Source of the DNA: an uncultured Roseburia sp.
GTDB lineage: Bacteria > Bacillota > Clostridia > Lachnospirales > Lachnospiraceae
Length of the DNA: 64,000 nt
NCBI GenBank assembly: GCA_947649645.1
Contig: CANSSP010000008.1
Coordinates: 62,001-126,000, forward strand
Direction: 5' to 3'
Under the pieces are notes generated by a model. The model did not search any database and was not told the DNA's origin. It was given only the letters and a program-made list of their open reading frames with translations. Both the position numbers and the translations under genes were made by a program. Positions 1-64,000 of this stretch are shown here, one piece after another; the first letter of the stretch is position 1, and each line of letters opens with the position of its first letter.

Positions 1-274
1 CGTACATATTTGTCCACTCATCGTTTTCACCGTCCGCGGCTGCCGCAAGATTTTCCTTTGTATCACCAATTCCACTCAGCTCCTTAAACCACATCTTCGC
101 ATGCTCTTTTTCATTGTCCGCCGTCTTCAGAAATAGTGCAGCAATCTGCTCATAGCCTTCCTTTCTGGCCACCGAGGCAAAATAGGTATACTTATTTCTC
201 GCCTGCGATTCCCCTGCAAATGCCGTCTCCAAATTCTTTTCTGTCTGTGTTCCTGCATATTTTGTTGTTTTCAT
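1..274 (-). CDS. Rubrerythrin, N-terminal part (runs off window edge)
   Basis: Rubrerythrins are non-haem diiron peroxidases that protect anaerobes from hydrogen peroxide, taking electrons from a rubredoxin-like centre. The first 91 residues are visible, read from the ATG at 274. They show the ferritin-like helices: FAGESQARNKY, where the first iron-binding Glu sits near residue 22, and NEKEHAK, the ExxH iron ligand pair. The C-terminal rubredoxin domain lies beyond base 1. An AAGGAG ribosome site stands 6 bases before the ATG, and a well-formed promoter lies upstream at 314-342. It appears to be transcribed alone. Family assignment is secure; the completeness of the gene cannot be judged. 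Confidence 0.93.
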   Translation of the reverse strand, partial: MKTTKYAGTQTEKNLETAFAGESQARNKYTYFASVARKEGYEQIAALFLKTADNEKEHAKMWFKELSGIGDTKENLAAAADGENDEWTNMY

Positions 275-313
275 GCGTTTCTCCTTCTCTTTTTCTGTCT
301 GAATTATTTTTAA

Positions 314-342
314 ATCATAATACCATTTCTTGTTTTTGTCGA
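314..342 (-). promoter_or_regulatory. Sigma-A type promoter of the rubrerythrin gene
   Basis: On the minus strand TCGACA (337-342) and TATGAT (314-319) are separated by exactly 17 bases, about 40 bases before the rubrerythrin start codon. The expected leader is short and unstructured. Confidence 0.7.
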
Positions 343-379
343 GAGCATATAAGAAAAACGGAAAATTTACCGGCAGAAT

Positions 380-802
380 TTATAATTTTTTCAGAAAGAT
401 AAGCTCCAATGGCTCTCCCGGCAACAGCAGAGCGCCGCAATCCACATAACCCAGCTTCCGGTAAAAATGCTGCGCCGGTTCATCTGACCGCGTGGATGTC
501 AGTACTTCTCCATATCCGTCCGTCCTCATCTGATTTTCCCAGTGCAATACCATTTCTTTTCCAAATCCACGATGCCGGTATTCTTCCAGCAGAAACAACA
601 GATTCATAAACGGCGTGTTATCCCAGAAAAGGCCCCACCGCAGCCAGCCGATAAACGCCTCTTTCTTTTCTGCCACCATGACTCTGCCGAGCGCAATCAC
701 GGATTCCAGCTCTGTTTTTTCGATATGTCTGTCAACGCGCAAAATGGATTCAACATCCTTCTTTTCCGCCGTCCTGATCTCCATATGCATCTTCTGCTCC
801 AT
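380..802 (-). CDS. GNAT family N-acetyltransferase
   Basis: Predicted acetyl-CoA dependent acetyltransferase of unknown substrate, 140 residues, the normal size of a single GNAT domain. Motif A is seen as FLLEEYRHRGFGKEMV around residues 72-86, where the RxxGxG/A loop binds the CoA pyrophosphate. The C-terminal half has the usual AQHFYRKLGYVDCG block. There are several closely spaced in-frame ATGs (802, 790, 784), and the first is kept only because no ribosome site clearly decides between them. It sits 6 bases after the stop of the DUF1294 gene, so the two are probably co-transcribed. The acceptor (amine, peptide or antibiotic) cannot be inferred. Confidence 0.85.
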   Translation of the reverse strand: MEQKMHMEIRTAEKKDVESILRVDRHIEKTELESVIALGRVMVAEKKEAFIGWLRWGLFWDNTPFMNLLFLLEEYRHRGFGKEMVLHWENQMRTDGYGEVLTSTRSDEPAQHFYRKLGYVDCGALLLPGEPLELIFLKKL

Positions 803-808
803 CCATCC

Positions 809-1387
809 TCACTTCACATTCATCAGATAAAAAACCACCACGGCCTGCGTCAGAATAATCAACGGAATACCATACACAAAATAATTCTTTCTTGTCTTAT
901 GTCTGAATACATACATTCCGACGAGCCCGCCGACTGCGCCTCCGGCAAAAGCCAGTCCCAGCAACGTCGCAATCCGGATTCGGAACCGATGTCCGGCTGC
1001 ATTCCTTTTGTCGATCCCGAATGCAGTCAGTGTGATGATATTGATTGCGACAAGATACGCGGAAAGCACCTTATGATCACCAAAATACTCCCAGAACGCA
1101 AAGGTAAGCTCCCCACGTTGCATTCCTTTTACCATCAACAGAATGAGGACCTCCATGACAGCCGCACAGATAATCAGCACCCGTGACATCATATTCTTCT
1201 TATTCGCTTTCCTGTCCACAAGCAGCATGGCGGCTGCGACACACGGCGCTCCGCCTGCCAGAGAAATCACAGTCACAACCAGCTCCATTCCTCTGCAGAG
1301 CATATCCGTGCGCAGCCAGGTTTTCATCACAACGAGCATAATCCCCACTGCATTGACAGCAATCAGATAATAGCCCAGATCCCCCAT
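809..1387 (-). CDS. DUF1294-type integral membrane protein
   Basis: Protein of 192 residues with about five hydrophobic segments. The C-terminal half fits the DUF1294 pattern: a FGIDKRNA segment near residue 123, an Arg-rich turn, a Gly-rich helix with GGAVGGLVGMY, then the RHKTRKNYF basic motif before a last membrane helix. The N-terminal half (residues 1-90) adds two or three membrane helices and is longer than the shortest family members. The function of the family is unknown. It lies directly upstream of the GNAT gene on the same strand. The N-terminal start is plausible but supported only by a weak GGCGGGAA ribosome site 8 or more bases before the ATG. Confidence 0.8.
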   Translation of the reverse strand: MGDLGYYLIAVNAVGIMLVVMKTWLRTDMLCRGMELVVTVISLAGGAPCVAAAMLLVDRKANKKNMMSRVLIICAAVMEVLILLMVKGMQRGELTFAFWEYFGDHKVLSAYLVAINIITLTAFGIDKRNAAGHRFRIRIATLLGLAFAGGAVGGLVGMYVFRHKTRKNYFVYGIPLIILTQAVVVFYLMNVK

Positions 1388-1418
1388 ATTGATTTATTCC
1401 CGCCTCTCTCCTGCCTTA

Positions 1419-1571
1419 CTATGCACGATTCTGCCCCAAAGTGTCAGCCGGCTGCTCCGCTCCGATTGCCATAATATATATCTGACACGGATTGCATTCG
1501 TCCCACAAAGCGGGAAATACCTCCAGCTCCTTAAATCCCAATGAAAGATATTCCTTGTAATACGCCGCTTT
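1419..1571 (-). pseudogene. C-terminal remnant of a second GNAT acetyltransferase
   Basis: A 50-codon open frame that lacks a start codon ends at 1419. It reads like the last strands of a GNAT acetyltransferase: AAYYKEYLSLGFKELEVF, then ALWDECNPCQIYIMAI and a short tail. The frame is closed upstream by two stop codons just before the remnant, so the CoA-binding half is missing. No ribosome site precedes it. It lies between rlmD and the DUF1294 gene. Its sequence differs from the intact GNAT at 380-802, so it is not a local duplicate. I read it as a decayed gene end; a sequencing error alone would not explain the loss of the N-terminal half. Confidence 0.55.
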
Positions 1572-1646
1572 TCAGCGTCACCTTCAATTTGCTTTATCAC
1601 TCTTTTTTCTCCTCTCCGGGATTTAAAAACACTTCTCCGTCAATGT

Positions 1647-3029
1647 TCAGATATGTTTTCTTTGTATCCATACTACGCATTCTGTGTGCTCTGTCCAGGG
1701 AAACAAATCCACCGGCTGGCACTCCACCGCCTCGTAACCCCTCTTTCTCAAAAACTTCAGGTCTCTCGCCAGTGTCTCCGGATTGCACGAAACATACACC
1801 ACACGTTCCGGCCCTAGTTTTACAAGCGATGTCAGAAATGCCTCGTCACTCCCGGCCCGCGGCGGATCCAGAAACACGACATCTGCCCCGGCATCCTCTT
1901 CTTTCGCCATTCCTGTCATAAATTCGCCCGCGTCCGCGTGATAAAAACGCGCATTTTTTATCTGATTCTGCCTCGCATTGATGACGGCGTCTCTCACAGC
2001 ATCGCGATTTTGTTCCACGCCGATGACTTCGCGCGCTTTCGCAGCAGCAATCAGGCCTATGGAGCCAATACCGCAGTAAGCATCCAGAACCCTCTCCTTC
2101 CCGGTCAGACCGGCATATGAAATTGCCTTATTATAGAGAATTTCCGTCTGGACCGGATTTACCTGATAAAAAGATTTCGGTGAAATGCGGAACTTACAGC
2201 CGCAAAGCATGTCCTCAATATATCCTTTTCCGTATATGGCCTTTTCCTTCTCCCCCAGCACCATACTCGTGTTTTTATCGTTCACATTCAGAACGATCGT
2301 CGATATTTCCGGATGGAGCCTGCGAATCGCCTTTACAAAATTATTTTTTGACGGCAGAATCGGAGAACCAAGAACCAGTACTACCATCACTTCCCCGCTG
2401 TGGAATCCGCGGCGGACCAGCACATGGCGAAGCAGGCCATATCCCGTATCTTCATCGTATGTCTTAATCTTAAAAGAACGCAACAGCCCACGGATATCAC
2501 GAATAATTGCCCCCGCCGTTTCGTCCTCAATCATGCACGTATCAACATTGATCACCTCATGCGTTCCGGCAGCATAGACGCCGGAAATGATTGTACCAGG
2601 CGCCATGCCTCTGTTCTTTCCCGGTGCGCCTCTTCTTCTGCCACGCTCTTCTCTTACAATGTCAAAAACCGCATGAACCTTATTTCTATAATGAAATGGT
2701 TGTTCCATGCCGATAATCGGGAGTACCCTGCACAATTCCCCCACACACTTCTTTACATATGCCTGTTTCCGTTTCAGCTGCTCTGCATAGTCCATTCCCT
2801 GAAACGTACATCCCCCACATTTTTTCGCATAAGGACAGGATATATCTGCCCCATTTTCTTTCACCCCGGAACGATTCAGATACCTCCGCTTTTCTTCCCC
2901 GCCGCCTCTTTGCCCGTTTCGCATTTCCTGCTCTTTGAACCGGCGTCCATTTCCCGTCCTCTCATTTTTCCCATGCATATTTCGCCTCTGGCCGTCTCCT
3001 GGTCCCCCGTTTTTTACACGCTTTTCCAT
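1647..3029 (-). CDS. rlmD: 23S rRNA (uracil-C5)-methyltransferase, RlmD/RumA family
   Basis: SAM-dependent enzyme that makes 5-methyluridine in 23S rRNA (or in tRNA, for some Firmicutes paralogues). Counting from the ATG at 3029 (460 residues), the 4Fe-4S ligands are seen as CPYAKKCGGC (residues 65-74), spaced Cys-x5-Cys-x2-Cys, with a later Cys in NVDTCMIED. The SAM fold has LDAYCGIGSIGL, the substrate loop FLDPPRAG, and the catalytic nucleophile is the Cys of YVSCNPETLARDL. The frame stays open for 31 codons further upstream to 3122. I chose 3029 because AGGTGGAGG precedes it closely. The segment before the iron-sulfur site is unusually rich in Arg and Gly. Most RumA proteins carry a TRAM domain there; it is not recognisable here. 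Confidence 0.92.
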   Translation of the reverse strand: MEKRVKNGGPGDGQRRNMHGKNERTGNGRRFKEQEMRNGQRGGGEEKRRYLNRSGVKENGADISCPYAKKCGGCTFQGMDYAEQLKRKQAYVKKCVGELCRVLPIIGMEQPFHYRNKVHAVFDIVREERGRRRGAPGKNRGMAPGTIISGVYAAGTHEVINVDTCMIEDETAGAIIRDIRGLLRSFKIKTYDEDTGYGLLRHVLVRRGFHSGEVMVVLVLGSPILPSKNNFVKAIRRLHPEISTIVLNVNDKNTSMVLGEKEKAIYGKGYIEDMLCGCKFRISPKSFYQVNPVQTEILYNKAISYAGLTGKERVLDAYCGIGSIGLIAAAKAREVIGVEQNRDAVRDAVINARQNQIKNARFYHADAGEFMTGMAKEEDAGADVVFLDPPRAGSDEAFLTSLVKLGPERVVYVSCNPETLARDLKFLRKRGYEAVECQPVDLFPWTEHTECVVWIQRKHI

Positions 3030-3197
3030 AATCCTCCACCTTTCCGCATCCAGCCCCCATGCAAACAATATAGGCACTATTTTACACCAGCGGCGATGTC
3101 TTTTAAAGCTCTTTTTTCTCAATCACTTATCGCCCCATTTATTCCGGCACAATTTATTATTGCATACTATATTCGTCTCTTTTTCTGCATCCGCCTG

Positions 3198-3226
3198 TTG
3201 CAAATGTAGTATGTAGGTGCTATAAT
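3198..3226 (+). promoter_or_regulatory. Sigma-A type promoter of the 69-residue protein gene
   Basis: TTGCAA (3198-3203) and TATAAT (3221-3226) are 17 bases apart. The ATG of the downstream gene follows at 3259, giving a leader of about 25 bases. This supports that small gene as real. Confidence 0.75.
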
Positions 3227-3258
3227 AAATGAATACAATTGTCTTATGAGAGGAAAAC

Positions 3259-3468
3259 ATGAAAATCAGAAACAGACTCAGCATACTCAAAGAAAAACTT
3301 TATACCGCACCGACAGAACAAAGCAATACCAGGTATGACTATCACACGCTTCAAAATTACCCGTTCGGCATAGCCGAACAATACGAATTTCTGACCGAGC
3401 ATGACATGAAGCGTATTAAAGAAAAAATAGCAAGCCTGAACGAATCAACCGTCGGCAGCCCGCTTTAA
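3259..3468 (+). CDS. Small hypothetical protein, 69 residues
   Basis: I do not recognise this protein. It has 69 residues, is soluble and mixed in charge, with a basic N-terminus (MKIRNRLSILKEKL) and a likely helix at residues 47-60 (EHDMKRIKEKIASL). There is no signal peptide or membrane segment. Support for its being a gene is good: a GAGAGG ribosome site 5 bases before the ATG and a well-formed promoter (3198-3226). It is the only plus-strand gene between rlmD and rlmI, and diverges from rlmD. Confidence 0.65.
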   Translation: MKIRNRLSILKEKLYTAPTEQSNTRYDYHTLQNYPFGIAEQYEFLTEHDMKRIKEKIASLNESTVGSPL

Positions 3469-3547
3469 AATCACCCGATTTCAAAGGCAGGTCTTAAAAA
3501 AGCATATCAGCTACTCTCTTATATAGGTTATCTTAAATTGTAATATA

Positions 3548-3742
3548 TCAAGCGTTCTTTCCTTCCTCTGACACTGAATAAAGCCAGGAAATCCCCACTC
3601 GTTCTGTCTCCTCCCTTCCCTGCAGCAGATAGACAGACCGGGCAGGAACCGTTTCACAATTTCTTTTTGATGCATTCGTCATTAACTGATTAAACGCATC
3701 CTGAGCAAAAATTTCATATCCAGAAAAAATTGTATCTGATAT
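3548..3742 (-). pseudogene. Start-less open frame with coding-like composition, possible gene remnant
   Basis: The 317-base gap between the small protein gene and rlmI holds one minus-strand frame that stays open for 64 codons. It contains sensible protein text such as SGYEIFAQDAFNQLM and RVGISWLYSVSEEG. It is closed upstream by TAA and has no good start codon or ribosome site; the only internal ATG would leave about 40 residues. I cannot name the family. It may be the 3' end of a lost gene, or chance. Nothing else is recognisable in the gap. Confidence 0.3.
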
Positions 3743-3785
3743 TTATATCAACCCGGAATCGCGTATATTAAAAAGTATTATTCAC

Positions 3786-4985
3786 CTATCGATCTTCTAC
3801 GACCTGGAATATATAGAATTTCAGATAATAACTTTCATCTGCCGCCCACAAAATCGGATGATCCGGCGCCTGTGTGTGATATTCCGCCTGCCGCAGTCTT
3901 TTGTGCACGTTTGCCGCAGCCTGGCTGATTGTCTTTGTAAAAAGCGCATAATCCATAAAATGCGAACACGAACAGGTCGCGAGAAAGCCGCCGGATTTCA
4001 CGAGCTTCATTGCCCGCAGGTTGATTTCCCGGTAACCTCTGACTGCATTTTTGACGGAATTTCTGGATTTGGCAAACGCAGGCGGATCTAAAATAACAAC
4101 GTCAAACTTCTCGCCCTGCGCTTCGAGCTCGGGCAGAAGTTCAAAGACGTCCCGGCACGCAAAGTGCACGACGTCCTCCAGGCCGTTTCGCCTCGCATTT
4201 TTTTCTGCCTGCCGTATGGCAGCCTCAGAAGCGTCCACGCCGAGCACGCTTTCCGCCCCGGCGATTCCCGCATTCAGCGCAAAAGAACCGGTATGCGTAA
4301 AACAATCCAGCACTTTTGCTCCCCGGCAGAGTTTCTGAATCGCCAGCCTGTTTTGTTTCTGATCCAGAAAAAAACCCGTCTTCTGCCCATCCTTTACGTC
4401 GACGATGTACTGAACACCGTTTTCTTCCACCAGGACATCTGTGTCAAACGCGCCGCCGATAAAACCCTTTACCCGTTCCATTCCTTCATTCAGACGTACT
4501 TTTGCGTCACTTCTCTCATATACGCCGCGAATTGCAATCCCGTCCTCCGCCATTACCTTTTTTACATCATCAATAATTTCCAGCTTAAAACGGTCAATCC
4601 CAAGCGCCAGTGATTCCACGACCAGTACATCCGAAAACTTATCCACAACAATACCCGGCAGGAAATCCGCCTCCCCGAAAATAACGCGGCAGCTTCCCGT
4701 ATCCACCGTCTTTTTGCGATACTCCCATGCGTCTCTTACCCTGCCGAGCAAAAAATCAGAGTCAACTTCCTGCTCCACGCGCCGCGTCATAAGACGTACC
4801 CTGATCTTCGACCTGCGATTGATAAATCCTCTTCCCATCGGATAACCGTCAAAATCCCGGACAATCACAATATCTCCATCCGCAAAATCACCCGTCACCG
4901 TATCAATCTCATTGTCAAATATCCACATTCCGCCCGCTTTTATCGTTCGTCCCTCTCCCTTTTTTAAAGTAACAACTGCACTCAT
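3786..4985 (-). CDS. rlmI: Class I SAM-dependent rRNA methyltransferase, RlmI family
   Basis: Predicted 23S rRNA cytosine-C5 methyltransferase (m5C1962 in E. coli numbering), 399 residues from the ATG at 4985. The N-terminal ~80 residues are a PUA-like RNA-binding domain (KKGEGRTIKAGGMWIFDNEI and the following strand MGRGFINRRSKIRVRL). The SAM domain has DCFTHTGSFALNAG and the acidic loop GVDASEAAI. The active-site loop is LDPPAFAKS, and the nucleophile is in the motif ATCSCSHFMD. The start at 4985 has AAGGAG 8 bases upstream. The frame continues to 5030, but that extension has no ribosome site and would cover the probable promoter. It lies between convergent and divergent neighbours and seems monocistronic. 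Confidence 0.9.
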   Translation of the reverse strand: MSAVVTLKKGEGRTIKAGGMWIFDNEIDTVTGDFADGDIVIVRDFDGYPMGRGFINRRSKIRVRLMTRRVEQEVDSDFLLGRVRDAWEYRKKTVDTGSCRVIFGEADFLPGIVVDKFSDVLVVESLALGIDRFKLEIIDDVKKVMAEDGIAIRGVYERSDAKVRLNEGMERVKGFIGGAFDTDVLVEENGVQYIVDVKDGQKTGFFLDQKQNRLAIQKLCRGAKVLDCFTHTGSFALNAGIAGAESVLGVDASEAAIRQAEKNARRNGLEDVVHFACRDVFELLPELEAQGEKFDVVILDPPAFAKSRNSVKNAVRGYREINLRAMKLVKSGGFLATCSCSHFMDYALFTKTISQAAANVHKRLRQAEYHTQAPDHPILWAADESYYLKFYIFQVVEDR

Positions 4986-5020
4986 TTTCTTTTCTCCTTT
5001 TCTGACACTCTGATTTTTAC

Positions 5021-5049
5021 ATTCTAACATGAAAAATACAGGATTTCCA
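5021..5049 (-). promoter_or_regulatory. Probable promoter of rlmI
   Basis: TGGAAA (5044-5049) and TAGAAT (5021-5026) on the minus strand are 17 bases apart, about 35 bases before the rlmI start at 4985. The -35 box matches consensus at only four of six positions, so the call is moderate. Confidence 0.45.
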
Positions 5050-5113
5050 CATCCGGATGCAGACGTTTAACAGTCCCGCCGGCCCATATCCTGCGTGCAG
5101 AATATGGGAATAG

Positions 5114-5142
5114 TTGACAGATAAAGCCGGAGACGTTATCAT
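5114..5142 (+). promoter_or_regulatory. Strong sigma-A promoter of the ROK kinase gene
   Basis: A perfect TTGACA (5114-5119) and TATCAT (5137-5142) are separated by 17 bases. The start codon of the kinase is at 5208, leaving a leader of roughly 58 bases. Confidence 0.8.
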
Positions 5143-5207
5143 AAAAAATAGAAAACAGGCACAGGCGCCACTTACAGCATGGCGCGGGATTATGCACGGA
5201 GGTTAAA

Positions 5208-6146
5208 ATGAAAAAATATGCATTTGGCGTAGACATTGGCGGAACCACCTGTAAAATGGGCTTTTTCGAGACTGACGGAACCCTGCTCGATAAGTGGGAA
5301 TTAAAAACGAATACCGCGGACAACGGTTCCTCGATTCTCTCGGATGTCGCAAGGGCCATCGACAATAAACTGGCCCAGGAAGGCATCCGCAAAGACGATA
5401 TCCAGGGGATCGGTATCGGCGTGCCAGGACCGGTCAACAGCAAAGGTATCGTCAATCGCAGCGTCAATCTCGGATGGGGCGTCGTCGATGTAGGACATGA
5501 CCTTGGCTCTTTAACCGGGCTTATGGTAAAAGTAGGTAACGACGCCAATGTCGCCGCCCTCGGCGAAATGTGGCAGGGCGGCGCAAAGGGATGCCGTGAT
5601 GTCGTGATGGTAACGCTCGGCACAGGTGTAGGCGGCGGCGTCATCGTGGACGGAAAAGTTGTGGCCGGATTCGGCGGGGCCGGCGGCGAAATCGGACATA
5701 TCACCGTCAGCGACGATGAAATCGAACCCTGCAACTGCGGTCAGTACGGCTGCCTGGAGCAGTACACATCCGCGACGGGCATTGTAAGAGTCGCAAAGCG
5801 AAAACTGGCAAAAACAGCCGATAAGACCAGCCTTCGGGAATTTCCGGAGCTGACCGCCAAAAACATCTTTGACGAAGCGAAAGCCGGTGATGAAGTCGCT
5901 CTCGGTCTCGTAGACGAAGTCTGTAAAATCTTAGGCGCAGCTCTCTCCAATATCGCCTGCGTCGTCAACCCGGAAATTATCGTTATTGGCGGCGGTGTTT
6001 CCAAGGCCGGCGATATTCTTCTGGACGCCATTCAGAAGCATTTTATCGAGACAGCCTTCCACGCCGCCAGGGACACACGTTTCGCACTGGCGGGACTGGG
6101 AAACGATGCGGGAATGTATGGCTGCGTAAAATTACTGCTGGATTAA
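5208..6146 (+). CDS. ROK family glucokinase
   Basis: ATP-dependent sugar kinase of 312 residues, most likely glucokinase, which would phosphorylate glucose at entry to glycolysis. The phosphate-binding loop is DIGGTT at residues 9-14. The catalytic Asp is in GNDANVAALGE (Asp112), and the LGTGVGGG second phosphate loop is at 137-144. The sugar ligands EIGH (161-164) are followed by the ROK zinc motif CNCGQYGCLEQY (Cys175, 177, 182). The start has GGAGG 5 bases upstream and its own promoter at 5114-5142. The family also includes fructokinases and N-acetylmannosamine kinases; the sequence agrees best with glucokinases of Clostridia. Transcription should end at the hairpin at 6154-6214. Confidence 0.9.
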   Translation: MKKYAFGVDIGGTTCKMGFFETDGTLLDKWELKTNTADNGSSILSDVARAIDNKLAQEGIRKDDIQGIGIGVPGPVNSKGIVNRSVNLGWGVVDVGHDLGSLTGLMVKVGNDANVAALGEMWQGGAKGCRDVVMVTLGTGVGGGVIVDGKVVAGFGGAGGEIGHITVSDDEIEPCNCGQYGCLEQYTSATGIVRVAKRKLAKTADKTSLREFPELTAKNIFDEAKAGDEVALGLVDEVCKILGAALSNIACVVNPEIIVIGGGVSKAGDILLDAIQKHFIETAFHAARDTRFALAGLGNDAGMYGCVKLLLD

Positions 6147-6153
6147 TCCACAC

Positions 6154-6214
6154 AAAAACAGCGTATCACAGTACTTGCTGCAAGCAGATACTGTATACGC
6201 TGTTTTTCTTTTTA
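6154..6214. terminator. Bidirectional terminator between the kinase gene and gdhA
   Basis: The arms AAAAACAGCGTAT (6154-6166) and ATACGCTGTTTTT (6195-6207) pair perfectly. T-rich tracts on both strands suit termination of both converging genes. The inner 28 bases contain a second small pairing, TTGCTG/CAAGCA. Confidence 0.8.
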
Positions 6215-6233
6215 ATGCGATTTTTATTTCTGA

Positions 6234-7598
<1,365 letters not shown>

Positions 7599-7632
7599 TC
7601 ATTTTCGCAATGCACACTGCATCGCCAGCCTT

Positions 7633-7661
7633 ATTTTAGTATAAAATATCCGGGAGTGCAA
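7633..7661 (-). promoter_or_regulatory. Promoter of gdhA
   Basis: TTGCAC (7656-7661) and TAAAAT (7633-7638) on the minus strand are separated by 17 bases. The leader to the gdhA start at 7568 would be about 58 bases. Confidence 0.65.
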
Positions 7662-7688
7662 TCTTTTTTTCTTTTCTCCGCTAAATTG

Positions 7689-8783
7689 TTAAAGCACTTC
7701 CTCCACAAAAAGCCGCTTCTGCTTCGAAAGATCAATAAAAGATCCGTCGACGCGAACCATCGGCCTGTGCACACTATACTTATTGATCATGACAATCTGT
7801 CCGACGCGTCCGTCGTTCAGCCGCACACTGCGCTGTATCATGGACTCCGCGGCGTGTTGCGTAAACGTAACCAGAAAATGAGCGTCCAGCCTGCAGTATC
7901 CGTCTTCTTCCATCTTCTTTAGCGCATCGAAAACCGTCAGCTTCTCCTGCCCCGCCTCATTCATCGTAAGTGTATCATAAATATCTGCAACCGCGACGAT
8001 GCGCGAAAGGCGGTTGATATTCGCATCCCTGACCTTCAGCGGATATCCGGTGCCGTCCAGCCTTTCATGGTGTGTCAGCACTGCCTGCTTGATATCGGGA
8101 TGGATGTTCTGTTCCCGCAGGACATTATAGCCACGTATTACATGCTGTTCAAAATCGTTCTTCTCAATCTCACCGCGATATGAAAATCCACTGTTTTTCA
8201 TTATCTCCAGAATCCCGATATCGTGCAGAAGTCCCGCGACAGAAGCCAGCTCCATTTCCTCCCTTGTACATTGGCCCCATTTGGCCAGCGTCTGCGCCAG
8301 AAGCGCCGTATTGACTGCATGCGTGTACAGACTTTCCGCATTATTTTTCATCTTCGTAATCATCTCAAACAGGCTGCAGCCGTTCAGCCCTTCCAGAATC
8401 CCGTTTAATGTATCGAGCAGGAAAGACACATTCACATCCTTCCTCCCGCAGACAACCTCTCTGAGATTTTCAGAGAGCATATCTTCCGCGACACGGAAAC
8501 GGCTTTTAAACTGTGCAAACTGTTTCTCTTTTGTAAGCCGCGACTCCTGCCGGACGCCGGCCCGCTGAATCCCTGCATCCCGCTGGATGCCCAGCCTGCG
8601 CCCTCTGTCGGCCTCATATCCGGCCATCACTTCGGGCACAAAGTGCCTTGTCAGTATACTTATTACTTCCCTCGTGACGGGCGTACCTTCTGCCACCAGT
8701 ATCGAACCGGTTTTGGCATAAACATCATTCATTATGATCATGCCCTCACGCAAACGATCTACAGAAACTCTCAAACTCGCCAT
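7689..8783 (-). CDS. HD-GYP domain phosphodiesterase, likely c-di-GMP specific
   Basis: Protein of 364 residues. The C-terminal HD-GYP domain (about 145-330) has the metal site HDIG at 187-190, the second His pair HHERLDGTGYP at 238-248 including the GYP signature, and a DIYDTLT motif after it. HD-GYP enzymes cut cyclic di-GMP to pGpG or GMP. The N-terminal 60 residues (VDRLREGMIIMNDVYAKTGSILVAEGTPV) are the small beta domain often found before HD-GYP in Clostridia. There is no membrane segment, so the protein is cytosolic. Together with the two GGDEF proteins at 51-53.4 kb it suggests an active c-di-GMP network. A GC-rich hairpin (8813-8840) lies in its leader. Confidence 0.88.
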   Translation of the reverse strand: MASLRVSVDRLREGMIIMNDVYAKTGSILVAEGTPVTREVISILTRHFVPEVMAGYEADRGRRLGIQRDAGIQRAGVRQESRLTKEKQFAQFKSRFRVAEDMLSENLREVVCGRKDVNVSFLLDTLNGILEGLNGCSLFEMITKMKNNAESLYTHAVNTALLAQTLAKWGQCTREEMELASVAGLLHDIGILEIMKNSGFSYRGEIEKNDFEQHVIRGYNVLREQNIHPDIKQAVLTHHERLDGTGYPLKVRDANINRLSRIVAVADIYDTLTMNEAGQEKLTVFDALKKMEEDGYCRLDAHFLVTFTQHAAESMIQRSVRLNDGRVGQIVMINKYSVHRPMVRVDGSFIDLSKQKRLFVEEVL

Positions 8784-8812
8784 AAGTAATCCCTCTCACA
8801 ACCTGTATCCGC

Positions 8813-8840
8813 GCGCCGGCAAAACAAACCGTGCCGGCGC
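8813..8840 (-). other. GC-rich hairpin in the leader of the HD-GYP gene
   Basis: GCGCCGGC (8813-8820) and GCCGGCGC (8833-8840) form an 8-bp perfect stem around a 12-base A/C-rich loop, 30-57 bases upstream of the start codon. There is no U tract, so it is not a classical terminator. It does not resemble a c-di-GMP riboswitch that I can recognise. Confidence 0.45.
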
Positions 8841-8889
8841 ACATCCGCAACTTTTTGTCATATCGCAGCATTCTGCCCGCTTCTTCCGT

Positions 8890-9153
8890 CTAAATCAGCC
8901 TGTAAATCAACACTGCAATCAGAACACCGATAATGCCTGCAATCGTTATCCTGATCGATAATCCAAATGTGAGAACCAAAATTCCAAGGTCAAGTACAAT
9001 CGGGCTGGCCAGGCCAAAACTCTTCCCATAATCAAGCCATCCCAGACCGGAAATGCCGGATGCAAGATTTCCGATAAAACCGCCCAGCACAATTCCGGAG
9101 AGCAGCAGCAAAAACAACCCCCAGTTATTTTTTCCGACAACTCCTCTGCTCAT
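8890..9153 (-). CDS. DUF4321 family small membrane protein
   Basis: Protein of 87 residues with three hydrophobic segments (about 12-32, 50-66 and 68-86) and conserved-looking glycines (SGIVLGGFIGNLASGISGLGW). It fits the small DUF4321 family of Clostridia, whose function is unknown. The start has GGAGG about 8 bases upstream. It lies between the truA terminator and the HD-GYP gene, and may be transcribed with the latter: the gap is about 106 bases, with no terminator seen. Confidence 0.75.
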   Translation of the reverse strand: MSRGVVGKNNWGLFLLLLSGIVLGGFIGNLASGISGLGWLDYGKSFGLASPIVLDLGILVLTFGLSIRITIAGIIGVLIAVLIYRLI

Positions 9154-9211
9154 TTATAACCTCCATGTTTCTCTCCATATCTCCCAATTTTTCATTTTAT
9201 CACAAAAGAAC

Positions 9212-9247
9212 AAAAAACTGTATATCTTTTTTGAAATCAATACAGTT
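9212..9247 (-). terminator. Intrinsic terminator at the end of the vanW-to-truA run
   Basis: On the minus strand AACTGTAT (9240-9247) pairs with ATACAGTT (9216-9223), followed by a run of T. The stem begins at the last base of truA. Confidence 0.7.
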
Positions 9248-9984
9248 CATTCATATTCAATGCCGATCATCGTAAGCCCGTGAGCCGGCGCCGTGGGGCC
9301 TGCCGCGCTCCGGTCGCACGCATTTAAAATGATCTCTATCTGCTCCGGCGCAAGCGCCCCGCTTCCGACACGAATCAATGTTCCCGCAATGATGCGGACC
9401 ATGTTATACAAAAAACCGCTTCCGGTCACGCGGATGACGATGACATTCCCCGCCCTTTCCACTTTACATGCATAGATCGTGCGCACAAAATTCTCCGCCT
9501 GCGTGTGAATCGAACAGAAGCTTCTGAAATCATGCTCCCCTTCCAGGCAGACAGCGGCCTGCTGCATTTTCTCCACATCAAGCGGATGATGGTAAAAATA
9601 CGTGTCCAGCCGCCTCGTCGGCTGCCGGAATGTATGGTTTAAAATCCGGTACTCATATGTCTTCCTGCTGCCCTGATATCTCGGATGCCAGTCCAGGGAT
9701 ACCTCGCACGAATCCTGCACGACAATATCCTCCGGAAGCCTCCTGTTTACGGCAAACGAAATCTTTTCTGCCGGCATTCTCGTTTCCGTGTCAAAAACAG
9801 CCACATTCCCCAGTGAATGCACACCTGAATCCGTTCTCGATGCTCCTGTCACCACAATCTGTTCCGAAAGCAGCGCCGAGAGCTCCCGGTTCAGCACTTC
9901 CTCCACCGTGATACCGTTCGGCTGCACCTGCCACCCCCGATAGTTCGTCCCGTCATATGCCACAACCAGCTTCACACGCTTCAA
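9247..9984 (-). CDS. truA: tRNA pseudouridine(38-40) synthase TruA
   Basis: Makes pseudouridine at positions 38-40 of the tRNA anticodon arm. The N-terminus KRVKLVVAYDGTNYRGWQVQ is typical. The catalytic Asp lies in the GASRTDSGVHSLGN block, about residues 54-67. The C-terminal part has FLYNMVRIIAGTLIRVG. I start the gene at the TTG at 9984, which has an AGAGGGAG ribosome site 7 bases upstream and gives the classical TruA start. A GTG at 10002 without a ribosome site would add six residues. truA following the ecf genes is a conserved order in Firmicutes. Termination is at 9212-9247. Confidence 0.92.
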   Translation of the reverse strand: MKRVKLVVAYDGTNYRGWQVQPNGITVEEVLNRELSALLSEQIVVTGASRTDSGVHSLGNVAVFDTETRMPAEKISFAVNRRLPEDIVVQDSCEVSLDWHPRYQGSRKTYEYRILNHTFRQPTRRLDTYFYHHPLDVEKMQQAAVCLEGEHDFRSFCSIHTQAENFVRTIYACKVERAGNVIVIRVTGSGFLYNMVRIIAGTLIRVGSGALAPEQIEIILNACDRSAAGPTAPAHGLTMIGIEYE

Positions 9985-10008
9985 CGTTTTTCTCCCTCTC
10001 ACACCATA

Positions 10009-10821
10009 TCACATCGGCCAGCGCAGAAATGTCCTGCATAAAAGAATCAGCACAAGATATACCAGAACCGTCACATAAGCCAGACGGTCACGCCTCTCAT
10101 AGCGCAGCGGCTTCATCTTTGTCCGGCCTTGCCCGCCGTTGTAGCAACGCGCCTCCATCGCCATCGCCAGATCATCCGCGCGGCGGAAGGCAGACACAAA
10201 CAGGGGCACCAGAAGCGGAATCATGCTCTTTACCTTTTTTAAAAGATTTCCGCTCTCAAAATCGGCGCCGCGCGCCATCTGCGCTTTCATAATCTTATCT
10301 GTCTCCTCGATCAGAATCGGAATAAACCGCAGCGCAATCGACATCATCATGGCAATCGCATGAACCGGAACGCCGATTCTGCTAAACGGCATCAGCGATT
10401 TCTCCAGACCGTCCGTAAGCTGGTTTGGCGTCGTCGTCAATGTCATAATTGATGTTCCGAGAATCAGATAAGTCAGCCGGATCGCCATCAACGCCGCATT
10501 TTTTATTCCCTCCCACGTAACCTTCAATACCCAGAAGGAAAAAAGCGGCTCGCCCGGCGTCAGAAACAGATTAAAAACCGCCGTAATCAGCATCAGAATC
10601 AGAATGGCCTTAAGTCCTTTGACCATAAAGCGAAACGGCACTTTCGACCCTTTTATCACGCCGACGAGAAACGCCGTGGCGAGAAGAAGCGCAGCGATTC
10701 CCCGAAAACAGAACAGGGAAATAATATAAATCAGTGTGCCAAATAATTTTACTCTCGGATCCAGCTTATGAATGACGGAATCCGCCGGATAATACTGTCC
10801 CAGTGTGATATCTCTTAACAT
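10009..10821 (-). CDS. ecfT: ECF transporter transmembrane component EcfT
   Basis: Membrane coupling subunit of the energy-coupling-factor transporters for vitamins and other micronutrients. It has 270 residues and about five membrane helices. Two cytoplasmic coupling helices carry the Ala-Arg-Gly signatures AQMARGADFESG and AMEARCYNGGQGR near residues 182 and 230, which bind the grooves of the two ATPases. The start has GGGAG 6 bases upstream. It completes an ecfA1-ecfA2-ecfT module. No substrate-specific S component is nearby, so this is probably the shared (group II) module serving S components elsewhere in the genome. Confidence 0.93.
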   Translation of the reverse strand: MLRDITLGQYYPADSVIHKLDPRVKLFGTLIYIISLFCFRGIAALLLATAFLVGVIKGSKVPFRFMVKGLKAILILMLITAVFNLFLTPGEPLFSFWVLKVTWEGIKNAALMAIRLTYLILGTSIMTLTTTPNQLTDGLEKSLMPFSRIGVPVHAIAMMMSIALRFIPILIEETDKIMKAQMARGADFESGNLLKKVKSMIPLLVPLFVSAFRRADDLAMAMEARCYNGGQGRTKMKPLRYERRDRLAYVTVLVYLVLILLCRTFLRWPM

Positions 10822-10852
10822 ACCATTCTCCCATCCATGACGGCGTCAAAAC

Positions 10853-11749
10853 CTATTCTCCGGTATAAAAATCCCGGCTCTCCGCGCCCACTCCGGTCAG
10901 AGCTTCGACAAGGCTCGCCCGTGCCTCCTCCACCGTCGTTGCCTCCGTGTTTACGGAAAGCCCCCGCTCCTTTAATTCATGCATCAGATAAGTAACCTGT
11001 GGTGCGGCAAGACCGATCTTCTCCAGTTCTTTGTAGTGTGCAAACACGTTCCTGGGCGTATCGTCAAACATGACCTCACCGTGATTCATCACAATAATGC
11101 GCTGCACATACCTGGCGACGTCCTCCATGCTGTGCGAAACAAGAATCACGGTAATCCCCCTCTCTCTGTGCATCCGCGCTATCAGATCAAGAATTTCATC
11201 ACGCCCTGCCGGGTCCAGCCCCGCCGTCGGCTCATCCAGAATCAGAACCTCCGGCTTCATCGCAAGCACTCCGGCAATCGCTACACGCCGTTTCTGCCCC
11301 CCCGAGAGATCAAACGGCGACTGATAATAAAGCTCTTCGGGAAAACCGACATTCCGAAGCGCTTCAAATGCCCGCAGCCCCGCTTCCTCCGACGTGAGCC
11401 CCTGATTTTTCGGGCCGAAGCACACGTCGTCAAAAATCGTCGTCTCAAAGAGCTGATGTTCCGGATACTGAAACACCAGCCCTACCCGGTTGCGAAGCTC
11501 CCTCAGATCAAAATCGTCGTCATAGATGTCCTGCCCGTGGAAGTAAATGGCGCCGGAAGTTGCCCGGATCAGCCCGTTCAGATGCTGGATCAGCGTAGAT
11601 TTTCCGGAACCGGTGTGCCCGATGATTCCGATAAACTGTCCGGCTCTGATCTCAAGGCTTATGTCTTTTAACGCCTGTATCTGATACGCCGTCTCTTCAC
11701 TGTATACATAATTCACCTTATCCAAAAGAATGGAGCTGTTTTCAATCAT
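10853..11749 (-). CDS. ecfA2: ECF transporter ATPase EcfA2
   Basis: ABC ATPase of the ECF module, 298 residues from the ATG at 11749, chosen because AAAGGA lies 8 bases upstream (an ATG two codons earlier is too close to it). Walker A is GHTGSGKST, the Q-loop VFQYPEHQLFE, the ABC signature LSGGQKRRVAIAG, Walker B VLILDEPTAGLDP and the H-loop VSHS. The acidic run DDDFDLRELR after the first strand pair is typical for EcfA2. It lies 30 bases after ecfA1 and 31 bases before ecfT in one transcript. Confidence 0.93.
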   Translation of the reverse strand: MIENSSILLDKVNYVYSEETAYQIQALKDISLEIRAGQFIGIIGHTGSGKSTLIQHLNGLIRATSGAIYFHGQDIYDDDFDLRELRNRVGLVFQYPEHQLFETTIFDDVCFGPKNQGLTSEEAGLRAFEALRNVGFPEELYYQSPFDLSGGQKRRVAIAGVLAMKPEVLILDEPTAGLDPAGRDEILDLIARMHRERGITVILVSHSMEDVARYVQRIIVMNHGEVMFDDTPRNVFAHYKELEKIGLAAPQVTYLMHELKERGLSVNTEATTVEEARASLVEALTGVGAESRDFYTGE

Positions 11750-11779
11750 CTGCATATTCCTTTCCGCCTGGGCGGCATC

Positions 11780-12631
11780 CTATATCTGCGCAGCTTTCAG
11801 AATCGCATCCACCAGCTCTTCCCGGCGCAGCACTCCCAGAGGAACATCCACCCCCGACTGCCGCAGCATGTCTGCAAGAATGGTGATCTGAGGCACATCC
11901 AGCCGGTATTCCCTGAGTTTCCCGACCTGCGAAAAAATCTCACGGGGCGTCCCCTGCATCACAACCTTTCCCCGGTCCATGACAAAGACACGGTCTGCAT
12001 CCACAACTTCTTCCATATAATGCGTGATCAGCAGAATGGTGACGCCCGCTTTCCGGTTCAGTTCGTGCGCCGTGCGGATGACATCCTTCCTCCCGTCCGG
12101 ATCCAGCATCGCCGTCGGTTCATCCAGTACAATACATCTGGGCTGCATTGCCATAACCCCGGCGATCGCCACGCGCTGTTTCTGCCCTCCGGAGAGCTTG
12201 TTTGGAGAATGGCTGCGATATTTGAGCATCCCTACTGCACGCAGACTCTCTTCCACGCGCTGCCAGATCTCTCCTGTCGGCACACCAATATTTTCCGGGC
12301 CGAACCCTACATCTTCCTCCACGACGCTGGCGATAATCTGATTGTCCGGATTCTGGAAAACCATCCCGGCGGACTGACGAACGGGAAAAATATTCTCCTC
12401 CACAGAGACATCCTTCCCGTCTACCACAAGCGAGCCCTCCGATGCCGTCAGAAGCGCGTTGATGTGCTTCGCCAGCGTCGACTTTCCGGAACCATTATGC
12501 CCCAGAATCGCGATAAACTCCCCCGGCTTCACATCCAGATCTATGTGATCGAGCGCCGTGGTAATCGACTCCACATTTCCTTCCTCGTCGCGCCGGATAT
12601 ATTCATGAACCAATTTTCTGGCTTTGATCAT
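11780..12631 (-). CDS. ecfA1: ECF transporter ATPase EcfA1
   Basis: First ATPase of the ECF module, 283 residues. Walker A is GHNGSGKST, the Q-loop VFQNPDNQIIA, the signature LSGGQKQRVAIAG, Walker B CIVLDEPTAMLDP and the switch His in ITHYMEEV. The NPDNQ form of the Q-loop separates EcfA1 from EcfA2. The start follows the trmL stop by one base and has GGGAGG upstream, inside the end of trmL. It hydrolyses ATP as a heterodimer with EcfA2 to drive EcfT and the bound S component. Confidence 0.93.
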   Translation of the reverse strand: MIKARKLVHEYIRRDEEGNVESITTALDHIDLDVKPGEFIAILGHNGSGKSTLAKHINALLTASEGSLVVDGKDVSVEENIFPVRQSAGMVFQNPDNQIIASVVEEDVGFGPENIGVPTGEIWQRVEESLRAVGMLKYRSHSPNKLSGGQKQRVAIAGVMAMQPRCIVLDEPTAMLDPDGRKDVIRTAHELNRKAGVTILLITHYMEEVVDADRVFVMDRGKVVMQGTPREIFSQVGKLREYRLDVPQITILADMLRQSGVDVPLGVLRREELVDAILKAAQI

Positions 12632-12632
12632 A

Positions 12633-13142
12633 CTATCTCTTTTCCTCCCAGCTTAACCGGTGCAGTGCTCCTTCCCGTTTCATATGGGCAAATCCGTTCT
12701 GCCGGAGCGCCTCATAGAGCACAATCGCCACCGAATTGGACAGATTTAAGGAACGCGTATCGCCCACCATCGGAATGCGCACACATTCATCGGGATGCTC
12801 TTTTAAAATTTCTTCGGGAATCCCGGCGCTCTCCCTGCCAAACAGTATATAACAGCCCGGCTCATACGATACCTCGGTATACACATGTCTGGCCTTCGTC
12901 GTCGCCATATAGATTTTCGCTCCCGCATTCTTTACACAAAATTCCTGCCAGTCCGTATAAATTGCGACGTCAAGATCCTTCCAGTAATCCAGCCCCGCAC
13001 GCCGGATCGACTTTTCGTCCAGCTTAAAACCCAGCGGTTCGATCAGGTGAAGCTTCGCGTCCGCCGCCACACATGTTCTGCCTATATTCCCGGTATTCGC
13101 CGGGATTTCCGGCTCCAGCAGCACAATATTAAATTCCGCCAT
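12633..13142 (-). CDS. trmL: tRNA (cytidine/uridine-2'-O)-methyltransferase TrmL
   Basis: SPOUT-class (trefoil knot) enzyme that 2'-O-methylates the wobble base of certain leucine tRNAs. It has 169 residues from the ATG at 13142, the usual TrmL length. The family opening FNIVLLEPEIPANTGNIGRT is complete. The knot region has LFGRESAGIPEEIL, VRIPMVGDTRSLNLSNSVAI and YEALRQNGF. The frame extends to 13199, but the added 19 residues lie inside the aminotransferase gene and lack similarity. The 14-base overlap with the aminotransferase and the single base to ecfA1 show one polycistronic message. Confidence 0.93.
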   Translation of the reverse strand: MAEFNIVLLEPEIPANTGNIGRTCVAADAKLHLIEPLGFKLDEKSIRRAGLDYWKDLDVAIYTDWQEFCVKNAGAKIYMATTKARHVYTEVSYEPGCYILFGRESAGIPEEILKEHPDECVRIPMVGDTRSLNLSNSVAIVLYEALRQNGFAHMKREGALHRLSWEEKR

Positions 13143-14322
13143 CTCTGCTCTCATCTCCCCCGGCGCGAAGCTGCAGCACAAACGCCTCAATCCGGTCAAA
13201 CGCTTTCTTTAACACATTCAGCGAATATGCATAGGAAATCCGCACAAAGCCTTCGCCGCCCTCGCCAAACGCCGTGCCTGGCACGACAGCTACCTTCTGC
13301 GCGCGCAACAGCTCCTCCACAAATTCTTCAGAAGTCATGCCAAATTCTCTGATACATGGAAAAACATAAAACGCACCAAACGGCTCGAAGCATTCCAGCC
13401 TCATTTCCTTCAGCCGCTGCAGGAGATAACGGCGTCTTCCGTTATATTCTTCCCGCATCTTAGCGACGTCCTCATCTCCGTTCTGCAGCGCATCCACCGC
13501 CGCATACTGACTTGTCGTCGGCGCACACATAATCGCATACTGATGAATTTTCAGCATCTGGCTGATGATCAGCTTCGGCCCGCAGGCATACCCCAGCCGC
13601 CATCCCGTCATGGAATGGGATTTTGAAAAACCATTGATCACGATGGTACGCTCCCGCATTCCCGGCAGCGACGCGATCGAGATATGACGTTCCAGATATG
13701 TCAGCTCTGCGTAAATCTCATCGCTGATTACAAACAGATCATGCTTTTTTACAACCTCTGCGACCGCTTCCAGATCGGCCCGCTCCATCACCGCGCCCGT
13801 CGGATTGTTTGGAAACGGAAGCACTAAAATCTTCGTCCTCGGCGTGATGGCGGCTTCCAGCTGCTCCGCCGTCAGCCGGAACTCGTGCTCTGCCCTCAGC
13901 TCAATTACAACCGGATTTCCGTTTGCCAGAACGGCGCACGGCAGATAAGAAACATAGCTGGGCTGTGGAATGAGTACCTCATCCCCCGGGTCCAGCATGG
14001 CCCGCATGGCCAGGTCGATCGCCTCGCTGCCGCCGACCGTCACAAGAATTTCATCATTATAATCATAAGAGATGCCGTAACGTCTTGTCAGATATTTGTC
14101 AATTTCTATTTTCAGCTCTTTTAATCCGGCATTGGAGGTATAGCAGGTCCTTCCTTTTTCCAGGGAATAAATCGCCTCGTCACGGATATGCCACGGCGTG
14201 TCAAAATCCGGCTCTCCGACGCCTAAGGATATCCCGTCTTTCATCTCGCCCACAATATCAAAATATTTGCGGATTCCCGACGGCTGAATCGTAGCGATGG
14301 TCTTTGATAAAGGATTTCTCAT
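13129..14322 (-). CDS. PLP-dependent class I/II aminotransferase
   Basis: Fold-type I aminotransferase, 397 residues. The PLP Lys is Lys234 in INGFSKSHSMTGWRLGY. Other family marks are GVGEPDFDTPWHI (34-46), the NNPTG turn (172-176) and SDEIYAELTY (200-209). The likely substrates are aspartate, aromatic or branched-chain amino acids with 2-oxoglutarate; the sequence alone does not decide. The start overlaps the Lrp gene stop by four bases (ATGA), so the two are translationally coupled. An aminotransferase immediately behind an Lrp/AsnC regulator is a common pair in Firmicutes and points to regulation by an amino acid. Confidence 0.9.
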   Translation of the reverse strand: MRNPLSKTIATIQPSGIRKYFDIVGEMKDGISLGVGEPDFDTPWHIRDEAIYSLEKGRTCYTSNAGLKELKIEIDKYLTRRYGISYDYNDEILVTVGGSEAIDLAMRAMLDPGDEVLIPQPSYVSYLPCAVLANGNPVVIELRAEHEFRLTAEQLEAAITPRTKILVLPFPNNPTGAVMERADLEAVAEVVKKHDLFVISDEIYAELTYLERHISIASLPGMRERTIVINGFSKSHSMTGWRLGYACGPKLIISQMLKIHQYAIMCAPTTSQYAAVDALQNGDEDVAKMREEYNGRRRYLLQRLKEMRLECFEPFGAFYVFPCIREFGMTSEEFVEELLRAQKVAVVPGTAFGEGGEGFVRISYAYSLNVLKKAFDRIEAFVLQLRAGGDESRDGGI

Positions 14323-14804
14323 GGTATCATCTGTATCCTTTCATCTTTTTTCGGTTCCGCAATCACCGTGCCGTGGTCCTTATACTTTTTCAGAATAAAA
14401 TTCGTTTTTGTACTTAAAACCGAATCAAGCGCAGAAAGCTTTTCAGAGACAAACTGAGATACCTCGCGCAGTGTTTTTCCCTCAATCGTCACCATAAAGT
14501 CAAAACCACCCGAAATCAGGTACACGGAGTTGACTTCCGGATAATTGTAAATGCGTTCCGCGACCTTGTCAAACCCCATCCCGCGCTGCGGCGTCACACG
14601 AACCTCAATCATCGCCGTCACCTTTTCCAGTCCGACTTTGTCCCAGTCAATGATCGTGTGATAACCACAGATCACATGCTCCTCTTCCATCCGCTCCATT
14701 TCGTTGAGCACCGCAGCCTCATCGACGCCCAGAACGACTGCCAGTTCGCGCAGATCAATCCGGCTGTTTTTTTCGATAAAAGTCAAAATCTTCTCCCGCA
14801 TCAT
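14319..14804 (-). CDS. Lrp/AsnC family transcriptional regulator
   Basis: Protein of 161 residues. The N-terminal winged helix (1-60) has the AsnC-type pattern ILTFIEKNSRIDLRELA, with the recognition helix around DEAAVLNEMERMEEE. The C-terminal RAM effector domain (70-150) has TAMIEVRVTPQ and the YLISGGFDFMVTIEG strand, where amino acids bind in this family. It probably senses an amino acid and controls its own operon, including the coupled aminotransferase. The last ~10 residues (EPKKDERIQMIP) are a charged tail that extends into the aminotransferase start. Confidence 0.9.
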   Translation of the reverse strand: MMREKILTFIEKNSRIDLRELAVVLGVDEAAVLNEMERMEEEHVICGYHTIIDWDKVGLEKVTAMIEVRVTPQRGMGFDKVAERIYNYPEVNSVYLISGGFDFMVTIEGKTLREVSQFVSEKLSALDSVLSTKTNFILKKYKDHGTVIAEPKKDERIQMIP

Positions 14805-14842
14805 TTCACGTTCCTTTCCTGTCTGCTACCCTGTTTTTACGC

Positions 14843-15823
14843 TCACACCTTATATAATTCGTCTGTTCTGGGAGGCTCCAGAAACCGTTTTTCCCCGTCA
14901 TTCCAGAGAATACGGTCATTCCCCTCCGTCACCTTTCCGATGACAACGGCCGGAACCCCGGCTTTTTCTATCTCCCGCACAAGCCCGTTTCCGTCGAACG
15001 ACGCCATCAGCATGGAGCCGCTGGATATAAGCTGATAGGGGTTTATCCCAAAAAACTCACAGACTTCGACCGTCTCCTGGCGGATCGGAATTTTTTTCAG
15101 ATCGATCTCAAGCCCGACGCCGGACGCCTCCGCCATCTCCCATAGCGCCCCGAAAATACCTCCCTCCGTCACGTCGTGCATCGCTCCGACGCCAGCTGAA
15201 ACGGCGGCCGACGCCTCCGGAAGTACAGACAGATATTCATCCAGCCCCCGTGCTTTCGCAATAAACGATGCCGAAAAACGGGTCAGAAGTCCGGCTTCCT
15301 TTTCCTTTGCAAGAATAGAGGTTCCCTCGATACCGATCCACTTTGTCACGACCACATCCATTCCCGGTCGTGCCCCACCCGTGGTGATCACATGACCGTC
15401 CTTTACCTTACCGACGCCACACACCATCATCACCGGCTGCTTTACGACAGCCGTCACCTCCGTGTGGCCGCCTATCACCTGCACCCGCGCCTTTGCACAG
15501 GCCGCCTCGGTCTGCTCCATAATCTCTTTCAGCTCCGCCTCCTGCGTATCCTCCGGCAAAAGCAGTGTCAGAAGAACACCTACCGGCTCGGCGCCCGCGC
15601 TGGCCAGATCGTTTACCGTGACCTGAATCGAGAGCATGCCGATATCCGCCGCAGTCCCGGTGATCGGATCTGCCGACATCACAAGCGTCTCGTTCTCCGC
15701 AAGCTTTATTGCGGCACAGTCCTCACCCACACCGGCTCCCAGTATCACCTCAGGCCTTCTCGTCCGGATCTGACGCAGTACAGAACGCTTCAGCACGCTT
15801 TCCGGTACTTTTCCTATCTTCAT
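14843..15823 (-). CDS. AIR synthase-related protein (HypE/PurM-like fold)
   Basis: Protein of 326 residues from the ATG at 15823, with GGAGG 5 bases upstream. It belongs to the PurM/SelD/HypE/ThiL superfamily of ATP-binding enzymes. The N-terminal domain has GAGVGEDCAAI and the Asp-rich strand VMSADPITGT, which bind Mg-ATP. The C-terminal domain has HDVTEGGIFGALWEMAEASG. It lacks the Cys of HypE C-termini and the Sec/Cys glycine-rich start of SelD, so it is a stand-alone member, often annotated as a hydrogenase maturation factor. The true substrate is unknown. It follows vanW with a hairpin between them. Confidence 0.8.
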   Translation of the reverse strand: MKIGKVPESVLKRSVLRQIRTRRPEVILGAGVGEDCAAIKLAENETLVMSADPITGTAADIGMLSIQVTVNDLASAGAEPVGVLLTLLLPEDTQEAELKEIMEQTEAACAKARVQVIGGHTEVTAVVKQPVMMVCGVGKVKDGHVITTGGARPGMDVVVTKWIGIEGTSILAKEKEAGLLTRFSASFIAKARGLDEYLSVLPEASAAVSAGVGAMHDVTEGGIFGALWEMAEASGVGLEIDLKKIPIRQETVEVCEFFGINPYQLISSGSMLMASFDGNGLVREIEKAGVPAVVIGKVTEGNDRILWNDGEKRFLEPPRTDELYKV

Positions 15824-15839
15824 CATTTCCTCCATACCG

Positions 15840-15871
15840 GCAGGGCTGCCTCATGAAAAAGGCAGCCCTGC
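15840..15871. other. Perfect 12-bp hairpin between vanW and the AIR synthase-like gene
   Basis: GCAGGGCTGCCT (15840-15851) and AGGCAGCCCTGC (15860-15871) pair perfectly around an 8-base loop. Read on the minus strand it ends 6-8 bases before the ribosome site of the downstream gene and lacks a T tract there. It therefore looks more like a processing or partial-attenuation site than a full terminator. On the plus strand it is followed by TGTTTTGT. Confidence 0.6.
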
Positions 15872-15921
15872 TGTTTTGTCACGCTAAATTTGTAATCCGT
15901 CATCCACACCTGTTTCCCGGT

Positions 15922-17454
15922 CTACTGCACGGGCTGCTGCTCCGGCACAGGCTGTTGTTCCGGCACGGGCTGCTGCTCTGCCGGGGGCTGCTGCTCCGGA
16001 TTAAGGGTCGGAGCCACACCAGCCGCACAGGACGCCGCAGCGGCCCGGATGGCAGCTTCATCCCCACTTGCAATCACGGCTCCCATCACCGCCGAGATAT
16101 TGGGGTCTGCCGACGCTGTCCCCACTCTTATAATCCGCGGGGAAGTCCGGTAGCTGCTCTTGTTAAAAATCTCGCGGCTTTCCTCTGCGCCGTCCACCGT
16201 CACAATTTTCCACAGTCTCGCCACATAACCGGTATGCGCTCCCTGTGCCACCGCAATATAGCCGGCCGGATCTCCCGTCGCCACAAACTGTGTCGGCGGA
16301 TCCTGGCGCGAGACCACCTCGCTCTCATAGGAAACTTTTCGATTTGAAGGCCTCTGCTCCTCCCCGAAAACATTAAATCCGACGCTTTTCCCTTCAATGT
16401 ATGCCTCAATATAAATCGGAACATCCTGATTATTCACAAACTTCAGATCCTTGTAATCCCCTGCGATCGCCGCGTCCATCGACGGCTGTACATAAGTGAC
16501 AATCATCGAATGATTCGACCGCTCCGTGACCTCAAGCTCCGCCAGAATCACGGCATTGTACAGTGTCGTCGATATCTGACAGACACCGCCGCCGTAAGAC
16601 TCTACCGTCTGCCCGTTTTCATAGGAGGGCGCCGGCTGATATCCGTTTGACGCATTGAGCGGCCCGATCGTCTGTGCCACGGAAAATTCTTCTCCGGGAT
16701 ACAAAAGCGTTCCGTCGATCTTTCCGGCTGCCACCTCAATATTGGTACAGCGGTTCCGCCCCGAATCGCCATAACTCGTCTGAAACGAGCCAAGAACATC
16801 TTTGATCTTTGACAATTCCTCTTTTGCCCCGCGCGGCTCCACAATCTCCGCGGCCAGTTCTACCTGCGCGCTGCCTCCGTCCCAGCCGTCATTGATAAAA
16901 TCCCGGATAACCTGCGTGGAAGCCGCCGTATCCACCTCGATCCCCTGGGCACCCTCGATAAAACGGAATGCACCGTTTTCGCGCACCAGCCCGTTATCGA
17001 CAGCTTCCTGATTTAAATCTTCCACATTTTCCTCCAGAAGCTCTCTCACCATCGCCGCGTCGACTTCCAGCGACAACGGGATCTTTTTATCTCCATATTC
17101 GAGATCCTTTTTATCCTTGTAACGTTTGATCAGGTTGCCGCTTCTGCCGACGTCCACCGCCTGCCGTATAACATTCGGATTCGTAAAACTGACCCCCAGC
17201 TCCGACGCCTTTGCCTGTATGTTCTTATTTCCGACGGAAAGCGTAAACACCGCATTTCCCGCCTCCGATACATAGCGGTCAACGGCTGCCTGCGCTTCTG
17301 CTTCTGTCATTCCTCCGACATGAATGCTTCCGATGTACACGCGCTCCGCAATCCGCTCTTCCTCCGCGGCTTTTACCCCGGCAGGATTTCCAAATGCCAG
17401 GCACGCCGCTGCGGCCAGGCAGGAAAGTGCTATGATCGTTTTATACTTTCTCAT
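15922..17454 (-). CDS. VanW family peptidoglycan-associated protein
   Basis: Secreted or membrane-anchored protein of 510 residues from the ATG at 17454, chosen by a GGAGGG site 4 bases upstream. It opens with a signal peptide (MRKYKTIIALSCLAAAACLA). Residues ~35-230 contain a repeated peptidoglycan-binding-4 type domain (VGGMTEAEAQAAVDRYV). The VanW domain follows, with GLNASNGYQPAPSYENG and YGGGVCQISTTLYNAV, and ends with a G5-like beta region around TAPRIIRVG-type strands. The last 25 residues are a P-E-Q-Q-P-V repeat, probably a wall-spanning tail. VanW was named from vancomycin clusters but is common in Clostridia without them; its reaction is unknown. Confidence 0.88.
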   Translation of the reverse strand: MRKYKTIIALSCLAAAACLAFGNPAGVKAAEEERIAERVYIGSIHVGGMTEAEAQAAVDRYVSEAGNAVFTLSVGNKNIQAKASELGVSFTNPNVIRQAVDVGRSGNLIKRYKDKKDLEYGDKKIPLSLEVDAAMVRELLEENVEDLNQEAVDNGLVRENGAFRFIEGAQGIEVDTAASTQVIRDFINDGWDGGSAQVELAAEIVEPRGAKEELSKIKDVLGSFQTSYGDSGRNRCTNIEVAAGKIDGTLLYPGEEFSVAQTIGPLNASNGYQPAPSYENGQTVESYGGGVCQISTTLYNAVILAELEVTERSNHSMIVTYVQPSMDAAIAGDYKDLKFVNNQDVPIYIEAYIEGKSVGFNVFGEEQRPSNRKVSYESEVVSRQDPPTQFVATGDPAGYIAVAQGAHTGYVARLWKIVTVDGAEESREIFNKSSYRTSPRIIRVGTASADPNISAVMGAVIASGDEAAIRAAAASCAAGVAPTLNPEQQPPAEQQPVPEQQPVPEQQPVQ

Positions 17455-17507
17455 ATTTCCCTCCATCATGCACACTCTTTTACACCAGCTTCTTAAATAT
17501 CTACAGA

Positions 17508-17533
17508 TATATGCAGATGGATATCTGCATATA
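17508..17533 (-). promoter_or_regulatory. Perfect inverted repeat just downstream of the vanW promoter
   Basis: TATATGCAGAT (17508-17518) and ATCTGCATATA (17523-17533) form 11-bp perfect arms with a 4-base spacer. It begins about 12 bases downstream of the -10 box, covering the expected transcription start and early leader. It could be a repressor operator or a stem-loop at the 5' end of the mRNA. Confidence 0.6.
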
Positions 17534-17544
17534 CTTGCTTCAAT

Positions 17545-17572
17545 ATTCTATCATAATCGCCCTATTTTTCAA
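17545..17572 (-). promoter_or_regulatory. Promoter of vanW
   Basis: TTGAAA (17567-17572) and TAGAAT (17545-17550) on the minus strand are separated by 16 bases, followed by the inverted repeat at 17508-17533. Confidence 0.55.
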
Positions 17573-17622
17573 GATGCATACGTACAAATTAAATTGACTC
17601 CGACCGTTATTTTTAGTATATT

Positions 17623-17727
17623 TTACATGAAAGCCGCAAGTACGGTCGTAAGCAGCATTGCGCCGACAAGAAGAATGACAATGATTGCCATTAATTTTCT
17701 GTTTTTCTTTTTGCTGAAATCGTACAT
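17623..17727 (-). CDS. 34-residue single-span membrane peptide
   Basis: A short gene encoding 34 residues: a Lys/Arg-rich cytosolic start (MYDFSKKKNRK) followed by one hydrophobic helix (residues 13-33, AIIVILLVGAMLLTTVLAAF). The ribosome site CGGAG lies 6 bases before the ATG at 17727, and the stop is TAA at 17623. The layout resembles small DUF4044-like membrane peptides of Firmicutes, but I cannot assign the family. It precedes the vanW promoter on the same strand, without a visible terminator between. A real small protein is likely because the start signal and topology agree. Confidence 0.6.
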   Translation of the reverse strand: MYDFSKKKNRKLMAIIVILLVGAMLLTTVLAAFM

Positions 17728-17858
17728 TTTTTCTCCGTTTCTGCACAGCTTTTATGTGATCAGATCTGCGGTTGCTGTGCGGACGCAGATCTGCGGCTGG
17801 CAGAATCAGAATCTTTCAACCGTTGCTTTATTTCTCTTTTTATGGAAAGGACTACTAT

Positions 17859-18476
17859 ATGATATTTTTAGGTATTTTTGTGTTCCTCGTTTTTCTGCTG
17901 GCTTATTATCGCAAACGAAGCACCAGAAAACAGTCGGACGTCGAAACACAGTTCTGGAACCGTGAAAATCTGGCGAACCAGACGCGCCGCCAGGATATCA
18001 GCGGCCTACCCTATCTTAACATACCTCTGGAGACATTTCCAATAGGTAATTTTGACAATGACAGAATAAAAGAAGCCGAAAAAAAACTGCTCGCGCTCTC
18101 AGAAAGAAAAATCCTTAACCTGGGCGGCCAGACCAACACGGACTTAAAGCTTCTCTACGGGGCTGCAAATCTGCCGCTGCTCTCGGAATACGACGCAAAC
18201 TTTACCGAGCTTTGCCGCACCCTCGTTTTCTATGCGGAGGCGCTCTCTGCGCTCTCCCTGGATGCCGAGGCACGGATCGTCCTGGAATACGGCATTTCCT
18301 GCGGCTCGGATGTCAGCCGCAATTATCTGCTCCTCGCAGAACTTTATCTGAAACAAGGCGACCGCCAGGCGGTCGAACGCCTTATTTTGCACGCCGAAAA
18401 ACTGACTTCTCCGATGAAGGCTTCTATTTTAAGAAGGCTGCACGATCTCTCCGGAAGCGTAAGCGCTGAAACGTAA
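17859..18476 (+). CDS. Membrane-anchored protein with TPR-like C-terminus, function unknown
   Basis: Protein of 205 residues from the ATG at 17859, which has AAAGGA about 8 bases upstream; a longer frame upstream has no ribosome site. An N-terminal membrane helix (MIFLGIFVFLVFLLAYY) is followed by a basic stop-transfer segment, a linker, and a helical region from residue ~70. There LSALSLDAEARIVLEYGISCGSDVSRNYLLLAELYLKQG (given here as family evidence in part) resembles two tetratricopeptide units. It may be a scaffold at the inner face of the membrane. It converges on the DnaQ-like exonuclease gene, with 6 bases between the stops. Confidence 0.7.
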   Translation: MIFLGIFVFLVFLLAYYRKRSTRKQSDVETQFWNRENLANQTRRQDISGLPYLNIPLETFPIGNFDNDRIKEAEKKLLALSERKILNLGGQTNTDLKLLYGAANLPLLSEYDANFTELCRTLVFYAEALSALSLDAEARIVLEYGISCGSDVSRNYLLLAELYLKQGDRQAVERLILHAEKLTSPMKASILRRLHDLSGSVSAET

Positions 18477-18482
18477 GCACCT

Positions 18483-19199
18483 CTAAGTCTGCGGCAGTTT
18501 TCCATAGATAAAAATCCACTGGTCCACAAGCCGCGAGACCTCGCTCCTTGTCATTTCATCCAGTCTTTCCGGAACTGCAAGCTTAAAATGCGCCGCATAC
18601 CGGCGGAGATATGTTTTCTGCCGCTCTGTGGCCGGTGTCTGCCGCTTCACCTGGCAGGAAAGCGGTTTTGGTATAAATGCTTCCTCCGCCTCCCTGCCAA
18701 ACCGCTCTTTTAACTTTTCAAAAATCTGCCACGTCTCCCACGCATCGTCGAGAGCCCGATGGGCGTTCCGGCGCTCGACTGCAAAAAAAACACACAGACT
18801 GGCCAGATCTTTTTTCTCCTCTTTCGGAAGAAATTTCCGCGCCAGCTTCAGTGTATCGGCCGCCGTCCGCTCAAACGGAAACCGGTGATTTACCGCCCAC
18901 TGTTTCAGAAAACCATAATCAAAAATAATATTCTGACCCACAAGAACATCGTCCCCAAGAAACGCAAAAAATTCTGCCATCGCCTCCTCCGGATCCCGCC
19001 CGGCCTCCGCCATCTCATTTGTAATACCCGTGAGCTTCTCAATCTCTTCCGTCAGACGAATCCCGGGCCGAAGCAGCGCCGTACAGACGTCCTCTGCCCT
19101 CCCGCCGCGCACACGCACTGCTCCCGTCTCAAGAATTTTATCCTGTTTTATATTCAGCCCCGTCATTTCCAGATCGATAACCACATAATCTTCCAGCAC
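18483..19199 (-). CDS. 3'-5' exonuclease, DnaQ/PolC epsilon-like
   Basis: DEDDh-type exonuclease of 238 residues from a GTG start at 19199. Exo I is VIDLEMTGLN, with the catalytic Asp and Glu at residues 8 and 10. Exo II is VGQNIIFDYGFL, with its Asp near residue 103. Exo III is HRALDDAWETWQIFEKL, with His and Asp near 150-155. The C-terminal 60 residues form a small extra domain (TERQKTYLRRYAAHFKLAVP). The GTG has GGGGAGG 4 bases upstream. Another GTG at 19250 would overlap the radical SAM stop as GTGA, so coupling from that start cannot be excluded. The protein may proofread or repair DNA, or process RNA. Confidence 0.87.
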   Translation of the reverse strand: MLEDYVVIDLEMTGLNIKQDKILETGAVRVRGGRAEDVCTALLRPGIRLTEEIEKLTGITNEMAEAGRDPEEAMAEFFAFLGDDVLVGQNIIFDYGFLKQWAVNHRFPFERTAADTLKLARKFLPKEEKKDLASLCVFFAVERRNAHRALDDAWETWQIFEKLKERFGREAEEAFIPKPLSCQVKRQTPATERQKTYLRRYAAHFKLAVPERLDEMTRSEVSRLVDQWIFIYGKLPQT

Positions 19200-19246
19200 A
19201 TTTCCTCCCCGCCGGTCTGTCTCCTCCCGGCTTTCATTGTTTTTCC

Positions 19247-20959
19247 TCACCCATTGTGCAGCACACAGATCGCTGCCTGGCGGCTGACCGGATCCCTCCG
19301 GTTATAATCAAACAAAAGGTAAAACGGCTCTGCCTCTCTCTTTGGGATCTGCCTGCGCATCTCCTCCTCTTCATCTGAAAAACGATAGAAAAACCGTTCG
19401 ATGTGAGTCTGTTTACCGTTCCGGCAATATCGCCTTGTCAGCTCTCTCCATTCCGACACATCCGCAGCCCAGGACGGACGACTTTTTATATTTTCACGCG
19501 CATACAGATCGTAAATAAGGCTCTCCCGTATCACTTCCATGACTTCCGGTGCGTACTCTGCGGTAAATTCCAGCAGAATCTCTGCCCTTCTCAGCCTTGA
19601 ATGACTTACCGCAAAATACCCCCGCTCCTCATAAAACAATCCCAGCGATTCATAAAAAGCAAATGCACTCTGAAACCGCGGCGCGAGTATCCTTTCCGTC
19701 ATCTCATACTGCCCGCTGTTATAGCAGACCTCCAGCATTTCCTCCGCGCGCTTAAGCCGGATGATTTCGGGATAATCCAGCCAGTCTGTCCGCAGCACCT
19801 CATAAGGCGGGGTGTCCCTGTAAAGAAGTCCGTATTTCTCTGCACGCGCGCGCATCCCCGAGCCTTTGAGCACTTTTAAAAATCCAAGCTGAAGCTGGTC
19901 GGGACGCAGCGCATAAACCTTGTTAAAAGACGCCGCAAAAGATTCATAGTCTTCATAAGGAAGACCCGCGATCAGATCCAGATGCACGTGAATGTTTTTT
20001 CCACGGCGAATACGTCTGACTGCGTCCGCAAGCCGTTTTAAGTCCGTTTTTCGCTCTACTTCCGCCAACGTCGCCATATTGGCAGACTGCACGCCGATCT
20101 CAAGCTGTACCTGCCCGGGGCGCATCTGCTCCAGCAGTAAAAACTCTTCCTCCGTCAGGAGGTCCGCCGCGATTTCAAAATGAAAATTTGTGACTCCATT
20201 GTCATTCTCCAGAAGAAAACGCCAGATCTCCTCTGTGCGGTCGTGCCTGCAATTAAATGTGCGGTCCACAAATTTCACCTGCGGTACGTTTTGCTCCAGA
20301 AAAAACGAAAGCTCCTCCCGGACCAGATTAAGGCTCCGGAAACGCAGGGTTTTGTCGAGGGACGAAAGACAGTAACTGCACGAAAACGGGCAGCCGCGTC
20401 CCGACTCGTAGTAAATAATCCGATGTTCAAAATCTGTATCGTCCTTGTAGTAAAACGGAAGTTCGTCCATCACAAGCGCTTCTCTGCCTCCGGTTTTCAC
20501 GATCTTATCCTTCCGTCGGAAAAAGATTCCTCTGATCGCGTCCAGCCCCGTTCTGATTCCTGTGTAATATTCACACAGTTCAAAAAAAGTCTGCTCTCCT
20601 TCCCCCGCCATCACGCCGGTCACTTCCTCATGTTCCCGCAAAAATGCCTCTGCGTCGTAAGACACCTCTGGTCCGCCGACCCAGATCGGAACGTGCGGAC
20701 ACAGCTTGTGAAATTCCCGCGCCAGTTCCGTGACACAACCGATATTCCAGATGTAGCAGGAAAAACAGAGCACATCCGGTTCCTGTTCATAGACAGACGC
20801 CAGAATATCCTCCGTCCGGTGATTGATTGTATATTCTGCCACCCCGATACTGACAGGTGATGCCGATCCAAGGTGCTTCTTTGCGTATGCCCGCAGACTG
20901 TAAACCGCTGGATTTGAGTGAATATATTTTGCATTGACCGCTGTCAGTAAAATGTTCAT
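19247..20959 (-). CDS. B12-binding domain radical SAM protein (DUF4080-like C-terminus)
   Basis: Protein of 570 residues from the ATG at 20959, with GGAGG 4 bases upstream. The N-terminal ~125 residues are a cobalamin-binding Rossmann domain (NILLTAVNAKYIHSN, LCFSCYIWNIG, WVGGPEVSYDA). The radical SAM core follows at ~175-400, with the cluster motif CPFSCSYC coordinating 4Fe-4S. The C-terminal part (~410-560) matches the DUF4080 arrangement found in this group. The substrate is unknown; members are thought to do methyl transfer or other radical chemistry. It has its own promoter (21023-21051) and is followed, with overlap, by the exonuclease gene. Confidence 0.88.
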   Translation of the reverse strand: MNILLTAVNAKYIHSNPAVYSLRAYAKKHLGSASPVSIGVAEYTINHRTEDILASVYEQEPDVLCFSCYIWNIGCVTELAREFHKLCPHVPIWVGGPEVSYDAEAFLREHEEVTGVMAGEGEQTFFELCEYYTGIRTGLDAIRGIFFRRKDKIVKTGGREALVMDELPFYYKDDTDFEHRIIYYESGRGCPFSCSYCLSSLDKTLRFRSLNLVREELSFFLEQNVPQVKFVDRTFNCRHDRTEEIWRFLLENDNGVTNFHFEIAADLLTEEEFLLLEQMRPGQVQLEIGVQSANMATLAEVERKTDLKRLADAVRRIRRGKNIHVHLDLIAGLPYEDYESFAASFNKVYALRPDQLQLGFLKVLKGSGMRARAEKYGLLYRDTPPYEVLRTDWLDYPEIIRLKRAEEMLEVCYNSGQYEMTERILAPRFQSAFAFYESLGLFYEERGYFAVSHSRLRRAEILLEFTAEYAPEVMEVIRESLIYDLYARENIKSRPSWAADVSEWRELTRRYCRNGKQTHIERFFYRFSDEEEEMRRQIPKREAEPFYLLFDYNRRDPVSRQAAICVLHNG

Positions 20960-21022
20960 AAAGACCTCCGGGCCGCGGGGCAGACTACTGCCGGCAGCCG
21001 CTCTCATGTATTTTCTCCCCCG

Positions 21023-21051
21023 ATTATACCGCAGAAAAATAACAGATTCAA
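21023..21051 (-). promoter_or_regulatory. Promoter of the radical SAM gene
   Basis: TTGAAT (21046-21051) and TATAAT (21023-21028) on the minus strand are 17 bases apart. It follows directly after the terminator of the upstream operon. The leader is about 57 bases. Confidence 0.75.
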
Positions 21052-21060
21052 TGACAATCC

Positions 21061-21097
21061 AAAAACCCCTTATCTGAATCTCGTCAGGATAAGGGGT
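21061..21097 (-). terminator. Intrinsic terminator of the MMPL/heptad-repeat operon
   Basis: On the minus strand ACCCCTTATC (21088-21097) pairs perfectly with GATAAGGGGT (21065-21074) around a 13-base loop and runs into TTTTT (21061-21065). It lies 7 bases after the stop codon. Confidence 0.85.
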
Positions 21098-21103
21098 CGC
21101 AAT

Positions 21104-23671
21104 CTATTCCGCTTTTACTGCTTCTGTTTTATAAATAAATTTTACACTGCCGTTTACGCCGTCCGCGAGGCCCGCATAACTCTGATAATCATTCCCCGCA
21201 TCCAGAACCGCCTGCATCCGGTTCATCAGCGGTGCGATATCTCCGTTGAATGTTTCCAGAATCCTTTCCATGCCTTCCTCGTTAAATTCCACGATACCGT
21301 CCGCAAGCCGTTGCGCGCCATCGTCAAGTGTTCCGATACCATTCGCGAGCGCCGTCGTGCCATCCGATATTTTATGCGCGCCGTCGTTTAATTTCATATT
21401 GTTTGCGACAAGCTGTGCCGCCCCCGCTGCAAGGCGGTCTGTTCCATCCTTTAACGCCGCGGCTCCGCTCCCAAGCATCCCTGCCTTTTCGTTGAGTACC
21501 CCAAGGCCTGCGTCCAGCGTCCCGAGACCACTCGCAAGACCAGATGCTCCTTCGTCCACCTGTGCACTTCCGTCTGACACCTGCTTCGCACCGCCGGAAA
21601 CCTTCCCGGCCCCGGCTGCAAGGTTTCCGGCTCCCGTCACAAGCTCCCCGGCTCCCGCCGCAAGGTTTCCGGCTCCCGTCGCAAGCTCCCCGGCTCCCGC
21701 CGCAAGGTTTCCGGCCCCCGTCACAAGGTTTCCGGCCCCCGTCGCAAGCTCCCCGGCTCCCGCCGCAAGACCCGACGCCCCGGCCGCCGCTCCGTCGGCA
21801 CCCTGTGAGAGCGCGTCAAGCCCCGCCACAAGATCTGCCGCTCCCGCCGCAAGCTCCCCGGCTCCGGTCTCTAAAGCGTTAAGCTGTGTCATCACATCGG
21901 GATCTGACAACTCCTGCTGTACCTGCCCGATCACCGTGATCGCCCCCAGCGCCGACTGCAACGCTTCTATTTTACCGTTGATCTCCGCAAGCTGTGCGGC
22001 TGCCGCCGCTGCCTGGTCTGCCGCTCCCGCTGCCGCGGCGTCGGCCATCGCCGTCTGACACTGGTCTCTTGCCGCCCGAAGCTGACCGAGCGCCCCTTCC
22101 ATCTCCTCGCAGGTCGATACGCCGGCCTGGGCAAACAGCCCGTTTTTAGTCTGCTCAAGCTGTCCCCCCATTCCCTGTATTTTTCCGACCAGCATCCCGA
22201 CGCCATCGTTTAAAGACGAAGCTCCGGCGGACAGCGCACCTGCCCCTGCAAGCGCATCCTTTGTCCCCTGTGCAAGAGACGTAACACCTTCCGAAAGGCT
22301 ATTTGCCCCGGCAAGAAGATCACCGGCTCCCGCAGAGAGCGTTCCCGCTCCCGCATAGAGGTCATTGGCTCCCGCGGAAAGCGTACCGGCTCCCGCAGAA
22401 AGCTCATCGGCTCCCGCAGAAAGCGTCCCCGCACCTGCGAAAAGGTCGTCGGCTCCTGTGGAAAGCTCCGCCGCACCTTTGTACAGCTCACTGGCGCCTG
22501 CCTTTAAGCTTCCTGTCCCTTCCTTTAACGCAGCCGCTCCCTGCGCCGCGCTGGCAGAACCTTCTTTTAACTGACCGACGCCGCCTGTGAGTGCAGGAAC
22601 GTTGTCTGTCAGCGACTGCACACCGCCCTGGAGCGTTCCGATTCCCTCCGCAAGCGAACTTGCACCGTCCGTATAATCCCGGATCCCGGATGCAAGCGTT
22701 CCAACGCCGTCCGAAAATTCTCCCATTTTCGATTTTAAGGTCCCTGTCCCGTCTGCCAGCTCTGCTGAACCGTTCTCAAGCTGACCCGCGGCATCTTCCA
22801 GTGTTTCAAAAGCTTCGCTCAGCGTCGATGTGTCTCCGCCGCCCTCGCGGCTCACAAAATCCGCCGCGTTCATCACGACCGTCATCGTCGTATTCAGCGA
22901 AAAATGTTCCACATCCGCCGTCACTTCAAAATACTCCGGAAAACGGATTTCTCCGTCAAAATCAGCTTCATTCACGTTAAGACTTTCCTTTAACCCCGGC
23001 ATCGTATATCCGATAACCATACTGTTCTTTCCGTCTGCCATTACTTTTCCGTTTTCCACCTTAATATTCGAAAATTTCTCATCCAGTACCAGTCCGCTGA
23101 CGGCCACGAACGGCACACAGACTTTCGTCTGTTTTCCGTCGATATCCATCTTTACTTTCTGATTGTTGGTGTAATCAAACCGGATTTTCACCTTTCCCGA
23201 CTTTCCGGCGAGTTCTTCCGCCGTAATCTCTTTTCCGTCCAGATAGTAAGTGATCCGCTGGGAAACCGGAACCGGTCCGTCCGTATTTCCCCGGTAGAAA
23301 ATATCGTTTCCCTCTGCCTTCCAGTCGATCCCGTCTCCATCCCTGGTGTAAGTCTCGTTTCCTTTGACATTCTCGATCTCTTTCAGACTTGACGTGTCCC
23401 TGATCGTATTTTTACCGTCACTATTGATCAGATGACTGGAAACAATGACTTCTTTTTCCTTGCCGGTGCTGTCTGTGATAACGTAGACCGTCTCCTCCTT
23501 CCCTACTTCTCTCTCTTCTGTCGAAATCCTCTCGCCAGCCGCCTCGTCAGACATACCGGCCGCCTTCACCGCCGAAACGGGAGCGCCCGCCAGCGCTACC
23601 ACAAGAATACCTGCAACAATACGAATCACATATTTTTTTCTGAATTTCTTTTTTAACTCTGGTAACTTCAT
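21104..23671 (-). CDS. Secreted heptad-repeat protein (xxxLxxG repeats) paired with an MMPL exporter
   Basis: Protein of 855 residues from the ATG at 23671, with GGAGGG 5 bases upstream. It starts with a basic stretch and a signal anchor (YVIRIVAGILVVALAGA). Residues ~30-280 form a beta-rich domain. From ~285 to 815 it is almost wholly built of seven-residue units of the type LxxGAGxLxxGA, the X-X-X-Leu-X-X-Gly repeat class, interrupted at ~480-570 by an Ala/Gln-rich helical insert. Such repeats are predicted to form long extracytoplasmic coiled coils or helices. No C-terminal membrane helix is seen, unlike YhgE/Pip proteins. It lies 35 bases after the MMPL gene, so it is probably an exporter partner; the role is inferred. 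Confidence 0.78.
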   Translation of the reverse strand: MKLPELKKKFRKKYVIRIVAGILVVALAGAPVSAVKAAGMSDEAAGERISTEEREVGKEETVYVITDSTGKEKEVIVSSHLINSDGKNTIRDTSSLKEIENVKGNETYTRDGDGIDWKAEGNDIFYRGNTDGPVPVSQRITYYLDGKEITAEELAGKSGKVKIRFDYTNNQKVKMDIDGKQTKVCVPFVAVSGLVLDEKFSNIKVENGKVMADGKNSMVIGYTMPGLKESLNVNEADFDGEIRFPEYFEVTADVEHFSLNTTMTVVMNAADFVSREGGGDTSTLSEAFETLEDAAGQLENGSAELADGTGTLKSKMGEFSDGVGTLASGIRDYTDGASSLAEGIGTLQGGVQSLTDNVPALTGGVGQLKEGSASAAQGAAALKEGTGSLKAGASELYKGAAELSTGADDLFAGAGTLSAGADELSAGAGTLSAGANDLYAGAGTLSAGAGDLLAGANSLSEGVTSLAQGTKDALAGAGALSAGASSLNDGVGMLVGKIQGMGGQLEQTKNGLFAQAGVSTCEEMEGALGQLRAARDQCQTAMADAAAAGAADQAAAAAAQLAEINGKIEALQSALGAITVIGQVQQELSDPDVMTQLNALETGAGELAAGAADLVAGLDALSQGADGAAAGASGLAAGAGELATGAGNLVTGAGNLAAGAGELATGAGNLAAGAGELVTGAGNLAAGAGKVSGGAKQVSDGSAQVDEGASGLASGLGTLDAGLGVLNEKAGMLGSGAAALKDGTDRLAAGAAQLVANNMKLNDGAHKISDGTTALANGIGTLDDGAQRLADGIVEFNEEGMERILETFNGDIAPLMNRMQAVLDAGNDYQSYAGLADGVNGSVKFIYKTEAVKAE
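21608..21775 (-). repeat. 21-bp tandem repeats inside the heptad-repeat gene
   Basis: Eight consecutive 21-bp units, each coding for one seven-residue repeat, run from 21608 to 21775 with very little divergence (alternating GAGNLA and GAGELA/T versions). A second, less regular array lies at about 22310-22500. Near identity at DNA level suggests recent slippage or gene conversion, so copy number may vary between strains. Confidence 0.8.
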
Positions 23672-23706
23672 TTTTTCCCTCCATAATCTGACCTGCTTTA
23701 TCACAT

Positions 23707-25818
23707 TTATGAAACCGATGTCCGGCTCCCCGCCGACGAACGTTTTTCCATTTTCCGAAATCCAACACTGGTGGCGCAGATCAGCCGGTCAGATAACAAA
23801 AACATAGACGGCAGTACAAAAATAACCACGAACATACTGATAATGGCCCCGCGCGCCATCAGAGAACACAGCGAACTGATCATATCAATATTCGAGTATA
23901 ACCCGACTCCGAATGTCGCCGCAAAAAAGCTCAGCGCACTGACCATCACGGACTGAATGGAGCCCTGCAGCGCCCATGTCACGGCCTCGCTCTTTTCCGC
24001 GCCGTTGCCGCGCGCTTTTTTATATTTATTTGTCATAAGGATGGCATAATCGACCGTCGCCCCGAGCTGTATCGTTCCGATGACGATGGACGCGATAAAC
24101 GGAAGCGTTGTTCCGGTGAAAGCCGGGATCCCCATGTTGATAAAAATGGCAGATTCGATGACGGCGACCAGAATCACCGGAAGTGAGACCGATCTGAACA
24201 CAAACGCGATAATCAGGAAAATCGCCCCGATGGAGACAATACTCACCGTCTTAAAATCCTCATCCGTAATCTCAATCAGATCTTTTGTACAGGGCGCCTC
24301 GCCGATAAGCATCGCCGTGCCATCATACTGTCTGATGATCCGGTTAAGTTCCTCACACTGAGCGTTCACTTCGTCCGATGCAACTGCGTACCCGGAGCTG
24401 ACAAGGATCATCTGATAATCTCCGCTTATCATCCTCTCCCTGATATCGTCCGGTATTATCTCCCGCGGAATCCCGGGGCCGACCAGGGAATCAAAACCGA
24501 CCGCCATTTTCACGCCGTCCACCTTTTTGATCTCCCGAAGCATCGCCCCGGTCTCCTTCGGCGGAAGCGCACTGTCAGCGATAATCATATGCGTCGCCCC
24601 CATCTGAAAGCTCTCATCCAGCTTCGCGTTCGCCCTGATGCTCTGCAGACTTTCAGGCAGCGTTCCCGCAAGGTCATAGTAGACATCCGTATGTGTGTAT
24701 CCGTACACTGCCGGCCCCAGAACCGCCAGAAACGCGACGAGAAACCAAAGATAGTGGCGCGTCACCCATTCCGCGATTTTTCCCAGATCCGGAATGATGG
24801 CCCGATGCCTTGTCTTTTCAACCGCCCGGTCAAAAACGAGAATCATCGACGGCAGCACGGTGACACAGCAGATTACACCAAGAACAACGCCTTTTGCCAT
24901 GACGATCCCCAGATCCATACCAAGCGTAAAACTCATAAAGCAGAGTGCGACAAACCCGGCGACCGTCGTGATCGAACTGCCGGCCACGGATATGATCGTG
25001 CCGGAGATCGCATGCGCCATCGCACGTTTTTTATCTCCGTCAAACCGTGCCTGCTGCTCCTCATAGCTGTGCCAGAGGAAAATGGAGTAATCCATTGTAA
25101 CACCGAGCTGCAGAACAGCCGCCAGGGCCTGTGTTACGTAGGAAATCTCCCCCTGTATGCTGTTTGTGCCCAGATTATAGACGATCGCCATGCCAATGCT
25201 CAGCAGGAAAAACAGAGGCGCAATCGCACAATCCATTGTCAGCGACAACACCAGAACCGCCAGCGCAACAGCGATCAGCACATAAACCGGCGTTTCCTTG
25301 TCCGATAGATTTTTTGTGTCCGTGACGATCGCCGACATCCCGCTGACAAAACAGCGCTCTCCAGCCGTCTTCCTGATCTCCTCGATCGCGTTCATCGTCT
25401 CGTCGGCCGACATCGACGTATCAAAAAGCACTGCCAGCAGCGTGCTGCCCGCCTCTTTATTGTTAAAAAAATCGTAGACATCCTGCGGGAGCATCTCCAT
25501 CGGAATGCTTAAATCAGCAAAAGAGTCATACCAGATTACCGATTTTACATGTGGTACTTCCTCCATGCGCTCCCGCATCTCCCGGATCTCTTTTGCCTCC
25601 ATCCCCTCCACGACGCAGAATGAAAACGCCCCTGTTCCAAATTCTTCCAGAAGAATATCCTGCCCTTTCATGGTTTCGATGTCTTTTGGAAGATAGGTCA
25701 GAATATCGTAATTTACTCTCGTCCGCAGATATCCGATTCCGGCCGGAATCAAAAGCAGGATACTTAAAATCAGAATCGGCACCCTGCACTTTACAACGCC
25801 CTTTCCAAATTTAATCAT
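23707..25818 (-). CDS. MMPL/RND family exporter
   Basis: Membrane transporter of 703 residues from the ATG at 25818, which has GGTGGAAAG upstream. It has the twofold RND layout: a first membrane helix (CRVPILILSILLLIPAGIGYL), an extracytoplasmic domain to ~190, then six helices, and the same order again from ~355. The motif GVTMDYSIFLWHSYEE near residue 253 and its second-half counterpart GATVDYAILMTNKYKK carry the membrane Asp-Tyr pair used for proton coupling in MMPL proteins. Such proteins export lipids, peptides or drugs. The upstream TetR gene and the heptad-repeat partner downstream suggest a regulated export system for an unknown envelope substrate. Confidence 0.87.
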   Translation of the reverse strand: MIKFGKGVVKCRVPILILSILLLIPAGIGYLRTRVNYDILTYLPKDIETMKGQDILLEEFGTGAFSFCVVEGMEAKEIREMRERMEEVPHVKSVIWYDSFADLSIPMEMLPQDVYDFFNNKEAGSTLLAVLFDTSMSADETMNAIEEIRKTAGERCFVSGMSAIVTDTKNLSDKETPVYVLIAVALAVLVLSLTMDCAIAPLFFLLSIGMAIVYNLGTNSIQGEISYVTQALAAVLQLGVTMDYSIFLWHSYEEQQARFDGDKKRAMAHAISGTIISVAGSSITTVAGFVALCFMSFTLGMDLGIVMAKGVVLGVICCVTVLPSMILVFDRAVEKTRHRAIIPDLGKIAEWVTRHYLWFLVAFLAVLGPAVYGYTHTDVYYDLAGTLPESLQSIRANAKLDESFQMGATHMIIADSALPPKETGAMLREIKKVDGVKMAVGFDSLVGPGIPREIIPDDIRERMISGDYQMILVSSGYAVASDEVNAQCEELNRIIRQYDGTAMLIGEAPCTKDLIEITDEDFKTVSIVSIGAIFLIIAFVFRSVSLPVILVAVIESAIFINMGIPAFTGTTLPFIASIVIGTIQLGATVDYAILMTNKYKKARGNGAEKSEAVTWALQGSIQSVMVSALSFFAATFGVGLYSNIDMISSLCSLMARGAIISMFVVIFVLPSMFLLSDRLICATSVGFRKMEKRSSAGSRTSVS

Positions 25819-25869
25819 CTCTTTCCACCTTTCCCTCGTTTCTTTTTCTGTATTGCACAAACCTATCTT

Positions 25870-25902
25870 AAAAAAAAAGATCGAATATGAAAATATTCAA
25901 TC
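25870..25902 (-). terminator. Intrinsic terminator between tetR and the MMPL gene, possible attenuator
   Basis: On the minus strand GATTGAATAT (25893-25902) pairs with ATATTCGATC (25879-25888), with one G-T pair and a four-base loop, and is followed by nine T (25870-25878). It lies 52 bases before the MMPL start, and only about 50 bases remain for another promoter. It therefore either ends the tetR message or acts as a conditional terminator in the MMPL leader. Confidence 0.7.
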
Positions 25903-25924
25903 TTTTTCGTCTGTCGCATACAGG

Positions 25925-25948
25925 TATACATTTTCATGGAATTGTATA
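25925..25948 (-). promoter_or_regulatory. Near-perfect 24-bp palindrome, candidate TetR operator
   Basis: The sequence starts TATACA and ends TGTATA around a central CATG, with 18 of 24 positions symmetric. It lies in the tetR-MMPL intergenic region. A direct copy of its right half (ATGGAATTGTATA, 25936-25948) is repeated at 25966-25978, exactly 30 bp away. TetR proteins bind palindromes of this size. Confidence 0.55.
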
Positions 25949-25995
25949 TCCGAAACAACAAAAATATGGAATTGTATAGCAGCGTCCGCGCAATA

Positions 25996-26556
25996 TCACA
26001 TATCCGCAAGAATATCGTCCATCGAGCGCTTTATGATGTAATCATAAATCTCGGCCAGCTCCTTCGCCGTAATCGTCATGCCAGACTGAATCCACGTAAT
26101 CGTTACATAGCACATGGACTGGGCATAATATTCGGCAATCCATTCCGGCGTCAGCCAGACAAACTTCTGCTCCCGCCCCTTCACCCTGTCTCTTATGACT
26201 TCCAGCAGAATCTGCCGCACGCAGTTCTGCGCAATGCTTCCGAAGGAATTTTGTCCCTCCAGTCTGCTCGCCATGGCGTAAAATTCTTTTTCCTTTTCAA
26301 TGCTGGTAAACAACAGCACCAACGCCTCGTTTATCATTCCGTTCTGTATCAGCGGCGTGACCGGACCTAAGAGCTGTGTGGAAATAATCCATTCCAGCAG
26401 CTCATATTTGTCCTGGAAATGGTTGTAAAAAGTGGGCCGGATTACCCCCGCCTTATCTGTGATCTCTTTTATCGTGATCTTCTCAATCGGCTGTTTTACC
26501 GCCAGTTTCTTGAAACTCTCAGCCAGAAGTATGTCCATCTCACGCTTTCCTGTCAT
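25996..26556 (-). CDS. TetR/AcrR family transcriptional regulator
   Basis: Protein of 186 residues. The N-terminal helix-turn-helix is clear: AVKQPIEKITIKEITDKAGV followed by IRPTFYNHFQDKYELLEWI, the TetR turn-recognition pattern with FYNHF. The C-terminal ligand domain is all-helical and diverse, resembling the TetR_C-type domain of DhaS-like regulators (SMCYVTITWIQSGM near residue 155). It sits directly upstream of the MMPL exporter gene, with a palindrome between them, and probably represses the export operon until a ligand binds. Confidence 0.88.
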   Translation of the reverse strand: MTGKREMDILLAESFKKLAVKQPIEKITIKEITDKAGVIRPTFYNHFQDKYELLEWIISTQLLGPVTPLIQNGMINEALVLLFTSIEKEKEFYAMASRLEGQNSFGSIAQNCVRQILLEVIRDRVKGREQKFVWLTPEWIAEYYAQSMCYVTITWIQSGMTITAKELAEIYDYIIKRSMDDILADM

Positions 26557-26591
26557 AATTCCCTCGTCTCATCCCACCCCGTCTGCTTCTT

Positions 26592-26837
26592 TTATCCGGA
26601 CGGCTGTACCTCGTCAAATTCAACCGTGACGAAATATCCTTTCGGTGTTTCCCTGATGTCCACAACCGTCCCTTCTTTTGACTGAATGCGCTCACTCACC
26701 GCATAGTTTGCCGACATCGCATACGCTTTCCCCAGTGTATAATAATAGGACGAGGGCAGCCTGCCCTCCGTCACCGGAAGCACTTCTCCGATCTCAAGAA
26801 GACCGGTGCGCTCCATCTTAAATGCTTCCCGTCTCAT
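26592..26837 (-). CDS. Small hypothetical protein, 81 residues
   Basis: I do not recognise this protein. It has 81 residues, is soluble, with a beta-rich C-terminus (GTVVDIRETPKGYFVTVEFDEV) and a helical middle (YYYTLGKAYAMSANYAVSERI). The start overlaps the stop of the DUF308 gene by four bases (ATGA), so translation is probably coupled. An internal ATG seven codons later is an alternative start. Sitting between a DUF308 membrane protein and a TetR regulator suggests a shared transcript with both. Confidence 0.65.
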   Translation of the reverse strand: MRREAFKMERTGLLEIGEVLPVTEGRLPSSYYYTLGKAYAMSANYAVSERIQSKEGTVVDIRETPKGYFVTVEFDEVQPSG

Positions 26838-27451
26838 CCCTTGCTCCCGTCTTCCTCATCGTCCGTCTCTTCCTCCACTTCCTTATACTCGACGTCTACG
26901 GCCCGCGCTTCCTCCGCCACAGCTTTCGCCGTCCGGACAGCCATCGTTATAATCCACAGATCGGAAATTCCGTCGTACAGCAGAGCGACGCCGATCAGCC
27001 GCACCGCAAACGTCACGATTCCAAATGCCTTGACGATACAGAGCACGCCAAAGATCAGGCCAATCGCCGCTGCAATCAGCATGCCCCACCATTTCTCATA
27101 GTGATTGCCCCTGATCTCAAGCGCAAGCTTTAAATCCTGAAGACTGTGAATCACCAGAATCACACCGATCACAATCGGTATCAGACTGACGATACTCTCC
27201 GGTTTCATAAAAATCCAGACGCCCACCAGAAGCACAACGAGCCCTAAAATCCCGGAAAACGGATGGGCCATCCGATTTGTAAAATAAGAAATCAGATTCA
27301 CCGCACCCATGATAATCAGCCCCGATGCCAGCACCCTGCAGAACAGATCGATCGTCTTCTGCGGCCAGAACAAAATAACGACCCCCATCACAACGCATAA
27401 CACTGCGGACAAAATAAGATCCGCCTTTATCCTTTTTAATGTTTCCTTCAT
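26834..27451 (-). CDS. DUF308 (HdeD-like) integral membrane protein
   Basis: Protein of 205 residues with six hydrophobic helices arranged as three two-helix units, each with a Gly-rich turn (LASGLIIMGAVNLI, LGLVVLLVGVWIFM, LIPIVIGVILVIHSLQDL). This is the HdeD/DUF308 pattern. The C-terminal 35 residues are acidic and cytosolic (EYKEVEEETDDEEDG). HdeD in E. coli is linked to acid resistance, but the role in Clostridia is unknown. It is the first gene of a short operon with the 81-residue protein and perhaps tetR, driven by the promoter at 27548-27576. Confidence 0.82.
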   Translation of the reverse strand: MKETLKRIKADLILSAVLCVVMGVVILFWPQKTIDLFCRVLASGLIIMGAVNLISYFTNRMAHPFSGILGLVVLLVGVWIFMKPESIVSLIPIVIGVILVIHSLQDLKLALEIRGNHYEKWWGMLIAAAIGLIFGVLCIVKAFGIVTFAVRLIGVALLYDGISDLWIITMAVRTAKAVAEEARAVDVEYKEVEEETDDEEDGSKG

Positions 27452-27547
27452 CGTCCCACACTCCCTATCGATTTTTTATTCACCGTCGTTACTGGTATTC
27501 CCACCCCTTTTCCGGAAATACGCGAAAATGGTACAGACAGTAATCCT

Positions 27548-27576
27548 ACTATACCATGTTTTCACGGCAGATTCAA
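27548..27576 (-). promoter_or_regulatory. Promoter of the DUF308-tetR transcript
   Basis: TTGAAT (27571-27576) and TATAGT (27548-27553) on the minus strand are 17 bases apart. The leader to 27451 is about 90 bases. Its -35 box lies only 7 bases from that of the divergent promoter at 27584-27612. Confidence 0.7.
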
Positions 27577-27583
27577 GAATGCC

Positions 27584-27612
27584 TTGACAGCCGTATTTAC
27601 TTTCATTAGACT
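27584..27612 (+). promoter_or_regulatory. Promoter of the YbaK-type deacylase gene
   Basis: A perfect TTGACA (27584-27589) and TAGACT (27607-27612) with 17 bases between; the start codon follows at 27633. It is back to back with the DUF308 promoter. Confidence 0.75.
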
Positions 27613-27632
27613 TTTTCTTGTGGAGGATTCAT

Positions 27633-28112
27633 ATGGGAAAAGAACAAAAAACCAATGCGATGCGCATTCTTGACAGCGCAAAAATACCTTACAAAGCGAT
27701 TCAGTATGAATGCGACGAATTTATCGACGGTCTGCACACCGCACAAATCACCGGCGCTCCTGTGGAGCAGTCTTTTAAGACACTTATTCTTCAGGGAAAA
27801 ACGAAACACTATTATGTCTTTGTCATCCCTGTGGCCGATGAAATTGATCTGAAGGCTGCGGCAAAAGCGGTCGGCGAAAAATCCGTGGAAATGCTTCCCG
27901 TAAAAGAGATTACGGCCGTCACCGGTTATGTGCGCGGCGGCTGCTCGCCTCTGGGCATGAAAAAGGCATTTCCGACTATTCTGCAGCAAGACGCCGCTTC
28001 CTTTGACACCATTTACATCAGTGGCGGACGCGTCGGAACCACAATCACCCTCGCGCCGGACGATCTGCTCCGGGCTGCGCGCGCAGTCTATGCTGACGTC
28101 GTCCGGAAATGA
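27633..28112 (+). CDS. ybaK: Cys-tRNA(Pro)/aminoacyl-tRNA deacylase, YbaK/EbsC family
   Basis: Editing protein of 159 residues that removes wrongly attached cysteine from tRNA(Pro). The family features are present: the opening KTNAMRILDSAKIPY, the VEQSFKTLIL strand with the catalytic-region Lys (about residue 52), the GYVRGGCSPLGMKK motif near 100-113 and the TIYISGGRVG loop. The start at 27633 has GGAGG 6 bases upstream; five more upstream codons lack support. It is probably followed in the same transcript by the GrpB gene 62 bases later. Confidence 0.92.
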   Translation: MGKEQKTNAMRILDSAKIPYKAIQYECDEFIDGLHTAQITGAPVEQSFKTLILQGKTKHYYVFVIPVADEIDLKAAAKAVGEKSVEMLPVKEITAVTGYVRGGCSPLGMKKAFPTILQQDAASFDTIYISGGRVGTTITLAPDDLLRAARAVYADVVRK

Positions 28113-28174
28113 CGCCGATTTCCATAACCGTAAGATAAGGCGGGAATTTAAGCAAAGCATGAAAGAGGTGTATC

Positions 28175-28753
28175 GTGGACAAAAAATTATCTGAAATGAG
28201 TTTAGAAGAACTCTGGCAGTTGTTTCCCATTTTCCTGACAGAGCACCGCAGCTGCTGGAAAGACTGGTATGCCGATGAAAAAGCGGTTCTGGAGAAAACC
28301 ATCCCCCAGGCCGTCAGAATCAGCCATATCGGAAGTACGGCGGTCCGTACCATATGGGCCAAACCGATTATTGACATTCTTATAGAAGTCTCTGAGGATT
28401 GCGATCTGACCGCTGTCAGAGACCTCCTGAAAGACGGCTATATCTGTATGAGCCAGAGCGCCGACAGGCTGTCTTTCAACAAAGGATATACGCAGGAAGG
28501 TTTTTCCGAAAAGGTCTTTCATCTGCATTTCAGATACATGGGAGATCATGATGAATTGTACTTTCGGGATTACCTTATAGAACATCCGTCCGTCGCCCGC
28601 GAATATGAAAAATTAAAACGGATGCTGTGGAAAAAATTTGAGCATGACAGAGATGGCTATACGAACGCAAAAGCATGGTTTGTCCAGAAATATACGAACG
28701 AGGCGAAGCTGAAATATAAAGACTGGTACGGAATCGAGACTGCCACACGATGA
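28175..28753 (+). CDS. GrpB family protein (nucleotidyltransferase-like fold)
   Basis: Protein of 192 residues beginning at a GTG with AGAGGTG upstream. It has the GrpB/UPF0157 core: ISHIGSTAVRTIWAKPIIDILIEV (part of residues 49-73), where the GS and the Asp resemble the active site of nucleotidyltransferases, then FHLHFRYMGDHDELYFRDYLIEHP-type text, seen here as HLHFRYMG and LYFRDYLIEHPS. The N-terminus has about 30 extra residues (SLEELWQLFPIFLTEH) before the usual start. The function of the family is not established. Confidence 0.85.
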   Translation: MDKKLSEMSLEELWQLFPIFLTEHRSCWKDWYADEKAVLEKTIPQAVRISHIGSTAVRTIWAKPIIDILIEVSEDCDLTAVRDLLKDGYICMSQSADRLSFNKGYTQEGFSEKVFHLHFRYMGDHDELYFRDYLIEHPSVAREYEKLKRMLWKKFEHDRDGYTNAKAWFVQKYTNEAKLKYKDWYGIETATR

Positions 28754-28937
28754 CTGGCTGCCAGATTGTACCGACCTTCCACGGCTCCTTACGTCTCTTC
28801 CGGAAAGTCCGCGCATCCCTGATCTGCTGGAAACTGCAGACTTCAGAAACAAAAACCGGGGCAGCGCCGTCTGCCGCACAATCGAGAAAACAGTGGGCGC
28901 AGAGCTGCGTCGACCGTTCAGAAAGAAAGGACGACAT

Positions 28938-30617
28938 ATGAAACTATTTGTGATAAACGGAAGCCCCAGAGGAAACAGGAGCAACACCTACAAGCTGACA
29001 AAAGCTTTTCTCTCCGGGATGAAAGAGAGCGCGGATGCCGCAGGAGAAGCTTTCGAGCTCGAGGAAATCCAGATAAACCAGCTGGAAATACGTCCCTGTC
29101 TCGGCTGTTTTTCCTGCTGGAGCAGGACGCCCGGAAACTGCTGTATCCACGATGACATGCGTGACGTTATCCAGAAGCTGTTGTGGGCGGACATCACCAT
29201 ATGGAGCTTTCCTCTTTACTACTTTACCGTGCCGGGCGGACTGAAAAATCTGATCGACCGCCAGCTTCCCATGCAGCTCCCCTTTATGACGGAAAACAAA
29301 AAGCAGACCGGCAACGGAAGCCATCCGTCCAGATATGATATGAGCGGAAAAAAAACGGTCGTTATCTCTACCTGCGGATTCTATACGGCAGAGGGAAATT
29401 ATGACGGGGTATACAGCCTGTTCGATCATACCTGCGGCAGAGACGGCTATACCGCCATTTTCTGCGGACAGGGTGAACTGTTCCGTGTACCGGATTTATC
29501 CCAGAGAACCGATCAGTATCTGCACTTTGTCCGGAAAGCAGGAAGCGAATATTTTTCCGGCAATATCCTGCCGGAGACAAGATCTGAACTCTGCCGGCTT
29601 TTATATCCAAAAGAGACGTTTGAGGCCTGGGCAGATTTAAGCTGGGGAATCGACCCGCAAAGCGGGGAAAAAGAGTCCGACGCCCTGACTTTTACCAGAC
29701 AGATGGCAGTGCTCTACCGCAGGGAAAACTACCCCGGCAGGGACCAGGTGCTGGAAATATACTATACAGACATCGATGAATGTTATCAGATCGTGATGGG
29801 AAAAGAGGGCAGCCGGGTTGTCACAGACGGCTCCATGACCGCTACCACCAGAATCGAAACGCCCCTTCCCGTATGGCGTTCAATCGGAGCCGGGGAAATC
29901 CGCGGAGATGAAGCACTGATGCAGCATCTCTACAAGGTAAAAGGCGATTTTAACCTGATGTTGAAATGGGACGACTATTTTGGAGGGCTAAAAGGCAGTG
30001 CAGACGAAACCGGACAGCCGCCGGACACCGGAGCCTCGCAAACCACCGGAGCCGCCGCAGAAATACACATTCCTCCCAAAAGCACCAGCATGAACATCCT
30101 GCTGCTCCCCTGGATCACGTTCTGGGTATCCGCAGCGATCGACAGCTACGGCGGAAGTCTTATCAGCATCTGTGTCTGCGCGCTCGTCCCTCTGCTCTTT
30201 TATCCAAACAAAAAGACATTGTATGACGTTTTAAGCGGACCAATGATTGTCTTATGTTCCATGGCGCTCATGCTCGGCGTATCCGGCCGGATTGTCATTC
30301 CGCTGTCGTATCTGGCATTCGGCGTTATGTGGATCGCGTCCTGTTTTGTAAAAATACCGCTCACGGCGCACTATTCCATGAATAACTACAACGGACCGGA
30401 TGCACTAAAAAATCCGCTTTTTATAAAAACAAACCGGATTCTGACATTCTTATGGGGAATTTTATATCTGCTGACGCCCGTCTGGACCTATGCCCTTATG
30501 GGAACGACGATGCGGCCCTATACAGGCGCCATCAATTCTGCTGCACCAATCCTGATGGGCGCTTTTACCGTATGGTTCCAGAAATGGTATCCTGCAAAAG
30601 TGGCAGGGGGCGAATAA
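28938..30617 (+). CDS. Flavodoxin-like NAD(P)H:FMN oxidoreductase fused to SCP2-like and membrane domains
   Basis: Protein of 559 residues from the ATG at 28938 (AAAGGA upstream). Residues 1-180 are a flavodoxin-fold FMN reductase with the phosphate loop INGSPRGNRSNTYKL and a LGCFSCWSRTPGNC cysteine pair like that of iron-sulfur flavoproteins. Residues ~265-345 look like an SCP2 sterol-carrier domain (a beta sheet ending YKVKGDFNLMLKWDDYF). After a Thr/Ala/Gly linker, residues ~385-555 hold five or six membrane helices. The first two domains together are known in Clostridia; the membrane part makes it unusual. Role inferred: a membrane-tethered reductase for a lipid or quinone-like substrate. 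Confidence 0.78.
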   Translation: MKLFVINGSPRGNRSNTYKLTKAFLSGMKESADAAGEAFELEEIQINQLEIRPCLGCFSCWSRTPGNCCIHDDMRDVIQKLLWADITIWSFPLYYFTVPGGLKNLIDRQLPMQLPFMTENKKQTGNGSHPSRYDMSGKKTVVISTCGFYTAEGNYDGVYSLFDHTCGRDGYTAIFCGQGELFRVPDLSQRTDQYLHFVRKAGSEYFSGNILPETRSELCRLLYPKETFEAWADLSWGIDPQSGEKESDALTFTRQMAVLYRRENYPGRDQVLEIYYTDIDECYQIVMGKEGSRVVTDGSMTATTRIETPLPVWRSIGAGEIRGDEALMQHLYKVKGDFNLMLKWDDYFGGLKGSADETGQPPDTGASQTTGAAAEIHIPPKSTSMNILLLPWITFWVSAAIDSYGGSLISICVCALVPLLFYPNKKTLYDVLSGPMIVLCSMALMLGVSGRIVIPLSYLAFGVMWIASCFVKIPLTAHYSMNNYNGPDALKNPLFIKTNRILTFLWGILYLLTPVWTYALMGTTMRPYTGAINSAAPILMGAFTVWFQKWYPAKVAGGE

Positions 30618-30654
30618 AATACCATTCGCACACACCGTTTTGCCGGTATGACTT

Positions 30655-30722
30655 CCGGTACCGGTTTCTTTGCCATTCCGGGGTGAGCGATCGCCGGATA
30701 CCGCGCGATCATCCCACCCCGG
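30655..30722. repeat. Cluster of palindromes in the 254-bp gap after the fusion gene
   Basis: A perfect palindrome CCGGTACCGG (30655-30664) is followed by a long imperfect inverted repeat. In that repeat CCGGGGTG (30678-30685) pairs with CACCCCGG (30715-30722), and inside it GATCGC (30689-30694) pairs with GCGATC (30705-30710). The folded form would be a stem of about 45 bases. No gene, promoter or T tract was recognised in the rest of 30618-30871. It may terminate either of the convergent genes or be a dispersed repeat element. Confidence 0.5.
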
Positions 30723-30871
30723 GAAATACCCTGCCACTCCTTTTACGATGCTCTGTCCCATCACCAGGCCTTAGAGCGTCACCAGAACCTTCTCTGCCGT
30801 ACCAGAAAGAGGCCTGATCAATCTGTTCTGCCGATACCGATTGTGTTCCAGAACGTCGCTGCACTCACGGA

Positions 30872-31792
30872 CTAAAATGACACGACATTGTGAGGCTTCG
30901 CCTCCTGGTCAATCTCTTTCCAGCGGCTCTTCACCGAAGCAAAGCTTGCCCAGATCGCAAGCCCATAGCCGATCACTAAGTCTTTTGCCACCTCGCCAGC
31001 CACTTCTGATTCCTGCAGAAATGCCGGGACGAGTGCGAAAGAATCAGCCAGCGTAAGGCCGTACATGCCGCCCAGTTCTCTGAAAATGACGATTCCCAGC
31101 GAGACAAACTCCGCTCCGGCAATCATCAGACACGAGAGCAGAACACAGATAACAATTCCTGCCTTTGACAAATTCCTTCCGAGCAGCTCATACCCTTTCA
31201 TGCCGCAGAAAACAATCGCGTAACCTGCGATTCCGGCGATAAATCCCGCCTGACCGATAAGAATCCATAATACCGTCCCGATCAGTACGCCGAATATAGC
31301 CCCGATCAGGCCGAGCAGAATATTTTCCTTCCTCTTAACCCCTCCCGTCAGCTGCGAAAGGCAGCCGGCACACAGCAGGGCAGGCGCCCCGTCCACTGCC
31401 GCCGCACGCAGAAGCGATACGTTTTTACAGTGTGTACAGCAATTATGTAATCCAAATTCCGCACACTTTGAAGTGAGTTCGGAAATTACGATTGTCAGGT
31501 TTTCCTTATCTTCCTGCTCCCTGGACGCTACATGAACGGAAACCATATTCATCCCGTTATATCCCGCATACTGTATAAAAGAATGCCTCTGCTGCAGCAT
31601 ACCTAAATATTCCAGAAGCCGCTCCTTACCGCCGCTTCGCTCCACATCCGCATGCAGTTGTATCCGGAACTGATCTTCCGCCATCACCGGAATGATCAGC
31701 AGTGCAATGCCATTGCAGGCCCCGTGCATCACGTTTTGTTCTCTCTCGAACACGAAGCCGTCCGGTACAACATTTCCCATCTGTACGTTCAT
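30872..31792 (-). CDS. Membrane protein with a four-cysteine zinc-ribbon-like motif, function unknown
   Basis: Protein of 306 residues, start at 31792 with GGAGG about 7 bases upstream. Residues 1-110 are a soluble mixed alpha/beta region. At ~118-148 lie two Cys pairs (CCTHCKN and LLCAGC) that could hold a zinc ion. Residues ~155-290 contain four membrane helices (LGLIGAIFGVLIGTVLWILI and following), and the tail is basic and cytosolic. I recognise the architecture, a ribbon followed by a small membrane domain, from uncharacterised Clostridia proteins but cannot name a family. It has its own promoter and a structured leader (31807-31852). Confidence 0.72.
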   Translation of the reverse strand: MNVQMGNVVPDGFVFEREQNVMHGACNGIALLIIPVMAEDQFRIQLHADVERSGGKERLLEYLGMLQQRHSFIQYAGYNGMNMVSVHVASREQEDKENLTIVISELTSKCAEFGLHNCCTHCKNVSLLRAAAVDGAPALLCAGCLSQLTGGVKRKENILLGLIGAIFGVLIGTVLWILIGQAGFIAGIAGYAIVFCGMKGYELLGRNLSKAGIVICVLLSCLMIAGAEFVSLGIVIFRELGGMYGLTLADSFALVPAFLQESEVAGEVAKDLVIGYGLAIWASFASVKSRWKEIDQEAKPHNVVSF

Positions 31793-31806
31793 ATTTTTCC
31801 TCCATT

Positions 31807-31852
31807 CCGAAAGCGTTTTTCACCAGACTGTCCTGCAGTCACACGCTTTCGG
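31807..31852 (-). promoter_or_regulatory. Two-stem structure at the 5' end of the zinc-ribbon protein mRNA
   Basis: CCGAAAGCGT (31807-31816) and ACGCTTTCGG (31843-31852) form a perfect 10-bp stem enclosing a second hairpin, GACTG/CAGTC (31826-31830 and 31836-31840). On the minus strand it starts at about the predicted transcription start and ends a few bases before the GGAGG site. It could stabilise the mRNA or control ribosome access. Confidence 0.55.
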
Positions 31853-31856
31853 CATT

Positions 31857-31885
31857 ATTGTACCACCGTAAACTGCATATGGCAA
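31857..31885 (-). promoter_or_regulatory. Promoter of the zinc-ribbon membrane protein gene
   Basis: TTGCCA (31880-31885) and TACAAT (31857-31862) on the minus strand with 17 bases between. It overlaps the region just after the cysK stop codon. Confidence 0.65.
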
Positions 31886-31889
31886 TCCA

Positions 31890-32828
31890 TTAATATTCCG
31901 CAAACAACGGTGTGGACAGATACCGGTCGCCGGAATCCGGCAGAAGCGCCACAATCGTTTTCCCCTTATTCTCCGGTCTCTTTGCAAGCACAACAGCCGC
32001 AGCCAGCGCCGCGCCGGACGAAATACCAGTCAGAATACCCTCGCTCACGGCAAACGCCTTTCCCTGCGCAAACGCCTCTTCATTTTCGACCGTGATCACC
32101 TCGTCATATACCTTCGTATCCAGCACTGCCGGAACAAACCCGGCGCCGATCCCCTGAATCTTGTGCGGCCCTGCAGTTCCTTTTGACAGGACCGGGCTGG
32201 ACGCGGGTTCCACCGCCACAACCCTGATATCCGGATTCTGCTCTTTCAGATAACCGCCCGCTCCGGTGATCGTACCTCCCGTGCCGACGCCCGCGACAAA
32301 GATATCGATTTTCCCCTCCGTCTGCTCCCAGATTTCGGGACCCGTGGCCGCCCTGTGTGCCGCAGGATTTGCCGGATTTTCAAACTGACCCAGTATTACC
32401 GAGCCGGGAATGGTCTCCTTTAACTCCTCCGCCTTTGCAATGGCGCCTTTCATTCCCTTCGCCCCCTCAGTCAGCACCAGCTCGGCCCCATATGCCGCCA
32501 GAAGCGTCCGGCGTTCAACACTCATCGTATCCGGCAGCGTCAGCACGGCCCGGTATCCTTTTGCCGCCGCAGCCGCCGCAAGACCGATCCCCGTATTTCC
32601 CGAGGTCGGCTCGATAATCGTCGCCCCTGGTTTTAAAATCCCCCTCTCTTCCGCATCCTCAATCATAGCCCGCGCGACGCGGTCTTTCACTGACCCGGCC
32701 GGATTTAAATATTCCAGCTTTGCAAGAATCACGGCGTCGCTGATTCCCGCCTTCTGTGAAAAACGGTTTAATTTCAATATCGGGGTTCCTCCGATCAGCT
32801 CCAGTGCGCTCTCTGCAATTCCGCTCAT
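31890..32828 (-). CDS. cysK: Cysteine synthase A (O-acetylserine sulfhydrylase)
   Basis: PLP enzyme of 312 residues that makes cysteine from O-acetylserine and sulfide. The PLP Lys is in [14 protein letters not shown], about Lys48. The substrate loop is [11 protein letters not shown], and the phosphate loop is [14 protein letters not shown]. The C-terminal Ser region has [11 protein letters not shown] and [12 protein letters not shown]. Length and motifs match CysK rather than cystathionine beta-synthase. It stands alone behind a strong promoter (32865-32893), and the inverted repeat at 32844-32866 suggests repression by cysteine status. Confidence 0.95.
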
Positions 32829-32843
32829 TTCATCCTCCCTCTT

Positions 32844-32866
32844 ATTCCTAGTATTCTTATAGGAAT
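32844..32866 (-). promoter_or_regulatory. Inverted repeat overlapping the cysK -10 box, candidate operator
   Basis: ATTCCTA (32844-32850) and TAGGAAT (32860-32866) are perfect inverted arms with a 9-base spacer. They overlap the -10 box and the transcription start of cysK. In Firmicutes, cysteine genes are often repressed by the Rrf2-family regulator CymR; this is a plausible site, but that is inference. Confidence 0.55.
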
Positions 32867-32893
32867 TATATGTCCATCTTTTTCTTTTGTCAA
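32865..32893 (-). promoter_or_regulatory. Consensus promoter of cysK
   Basis: Perfect TTGACA (32888-32893) and perfect TATAAT (32865-32870) separated by 17 bases on the minus strand. This is the strongest promoter by sequence in the window. Confidence 0.85.
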
Positions 32894-32993
32894 CTTATTT
32901 TTTCAACCTATATTCGTCAACATATCTGTATATTGTTCAAAACGAGATATTGTGCAGGGGCATCCGCCATTCTGAAGAGATTCCGATAAAAAT

Positions 32994-33022
32994 ATGACAA
33001 CCGTCCTGAAAAATGTTATTAT
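32994..33022 (+). promoter_or_regulatory. Promoter of the AraC-type regulator gene
   Basis: ATGACA (32994-32999) and TATTAT (33017-33022) are 17 bases apart. The GTG start of the regulator lies at 33090. Confidence 0.6.
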
Positions 33023-33089
33023 GTAACAGTATCTGAAGAAAACCCATAAAATATCTGCGCAAAGCAGGACAGAGGGAGGCAGATGAAAA

Positions 33090-34024
33090 GTGGGAAGAAA
33101 AAAGAGAGACCGGCTGGAACTGCGGTTTTACGAAAGACCGGGAAGTGAAAACGTGCTGGCGCTGTACGGGGACGACTGGAGGCGACACTACGGGAGGGCA
33201 CAGACACACTTCATTTTCATAATCTGATGGAGCTCGGGTACTGCCGGGAAGGCGAAGGGACGCTGATTCTTGACGATAGAAAACTTCGATACCGTCCCGG
33301 AATGCTCTCTGTCATACCGCACAATTATCCTCACACCACAATCAGCGACAAAGGCACTTTAAGCCGCTGGGAATATCTTTTTTTTGACCCGGAGCAGGCA
33401 CTTAAGGAACTGTATCCCGGAAACCAGGCCCGCCGCATCCAGGTGCTGCAGAGGGTGAACCACAATGCTTTTCTGCTGGCCCCCGGAGCAGACGAAACGA
33501 TTGCCAGAACAACAGACACCATTTTAGAGCTGATAGCGCAGAAAAAAGAATTTTACCAGGAATGCGTCAAAAACCAGCTCACGTCACTGGTGCTTCTGAT
33601 CGCACGCCTCAGCCCCAGACAGAGCATACAGGAAATCAAAAAGCTGGATGCCTCCGGAGACCAGATCCTGCCAGCGCTCTATTATATAGAACAACAATAT
33701 ATGTATCCGATCAAAATCGAAGAGCTTGCAAAAATCTGTAACATGAGTGAGACAAACTTTCGCAGAGTATTCAAAGCAGCCACAAATATGAAACCTCTTG
33801 ATTATATCAACACGATACGGGTACAAAATGCCTGCAGCATGCTGCGCAGTTCTTCCGACAGCATGAAAGACATTGCGGTAAAAGCCGGCTTTGGAACGGT
33901 TTCCACCTTCAACCGGGACTTTAAAAAAATACTTGGCACATCTCCGTATCAATGGAAGAAAAATCCCGCACATTTTGAAGAAAAATTATCACATTACAAT
34001 ATATCCGCCTTAAAAGGCTGGTAA
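33090..34024 (+). pseudogene. AraC family regulator interrupted by a one-base frameshift
   Basis: The gene begins at the GTG at 33090 (GAGGGAGG upstream) and reads MGRKKRDRLELRFYERPG and then LALYGDDWRRHYGRAQT, the normal N-terminus of a Lachnospiraceae AraC regulator. This frame ends at a TGA after HFIFII. At about 33207-33211 the sequence must lose one base to continue as LHFHNLMELGYCREGEGTL, the expected cupin strand. From there the protein is intact: a cupin sensor domain, then two helix-turn-helix units (IEELAKICNMSETNFRRVF and SMKDIAVKAGFGTVSTFN). A shortened protein from the ATG at 33227 would lack the first sensor strand. It converges on the ABC transporter genes at 34119-36786. Confidence 0.75.
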
Positions 34025-34118
34025 ATCGGTTTAAGATATGCACACAGCGCCTGCGCCGAATGCAATCAGTACACAGCCAGATTGCATTCTGGCGCAGAAT
34101 AACACACTCTGTAAAACG

Positions 34119-35120
34119 TCACCGGCGGCAACGCATACAGCCGGAACCTCTTCCCCGTCTGATTCCCGGGTCTATGATCCCATACAGAATATCTGCAGTC
34201 AGATTCCCCACAAAAACAAACAGCGTGCTGACAACCGTTATCGCAAGCAGCAAAGAAACATCGCCTCCCAGACCGGCATCGACAGCCGCCTGTCCCAGCC
34301 CCGGGTATGAAAATACCTGTTCCACCAGCACAGAACCGCCAAAAATCTCCCCGACAGATGAAAACTGCAGAGTAATCGCGGGTAAGAGAATATTGCGCAA
34401 GGCATGCCGTTTTACAATTTGCAGGCCGCTGTCTCCCCTGGCCCTGGCAAACAGCACATATTCACTCTCCATAATATCAATCATCTTTTCTCTCGTGTGC
34501 AGCGTGACGGCAGACGCACCAGACAAGCTCAGCGTCAATGCAGGAAGTATCATATGTGAAATCTGATCCAGAAACCCTGCCTCTTCCCGTCGGACTCCCA
34601 CCGGGATATTCATTCCAAATGGCAGCCAGCCGAGCTGTACCACAAATATGATCAATAAAAGCATTCCAAGCCAGAAAGCAGGCGTTGCAGCCAGCAGCAA
34701 AGCGCCTCCCCTGATCAGCCTGTCGGGCCATCTGCCGTTGTAATATCCTGCCGCCATCCCAAGGACAAATCCAAGCAGACCCGAGAGCAGCCATGCAGTA
34801 CCCATAAGTATGGCAGAATTCTGAAACTTCTCAAGAACAACCCTGGATACCGGACGGTTATATTTTAACGACATCCCCATATCTCCCCGGAAGAAATCAC
34901 CGGCCCAGTTTAAATAGCGCTCTGCCGGCGGAACGTTTTTCCCCCAGTAGGATTCCATCTGAGCCTTTTTCTCCGGAGACATCCCAAGATATGCCGTAGT
35001 ACCAATATTCGCCTGCACCGGGTCAACCGGAGACAGTGAAACCAGCGCAAACGCCGCCATACTCCCTGCAATCAGAAGCGTACATGCCTTTATCAGATTT
35101 TTGACAAAAAATTTGACCAT
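34119..35120 (-). CDS. ABC transporter permease, DppB/NikB type (peptide or nickel)
   Basis: Integral membrane permease of 333 residues with six helices. The cytoplasmic EAA coupling loop is seen as ARGDSGLQIVKRHALRNILLPAIT, of which ARGDSG and HALRNILLP are the key parts. The large first loop (ESYWGKNVPPAERYLNWAGDFFRGDMGMS) is typical of the NikB branch. It lies 16 bases after the binding protein gene. The second permease and the two ATPases that normally follow are absent. Instead the strand switches at once to the frameshifted AraC gene. The transporter is incomplete unless subunits come from elsewhere. Confidence 0.88.
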   Translation of the reverse strand: MVKFFVKNLIKACTLLIAGSMAAFALVSLSPVDPVQANIGTTAYLGMSPEKKAQMESYWGKNVPPAERYLNWAGDFFRGDMGMSLKYNRPVSRVVLEKFQNSAILMGTAWLLSGLLGFVLGMAAGYYNGRWPDRLIRGGALLLAATPAFWLGMLLLIIFVVQLGWLPFGMNIPVGVRREEAGFLDQISHMILPALTLSLSGASAVTLHTREKMIDIMESEYVLFARARGDSGLQIVKRHALRNILLPAITLQFSSVGEIFGGSVLVEQVFSYPGLGQAAVDAGLGGDVSLLLAITVVSTLFVFVGNLTADILYGIIDPGIRRGRGSGCMRCRR

Positions 35121-35136
35121 TACTTACCCCGCACCC

Positions 35137-36786
35137 CTATTCCCAGCTCCATTGATCTACATTGTTTACGACAGACCAGCCATGTCCGTGCGGATGACGT
35201 TTCTGCTCCGCCACCGCAAGCCCTTCCCTCACAAAATACAGATGGTCCACATTTGCAAGCCATACCCACAGCGCTTCCGCCTCCGGCCCGACATCGGTCT
35301 GTGCTTCCTGCCACAGTCTGTTTGCTTCTTTCGTATCCACGGCAGCCAGAGCCGCCTCGAGCCGCCGGTCTGTTCCTTCGTCAGAATAACCGGTAAAGTT
35401 GCTCACGCCGTCAGTATGGTAGAGCTGATTGTTTTCGATCGGTGAATTGGAGCCCCAGCCCCAGAGAATCGGGTCCGAATACATTTTTGTATAGAGTTCA
35501 TCCCAGTTTCCCAGCCCCTGATATTGCACATTAATCCCGATCTTTTTCATCTGATTCGCAAACTCTGCCGTAAGTCCCTGGCGCACAGAATCCGACGCAG
35601 AATAATAAACCGTAAACTCCGCCTTCTGCCCGTCTTTCTCTCTGATATTATCCCCGTCGTTATCAGTCCAGCCTGCATCCTCAAGAAGCTTTTCTGCTTT
35701 TTCCACATCATATGGCACAATCATTTCCCGACTGGACCAGGGCATCCCGTCCGAGACGCTATACGCCGCTTTCCCGTAACCATTGAGCACATTTTCAATC
35801 ATCGTATCACGGTCAAGGGCGTAATTCATCGCCTGCCGCAATGCTTTATCACAGGTTACATCATTTCCGGCCGCATATTTCATCCCTCCGCTGGAAACAT
35901 CTGTCCCGGAAGCAATGATCGGAAATGAGATTCCGCGAGAATCCACCGATTCACACACAAGCAGCTCGTACCCCTCCACCTCTTCCTCACTGTAGACAGC
36001 AGAGGTATACGCAACGTCCGCTTCCCCCGATCGCACCGCAGCCAGCGCCGCATCCTCTTCCATGAACAGGACGACAACTTTCTGCATCTTTACCTTCTCT
36101 CCATAATAATCAGGATTTGCTTCAAAAATCACCTGCTGTCCCCTGTCCCACTGCGTCATCATATACCGGCCGGAGCCAATCGGGTTTTCCCCATATGAGA
36201 CGGGATCATAGCAGTGCTCCGGAACAATGCCAGACACAGCCAGTGTATACAGAAACGCATTATACGGTCTGGAGAGATAAAAAACCACAGTTGTATCGTC
36301 AGCCGCTTCCACGCGCTTAAGCATTCCAAGATCCGCCTCAGAATTTTCTGTCTGAAGTGCAGTATTGAATGTGAAAGCAACATCCCGGGCCGTCAGCGGC
36401 TCTCCGTCCGTAAACTTCACGTCGTTTCGAATTGTAAACGTCCATATGAGCCCATCCTCACTGACCTTATAATCTGTCGCCAGATCATTCTCAAAATCCA
36501 TATCCGCTGTAGTCCTTATCAGCGTAGACTGGATCAGCGGTTCATGACAGTGTTCGCCACATCCCCAATTGATACACGGGTTAAATCCTGCCGCCGGCTC
36601 TGACGATACCCCCATTGCCACGACAACGGCAGACGGATCTGCTGTCTCTCCATCCTGTTCCCTGTTTACCGTAACTCTGTCCGTTGTCTGCTTCGCAGAC
36701 AGACCATTCATTCCGTTCCCACATCCGCCAACAATTCCCGACAAAAAACAGACAGCGCAGATCCACGCAAAAACGTTCCTTTTCAT
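35137..36786 (-). CDS. Extracellular solute-binding lipoprotein, SBP_bac_5 (peptide/nickel) family
   Basis: Lipoprotein of 549 residues. The signal peptide FAWICAVCFLSGIVGGCGNG has a lipobox ending at the Cys near residue 22. The mature part has the family-5 layout: the TADMDFENDLATDYKVSEDG strand, VKFTDGEPLTARDVAFTFN (the signature DGEPLTARDV), VVFYLSRPYNAFLYTLA, and DKALRQAMNYALDRDTMI. A GCGEHCHEPLIQ segment near residue 70, with His and Cys residues, could bind metal and favours nickel or a metallophore over peptides; this is inference. The start has GGGG about 10 bases upstream. It is the first gene of a two-gene operon. Confidence 0.9.
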   Translation of the reverse strand: MKRNVFAWICAVCFLSGIVGGCGNGMNGLSAKQTTDRVTVNREQDGETADPSAVVVAMGVSSEPAAGFNPCINWGCGEHCHEPLIQSTLIRTTADMDFENDLATDYKVSEDGLIWTFTIRNDVKFTDGEPLTARDVAFTFNTALQTENSEADLGMLKRVEAADDTTVVFYLSRPYNAFLYTLAVSGIVPEHCYDPVSYGENPIGSGRYMMTQWDRGQQVIFEANPDYYGEKVKMQKVVVLFMEEDAALAAVRSGEADVAYTSAVYSEEEVEGYELLVCESVDSRGISFPIIASGTDVSSGGMKYAAGNDVTCDKALRQAMNYALDRDTMIENVLNGYGKAAYSVSDGMPWSSREMIVPYDVEKAEKLLEDAGWTDNDGDNIREKDGQKAEFTVYYSASDSVRQGLTAEFANQMKKIGINVQYQGLGNWDELYTKMYSDPILWGWGSNSPIENNQLYHTDGVSNFTGYSDEGTDRRLEAALAAVDTKEANRLWQEAQTDVGPEAEALWVWLANVDHLYFVREGLAVAEQKRHPHGHGWSVVNNVDQWSWE

Positions 36787-36951
36787 CTGTCAGATCCCCT
36801 TTACTTTTTGCTCCCTTTTAACTGCTGTTGCCGGTGTTTCCGGCATCGCCGTATACCGAAATCGCATGGGGAGTATTAAAAAAGAATAACATGGCGCCTT
36901 TTTGCCCGCAAGCCCCTGCGGGGGATAAAAAACGGCGACATGGAAAGCAAA

Positions 36952-36991
36952 AAAACGACCCGGGATGCCATTCTGCATCCCGGGTCGTTTT
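36952..36991. terminator. Strong bidirectional terminator after the LRR surface protein gene
   Basis: AAAACGACCCGGGATGC (36952-36968) and GCATCCCGGGTCGTTTT (36975-36991) form a perfect 17-bp stem with a six-base loop. The A and T ends serve either strand. It closes the surface-protein operon. A second GC hairpin (CCCGCA/TGCGGG, about 36905-36922) lies beyond it in the 214-bp gap. Confidence 0.88.
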
Positions 36992-37000
36992 AACTCCGCT

Positions 37001-39178
37001 TTATGCCGCCACACGTTCTTCTTCTTTTCTGCTGCCCAGTATCATATAAATGCCCAGGAGCATTACGCCAAGACACATGATATATTTCGCATTCAGCTCC
37101 GGTCCCGTCTTTGGCGTATCATCTTTCGCCTCCGGGTCCGCCGTCGCCGTTGTCGTGGTCCCCGAAATCGGATATCCTTCCACAACAATCACATAGTCTG
37201 AAGCATGCGCAAATGAAAAACTTACATCTCCACTCGTGGCAATCTTCGCCCGGTCAATATATTCCATTTTCTGCTGCTTTTCGTCATAGTAATACAGAAC
37301 TGCCTCAAACTCTGCTTTTTCAGCTCCCAGATTAACCGTAAGAATTGCGGTGAGGCCAAAAATATCATTGTATGCGAGCCGCATCTGTGTCGACCAGCTC
37401 TCCTTTGCCACATCAGCCTGGAGCGCTTCCGGAACGCTCCCCTGATTGAGCATAACGCCAAAATCAATATCCTTGATACTGTCACTGACAATATCCGCGC
37501 CATTTATGGTCCAGGTAATTCCCTCCCCCATATTCAACACAAGCGTCAGGGTTTTCTGCTGCGTGAGCGCCAGAACCCGTGCGGGAACAACGGTCTCGCC
37601 GTTCATTGTGATATAGACAGTTTCCTTTGCGGAAGTCTCCTGCATATATTTATAAATTGCATCCCAGCCACTGATGGCCTGATTTCCTGTAATATAAGGA
37701 ATCCCTGTGTTGACAGAAACTGTCTTGTTCGCACTTCCCCCAGTTCTGCCGCCTCCGTTTGAACCGCCGCCGCTTCCTCCGGCTCCACTGCCGGCTGATC
37801 CGCCGCTTCCTCCGGTTCCGGATGCACCACCGGCTCCGGCTCCTCCTTCCCCTCCGGCTGTACCGCCGCCGTCACCATTTCCGCCTTCGTTTCCGCCGAT
37901 CATACCGCCGTTTCCGCCTTCGCCATTTCCACCTTCTCCGCCGTTTCCGCCTTCACTTCCACCATTTCCGACAGAACCGGTTCCGTTTCCGCCTTCGCTT
38001 CCGCCTCCGTTACCCGACTCACCAGAATGATTTGGATCATCGGGATTATCCGGGTTATTCGGATTGTCCGGGTCGTCTGGATTATCCGGGTTATCCGGAT
38101 TATCCGGATTGTCTGGGTTATTGGGATTATCCGGGTTATTCGGATTGTCCGGGTCGTCTGGATTATCCGGGTTATCCGGATTATCCGGATTGTCTGGGTT
38201 ATCCGGATTATCCGGGTTATCCGGATTGTCTGGCTTATAATCCGTCTCTACAATCAGTCCGGTGTATTCCTCGAGCAGTCTCCCTGCAACTGGCGACGCC
38301 CCCGGAACGATAATCTTTCCGATCGACTGGAACGTCTGATCCTCAAAAGTGGAAACCGCCGCCGTCAGTACCAGCTCCTGAATATCACTTCCTGTAAACG
38401 CATCTGTCTGAACCGTAGTCAGGCTTGCCGGGAAATTGATTGTTCCAAGCCGACACCCGTAAAACGCACCCGAGTCAATCACCTGTGTGCCTTCGCTGAT
38501 CACAATTCCTCTCGGACTCCCCTGCGGACAGCGGCGAAGCGCTACACCGCCTTTACTATAAAGCATATTATTGATCGTCTCAAAGTAACTGTTGCCCGGA
38601 TCCACATTGATTGCTGTCATACTGGTACATCCGTCAAACGCATTTGTGGCAATCGACGAAGTTCCGGAGGGAATCGCAATCGCCGCCAGAGACTGACAGT
38701 TCTTAAACGCTTCCTCGCCGATAGACGGTACTGTGGATGCCATCCGGACCGTATGCAGACCCCCGCAGCCCTCAAAGGCATTTGCCGGTATCGCTGTCCC
38801 TGCGAGAAGCTCGACGCTGCCAAGCGCCGTACATCCCTGAAACGCTCCCGCTCCGATCACTCCCACTGATGCCGGAATCGACACACTGGTCAGTGCCGTA
38901 CATGTCGCGAACGCGTGATCACCGATACTGGTTACACTTGACGGGATGGATACCGATATAATAGGCGATCCCTGAAATGCAGATCTGCCGATCGCCGTAA
39001 TTCCATCCGGAATCGCCACGGCATTCTCCGTTCCGATATAGCTGGTCAGCACCCCGTTTTCGATCACAAACCCGTCGCTTTCCTCCGACGCGGAGCCGGA
39101 CTCCCCCGGATAGATCATAACAATCAGCATCGCTATGACCAGCATAAAGCCAATTCTTCTTTTCATCCGTCTTCCCAT
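37001..39178 (-). CDS. BspA-like leucine-rich-repeat surface protein with TPKTG sorting signal
   Basis: Protein of 725 residues from the ATG at 39178 (AGGAGAG 7 bases upstream). The signal peptide covers RRIGFMLVIAMLIVMIYPG. Residues ~60-290 hold about nine LRR_5/BspA repeats (IGRSAFQGSPIISVSIPSS type). Then come a PDN-rich spacer (~325-400), a Gly/Ser-rich stretch to ~490 and a beta domain to ~670. The end has the sorting motif TPKTG (688-692), a hydrophobic helix and a basic tail (GSRKEEERVAA), so a sortase should attach it to the wall. The gene follows the class B sortase gene by 24 bases, which makes it the obvious substrate. Confidence 0.88.
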   Translation of the reverse strand: MGRRMKRRIGFMLVIAMLIVMIYPGESGSASEESDGFVIENGVLTSYIGTENAVAIPDGITAIGRSAFQGSPIISVSIPSSVTSIGDHAFATCTALTSVSIPASVGVIGAGAFQGCTALGSVELLAGTAIPANAFEGCGGLHTVRMASTVPSIGEEAFKNCQSLAAIAIPSGTSSIATNAFDGCTSMTAINVDPGNSYFETINNMLYSKGGVALRRCPQGSPRGIVISEGTQVIDSGAFYGCRLGTINFPASLTTVQTDAFTGSDIQELVLTAAVSTFEDQTFQSIGKIIVPGASPVAGRLLEEYTGLIVETDYKPDNPDNPDNPDNPDNPDNPDNPDNPDDPDNPNNPDNPNNPDNPDNPDNPDNPDDPDNPNNPDNPDDPNHSGESGNGGGSEGGNGTGSVGNGGSEGGNGGEGGNGEGGNGGMIGGNEGGNGDGGGTAGGEGGAGAGGASGTGGSGGSAGSGAGGSGGGSNGGGRTGGSANKTVSVNTGIPYITGNQAISGWDAIYKYMQETSAKETVYITMNGETVVPARVLALTQQKTLTLVLNMGEGITWTINGADIVSDSIKDIDFGVMLNQGSVPEALQADVAKESWSTQMRLAYNDIFGLTAILTVNLGAEKAEFEAVLYYYDEKQQKMEYIDRAKIATSGDVSFSFAHASDYVIVVEGYPISGTTTTATADPEAKDDTPKTGPELNAKYIMCLGVMLLGIYMILGSRKEEERVAA
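38035..38230 (-). repeat. 9-bp tandem repeat with an 81-bp higher-order period coding for the PDN spacer
   Basis: The stretch is built of 9-bp units coding for Pro-Asp-Asn, with Asp-Asp and Asn-Asn variants. A longer pattern repeats at a distance of 81 bp: the segment starting CGGGTTATTCGG at 38051 recurs at 38132. Slippage in such arrays changes the spacer length in steps of three or 27 residues without a frameshift. Confidence 0.85.
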
Positions 39179-39202
39179 CTCACACTCTCCTAACATCCAT
39201 TT

Positions 39203-40408
39203 TCATCCGTTTTCATCTGCATCCATGCATTTTTTTGCGATCAAAAACAGCCTTCCATCCTCTGCAAAACTGTTACAGGTCGACAGCGTCAGCAGCTCGT
39301 CGCCATATTCCGGCAGATCATTGGAGATATAAACCGAAAGCTGCTGCACATTTTTCAAAAAATCGTCAAAATCCTGTTCGGAATCTGCCTGAATAAAATC
39401 ATAATACCGAAATGCATTATCCCTCTGGTATTGAACCTGCGCCAGACAGACTGCGAAGATTTCATAAGTTCCCTTTTCATATATTGTATCAAATGCAACC
39501 CGCTTATGGGAAGACCAATATTCTTCATCCAGATAATTTTTTAAACCGCCAAACATCTGTCCGCTCTTCATGTTATGACCATAGACAATAATATTTGTAC
39601 TCCGGTTTAACAGATTGGTCCTCGCATCCATGAACAAAGTTCCATTTATATCCTCTTCCTTATTAAAATTGCGTCCGAGATAATAATCTGTGTCACCTCT
39701 CGTCAGCATTACCGGATAGTCCACTTTCGTGTCATCAATCTGAATCCACCCTGCAAAATCGGGATTCTCCCGATAAATCGCCGAATATTCCGGCAGAATA
39801 TCCGCCGTCATCACACTTTCTTCATATCCCGCTCCCCGGGCCGCCGCAAGTTCCGGAGCGTCACCGAGAAAAAAAGTATTGTTGTCAATCAAATCTACTG
39901 TCTGCCCCTGCTCCTGGAGCTGTTTTAAATAGTCATTTGTCTTGTTGCCGCGATGATTTGTGTAATCAGACCAGAAATACCATGCAAAACAGGCAATTGC
40001 CGCCACAAGGCAGACAGCGCCCAAAATCTGTCGGCTGTGGTCCACTGTAAATGTTTCGTCCGATGTATCCTTGCCGGACCCCTTTCCCAGGATCTTCCTT
40101 AAAAAATTCCCGGAGCCATTGACAGGATCCCCTCCCCCAACAGCTTCTCTTCTGTTCTTCTCCTCCCCTCCGTCCTGCACACTGTCAGCGACGACGTCCG
40201 CGAGATCCAGAAAGAACTGCCTTCCTATCTTGCTGTAAAACCTTACTCTTCCCGATCGGATCAACTGATACAGGCGTGAAGCAACATCCGGATCATAGAT
40301 GTCAATGGAATGCGTAATCTTATATATTTTTCTTACATCCAGCATTCCGCGGACATATTCTTCATGTGAGTCGAACTCATATTTCCCTATCTTGTATCTT
40401 TCGGCCAT
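39203..40408 (-). CDS. Class B sortase with an N-terminal cytosolic extension
   Basis: Membrane transpeptidase of 401 residues. Residues 1-125 are soluble and cytosolic; the first 75 form a compact-looking domain (YEFDSHEEYVRGMLDV and SRLYQLIRSGRVRFYSKIG). A membrane helix lies at 127-147. The catalytic domain has DFAGWIQIDDTKVDYPVM, the catalytic His278 in IIVYGHNM, Cys378 in LTLSTCNSF and Arg386 in DGRLFLIAKK. Sortases cleave a Thr-Gly (or similar) bond in a sorting motif and link the protein to peptidoglycan or pili. The genes on either side encode surface proteins, one with TPKTG. The cytosolic extension is not part of classical SrtB. Confidence 0.9.
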   Translation of the reverse strand: MAERYKIGKYEFDSHEEYVRGMLDVRKIYKITHSIDIYDPDVASRLYQLIRSGRVRFYSKIGRQFFLDLADVVADSVQDGGEEKNRREAVGGGDPVNGSGNFLRKILGKGSGKDTSDETFTVDHSRQILGAVCLVAAIACFAWYFWSDYTNHRGNKTNDYLKQLQEQGQTVDLIDNNTFFLGDAPELAAARGAGYEESVMTADILPEYSAIYRENPDFAGWIQIDDTKVDYPVMLTRGDTDYYLGRNFNKEEDINGTLFMDARTNLLNRSTNIIVYGHNMKSGQMFGGLKNYLDEEYWSSHKRVAFDTIYEKGTYEIFAVCLAQVQYQRDNAFRYYDFIQADSEQDFDDFLKNVQQLSVYISNDLPEYGDELLTLSTCNSFAEDGRLFLIAKKCMDADENG

Positions 40409-40440
40409 GTCCGGATCTGCTTTCCACCTTTCCTTAAGAG

Positions 40441-40466
40441 GATTCCGCCGCTTTCACGGCGGAATC
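40441..40466 (-). terminator. Hairpin between the giant surface protein gene and the sortase gene
   Basis: GATTCCGCCG (40441-40450) and CGGCGGAATC (40457-40466) form a perfect 10-bp stem with a six-base loop. On the minus strand it is followed by CTCTTAAG, a weak T tract. It may therefore only reduce read-through into the sortase gene rather than stop it. Confidence 0.65.
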
Positions 40467-40500
40467 TTCCTTTTACTTTTCGCATTCACTGTGCTGTCTT

Positions 40501-43500
40501 TTAGATTCTTCCCTGTGCAACCGGCGAAAATTCACTGTAATACACTTCTCCGTCTGTCACCAGGTATGCGCGTACCTTATAATAATAATTCTTCCCTGCT
40601 GTAAGCTGCGTATCTGTATAATCTTCCAGCACACGTCTGCGGCCGATACGCACATAGGATCCGTCATCCCCTGCGCGGTAAATTTCAAACCCGGTCACGA
40701 CACCGGTGCCACTCCACCGCAGACTAATCGACGTGCTCGTCGTCGCCGTTACCGCAATGTTCGTGACAGAGCCGGGCCGGATGTTAAACGGTATACTCTT
40801 TGTCGCCGTATAATTTCCCTGGCCTGTGACAATCGCCGATCCGGTACCTGGCTTTCTGTTATCAGCGTATACCACGCTGTAATCCACTCCCATCGCAAGG
40901 CCCCGGCCACCGTCGCTGACGGAGACGGCGGGTTCGATATCCAGACCGGTGTAAACCTGCGTTCCTATGCTGCTCACGGAAACATTCTGCACACTCTTGC
41001 GGTCAATCTGGAATGTGACTTCACACTCTCCTGTGTAATTTCCGATGCCTTCCAGCCAGATTTTCGCCGTTCCGGCATTGACATTGTCCTGGATTCCTAC
41101 AACGCGGTAATCCCTGCCTTCTACCAGCCGGCGGCCTCCCAGCAGCACTTCGATTTCCGGTATGATCGGCTCTCCCGTGTAAGTATAAATCGAAGAGATG
41201 TTCTTCACTTCCGCGTCAGAGATATCCTTCTGATCCACTGAGAAGTTTTTCGTGATGGTTCCTGTGTAGTTGCCCACACCCTGCAGGGTCATCGTCCAGA
41301 TTCCTGGTTTATTGGACCGTTCGCACACCATGGTATAATCCCGGTCCTCACCCTCTTTGAGTGTGATATTTCCCCATCTCAGCGTAATCTTCTGCGTAAT
41401 GTTGGCCTCATAAGGCATATCGTCTACAAATCCCTCCATGACCACATCCTCATCCCTGATATTCTTCGGTGTAATCTCGAAGGTTTTTTCCACGCTTCCG
41501 CCATACTCACCCTGCCCGGTCAGAACCAGAACCTGTTCACCTGCACTGATTCCGTTGCTTCCGGCCGCGTATTCCAGCTTGTAAGAAGTCGTCGCAAGGA
41601 CAAGATCGCCCATTCTGACCCCGGTGATTCCAAGACCCGGCGTTCCAAGCTCATACTTCTCCCCTGTGTACGGGTAAGATTTTTTAAGACCGATCACTTC
41701 GGCATTTTTAAGATCATAGCCGATATAAAATACTTCTTCACGGAAATTGGTAAACCCGTTTTTCCCTCGGATGATCACGCGCACATTTCCGATATTGACA
41801 TTACCGTCCGGAAATTCCAGCTCGTAATCTCTGTTCTTCTGCAGACCATACTCCCCACAGGTGATGGTTATCTCCGGAACAATCTCATATCCCGTAAAGC
41901 CCTGGTTCGGTATCGGTTCTACAATCACATCCTCTGCTGCAATATCATGGCGCGTGATGTTAAACGTCTGTGTCGCGGTTCCGGTGTAATTGCCCTGTCC
42001 GGTGATTGTAATCCGCGCCGTTCCGCTGTAAGCAGTATTATTGCTGTAACTTACCGTGTAATCCGTTGTCTCTGCCAGTATATTCTGATTGGAAGTAAGC
42101 TGTACCACCATCGGCGGTTTCACGCCTCCGGTCCCCATAAACGGATAGTCATATCCGTTGGGAAGCAGAATCTGTGCGTCGTTCGAAAAATTATAACGGG
42201 CGATCTGGAACGTCTTCTCAACCTTGCCGGAATAATTTCCATTTCCGGTCACAATCACCGTCGCTGTTCCGGCGTTGACATTGTCTTTATAGCTGACGGT
42301 ATAATCAATCTCGTTATCCAGTATCACATCGCCGTCCCTGACAATCACCGCCGGCCGATGCTCCTGTCCGTTGTAGGTAAAACCATTTCCTACAATCTCT
42401 ACGCCCTCCGGCTTCAAAGTCCTTCCGATAATTTTAAACGTAATCTCGCGTCTGCCTACGATGTTCTGACCGTCGCCGTCCAGAATCAGCGTACCAACCC
42501 CGGCGCTGACATTGTCCGCCGTAGCCAGCGGCTGTATCGTACACCAGCCATTTCTGTCCATGCGGTACTCTTTGCTGCCCTCTCTGTACCACACCGAAAG
42601 ATTCTCTGGGTATATCGTTGATCCGGTGTACTCCTTATCCGTGATCCCCTCATGATCTCCTTCTTTGACGATCAGCTCTCCCACATCCAGCGGCTGTATG
42701 GTAAACTTCACATCATTACTGTAGCTATTGCCGTATGCTCCGATTCCCTCAGCCCGGACATATGCATTGTCCGTATTGGCATACATATTCTCTCCGTAAG
42801 TAAGGATATAGTCCACATTCTGCACCAGAACTTTATTTGACGTGCGGACTATCACGTCCGGCGCCGTCGGACAGATCGGCTCTCCGCGGAACTTGTAGGA
42901 ATCCTTGACTCCCTCAATTGTGAACGGCTTCTGCATCATCACAATATTAAAATTCGCTGACATTACGCCCTTGAAGCAGAACTCTTCGTTTCCTTCTATT
43001 GTGACCGTTCCGCCTCCGACGGTTCCCGCCTGCCCCGGTCCGATATTCGGTCCATAGGTGACGGTGAAATGTGAACCCGCCATAAGAGTCTTTCCGTGGA
43101 ATGTCACCACAGGAACGGGCCGAAGCTGTCCTCCGGTGTACTCCTGGTCGTCGATTTTAATCTCAATATCTTTATCTGCGCTTGTCAGCTCGCCCCAGAT
43201 ATGGACGTATCCTTTGTATTCTCCGGTCAGACTGCTTGTTTTTTTCGGGGTTACTGTCACCAGCAACGGTCCCACACCGTTGTATACGCCATATGAAACC
43301 TCATAATCAGCCTTTGGAACCTCCTTACCCTTGCTGCCATCCGCATTTTTCAGATACACGTGCAGATCATCCTCAATCAGCTTGTGGATGGCGTTCTCAT
43401 TACGCTCATTACCTCTCTCGTCCAGAAAATCAAGCGTTCCTGGCATTTCCACGATCGCATTATTGATACTGTCTTTGATTTCAAAGTAAATAATTACTTC

Positions 43501-46500
43501 TCCCTCATAATTATTAATTCCCTGAACTGTCACAGATGCCTTTGCATTGACATATGTGTTCCTCTCGTATTTGGCGCAGATAAAATCTGTGTCTTTGACA
43601 AGAAGCCTGCTGATACCGGTCTCGCCGTCCACCCCTTTAAAATAAATCTTTGGAACAGGTTCTGCCTTTCCGTTTTCAAGAGGCTGCGGCTGAATGACAT
43701 CCATGCTGAATCCGGCTGCCAGTTCTTCCCCGTATCCGATATTTCTCGGACGAATGGTAAACTTCGCCGCTCCGCCAGTATTATTGACGTCCAGTTTTCC
43801 GGTATAATTCTTATTCAGCGCCACAAGCTCAAAGAGAACTTCGCCGCGGTCAATGTTATTTCCCCAGTTGATTGAAAACTCCTCGAGAAGGTTATCAACC
43901 GGTGTTGTTCCCACAAAAAGCTTCAGTTCCGGCGTGATTCCGTGTCCAGTGTACTCCGCACTGTAGCTTCCGTCTCCGATCAGTGTTCCGAAATGGTCGA
44001 TGTAGAGTTTTGCATTTACCTCTTCAATATTGATCTTGTCAATGGTAAAATACTTCTCCACTATGCCGCCATAGAGTCCCATTCCTTCTATTTTAATGAT
44101 ACCTATGCCTGCATTTATGTTTTCTCCATACGTCACCTTATAATCTTTTCCCTCTTTCAGGGGTTTATCGGTACTGCCGTTTTTCACACGGTACAATGTG
44201 ACGGGCGGCGTATATTGTACTCCTGTATATGGCTTGTTACTGTCGTCATACACAATCTGTACTTTGTTCGGGTCTCCGATATTGATACCGATTTTAAATC
44301 TCGCTTCCAGACCGTCCTTGAAGTTGACGTCCGAAGCCGTGATAATTACTTTGGCCCAGTCTTTCTCATCATCGCTATTTGTTATTGAGAAGTTATTCTC
44401 ATACTCTACCGTATAGTCTGTCGGCGACTGGAGCAGATACACATCCTCTTTTCCCGTACCATACTGATACTTTATCGTCACAGGCGGACGGACGGCTGTT
44501 CCGTCGATATTCTCACCCTGGGTCGAAAGCGGATCCAGTTTTATGTCGGTATCCTGAAGGCTCTTCTTCTGAATCTCAAAGGGCTCTTCGTAAACGCCGG
44601 TATAATTGCCCAATCCCTTGACTCTCAGATAAGCCGTCCCGGCATTGACGTTGTCTCTGTACTCCAGTGTGTAGTCCTTGCCTTCCCGAAGCGTCTGCGT
44701 ATTGTTATTTTCAAAACCAAACTGAACCTTAATCCCGGTCTGTATAATCGGCTGGGACGTATAGACGCTTCCCGTCTTATCCACACCGGTCACACTGGTT
44801 CCGGTTCCATTCCCTTTTTCGTACAGCTTCTGTGGCTGAATCTCAAACGGTTCCTCATGACTCAGATAACTGTACGCGCCTTTTCCGGTGATCGTAACCG
44901 TCGCCTCATCGCCTACATTGACATTATTATGGTATTCAAGATCATAATCCGTTCCCGGTGTAAGTTTCTGGACCGTGTTGCCCACTCGCACATGCACGGT
45001 GACATCCGGGCGCACTTCCTTCCCGCCGTTGTAGAACGCTTTTTCTACAATATAAGAAGAGAGCTCCTCGCTTTCCTTTGCGATAATCTTAAACTCAATC
45101 TCTTTCCAGCGGTCAAAGTTATTCTTTCCCGCAATCTTTACCGATGCATATTCATTTTCTTTATTTACTCCATTGTTCTGACTATAGGTCGTATCCTGGA
45201 ACTCGTAATCCGTTCCCTCCACCAGCATGCGTCCGCCAAAGGACAGATATACATCGTTTCCTGTCAGCTTCACCGGAACACCGTCATAATCCTTCACAAT
45301 CGAACGCTTTAACTCCGCCAGCTTTAAATCCGCCGGTTTGATCGTGAACGGCTTCTGCGCCTTTACTGTGTTGCGATACACAAAACATCCGTTTTTCGTT
45401 GGAAGATATTTAAACTCCACCGCATCGACTTCGACAATCGGATTGCTGCCGTTTACACCGTTTACATCAATGTTATCCTGGTAAACTAAATTATAATCTT
45501 CCCCCTCCTGCAGTTTATCGCCCAGCCAGCCGTTTAGAATCCCGCCGACTCTCACGTCCACGCCGCTCAGGGTTACTTTCTGACCAGTATACTCCGGCTT
45601 TTCATCGGGAAGATTGATCGTACAGCCGTCCAGTTCCTTCGCAATCAGATAACCATATGTCTTTTCCCCAAAATATTTGCCCTGTCCGGTGATCTTTACT
45701 TTCGCATAAGTTCCCCGTTTTGACATCTGGGAATAATTCTCATAGCTCAGCTTGTAATCGTCGCCCTCCGTCAGAACAGCGCCGGACGGATCTTTTACAA
45801 TGATCTTCAGTTTGCCGTCCCCGTCGCCCAGCCAGAGCATAGCCATATACAATCCCGCGCCGTTCTGATAGCCATTGACCAGTCCCTGCGTCGACGGATC
45901 GACGCTCACAGAACAATCCTCAATCGCTGTCCCGCTGATCTCAAAGTCTGCCAGCAATGCGCCGGTATAATTATTCATACCGTGTATCTCAGCCCTGACA
46001 GGACCTCTCGTCGCGTCTTTCGGCTGATATTCAATATAAAAATCTTTGCCGCTTTCCCCCTTACTTCCTTCCGTAAGCTCATGCAGTCCGCCGTTGTCCG
46101 CAACATAATAAACCCTGATTCCTGCGTCTTCCGGCCTGCTTCCATAGGGAAGTTCGGGATGTGTGATCTCTACTTTGATTTTTCCGGCAAGACTTGCTTC
46201 GCGCAGCTCGCACGGAACAATCGTATACTCCAGTATCTTGTCGTTGACAAAATTTCCCTGTCCGGTGATCGTGATCGTTTTCTTACCCAGTCCTGCATTC
46301 GCACCGCGGGTAATCGTATAATCCGTACCCTCCGCAAGCGTGATGCTGCCGCTCGGATCTGCATTGGTCCGGAACGTAACCTCTACTTTCTGAACCATCT
46401 CCCCGTCAACCGGCGAATAAAATATACTCCCGCCGGAAGCAGGCGACACCTTGATATCGGTGCTTGTAGCAAAATCTACCGGCTTAATTTCAAAGGCATT

Positions 46501-49302
46501 CTTATCCTGTATGACCTTCTGTCCGGTGTATCTGCCTTTGCCTTCTATAATCACCCGAGGGGTTCCCGCACTCGTATTGTTTTCAAAGCGGACTGTATAA
46601 TCCGTATCCGGGATAAGGTTCGTAACCCCCGCACCCGCATGATAAATCAGCTCAATCTCCGAGTACGGCTCCTGCTTTCCTCCCGTATATTCTTTTACAA
46701 TCGGCTGTATTCCCTTCACAATTGTACTGATATCGCTGACATCAATCTTATAGATACCCGTAGCCGTCCCGCTGAAATTGCCGATACCGGTCACCTCATA
46801 CGTTCCGGTTCCCGCTGCCAGATCCTCAGATACCGACCGGATCGTAAAATCTTTATCTTTCGTCAAAAGATGATTTCGATATACTATCGTCGCTTCCGGA
46901 ACCAGATTACCGGCATCATCCCTGGACGCAGACACCATTTTATTGACGTCCGCCTCTCCGATATCTTTCGCTATAATGGAAAATGGTTTCTGTGCCGTTC
47001 CATAATAATCGTTAATTCCTGTGATAACCACACTTGGAGCCGGTGTCCCGTTTACATTCGTGCGTTCACCCACATAGCTGATCGTATAGTCCCTGTCCCT
47101 GGCAAGAACGACGTCCCCCAGTGTCACATTGATACCTGGCTGACGCTCTTCGCCTGTGTAGACGCACTCACCATTTTCCCGCACGAGTCCGTGCTCATCG
47201 TTTGTAGCCGTAAAAGAAATCTGTGCCGTTGCCAGCGATTTCGGCTCATTCAGTCTGCGCTCACCGGTATAGTTTCCAATACCGGTAAGAATAATCCTGC
47301 CGTTTTGTACACTTATCTCGTAGTCCTGGTGGATAACAAGAGCCTCTCCTCTCCCTTCATCCCGTATTTTGAGATAACTTTCCGGTTTTCCGCTCGCTGT
47401 TAACAACTTTTCATCAATTTCACAGATAACATCTTCGTGATTAATATTTTTTGTTTCAATTACAAAAGGTGCCTGAAAACTGCCGCTAAAACCTGCCACC
47501 CCTTTGATTCCCGTGATATCATACCGATAAGTCCCGGCGTTCCGGAATCCATTGCTGGCTCCCTCAATACCCGATGTATATTCCACTCCGTTGGGATCAA
47601 TATATACGAGCTCTGACTGATAATCATGCCCCTCCGCCAGTGTAAGCTCACCCAGCATAACCGTCATCACAGGATTATGCGGCTGACCGTCGTAGAGAAC
47701 TTTATTTCCCTCACTAAAGGAGACTGTAAGAGACTCCGCACTCGCAATTACATAGACATCACAGGTATATGTCTTCCCCTGATAATCCGCAGTGATCACC
47801 GTCTGTCCTGTCATGACACCGCGCACGTCTGCCTGCCAGGAACCGCTTCCTGTCACCGTCGCAATTTCCGGATTTCTGCTGGTCCAGACCACTCCCGTGC
47901 CGCCTCCGGTCGTCAGTGTCAGCGTCGCCGTCTCGCTCACGCCGATAATCATCATCGCCGGATCCATTTTTACATTGCTGGTTGTATCACGCTCGGGCAG
48001 CTTCTCCGGCTTCTCAATCCCTTCGCCGCCGATCGTCGCCGGTCCGTCTTCCGTATCCTCCGGCTCATCCGCCGGATCCTGTGTCTCCGTTGTCTCTGTT
48101 GTCTCCGTTGTTTCAGTCGCCGGCTCCGTCGGAACCTGTGTGTCGCCGACAGAAGGATCGTTCGTATCCGACGGCGTCTGCGTGCTCTCTGTTTCAGCCG
48201 GTGCCTGCGTGTCGCCGACAGAAGGATCGTTCGTATCCGACGGCGTCTGCGTGCTCTCTGTTTCAGCCGGTGCCTGCGTGTCGCCGGCCGAAGGGTCATT
48301 CGTGTCCGACGGCGTCTGCGTGTCACCGACTGACGGGTCACTCGTATCTGACGGAGCCTGTGTTTCTGTTGTGTCTGTCGCCGGCTCCGTTGGAACCTGC
48401 GTGTCGCCGGCTGGCGGCTCACTCGTATCCGGCGGCGTCTGTGTGTCCCCGCCCGACGAATCGCCCGTATCCGGCGGCGTCTGATTGTCTCCGCTTTCAG
48501 AATCTGCCGGAGGCTGTTCTCCATCCGCGGGCGGAGCCTGTTCTCCGCCTTCGTTATTTCCTCCGTCCGTAATGTCCTGCCCCGGCGGTAAAACAGCATC
48601 GTCTGCTCCTGCATCCGCCGACGGCACATCGGCCGGTGCATCAACGGGAACCTCCGGCTCCGCACTGCTCCTGGAAAAAGCAGACCTTATGCGCGTGACA
48701 ATGCTGACCTCTTCCGTCTCCACATCATACGTTATCGCCCGGATATTAAGCACACTCTGCTCCGCTGCGAGATCTTTCCATGTACCGTCTTCCTGATCAA
48801 TATAAGTTCTGCCTTCTTCCGATAATTCGTCTGCGTAAAAGGAAACGCCCTCTCCGGTAAGCGTGACAATAATCGCAAATGTCGTCCCCGGTTCCATCTC
48901 CATCAGCGAACTGTTCAGATCAATCCGGTTTGTTCCTTCTACAAGCCCATACAGCTCGTCGGAACACACAAACTTACCCAGATCCGGCGTCCCTGCCGCC
49001 GGTCTCACATAGTATGCCACGGTAGCCTTCGTCTGGCTCGCATCCGTTCCCTCTTCCACATGAAGATCAAAGGTCGCGCTCTCTAAGATCTCGGCCTCTC
49101 CGTCCTCATTCTGGCTGACTGTAAAGACTGCGGCCGCCCTGCGTGCCTTAACGATTCCGGCATCCCCGTCACCGCCGTGCTGATACAGGTGATATGTCTT
49201 TGTCTCTTCTGCCTTTACCCTCGTCGGCCACTGCACGAAGGTAACCACCAGACATATCGTCACCGCCACTGCTAAAACTCGTTTCCATACATCCTTGTAC
49301 AT
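40501..49302 (-). CDS. Giant secreted repeat protein, 2933 residues, with fibronectin type III end
   Basis: Starts at the ATG at 49302, with AAGGAG 8 bases upstream (a GTG two codons earlier is too close to it). The signal peptide is KRVLAVAVTICLVVTFVQ. Order: an N-terminal beta domain (~35-215); a Thr/Pro/Asp-rich stalk (~235-440); a Big_2-like domain with VVWTSRNPEIATVTG; then roughly 25-30 repeats of 70-85 residues of the form YTG..P..V..G...L..G.DY...Y..N...G.A.V...G.GNYTG (positions ~530-2840), resembling MBG-type Ig-like domains; finally an Fn3 domain (SISLRWSGTGVVTGFEIYRA). No LPXTG-type motif or membrane tail is visible, so how it stays on the cell is unclear. It is first in the sortase operon. 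Confidence 0.88.
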   Translation of the reverse strand: MYKDVWKRVLAVAVTICLVVTFVQWPTRVKAEETKTYHLYQHGGDGDAGIVKARRAAAVFTVSQNEDGEAEILESATFDLHVEEGTDASQTKATVAYYVRPAAGTPDLGKFVCSDELYGLVEGTNRIDLNSSLMEMEPGTTFAIIVTLTGEGVSFYADELSEEGRTYIDQEDGTWKDLAAEQSVLNIRAITYDVETEEVSIVTRIRSAFSRSSAEPEVPVDAPADVPSADAGADDAVLPPGQDITDGGNNEGGEQAPPADGEQPPADSESGDNQTPPDTGDSSGGDTQTPPDTSEPPAGDTQVPTEPATDTTETQAPSDTSDPSVGDTQTPSDTNDPSAGDTQAPAETESTQTPSDTNDPSVGDTQAPAETESTQTPSDTNDPSVGDTQVPTEPATETTETTETTETQDPADEPEDTEDGPATIGGEGIEKPEKLPERDTTSNVKMDPAMMIIGVSETATLTLTTGGGTGVVWTSRNPEIATVTGSGSWQADVRGVMTGQTVITADYQGKTYTCDVYVIASAESLTVSFSEGNKVLYDGQPHNPVMTVMLGELTLAEGHDYQSELVYIDPNGVEYTSGIEGASNGFRNAGTYRYDITGIKGVAGFSGSFQAPFVIETKNINHEDVICEIDEKLLTASGKPESYLKIRDEGRGEALVIHQDYEISVQNGRIILTGIGNYTGERRLNEPKSLATAQISFTATNDEHGLVRENGECVYTGEERQPGINVTLGDVVLARDRDYTISYVGERTNVNGTPAPSVVITGINDYYGTAQKPFSIIAKDIGEADVNKMVSASRDDAGNLVPEATIVYRNHLLTKDKDFTIRSVSEDLAAGTGTYEVTGIGNFSGTATGIYKIDVSDISTIVKGIQPIVKEYTGGKQEPYSEIELIYHAGAGVTNLIPDTDYTVRFENNTSAGTPRVIIEGKGRYTGQKVIQDKNAFEIKPVDFATSTDIKVSPASGGSIFYSPVDGEMVQKVEVTFRTNADPSGSITLAEGTDYTITRGANAGLGKKTITITGQGNFVNDKILEYTIVPCELREASLAGKIKVEITHPELPYGSRPEDAGIRVYYVADNGGLHELTEGSKGESGKDFYIEYQPKDATRGPVRAEIHGMNNYTGALLADFEISGTAIEDCSVSVDPSTQGLVNGYQNGAGLYMAMLWLGDGDGKLKIIVKDPSGAVLTEGDDYKLSYENYSQMSKRGTYAKVKITGQGKYFGEKTYGYLIAKELDGCTINLPDEKPEYTGQKVTLSGVDVRVGGILNGWLGDKLQEGEDYNLVYQDNIDVNGVNGSNPIVEVDAVEFKYLPTKNGCFVYRNTVKAQKPFTIKPADLKLAELKRSIVKDYDGVPVKLTGNDVYLSFGGRMLVEGTDYEFQDTTYSQNNGVNKENEYASVKIAGKNNFDRWKEIEFKIIAKESEELSSYIVEKAFYNGGKEVRPDVTVHVRVGNTVQKLTPGTDYDLEYHNNVNVGDEATVTITGKGAYSYLSHEEPFEIQPQKLYEKGNGTGTSVTGVDKTGSVYTSQPIIQTGIKVQFGFENNNTQTLREGKDYTLEYRDNVNAGTAYLRVKGLGNYTGVYEEPFEIQKKSLQDTDIKLDPLSTQGENIDGTAVRPPVTIKYQYGTGKEDVYLLQSPTDYTVEYENNFSITNSDDEKDWAKVIITASDVNFKDGLEARFKIGINIGDPNKVQIVYDDSNKPYTGVQYTPPVTLYRVKNGSTDKPLKEGKDYKVTYGENINAGIGIIKIEGMGLYGGIVEKYFTIDKINIEEVNAKLYIDHFGTLIGDGSYSAEYTGHGITPELKLFVGTTPVDNLLEEFSINWGNNIDRGEVLFELVALNKNYTGKLDVNNTGGAAKFTIRPRNIGYGEELAAGFSMDVIQPQPLENGKAEPVPKIYFKGVDGETGISRLLVKDTDFICAKYERNTYVNAKASVTVQGINNYEGEVIIYFEIKDSINNAIVEMPGTLDFLDERGNERNENAIHKLIEDDLHVYLKNADGSKGKEVPKADYEVSYGVYNGVGPLLVTVTPKKTSSLTGEYKGYVHIWGELTSADKDIEIKIDDQEYTGGQLRPVPVVTFHGKTLMAGSHFTVTYGPNIGPGQAGTVGGGTVTIEGNEEFCFKGVMSANFNIVMMQKPFTIEGVKDSYKFRGEPICPTAPDVIVRTSNKVLVQNVDYILTYGENMYANTDNAYVRAEGIGAYGNSYSNDVKFTIQPLDVGELIVKEGDHEGITDKEYTGSTIYPENLSVWYREGSKEYRMDRNGWCTIQPLATADNVSAGVGTLILDGDGQNIVGRREITFKIIGRTLKPEGVEIVGNGFTYNGQEHRPAVIVRDGDVILDNEIDYTVSYKDNVNAGTATVIVTGNGNYSGKVEKTFQIARYNFSNDAQILLPNGYDYPFMGTGGVKPPMVVQLTSNQNILAETTDYTVSYSNNTAYSGTARITITGQGNYTGTATQTFNITRHDIAAEDVIVEPIPNQGFTGYEIVPEITITCGEYGLQKNRDYELEFPDGNVNIGNVRVIIRGKNGFTNFREEVFYIGYDLKNAEVIGLKKSYPYTGEKYELGTPGLGITGVRMGDLVLATTSYKLEYAAGSNGISAGEQVLVLTGQGEYGGSVEKTFEITPKNIRDEDVVMEGFVDDMPYEANITQKITLRWGNITLKEGEDRDYTMVCERSNKPGIWTMTLQGVGNYTGTITKNFSVDQKDISDAEVKNISSIYTYTGEPIIPEIEVLLGGRRLVEGRDYRVVGIQDNVNAGTAKIWLEGIGNYTGECEVTFQIDRKSVQNVSVSSIGTQVYTGLDIEPAVSVSDGGRGLAMGVDYSVVYADNRKPGTGSAIVTGQGNYTATKSIPFNIRPGSVTNIAVTATTSTSISLRWSGTGVVTGFEIYRAGDDGSYVRIGRRRVLEDYTDTQLTAGKNYYYKVRAYLVTDGEVYYSEFSPVAQGRI
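48121..48480 (-). repeat. 69-bp and shorter tandem repeats coding for the Thr/Pro stalk
   Basis: A 69-bp unit (23 residues, with the words SDTNDPSVGDTQAP and AETESTQTP) occurs twice almost without change, at about 48173-48241 and 48242-48310. Degenerate copies of the DTQxPxDTxxPxxGD theme continue to 48480. The array probably varies in copy number. Confidence 0.75.
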
Positions 49303-49308
49303 AAGCAC

Positions 49309-49705
49309 ATCTCCTTGTTCCGCATCTTTCTCGGAAAACTGCTATAATCTTTATCGTAGACAATTCCTTATCTCTTATATCGTCATACTTTACTAAGGTG
49401 TTAACCACTTTTTCTGATTTTTTATGAACATCCACCATTTTTTCCACGAAAAGGGCCCCGGGACAACCGGGCTTCCACGCGCCGGCCACTCTCCTCTGCA
49501 TCTATGCACTCCCATCCGGAAAACGTATGACCCTGACAGGAAACAAAAGACATCTGCCGAAAGCAGATGTCCCATAAATAAAGAAACCGCTAAAACCTCA
49601 TCCGGACTGACTTTAAAAAAATTAAAAAAATGAATTTTTCTCCATAACTTTTTTCTTTTCTGTTATACTCCATAAAAAATCCGACATGAAAGGAAAATCA
49701 GTTAT
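49309..49705 (-). other. Long intergenic leader of the giant protein gene with two hairpins
   Basis: This 397-base region holds two stem-loops on the minus strand. One is GACATCTGC with GCAGATGTC (49549-49557 and 49563-49571), followed by TTTTGTTT, a likely terminator of the upstream response regulator transcript. The other is GCCCGG with CCGGGGC (49455-49472, one bulge), followed by CCTTTT, about 150 bases before the giant gene start. I found no clear promoter and no riboswitch I can name. The second hairpin could attenuate expression of the operon. Confidence 0.45.
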
Positions 49706-49855
49706 ATGAGCACAACAGAATCTATTATTGCCATACTTGGAGCCGTCGTTGTCGCAGGAGGCTTCCTCTATGGAATCCACGACACCTACTTTCAGAAAAA
49801 AAACTCTGACCTCAGCTCTGACAAAGACAGTCCGTCCCACAATCGGCCACATTAG
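49706..49855 (+). CDS. 49-residue single-span membrane peptide (tentative)
   Basis: A short frame encoding 49 residues: a hydrophobic helix at 7-23 (IIAILGAVVVAGGFLYG), then a polar Lys/Ser/Asp-rich tail (QKKNSDLSSDKDSP). AAAGGA lies 13 bases before the ATG, which is far, and a TATACT -10 box sits at 49664-49669 without a good -35. The last 44 bases overlap the end of the response regulator gene on the other strand. The topology is sensible for a small membrane protein, but the expression signals are weak. Confidence 0.45.
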   Translation: MSTTESIIAILGAVVVAGGFLYGIHDTYFQKKNSDLSSDKDSPSHNRPH

Positions 49856-50558
49856 ACCGGCTCTCCAGCATACGATAACCGACCCTGGGGATTGTAATGA
49901 TGTATTCCGGCTTCATCGGAACCGCCTCAATTTTTTTGCGGATATTTGTCATATTTACCCGCAGAATCCTGCTGCCGCTGCTGGCATACGGTCCCCAGAT
50001 CCTCTCAAGCAGCATCTGATATGTAACAACAGCACCGGAATTTGCCGCCAGACACTCTAAAATCCGGTACTCAACCGGCGAAAAATGTACTTCTTCCCCT
50101 CCAAGCTTCACCCTGCGCCTGTTGAAATCTATTTCCAGCGCGCCTGCATGGTACAGCGCCTTCTTTCCGCCCGGAATCCGCCTTCGCAGGACCGTATAAA
50201 TCCGGGCCGCCAGCTCGTCTTCGTGAAACGGCTTTACAACATAATCATCCGCTCCTCCATAAAGAGCTCCTACCTTTTCTTTACAGCTCCCCTGTTCCGA
50301 AATTATAACAATCGGACTCTCTGTCCACTCCCTGAACCACCGGATCAGCTTCATTCCTTCCATGTCCTTCAGCTTAAGATCCATCAGAATCAGATCGGGA
50401 CATAAACTGGCGCTCATCTCCATTCCTTCTTTCCCGCTTCTGGCAGCATAAATCCGGTAGCGCTCCCTTGCAAACCGGGTGCGAAGCAGATAAAAAATCT
50501 GTTCGTCTTCGTCAATCAACAATATTTTAGCTCTGTCTCCTGCTCTGTTTTCCTGCAT
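49812..50558 (-). CDS. OmpR/PhoB family response regulator
   Basis: Protein of 248 residues. The receiver domain (1-125) has the acidic pair in LLIDEDEQIF, the phospho-acceptor Asp near residue 60 in LILMDLKLKD, the Thr/Ser position replaced by Ser in VIISEQG, and the conserved Lys in VVKPF. The C-terminal winged helix (~135-235) has FSPVEYRILECLAANSG and RVNMTNIRKKIE, with the KdpE/PhoB-like end YIITIPRVGYRM. No histidine kinase is encoded next to it. It overlaps the membrane protein gene upstream by 43 bases and has its own AGGAGG site, so the two are co-expressed. Confidence 0.9.
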   Translation of the reverse strand: MQENRAGDRAKILLIDEDEQIFYLLRTRFARERYRIYAARSGKEGMEMSASLCPDLILMDLKLKDMEGMKLIRWFREWTESPIVIISEQGSCKEKVGALYGGADDYVVKPFHEDELAARIYTVLRRRIPGGKKALYHAGALEIDFNRRRVKLGGEEVHFSPVEYRILECLAANSGAVVTYQMLLERIWGPYASSGSRILRVNMTNIRKKIEAVPMKPEYIITIPRVGYRMLESRSNVADCGTDCLCQS

Positions 50559-51025
50559 TTTAAATGCCTCCTGTCATATGCAATGTATTCTTCATTCCAT
50601 ATTACAGATGCATTTTCTTTTTCCCCGTCCGCACAGTGAATATAGTCAACCTCCTGCCATAACTTTATTACATGCACACCAAACCGGCGGACCACCGCGC
50701 GGAAAACCGCATCCGGAAGCAGATACAAATCTGCAACAACCGCAAGATAACGGTAAAGCTGATAACGCCCCTGTCCGGGCTGTTTCCCTGTTCCCGTTTC
50801 CAGCAGCCGCGGCAATACCAGATTTTCCGCCTCATCCGGAAATTTATATTCCGACGAAGGCGTTTCGGAAGGCCGGATGAGTTGTTGACACCATCTGCCC
50901 GGAACATCCGGACGACGCGCTGCCATCTCTTCCAACAGACCGGTCTGCATAAACGAAACAAAAATCAGTCCTGTAACCAGAAACAGCAGCCACTTTTTTC
51001 TATATAAAGAGTATATCTCATCCAC
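50516..51025 (-). CDS. Unknown single-span membrane protein next to the response regulator
   Basis: I do not recognise this protein. From a GTG start at 51025 (GGAGG 5 bases upstream) it has 169 residues. A short basic start is followed by one membrane helix (KWLLFLVTGLIFVSFMQTGLL), then a polar, probably extracellular region with a Pro-rich part (RPDVPGRW, PSETPSSEYKFPDE) and a helical C-terminus (LYRYLAVVADLYLLPDAVFRAVVRRFG). A GTG at 51082 that overlaps the GGDEF stop is an alternative start. Its end overlaps the response regulator start by 43 bases. With a receiver but no kinase nearby, a sensory or modulating role is possible, but this is only inferred from position. Confidence 0.6.
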   Translation of the reverse strand: MDEIYSLYRKKWLLFLVTGLIFVSFMQTGLLEEMAARRPDVPGRWCQQLIRPSETPSSEYKFPDEAENLVLPRLLETGTGKQPGQGRYQLYRYLAVVADLYLLPDAVFRAVVRRFGVHVIKLWQEVDYIHCADGEKENASVIWNEEYIAYDRRHLKCRKTEQETELKYC

Positions 51026-51078
51026 ACCTCCCTCCTTCGTTCCGCCACTCTGCAGCACTGCCGGATTCACTCTCATGT

Positions 51079-52227
51079 TCACGTCCTGCCGGAGCGCTGC
51101 CGTTTCTGCCAGTACATATGTTCATCCGCCTTTTCCAGCGCCTCTCTGGTACTGTGCATCACTCCGCGTTCGTACGCCGCACACCCCACACTGACCGTAA
51201 TCTCCCAAGGCCTCCCGTCTGCCCATTCGATCTTTCTTATCGACTCCTTTAACCGGTTTATCATTGCCCAGACTTCCTGCGGTTCTTCACATCTGATCAC
51301 AATCACAAACTCATCCCCTCCATATCGGGCCAGAAATGCTCTCGTATTACCGAAAACCACCTTAATCTGCGCTGCCACTTCCCTTAAGACTTCATCACCC
51401 GTGATATGGCCAAACGTGTCGTTGATCTCTTTAAATTTGTTGACATCCATTAAGATAAAATAACTTCCCTCTGCTTCCGCCGCCTGTTCATCCAGTGTCT
51501 GCAGGTACTGATCCAGCCTGCGCCTGTTATTAAGCCCCGTGAGGCCGTCCCGCGTCACCTGTTCACGCTGGGCATTAAAGTAAATCATCAAAAGAGATGC
51601 GGCAGTGAACGGCAATGCCAGATCCATTCCATAAAAACACAGCTGCAGGCAGCTGCCTGCAAACGGTAATATGATAAAAGCCGCAAGCATCCGCAGCTGC
51701 TGCCTGCGCTCCGATGTGTGCTCCGCCCTGCTTCTGTTAAACGCCATCACGGACGCCACCGCCAGATATCCGGCAGGCACAACCGTCTGGATCCAGAATA
51801 TCGGACCACGCATATAGCGATTGTGCGCATCCAGATAAAACAACATATGATGCCACGGATCCGACAGAAGCACCGCCAGAAAAGCAAGCAATGGTATCGC
51901 GGGGATAAATGCCTTTCTTCTGCACTGCCCGATCCCGTTCTGCATAAAATCATATGCATACAGATACCACAAATATGAAGCAAAACATACCGCTCCCGAA
52001 TTGACGATGTTTAATATCCACAACAGACATGTCATCCCCCGCGCCAGATTTCCGTTCATCACCCATGCGCCGGTGTCTACAATCATAATGCCCGCAAGCA
52101 GAACCATAAGAAATCTGAGTGTACGGTTTCGCCATGAACGGGTGAGTATCCTGCGTGTATTCAGACGCATCATAATGAGCACCGTAATCGGTATGAAATT
52201 AATCTGCAGATAAATCCCTGGGCCCAC
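51079..52227 (-). CDS. Membrane diguanylate cyclase (GGDEF), first of a tandem pair
   Basis: Protein of 382 residues from a GTG start with GGAGG 6 bases upstream. Residues 1-220 hold about six or seven membrane helices that match no named sensor module I know. The GGDEF domain starts at DGLTGLNNRRRLDQYL (227-242), has the metal site DVNKFKEINDTFGH and the active-site motif RYGGDEF (301-307), and ends with a normal ITVSVGCAAYE strand. The product-inhibition site RxxD five residues before GGDEF is not present (the sequence there is RAFLARYGG). It should make c-di-GMP from two GTP. It lies 18 bases after its paralogue. Confidence 0.9.
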   Translation of the reverse strand: MGPGIYLQINFIPITVLIMMRLNTRRILTRSWRNRTLRFLMVLLAGIMIVDTGAWVMNGNLARGMTCLLWILNIVNSGAVCFASYLWYLYAYDFMQNGIGQCRRKAFIPAIPLLAFLAVLLSDPWHHMLFYLDAHNRYMRGPIFWIQTVVPAGYLAVASVMAFNRSRAEHTSERRQQLRMLAAFIILPFAGSCLQLCFYGMDLALPFTAASLLMIYFNAQREQVTRDGLTGLNNRRRLDQYLQTLDEQAAEAEGSYFILMDVNKFKEINDTFGHITGDEVLREVAAQIKVVFGNTRAFLARYGGDEFVIVIRCEEPQEVWAMINRLKESIRKIEWADGRPWEITVSVGCAAYERGVMHSTREALEKADEHMYWQKRQRSGRT

Positions 52228-52244
52228 ACAATCCCTCCTTTCCT

Positions 52245-53411
52245 TTACCCGTTTTCAAGTATCTTTTTCTCTTTTTTTCCCATTTTATGCTCATACATCC
52301 GTTCGTCTGCCTTTTTGATCAGCTCTTCCAGACTTCCGCTCTCATTTTCACTCCACATCGCACAGCCGATGCTCAGCGAGAGGTGGTATGGCTTATTTCC
52401 TTCCTTATTATATTGCTCCGCTTCCTCATTCAGACGGCGCATCATTCCCCCGGCATCTTCGATATTTTTCCAGTTTCCCACTACGGAAAACTCATCCCCT
52501 CCATATCGTGCCAGAAATACAGGCTCCCGTTGTGCGGCATGTCTTAAAATATCAGCCGTCTCACAGAGCGCTCTGTCCCCGGCTGCATGTCCGAATCTGT
52601 CATTAATGCTTTTAAAATCATCTACATCCATCATCAGAATACCCCATTCCTGCCCACTTCCCTGCTCAATCTTTTTGTGGAGATAACGGTCAAACTCTCT
52701 TCGGTTGTTCAGACCCGTGAGCCCATCCATCGTGATCTTCTGATTCTGCGTATTAATATAGACAAATAAAACTGAAACCGACATACAGGGAATCCCGATC
52801 CACCAGTCTTCCCAGAAATGATCTGTCAGAATACCCACAAGCGAAAAAACAGAAAAAAAACGCAGAAATTCACACTCCTGTCTCCGCTCCCTCGAAGTGT
52901 CCCTCCGGCCGGCAGCCGTCACCAGAATCGCCCCTGCAAGGAGCAGAATAATATCAACACATTCCGGAATCCAGTAAAACGGTTCTCTCTGATACAGGCG
53001 ATCGGGACCAATGGAAAAAATCAGATGCGTCCACGGCGAAGCCGCAATCACTACCGCATACACAATAAACAGCACCGCCAGAATCCACGACACCGCTTTT
53101 ATATCCTTCTGCCGATGCTCGCCATAAAGCCGGAAACACAGATACAGAATCCAGCACCCAAAGACAGATACCCGGAGAAGAGCCTCCATTATCTGTACCA
53201 CCCAGGGAAGGACTGGCGACACTGGCCAGGACCAGTCTGCAAGACTCCATCCAAATGTATCTACAGCCATAATACATATTGTCAGTAAAACCAGTCTGTT
53301 AAAAATCTGCTTTTCTTTTATCAGCTTCCCCTTTTTTCGATTGTCAAAATATAAAATCAGCAACATACTCATCGGAAAAAGATGAATGCTCAGATGCGTC
53401 AACGTTGTCAT
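52245..53411 (-). CDS. Membrane diguanylate cyclase (GGDEF), second of a tandem pair
   Basis: Protein of 388 residues with the same plan as its neighbour: membrane helices to ~220, then a GGDEF domain opened by MDGLTGLNNRREFDRYL, with MDVDDFKSINDRFGHAAGD and the active site RYGGDEF (302-308). The membrane parts of the two proteins share landmarks (DTFGWSLADW versus DTGAWVMNGN, and SPWTHLIFSI versus DPWHHMLFYL), so the pair arose by duplication. An RxxD inhibitory site is absent here too. It has a good promoter at 53438-53466 and a GAGGA ribosome site, so it is the first gene of the GGDEF-GGDEF-membrane protein-response regulator operon. Confidence 0.9.
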   Translation of the reverse strand: MTTLTHLSIHLFPMSMLLILYFDNRKKGKLIKEKQIFNRLVLLTICIMAVDTFGWSLADWSWPVSPVLPWVVQIMEALLRVSVFGCWILYLCFRLYGEHRQKDIKAVSWILAVLFIVYAVVIAASPWTHLIFSIGPDRLYQREPFYWIPECVDIILLLAGAILVTAAGRRDTSRERRQECEFLRFFSVFSLVGILTDHFWEDWWIGIPCMSVSVLFVYINTQNQKITMDGLTGLNNRREFDRYLHKKIEQGSGQEWGILMMDVDDFKSINDRFGHAAGDRALCETADILRHAAQREPVFLARYGGDEFSVVGNWKNIEDAGGMMRRLNEEAEQYNKEGNKPYHLSLSIGCAMWSENESGSLEELIKKADERMYEHKMGKKEKKILENG

Positions 53412-53437
53412 ATCTTTTCCTCACATACTTTTTTCCT

Positions 53438-53466
53438 ATTATAGCACTTTCATTTTATTTTGTCAG
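53438..53466 (-). promoter_or_regulatory. Promoter of the GGDEF-response regulator operon
   Basis: CTGACA (53461-53466) and a perfect TATAAT (53438-53443) on the minus strand are 17 bases apart. The leader before 53411 is only about 20 bases. Confidence 0.75.
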
Positions 53467-53577
53467 TAATGTTCCGCCGTATCGGAAAGAAAAAACCATT
53501 TTTTTGTATAGAGAAAAGCAGGCCGCCTTTCCTTTTCGTCAGATATATGCCATAATAAGATCCGAAAGGGAGTCGAA

Positions 53578-55266
53578 ATGCATATGAAATCAGAAAAAAG
53601 GACACAAAGCATATTTGAACGCATCCGGGACGAAATCGCCAGAACCGGTTTTCTCCCCGAAAGTTTCCGATGTGAAGAAGAAATACCTGACGATGGAAAA
53701 CTTAAGTTTATGCCGGGCGCACTGGAAGGAATCCTGAATCACCACAGTCCCGACGAAAACGACCACGAACAGGATAGCGCCATGGGCATCCCCGCATTTT
53801 TGAGAAATCATCTGACAGAGGATGCCGAAGCGACCGTCCGGCTCTATGAAAAGCAATGGGGCTGCGTTCATATCGCCCCTCTCAGAAACCGTATTCCACT
53901 GTCCATTCTGGAAAAAAAAGAAGAATACGATGCCGGACGACTGGCAGCACTGGCATACGCCTTTCTGACAAGGGCAGTGAAAACGGAGGCCGTCAAAATG
54001 GGACTCGTATTGATGACTCTGTCTGACACGGCAGAAGACGTAACTATAAAAGAGACATTCCGCATACTCGGCTGCTGTGAAGATTTTACAGATTATGTTT
54101 TATGGAATACGGCAGCCTGGCCGGATGAGGAACGGAACCGGCTGTGCTTTGCACTGGCAAAAAAACTGCATGGATGGGGAAAAATCAATGCAGTGGAAGC
54201 TCTTAATGCAAATACAGATGAAATAAAAGAATGGATTCTCTGTGAAGGATGTAAAAACGCAATTTTATACGGGTATCTCGGCCTTATATGCGCCGTTAAA
54301 TGCGATTACAAAACCCGTCTGCAAAAAGGAGCGCTCACAAAATCCGAGCTTTCCGGCGCATACGATATTATGGAAGGACTGCTCGACGAAGGACCATGCA
54401 GCGGCATCTCAGCACTTTCCGACCCGGAGGAAACAATTTACTGGTATCTGTGTGCAAATGAAGGAAAAACTGTGGATACAGCATATCTTAGACAGCTCCT
54501 GTCCATCCGCAGTTTTCTGCGCGGCAGATACCCACAGGGCGACGACACAGCGGGCGCGAACGCCATTTCAGAGTTCCCGGCGTCCGAAGAAGCTATCTGG
54601 CGCAAACGGGCTGATACAAAACTGGCCGGGCTTCTTAACACTTCCGACGCCCGTGAAATTATCATACATGGACTGCGGACAGAGCCGTACGACGCCGTCT
54701 GCGCCGCACGGCAACTGCAGATTGACATTTCGGACGAGCTTCTTGCACTGATGCGGCACGATTTTGAATCCTTCTATCAGTTTGGATACTATTTTCTTCA
54801 GCCCGCAGAGTCCACGCCGCGCACCCGCCGGCTGGCAGGCGACTATATCGCTCTGTGTGAAGCACACCTGAACCACAGCCGGCCCGCGGGACAAACCGAT
54901 CCTGTTCCTGTCCGCAATGACATCGGGCACTGGAACGTCGATATGGCCGTCCAGTACCTTGACCAGTATCCCGGCCTGGGAAAGCAGCTCATACGCGCCT
55001 CCCTGTATTCGCCTCGTGTGCGCTGGCGCAGCGTGGCGGTCAAGGCACTTCTCGGGTGGAAAACTGCTCTGGGAACAAGTCTGGAGGAATCTGCACCGGA
55101 ACTTTTCGCAGATATTCAAAGAGCCGCCGGGCTGGAATGCGATCACAGACTCAAAAAGCGCTTCGCAGAACTCCTCAGACAGCCAGAACAGACCGTTAAG
55201 CACCAGAATCAGATCACAGCAGTTGGAGGTCACAATGAAAAGAAAGAAAATCCGCCGGCCCCGTAA
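53578..55266 (+). CDS. Unknown 562-residue helical protein
   Basis: I cannot name a family. The protein is soluble and predicted to be largely alpha-helical, with helix pairs of HEAT/ARM character (for example LAALAYAFLTRAVKTEAVKMGLVLMT and RASLYSPRVRWRSVAVKALLGW, read in part), and no signal peptide or membrane span. It contains several Cys-rich spots (LGCCEDF, CEGCKN) without a clear metal pattern. The last 30 residues are polar. The start has GGGAG 5 bases upstream. The following tiny gene begins inside its last 32 bases. It diverges from the GGDEF operon. Repeat proteins of this sort often act as scaffolds. Confidence 0.7.
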   Translation: MHMKSEKRTQSIFERIRDEIARTGFLPESFRCEEEIPDDGKLKFMPGALEGILNHHSPDENDHEQDSAMGIPAFLRNHLTEDAEATVRLYEKQWGCVHIAPLRNRIPLSILEKKEEYDAGRLAALAYAFLTRAVKTEAVKMGLVLMTLSDTAEDVTIKETFRILGCCEDFTDYVLWNTAAWPDEERNRLCFALAKKLHGWGKINAVEALNANTDEIKEWILCEGCKNAILYGYLGLICAVKCDYKTRLQKGALTKSELSGAYDIMEGLLDEGPCSGISALSDPEETIYWYLCANEGKTVDTAYLRQLLSIRSFLRGRYPQGDDTAGANAISEFPASEEAIWRKRADTKLAGLLNTSDAREIIIHGLRTEPYDAVCAARQLQIDISDELLALMRHDFESFYQFGYYFLQPAESTPRTRRLAGDYIALCEAHLNHSRPAGQTDPVPVRNDIGHWNVDMAVQYLDQYPGLGKQLIRASLYSPRVRWRSVAVKALLGWKTALGTSLEESAPELFADIQRAAGLECDHRLKKRFAELLRQPEQTVKHQNQITAVGGHNEKKENPPAP

Positions 55267-55375
55267 GATAAAACCAGTCCGAAAAATAAAAACCGTCCGG
55301 ACGCCAAAACCAATTCGATTCCTAAAACCACTGAAAAAACTAAGACCTGCAGGAAGGCTGAAATGCATATTCTGA
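55235..55375 (+). CDS. 46-residue Lys/Arg/Pro-rich peptide
   Basis: A short gene with a nearly ideal ribosome site (GGAGG, 5 bases before the ATG at 55235), starting inside the 3' end of the upstream gene in another frame. The peptide has about 20 Lys/Arg in 46 residues and no acidic residue. It consists largely of a loose repeat K-x-(V/I)-R-x-(I/P) with regularly spaced prolines (RRPRKIKPVRKIKTVRTPK, then PIRFLKPLKKLRP) and ends RLKCIF. It could bind nucleic acid, be a secreted or toxic cationic peptide, or be a translational coupling product. I know no named family that matches. Confidence 0.5.
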   Translation: MKRKKIRRPRKIKPVRKIKTVRTPKPIRFLKPLKKLRPAGRLKCIF

Positions 55376-55514
55376 TCGTATAAGTCGCACCTGTAATCTG
55401 GCAGAAACAGCCTCATCTGCTCACCAGTTCACTCCCCGGCCATTCCAGAAACCGACGGGCAGCAACACCGGCCGCGCGCCATCAGCCCCTGACATACAAT
55501 CGTTAAAATAACAC

Positions 55515-55543
55515 TTGTAATCAGCCTCCCGGCACGATATGAT
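55515..55543 (+). promoter_or_regulatory. Promoter of the ankyrin-DUF2804 pair
   Basis: TTGTAA (55515-55520) and TATGAT (55538-55543) with 17 bases between. The ATG of the ankyrin gene is at 55583. Confidence 0.6.
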
Positions 55544-55582
55544 ATTATAAAAGTAGAACAAAGGGAAAGGAGCTGATGCCGC

Positions 55583-56680
55583 ATGGCGCGAAAAAGAAGA
55601 ACCCTCCCGAAAAACTTCGAGGATCTGATCCGGACAGGGGATATCCCGACAGTCAAAGCTGTTTTTGACCGTTGTTCAGTAGATGCCACAAGTGCAAAAA
55701 CAGGAAAGACGGCGCTCTTTTATCCGGAGCTTGCGGAAGAAGTCGCCGGATGGCTGCTTGAACAGGGGGCTGACTTAAACGCAAGAGACCGCTTTGGCCT
55801 GACTCCGCTGCACGCACAGGCTTCGGCTCCCGCCGGAAAAACCGCTTTCTATATAAAGCATGGGGCCGATCTGAATGCCGCCGACGACCGGAAAATGACT
55901 CCGCTGCACTGTGCCGCCGGCGCCTTCTGTCCTGAAAACGTATCCGTCCTCTTAGTGCATGGGGCCAGAGCTGACATGCGCGAGATTCTGTTTCTCACCA
56001 CGCCGCTGGAATATATGCTATCCGTCTGCCGTGTCAGAAACATTCCGGATGCCGTAAAAATTGCGGTGCGCTTTCTCGAAAACGGAACGCCCATCACCAC
56101 AAGAATGCAGGATGAGGTAAAGCGCATCGGATGGAACTGGCCCGCTGCCCGCAGAGAAATGGACAGGGAAACCCTCCGCAGCACAGACCGGGAATTAAAT
56201 CACCTGTACGCATTATTCGAGGTATCCCTGTCAGCAAAGCCGGATGTCCACGACGGTTACTCTCCGATTACCGTCCCGGCCACGCACTGGAAAATACAGC
56301 ACCGTAAGCTCTGGTCCCTGCTGGTTCCCCGGGCCGGGCATGCAGAGACGATGCAGGGCGAGGCAATCCGCATCTCGGGAAAAATTGCGCGTGAATTTTT
56401 CACTTACCACGGTGTGAACTTCGGCCGGGAACACCAGAATATGCTGCTGGTACTCGCCACATTTTTCCACATGGGAACGCAGCTTCCCCCGGACGCACTC
56501 TCAGAAGCTACTGTACTTGCCGCACAGTTAAACGGCAGATCAGATACCACACAGGCCGAACGGCTGTGTGAACTGACCGTTCAATGGGTTTTGCTCAACC
56601 CTGCGCCAATCATGATGAGCACGGACGATATCACCGGGCATATGCAGAAATGGAGGACACAATGGAAAAAGAACAATTAA
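55583..56680 (+). CDS. Ankyrin repeat protein
   Basis: Protein of 365 residues. Residues ~12-160 contain three to four ankyrin repeats: DLIRTGDIPTVKAVFDRC, then LLEQGADLNARDRFGLTPLHAQA, YIKHGADLNAADDRKMTPLHCAA and LLVHGARADMREILFLTTPLEYML (key words GADLNA, TPLH). The remainder (~170-365) is a helical region of unknown family with a HWKIQHRKLWSLLVPRAG segment. There is no signal peptide. AAAGGAG is 9-11 bases before the ATG. Its last 19 bases overlap the DUF2804 gene, implying coupled translation. Ankyrin repeats bind proteins, so a partner among the neighbours is possible. Confidence 0.8.
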   Translation: MARKRRTLPKNFEDLIRTGDIPTVKAVFDRCSVDATSAKTGKTALFYPELAEEVAGWLLEQGADLNARDRFGLTPLHAQASAPAGKTAFYIKHGADLNAADDRKMTPLHCAAGAFCPENVSVLLVHGARADMREILFLTTPLEYMLSVCRVRNIPDAVKIAVRFLENGTPITTRMQDEVKRIGWNWPAARREMDRETLRSTDRELNHLYALFEVSLSAKPDVHDGYSPITVPATHWKIQHRKLWSLLVPRAGHAETMQGEAIRISGKIAREFFTYHGVNFGREHQNMLLVLATFFHMGTQLPPDALSEATVLAAQLNGRSDTTQAERLCELTVQWVLLNPAPIMMSTDDITGHMQKWRTQWKKNN

Positions 56681-57663
56681 AAATGGGACCTGTACTGGAC
56701 AAAAAAGGGCGCCCGATTCCCGGTTTTTCAAGACACAACACATACGTATACGATCGCCGTGCCATACGCGCAATGCCCTGGCGGATCAAAGAATGGGATT
56801 TCTACCAGATCTCCAACGACAGACTCTGTCTGCAATTCACCATCGGGCACGCATCCTACGCGGGACAGATAAGCCTGATGCTGTTTGATTTTGTCAAAGG
56901 CGAAAAGCTGCTCGATCTCAACAAAATTCTGCCGCTTCCGTTTCATTCCCTGCACATGCCATCCGACACGGAAAAGACCCATGTACTCAAATATGACAGG
57001 GACGGCATATTTATGCGGTTTGAGGCCAGGGGAAACAAACGCAGGCTGACCTGCAGATGGGGCGACGTAGAAACCGTAATCCATCTTATCCGCCGCAATC
57101 CGGATTCGCTCGTCATAAATCTGCCGTTTGACGAATCAAAACATGCATTCTACTTTAACCAGAAGATCAATTGCATGACGGCCGGGGGATATATCCGTTT
57201 CAACGGCAGAAAACAAGACTTTAAAGAAGAATGTTCCTTCGGCCTTCTGGACTGGGGGAGAGGCGTCTGGCCTTTCCACAATGAATGGTATTGGAGCAAC
57301 GGCACAGGATATCTCGACGGAGAGATGTTTGGATTTAACTTAGGATGCGGCTTCGGAAACACCGATACGGCAAGTGAAAATATGCTCTTTTATAAAGGAA
57401 AAAGCCATAAAATCGGAAAAACAGACTTTATCCTGGGCGCAAAATACATGGATCCCTGGCAGATTAAAGACCGGGAAGGAAGGCTGGACCTTACGTTGTC
57501 GCCCCTTTACGACCGGACGACAGCCATAAAGCTCCTATGGGTCGATAACTGCTGCCATCAGATGTTCGGCACATTTTCCGGAACCGCCGTGCTTGACGAC
57601 GGGACAGTACTGCACATAAAAGACATCATATCATTTGCAGAACACGCGGTAAATAACTGGTAA
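56662..57663 (+). CDS. DUF2804 family protein
   Basis: Protein of 333 residues from the ATG at 56662 (GGAGG 5 bases upstream, inside the ankyrin gene). It matches DUF2804: an early KGRPIPGFSRH start, the central LLDWGRGVWPFHNEWYWSNG block near residue 196, and FGFNLGCGFGNTDTASENMLFYKGK-type text after it (key words GFNLGCGFG, SENMLFYKG). The fold is expected to be beta-rich, related to lipocalin-like or carotenoid-synthase-like AttH proteins; the activity is unknown. No signal peptide, so cytosolic. It ends 6 bases before the -35 box of the chemoreceptor promoter. Confidence 0.87.
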   Translation: MEKEQLKMGPVLDKKGRPIPGFSRHNTYVYDRRAIRAMPWRIKEWDFYQISNDRLCLQFTIGHASYAGQISLMLFDFVKGEKLLDLNKILPLPFHSLHMPSDTEKTHVLKYDRDGIFMRFEARGNKRRLTCRWGDVETVIHLIRRNPDSLVINLPFDESKHAFYFNQKINCMTAGGYIRFNGRKQDFKEECSFGLLDWGRGVWPFHNEWYWSNGTGYLDGEMFGFNLGCGFGNTDTASENMLFYKGKSHKIGKTDFILGAKYMDPWQIKDREGRLDLTLSPLYDRTTAIKLLWVDNCCHQMFGTFSGTAVLDDGTVLHIKDIISFAEHAVNNW

Positions 57664-57669
57664 TTTTCA

Positions 57670-57698
57670 TTGATTCCCCAGATCGGCAATGCTATAAT
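57670..57698 (+). promoter_or_regulatory. Promoter of the chemoreceptor gene
   Basis: TTGATT (57670-57675) and a perfect TATAAT (57693-57698) with 17 bases between. The hairpin at 57703-57730 follows directly. Confidence 0.75.
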
Positions 57699-57702
57699 CT
57701 AT

Positions 57703-57730
57703 GTAATCTGCCGATAATCTGACAGATTAC
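57703..57730 (+). promoter_or_regulatory. Hairpin at the 5' end of the chemoreceptor mRNA
   Basis: GTAATCTG (57703-57710) and CAGATTAC (57723-57730) are perfect 8-bp arms around a 12-base loop that contains a further AATCTG copy. It covers the expected transcription start and first ~25 bases. It may be an operator or an mRNA-stabilising stem. Confidence 0.5.
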
Positions 57731-57784
57731 GGCAACACTATGGCTGTATCGACAATCACACACATACCCGAGGGGAATTACATT

Positions 57785-59656
57785 ATGAAAAAAATCTTTA
57801 CCAGAAGGCTCTGCCTGTGCATGGCTCTTGCCCTGTTTTTTAACATTGTCACGGTAGCAATGATTCAGATCATGATATCTGAGCAGGACAAGACAACCGA
57901 CAGCCATGAAAGGCTGGATTCCGTAAAAGAACGGCTCGCAGAAAACGATGAGACAATCGCCATGCTGACCGAAACACTCGGACAGAACAATCTCTCAAAG
58001 ACACGTGCCTTTGCAGATATGATCGCAGCAGACGAGACCATCCTGACAGAGCCCGGAAAACTCAAAGAAACAGAAAAACGCCTTATGGTAAACGAACTTC
58101 ATGTAATCGATGAAAAAGGAATCATCACACACAGCACAATCGAAGCCTACATAGGGTTTGATATGAACAGCGGGGAACAGTCGGCAGCCTTTATGCCGAT
58201 CGCACAGGACCCGTCCCTTGAAATTGTACAACAGCCACAGTTAAACGCCGCAGAAGGCATTATGATGCAGTATATCGGCGTTGCGCGCAAGGACGCCCCC
58301 GGGCTTGTGCAGGTCGGCATCCGGCCCGAGGTACTGGAAAATCTGCTTGTGGGAACACAGATTGCGGCTGTCTTAAAGACAATCGAATTTGGAGAAGACG
58401 GATACGTTTACGCCGCGAACGCTTCCGACGGCACCATCCTGGCATTCCCCGATAACGCCCTGATCGGCGGCGCCGCAAAAGAAGCCGGTATCCCGCAGCA
58501 GGCCGGAAAAGGAACAGCCAGAATCCAGGGAATAAAAGGCAAATATGTCTCACAGGAATATGACGGAATGTTCATCGGCACATTTATGCCGCTGGCAGAA
58601 TACTATCAGGAACAGGTCAGCCAGACTGCCGTTATCGCACTGAGCAGCTTCCTTATCTTTGCCGTACTTCTCCTGTTTATCAACCGGCTTCTGGATCAGA
58701 AAATTGTCCGCGGCATACAAAATATCACCACCTCGGTAAAAAGGATAGCGGACGGCGATTTCGGAATATCCGTCGAGGAAGACGACACGCCCGAGTTTTC
58801 CATGCTCAGCGGCAGCGTCAATAAAATGGTCGAGTCCATCCGCCGCAGCATCGGTGAAAACGAAAAACTGATCTTTAGGCAGAAAGCGGATATGGCAGAC
58901 AACCTGAATTTAATTGAAAACATAAAAACCGTCTGCGCAAATCTGGACGAAGTCTCACGGGAAACCCTGTCTACGGCAGATGCAATCCAGAATGGCACAA
59001 CCGAGCAGGAAGAAGCCGTAAAAAATCTGGGAGAGGTCATGCAAAGCCTGGTGCAGGAGCTCAACAGAAGCGCAGAAGCTTCCCAGAACGCGGCAGCATC
59101 AGCCATGCAGGCTGCCCGGAAAATCGAGACGACCGGACTTAAAATGCGCACACTGGAAGACGCGATTGATAAAATCAGCAATATGTCCGCTGAAATTGAG
59201 GAAATTATCGACGAGATCAATTCCATCGCTCAGCAGACGAATATGCTCTCTCTGAACGCGTCGATCGAAGCGGCCAGAGTCGGTGAATCCGGAAAAGGAT
59301 TTGCCGTCGTTGCCACACAGGTCGGCGATCTGGCAGCCCGAAGTGCCCAGGCGGCAAAACAGACAAGCCAGCTAATTACAAACTCGATCAACGCAGTCGA
59401 GGAAGGCCGTCTGCTCACAAAGAAAACATCGGAAGAATTTTCCACTGTCGTGACAGAAATCATACAGGCCAGCCACAGTGTAAAAGAAATCACCGATATG
59501 GTAAAGCAAAATGTTGCCACGGTTTCACAGGCCGTTGAGGGTCTGGACGTCATTGAAAATGTCGTCGGAAAAAACATAGAAATATCCAAAAACAGTATTA
59601 CCGTTTCGGAACATATGGCCGGAGAAGCCGGAAAGCTTCTCGAACTGGTTGAATAA
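57785..59656 (+). CDS. Methyl-accepting chemotaxis protein
   Basis: Transmembrane receptor of 623 residues from the ATG at 57785 (GAGGGG upstream). A first membrane helix at ~8-30 is followed by an extracellular Cache-like sensor domain (~35-280, with [21 protein letters not shown]) and a second helix at ~285-307 ([18 protein letters not shown]). A HAMP domain follows, then a cytosolic methyl-accepting coiled coil with the conserved hairpin tip [20 protein letters not shown] and the flank [14 protein letters not shown]. It would modulate a CheA kinase. No che or flagellar genes are in the window. The helicase gene follows within 36 bases. Confidence 0.93.
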
Positions 59657-59692
59657 TCATCCGCCGGACACTGCTTCCCTGAGAGGTATCCT

Positions 59693-62600
59693 ATGAACAC
59701 CATTCATCGTGACATATTTAAAGCCGTCCATGAAAATAAATGGCTCAGTATTGAATATAAAAATAAAGACGGTGAAGTCACCAGATACTGGATCGGAATC
59801 AGAAAGATCTGTCTGAAAGACCTGTCCATGACGGTAGACGGCCTGCATCTTTCAAAATATGTGACACAGGAGTTAAAAATATTTATCGGTTCTATTCTGA
59901 CATCGGCTGTAATTGATGGTTCCTATTATGAGGTTCCGGCAGCATTAAAAAATGACATCCGGCAGCATCCTCACAGGTACCGGCCTCTGTTTTATAACGT
60001 GGCGAATCTGAAAATATTAAACTATCTGGCCGACTGTAACAGACTGGACTATACTCCCTACAAGACAGAATATTCGCTGATTCAGAAAATAGACAGCGAT
60101 TCTTTCCACAACAGAAGCTGCCGCCTTACACCGGAACAGTTTCAGGAGATCGTCTCAAATTTCCAGATCCAGGCCAGAAACCGGGAGACGGCACGCAAAA
60201 TAAAACAGCTTGCCATCAACGTGATCAGCATCAACACCAGAAACGGTTTATATGTGCTGGCCTACCGCAAGCTGAATCTGGACGTCAGAAATAAGTGCCT
60301 TAAGTCCGACGAAGACATAACCATCTGTACGGAATTTACAATCAACGGAAACCGTCAGAGCATCCGACGGTTTCTGGACGCAGACGATCTTGCCCTCCTT
60401 GCAGACCCTGAACCCCACCTGGAGCAGATCAAAAACCGGATTACACAATCGGCCAGCCAGGTAAACGGGGTGGACGATATGCCTTATCTGATTGCAATCG
60501 GGAGAGACCTTATCCTGGATGTGCAGGGTGAATACGCCGGTATCGTAAAGATGTTTGAAGAAGGCCGCGCTACCGTCCCGCTCAAAGCGTTTTTCGGCGG
60601 ACTCATCAAAGCTCCGGAACGGCGCAAAGACTACCCGATCACGCTCCTGAACAGACAGATCAATCTTGACCAGCTTCTCGCCATCCACAATGCCGTAAAA
60701 TATCCGCTTGCATATATCCAGGGACCACCCGGAACCGGAAAAACCAATACCATTGTCAATACGATCGTGACCGCTTTCTTTAACGAAAAAACGGTCCTTT
60801 TTGCATCTTACAATAATCATCCCATCGACGGCGTATGCAGGAAATTACAACGGATCCCCTATCTGGAAAAAGACTATATCCCCTTCCCCATGATTCGTCT
60901 GGGCGATAATTCCCGCGTTGACGAGGCGCTTGACGAGATTCGGAACCTTTATGAAAAAACACAGAATCTCAAAATTTATGACCGCACACTGGAGCGGAAC
61001 AAGGGAAGCCGGATTGACCGGACAAAAGAGCTGACCGCGCTGTTAAAGCGATATGAAGAAAGGCTTGATCTGATCGAGCGCAAAGAAGCTCTTGACGCGC
61101 TCTGGGAGGAAAACAGCCAGTATCTCAATTTTCAGACTCAGCTGGACGGCGTACAGCGAAAAGAAATGGAACAAAGGCTAAAACAGATCGGTGAAATTAC
61201 TGACGATGAGGCGCTGAAACTTGTGCTTGGCGATGAAGACGCATTTAAGAAATACCTTTATTATATTTCTGCCAGATATATCAAACGTCTCGGCGAACCG
61301 AAAAACGAAGACCTTATGAAAATCGTCTTCCATGAAAACCGCGAGGAACGCGTCCGCTTTTTTAATGACTATCTTTCCAAAGAAGAAAATGTCAAAAAGT
61401 TTCTCCGCATTTTCCCCATTGTAGCAACGACTTCCATCTCTTCCCACAAAATCGGCGAACCGAAACCTTATTTTGACATGACGATCATGGACGAAGCCAG
61501 CCAGGGAAATCTCGCCGTCTCTCTGGTTCCCGTGATCCGTGGAAAAAACCTGATGCTGGTGGGCGATCCTCAGCAGTTAAGCCCCGTCATACTGCTCGAC
61601 CCCAAAGATAACGCCATACTGCGGAAAATGTATGGTGTTCCCGAAGAATACGACTATTTAAAAAATTCCATCTATAAAACCTTCCTCGCATGCGATGCCA
61701 TCAGTGACGAAATTCTTTTAAGCCATCACTACCGCTGCGACAAACGAATTATTGCATTTAACAACAAAAAATATTACAATAACAAGCTGATCATCGACAC
61801 CGGCGAGCGCACACAGACGCCGCTTCGCTTCCTCGACGTCCCCGAAAATACGACGCAATACAAAAATACCGCGCCGTCCGAGGCCGAAGAAATTGCCGCG
61901 TTTGCCAAAGACAACCCCGATAAAAGCATTGGTGTCATCACTCCGTTTGCCAATCAGAAAGAATGTATCAACGAAACATTAAAGCAGAACGGCATTACAA
62001 ATGTGACCTGCGGTACGGTTCACGCATTTCAGGGCGACGAAAAAGATATCGTCCTTTTTTCGCTCGCACTGACAGACAAAACCAGCCCCAAAACCTATGA
62101 ATGGCTGAAAAACAATAAGGAACTGATCAATGTCGCAACTTCCCGTGCAAGAGAACAGCTGATCCTCCTCTCCAGCCGTCGGGAGCTGGAACGTCTCCAC
62201 GGCACAGAATCCGACGATATCTACGAGCTTGCCCAATACGTAGCGACAAAAGGGACATCAGAAATTACGGCCCGCACCACCGAATCGCGCGCTCTCGGGA
62301 TCAGGCCATACAGCAGCGAAACCGAAACCGCATTCCTTGAAAATTTAAACCACGCGCTTGGCAACGTCCTCTACACCGGGCAGAAATGCTCCGTCAGAAG
62401 AGAGGTCAGCGTCTCCCATATCCTCGGCGATAATGACAGCTACCGCGACCTGTTTTACACCGGGTACTTTGATTTCGTCGTTTACCGGCAGGAATATCCC
62501 AGAAAGGAAATACCGCTTCTGGCGATTGAGCTGGATAAAAAAGAGCCGTATGACGGCGATCTTGTAAAAGAACGGGATCGTCAAAAGGCCAGAATCTGTA

Positions 62601-62707
62601 AAAACCACGGCTTTGAACTGATTCAGATTGAAAATTCCTACGCGCGACGGTACAACTATATCAAAGATATTCTGATCCGTTATTTCAAAAGCGTAAAAGG
62701 TTATTAA
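59693..62707 (+). CDS. WYL-like domain, SF1 helicase and DUF2726-like nuclease fusion
   Basis: Protein of 1004 residues. Residues 1-95 look like a WYL ligand-sensing domain (IFKAVHENKWLSIEYKN, TRYWIGIRKI, MTVDGLHL). The SF1B helicase core has Walker A GPPGTGKT at 344-351, Walker B DEAS at 600-603, motif III GDPQQLSP at 624-631 and motif VI VATSRAREQLI near 813-823. A ~130-residue helical insert lies between motifs Ia and II. The C-terminal ~115 residues match the DUF2726 type, with LLAIELDKKEPYDGD near 942-955 resembling the PD-(D/E)XK metal and Lys positions. The first ATG is used; AGAGG lies 5 bases upstream. Similar single-protein helicase-nucleases act in DNA repair or phage defence; the role here is inferred. 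Confidence 0.8.
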   Translation: MNTIHRDIFKAVHENKWLSIEYKNKDGEVTRYWIGIRKICLKDLSMTVDGLHLSKYVTQELKIFIGSILTSAVIDGSYYEVPAALKNDIRQHPHRYRPLFYNVANLKILNYLADCNRLDYTPYKTEYSLIQKIDSDSFHNRSCRLTPEQFQEIVSNFQIQARNRETARKIKQLAINVISINTRNGLYVLAYRKLNLDVRNKCLKSDEDITICTEFTINGNRQSIRRFLDADDLALLADPEPHLEQIKNRITQSASQVNGVDDMPYLIAIGRDLILDVQGEYAGIVKMFEEGRATVPLKAFFGGLIKAPERRKDYPITLLNRQINLDQLLAIHNAVKYPLAYIQGPPGTGKTNTIVNTIVTAFFNEKTVLFASYNNHPIDGVCRKLQRIPYLEKDYIPFPMIRLGDNSRVDEALDEIRNLYEKTQNLKIYDRTLERNKGSRIDRTKELTALLKRYEERLDLIERKEALDALWEENSQYLNFQTQLDGVQRKEMEQRLKQIGEITDDEALKLVLGDEDAFKKYLYYISARYIKRLGEPKNEDLMKIVFHENREERVRFFNDYLSKEENVKKFLRIFPIVATTSISSHKIGEPKPYFDMTIMDEASQGNLAVSLVPVIRGKNLMLVGDPQQLSPVILLDPKDNAILRKMYGVPEEYDYLKNSIYKTFLACDAISDEILLSHHYRCDKRIIAFNNKKYYNNKLIIDTGERTQTPLRFLDVPENTTQYKNTAPSEAEEIAAFAKDNPDKSIGVITPFANQKECINETLKQNGITNVTCGTVHAFQGDEKDIVLFSLALTDKTSPKTYEWLKNNKELINVATSRAREQLILLSSRRELERLHGTESDDIYELAQYVATKGTSEITARTTESRALGIRPYSSETETAFLENLNHALGNVLYTGQKCSVRREVSVSHILGDNDSYRDLFYTGYFDFVVYRQEYPRKEIPLLAIELDKKEPYDGDLVKERDRQKARICKNHGFELIQIENSYARRYNYIKDILIRYFKSVKGY

Positions 62708-62713
62708 ATCCTT

Positions 62714-62740
62714 TTGTATTTTTGTATTCTATGATAGAAT
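62714..62740 (+). promoter_or_regulatory. Possible promoter of the glycogen debranching gene
   Basis: TTGTAT (62714-62719) and TAGAAT (62735-62740) with only 15 bases between. The -10 box overlaps a small palindrome TTCTATGATAGAA. The spacing is poor, so this is tentative. Confidence 0.35.
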
Positions 62741-62797
62741 AAAAAAGCGACATGATCATACAGACAACAAAAGCAAAACAGAAAATGAGGCACTCTT

Positions 62798-64000
62798 ATG
62801 GCAATAATGAAAAAAATATGGGATAAGATTGGTTCCATCGTTGAAAAAAACAATAGGAACCCTTATAATGGGAATGCGGCGCCGGAAGACGAACCGGAAA
62901 AGAATACTGAACAATGGCGCCCGCAGGGAGGAAACGACATGGAATTTGTACACCAGAAGCCGCAGCGTGGCGTAAAACTGCAGCCCTTGGATGTAATAGA
63001 TGGTTTTCAGGTCAGACCAGGGTTTTATAACAGAGACGGCGCAGCCGCGGCGTCCAACGGCGTCAGCTTTACAATTCACTCACTCGGAGCGACGAGCTGT
63101 ACCCTGCTGCTCTTCCGTCCGCAGGAAAAAGAACCCTATGCCAGATTAAAATTTCCCGAATCCTATCACATCGGAAACACCTACTCGATGCTGGTATTCG
63201 GGCTGGACATCGAAGAGTTTGAATATGCATTTCAGATTGACGGACCGTATGACCGGGAAAAAGGACTTCTTTTCAATAAAGAGAATGTTCTGCTGGACCC
63301 ATACGCAAAGGCCGTGACAGGACAGAGAGAGTGGGGCGAACGCCCGGAAAATGACGAAGGGTTTGTATACCACGCGAGAGTCGTGGAGAACAACTTTGAC
63401 TGGGGAAATACCAGACAGCTGGAGCGTCCGCTTGCAGACCTTGTCATTTATGAGATGCATGTGAGAGGATTTACCAAAGACGAGTCCTCCAATGTATCCG
63501 CAAAAGGGACGTATGAGGGTCTGCGCCAGAAGATCCCTTATCTGAAAGATCTTGGAGTAAACGCGGTGGAACTGATGCCCATTTTTGAATTTGACGAAAT
63601 GGAAAGCGCCAGGGTCGTCGACGGAGAGCAGCTCTACAATTACTGGGGTTATAACACCGTCTGCTTTTTCTCACCGAACACAAGCTATTCGTCCGTGGTG
63701 GAACACAATCACGAAGGCGACGAATTAAAACAGATGATCTATGAATTAAAGGAAAACGGCATCGAAGTGATTCTGGATGTCGTATTCAACCACACAGCCG
63801 AGGGAAACGAAAACGGCCCCTGTTTTTCCTTCAAAGGAATCGACAACAATATTTACTATATGCTCACGCCGGACGGATATTACTACAATTTCAGCGGCTG
63901 CGGCAACGCCTTAAACTGTAATCATCCGGTGACACGCCGGTTTATCATTGACTGTCTGCGCTACTGGGTGACAGAATATCGCGTGGACGGCTTCCGGTTT
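62798..64000 (+). CDS. glgX: Glycogen debranching enzyme / isoamylase-type GH13 protein (partial, 3' end outside)
   Basis: Glycoside hydrolase family 13 enzyme that cuts alpha-1,6 branches of glycogen. The first 401 codons are in the window, starting at the ATG at 62798 with GAGG 7 bases upstream. A ~60-residue charged N-terminal extension comes first. The CBM48/E-set domain follows (GFQVRPGFYNRDGAAAASNG, FRPQEKEPYARL, VFGLDIEEFEYAFQIDGPYD). The barrel begins at LVIYEMHVRGFT, and conserved region I is seen as DVVFNHTAEGNE. The last visible text is WVTEYRVDGFRF, immediately before the catalytic Asp. The N-terminal extension is not usual for GlgX. Confidence 0.88.
   Translation, partial: MAIMKKIWDKIGSIVEKNNRNPYNGNAAPEDEPEKNTEQWRPQGGNDMEFVHQKPQRGVKLQPLDVIDGFQVRPGFYNRDGAAAASNGVSFTIHSLGATSCTLLLFRPQEKEPYARLKFPESYHIGNTYSMLVFGLDIEEFEYAFQIDGPYDREKGLLFNKENVLLDPYAKAVTGQREWGERPENDEGFVYHARVVENNFDWGNTRQLERPLADLVIYEMHVRGFTKDESSNVSAKGTYEGLRQKIPYLKDLGVNAVELMPIFEFDEMESARVVDGEQLYNYWGYNTVCFFSPNTSYSSVVEHNHEGDELKQMIYELKENGIEVILDVVFNHTAEGNENGPCFSFKGIDNNIYYMLTPDGYYYNFSGCGNALNCNHPVTRRFIIDCLRYWVTEYRVDGFRF

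Follow-up and report, generated by a model that had tools for sequence, protein, structure and literature searches.

What might a single bacterial protein do that joins a WYL-type domain, a helicase motor and a nuclease, and why does its gene lie directly behind one for a chemoreceptor? The question is raised by a gene of an uncultured Roseburia sp., in a 64,000-nucleotide stretch of contig CANSSP010000008.1 (hereafter the window) from a 3.07-Mb genome in 41 contigs. An earlier note on this DNA had taken the domain composition as that of stand-alone nucleic acid defence or repair effectors, with a ligand-sensing front. Here we examine the domains, the distribution of the gene family and its genomic settings, and weigh defence against the alternatives.

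Domain architecture

The frame on the forward strand is open across all 1004 codons, bearing out the single chain proposed earlier, and the sequence confirms the 36-base gap to the chemoreceptor gene (Table 1). The gene is single copy in its own genome and is also the sole DUF2726 match there. When compared with the 91% identical copy in genome G252, the only pair used for this measure, it has dN 0.044, dS 0.599 and dN/dS 0.073. The values for the four parts tested in the same pair lie between 0.055 and 0.127, and constraint in all four implies that the gene works in all its parts. Scans for promoters and terminators gave about as many matches as in shuffled sequence.

Table 1. Positions in the window of the focal gene, its domains and motifs, and the adjoining genes
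Feature	Position	Strand	Basis or remark
Whole gene, 1004 aa: WYL-like / Upf1-like SF1B helicase / DUF2726 nuclease	59693..62707	+	ORF, Pfam, predicted structure, purifying selection
Shine-Dalgarno-like GAGAGG	59681..59686	+	6 bases before ATG; read from sequence
Residues 1-84, WYL-like Sm barrel	59693..59944	+	Predicted: helix 3-13, five strands within 18-73
Residues 145-318, β-rich domain with flanking helices	60125..60646	+	Secondary structure of model
Residues 319-860, SF1B helicase core	60647..62272	+	
Walker A GPPGTGKT, residues 344-351	60722..60745	+	In all 54 aligned sequences except one T348S
Long helical insertion before motif II, residues 406-573	60908..61411	+	Structure model
Motif II DEAS, residues 600-603	61490..61501	+	Alignment
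Motif VI NVATSRAR, residues 813-820	62129..62152	+	Alignment
Residues 875-1004, DUF2726 PD-(D/E)XK-type nuclease domain	62315..62704	+	Pfam; helix-strand order in model
Nuclease motif D927, E946, D962, K965	62471..62587	+	Alignment rows with letters
Chemoreceptor upstream, context only	57740..59656	+	Stop 36 bases before focal gene
Glycogen-debranching/pullulanase-type gene downstream, context only	62798..64000	+	Named by eye; 90 bases after focal gene

The helicase motor is complete, as had been claimed: Pfam finds AAA_11 (1.5e-27) and AAA_12 (1.4e-22), and the helicase motifs are kept across nearly all of 54 aligned sequences. By sequence and by fold the relatives of the motor are Upf1-like, Dna2 being among the top PDB matches of both kinds. 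RNA helicases are also among the top matches, so the substrate of the motor may be RNA. In a whole-chain VIA structure search the matches span the helicase only. By analogy with UPF1/DNA2-type helicases, residues 145-318 are probably domain 1B and the stalk.

The predicted N-terminal fold contains an Sm-like β-barrel of WYL type. In the structure search WYL structures rank ahead of all other matches, the best Foldseek match having an E-value of 1.2e-3 and none reaching 0.001. Pfam gives no match of the focal protein to WYL (PF13280) above cut-off, nor any WYL hit, and a WYL search of its own genome found four other proteins, the focal one not among them. When 51 N-termini of the gene family were compared with Pfam, WYL was the commonest match (8 of 51, best E 0.021), the next commonest reaching 2 of 51. 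A profile of the N-terminus aligned weakly with five WYL domains: globally the P value was 0.003 (probability 4%), and the local alignment, 27 columns long, had an E-value of 7e-4 (probability 26%). Searched against PDB sequences, the profile produced only apparent chance matches, so the WYL assignment rests on structure. From the predicted model, then, a WYL-like fold for the N-terminus is supported.

The W-Y-L signature itself is absent: the third strand has the sequence MTVDGLHL, for which close relatives mostly show L.V.GLHL. In PafBC an arginine pair (PafB R211/R214) is described as needed for ssDNA binding (PMC11804915). The four WYL proteins of the same genome and one other read [FY][RK][LV].[RK][IM] in the strand where, in a register taken from the weak profile alignment (global P 0.003), the focal protein reads IFIGSI. 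The WYL-type front of the earlier note thus survives as a predicted fold, with neither a Pfam hit nor the signature, and its 'ligand-sensing' label is not borne out since the residues used by known WYL domains to bind ssDNA seem to be missing.

The nuclease end

At the C-terminus, the DUF2726-like nuclease that had been proposed is matched by Pfam over residues 875-991 (E 1.1e-6, 28.8 bits against a cut-off of 24.7). A profile of the nuclease searched against PDB sequences gave only apparent chance matches, so that this assignment rests on Pfam. According to PMC3710099, DUF2726 is a DNase of the REase fold. The candidate active-site residues also hold: counting alignment rows with letters, D927 is kept in 50 of 50, E946 in 51 of 51, D962 in 50 of 51 and K965, which would be the catalytic lysine, in 51 of 51.

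The window's copy is nevertheless unusual, reading ELDKKEP where the family usually has ELDGKEH: K949 and P952 replace a glycine present in 50 of 51 rows and a histidine present in 48 of 51. The 91% sister in G252 likewise reads KKEP and the 76% identical copy in G249 reads ELEGKEH, so the motif change is recent. H952 also deviates at loci L118 and L040. These substitutions raise the possibility, compatible with the other readings, that the window's copy is a motor lacking a working nuclease, its C-terminus only binding. We consider this doubtful, since D927, E946, D948, D962 and K965 are all kept and dN/dS of the nuclease domain is 0.083. The change is common to the sister pair and brought no subsequent loss of constraint.

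Distribution and transfer

Within the genus, 17 of 62 genomes (own included) carry the gene at full length and five more have partial or damaged copies (G203, G236, G238, G243 and G253). Across 200 genomes of the bacterial family, 52 show some match, mostly to the helicase and some extending into the nuclease, and full-length relatives occur in 12 (own included) at 48-63% identity. The 199 genomes other than its own thus hold 11 full-length and three partial copies, the latter being N-terminal pieces in G199 and G001 and a C-terminal piece in G135. At the level of the phylum the N-terminal profile matches 2 of 398 genomes (own included), both times within full-size frames. The earlier note had set the defence or repair interpretation against that of a conserved single-copy core gene; with these frequencies a core gene can be rejected, the family being patchy, transferred and sometimes broken.

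Among the best 80 matches listed from the genome collection, whose MAG records may contain foreign contigs, full-length relatives carry the titles Lachnospiraceae, Oscillospiraceae, Erysipelotrichaceae and Treponema. Those at 31-32% identity come from Algoriphagus, Chryseolinea and a Flammeovirgaceae MAG, and in two Acholeplasma-type records the copies are cut or interrupted. Outside its own phylum, the gene family has members in Spirochaetota and Bacteroidota. None of 121 matched plasmid records reaches 80% coverage, and phage records yielded five partial matches.

In a quick tree, the genus is split into separate, supported groups, between which lie rows from other genera. A single clade of the 16 genus rows is rejected (AU p 9.7e-5), with seven changes against 23 rows labelled other; that label is assumed for 12 named-record rows, and the 11 further rows from other genera show the same pattern. 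Such non-monophyly could also arise from paralogy; transfer is favoured by the varied sites and by each genome having just one copy. The copies in G220 and G223, for example, are 86% identical and occupy different genomic places.

The gene found upstream of the G220 copy occurs in 4 of the 62 genomes. At the corresponding site G203 retains a remnant, of the first ~209 codons only. In G223 and G201 this upstream gene is present and the focal gene is not within 1.5 kb of it; an exact empty junction was not found in the search of the 62 genomes with that gene. The broken copies in G243, G253 and G203 accord with a dispensable gene. The G203 remnant (L208:2283-2850) is followed by a recQ-like gene.

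Genomic context

Gene calls at the loci come from a simple longest-frame script and may include false frames. Neighbours were compared across 39 loci, where the commonest family (ABC-ATPase-like by eye) appears at 6 and the next at 3, and across 53 loci, where no pair has more than two close neighbours in common. A conserved partner gene can be rejected on both comparisons. Most of the neighbourhoods read, the window included, consist of ordinary-looking chromosomal genes.

The window's site is shared with G252 and G249, in both of which the glycogen-debranching/pullulanase-type gene also adjoins the focal gene, but even there the upstream side differs: a chemoreceptor precedes the gene in the window and in G252, and vsr, rtcB-like and ribosomal-protein genes do so in G249. 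A close chemoreceptor copy at this place was found only in G252 among the loci tested. The chemoreceptor had been called an odd neighbour; its adjacency is real and looks incidental, and a fixed unit of the two genes is rejected by the arrangement in G249. There (L162:9838-10281) vsr ends 12 bases before the focal gene, with the rtcB-like gene on its other side.

Of the 53 loci, 6 adjoin defence-type genes, a class taken here to comprise R-M, Abi, Cas and Vsr. Within two genes of the focal one, and confirmed with Pfam, are Vsr at L162, Abi_2 at L119, an N6 methylase at L114, an HsdR N-terminus at L038, a C5 methylase at L048 and Cas2 at L113. None was recognised by eye near the focal gene in the window. 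At L119 (L119:2459-9095, genome G022) Abi_2-type genes closely flank the focal gene, one being Pfam-confirmed and PADLOC assigning AbiD in two members.

To judge how far this exceeds expectation, 20 stretches at fixed places supplied 288 control proteins, of which 144 were used. Up to two neighbours per side were taken, each of 90-1400 aa, some contigs being too short for two. They were first read by eye, and Pfam was then run on chosen proteins, covering Vsr, Cas2, HsdR, the methylases and one of the Abi_2 rows; a further HsdR row and a further Abi row come from the PADLOC tally and reading by eye. Among the best 25 of 90 and 25 of 108 families listed for the 193 neighbours, PADLOC gives type I and II R-M and AbiD, beside helicase-type and candidate models; among the best 25 of 73 for the controls it gives Cas6, beside SspC, PbeC, RecD and candidate models. 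Matches to SspC, PbeC, RecD and PDC in controls, and to DpdE/F, ZorD, PsyrT, mad3 and PDC in neighbours, were set aside as too general. Counted by protein, defence genes make up 8 of 193 neighbours against 1 of 144 controls (p 0.049) or, with 2 of 144, p 0.12; by locus the figures are 6 of 53 against 1 of 20 (p 0.38). The excess is therefore marginal, and the count was not blind. The survey for defence islands suggested earlier thus yields defence-type genes at a minority of loci.

One copy is phage-borne. Viral contig L031 encodes portal, major head, sheath, baseplate hub and baseplate wedge proteins, with PHROGs matches in 8 of 10 scanned frames (taken from a separate scan, since the script chose wrong-strand frames here), and carries the focal-family gene at its end, behind the structural genes and one frame lacking assignment. 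Four scans found no second viral contig with the gene.

Comparison with known systems

Known defence systems provide no full-length match in PADLOC or NCBIfam, the partial matches in NCBIfam being far below cut-offs. The best PADLOC matches are to Mokosh MkoA and MkoC (8.9e-49 and 2.8e-46), mainly over the helicase. Mokosh has a PLD nuclease, and a kinase in MkoA, but the focal protein has neither a PLD match (Pfam, E up to 10) nor a kinase match. The candidate family PDC-S37 matches best over residues 593-978 (1.2e-33), the second helicase half and most of the nuclease, corresponding to positions 937-1317 of a 1550-position model.

A sister family of 900-aa proteins (L015, L019, L024) has AAA_11/AAA_12 and DUF2726 in all three members. 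It differs in its N-terminus, which has no WYL match and, in L019, a sub-threshold KTSC. All three match DUF2726 more strongly than the focal protein does, and two touch the REase model MTES_1575 below cut-off.

Among published systems, as far as the available parts of the sources describe them, the closest parallels are Type III-B CnuH, UvrD-Cas4 fusions and WYL-bearing Pif1; the focal family belongs to none of them. The CnuH helicase is Upf1-like, with a large helical insertion located behind Walker A and, in Type III-B, a Vsr-like nuclease fused to it (PMC11090510). The focal protein resembles it in motor, insertion and fused PD-(D/E)xK-type domain, but CnuH has an N-terminal wHTH and McrBC-type CnuB/CnuC in place of a WYL-like barrel and the lack of a conserved partner. 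UvrD-Cas4 fusions, found in stand-alone or non-conserved contexts, some with Dcm and Vsr, have been proposed to act in defence (PMC5704561). They too are stand-alone helicase-nuclease fusions, with a UvrD-type 3'-5' helicase and a Cas4-type nuclease instead. The Pif1 of thermophiles likewise pairs an SF1B helicase with WYL, but is of the Pif1 and not the Upf1 clade, has its WYL domain C-terminally with arginines present, and the available text mentions no nuclease domain (PMC9964779).

WYL domains were noted in 2014 to combine with Superfamily-I helicases and, among others, an Mrr-like REase, the accessible part of that account describing no triple fusion with DUF2726 (PMC4012209). The triple architecture appears in no title or abstract start found, and mention inside full texts is possible. 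The novelty thus lies in finding all three parts in a solo family that can be transferred; WYL joined to an SF1 helicase had been noted already.

Possible function

We favour a stand-alone, horizontally moving helicase-nuclease that is probably directed against phages or other mobile genetic elements, a reading to which we give a probability of roughly 55%. It draws on the domains and their conserved motifs, the low dN/dS, the patchiness, the transfer, the phage-borne L031 copy, the defence-type neighbours, the absence of a general neighbour and the broken copies. Against it stand the lack of a full-length match to known defence, the mostly ordinary neighbourhoods, the marginal excess, the single viral contig and the RNA helicases among the motor's top matches. 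The earlier interpretation accordingly holds for domain composition and for the gene not being core, is not supported on 'ligand-sensing' and holds only partly for defence. That the gene is mobile, partner-free, under selection and at times lost suits an immune effector more than an enzyme of repair. The pattern suggests, without proving it, that one portable gene provides defence against viruses or other DNA that invades the cell.

As a mechanism, the WYL-like barrel might bind a signal or substrate, be it protein, nucleotide or nucleic acid, otherwise than through the usual arginine pair, and would gate the protein. The Upf1-like motor would load onto single-stranded nucleic acid, translocate 5' to 3' and unwind, and the DUF2726 nuclease could then cut the displaced strand, motor and nuclease being coupled as in Dna2. 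More tentatively, the family may be a one-gene immune effector in which a sensor of divergent WYL-like type, using a new ligand mode, turns on the helicase-nuclease, the 3-kb gene travelling alone to ever fresh chromosomal sites and occasionally in phages, without partners. Stand-alone helicase-nucleases form an expanding group among bacterial immune effectors, and raise the question of how self-attack is avoided. A built-in WYL-like gate, if real, would unite sensing, movement and cutting in a single chain and extend the roles of WYL beyond transcription factors and Pif1.

Less probably, the protein is an accessory DNA repair or recombination enzyme, processing flaps, stalled forks or broken ends in the manner of Dna2, with the WYL-like barrel an extra single-strand binding module. 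The high rank of Dna2 among PDB matches is consistent with this, as are one locus after SbcCD-like genes and one after a RecQ-like gene (both by eye). In Thermotoga Pif1, moreover, the C-terminal WYL is described as binding ssDNA and being required for helicase activity (PMC9964779). We nonetheless think this unlikely: the gene is rare, patchy and not one clade in the genus, and is broken in several genomes, and, in the register of the weak alignment, the strand shows nothing that evidently corresponds to the PafBC arginine pair. More improbable still is an RNA-directed system whose target is phage RNA or that of the host, a role proposed for CoCoNuT CnuH: although the Upf1-like clade includes RNA helicases and the helical insertion recalls CnuH, DUF2726 is described as a DNase and no CnuB/CnuC (McrBC) gene was recognised beside the focal gene, there being no neighbour family general to the loci and no such gene seen by eye in the window.

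Other genes in the window

Upstream of the chemoreceptor, at 53578-57663 (+), lie genes for an unassigned protein of 562 aa, for one with ankyrin repeats and for a DUF2804-like one (by eye); tblastn found none of the three in an 18.3-kb stretch around the G249 copy. On the reverse strand, a 2935-aa frame (40501-49308) with repeated 'YTG...P...V...G..L..G.DY.V.Y..N' units and a Pro/Thr-rich stretch looks by eye like a giant surface-repeat protein; a sortase-like gene (39203-40408, -) lies downstream of it. Also on that strand, an 866-aa protein (21104-23704) with many 'GA..L..GA..L..GA' repeats adjoins, again by eye, an MMPL-type transporter (23707-25860).
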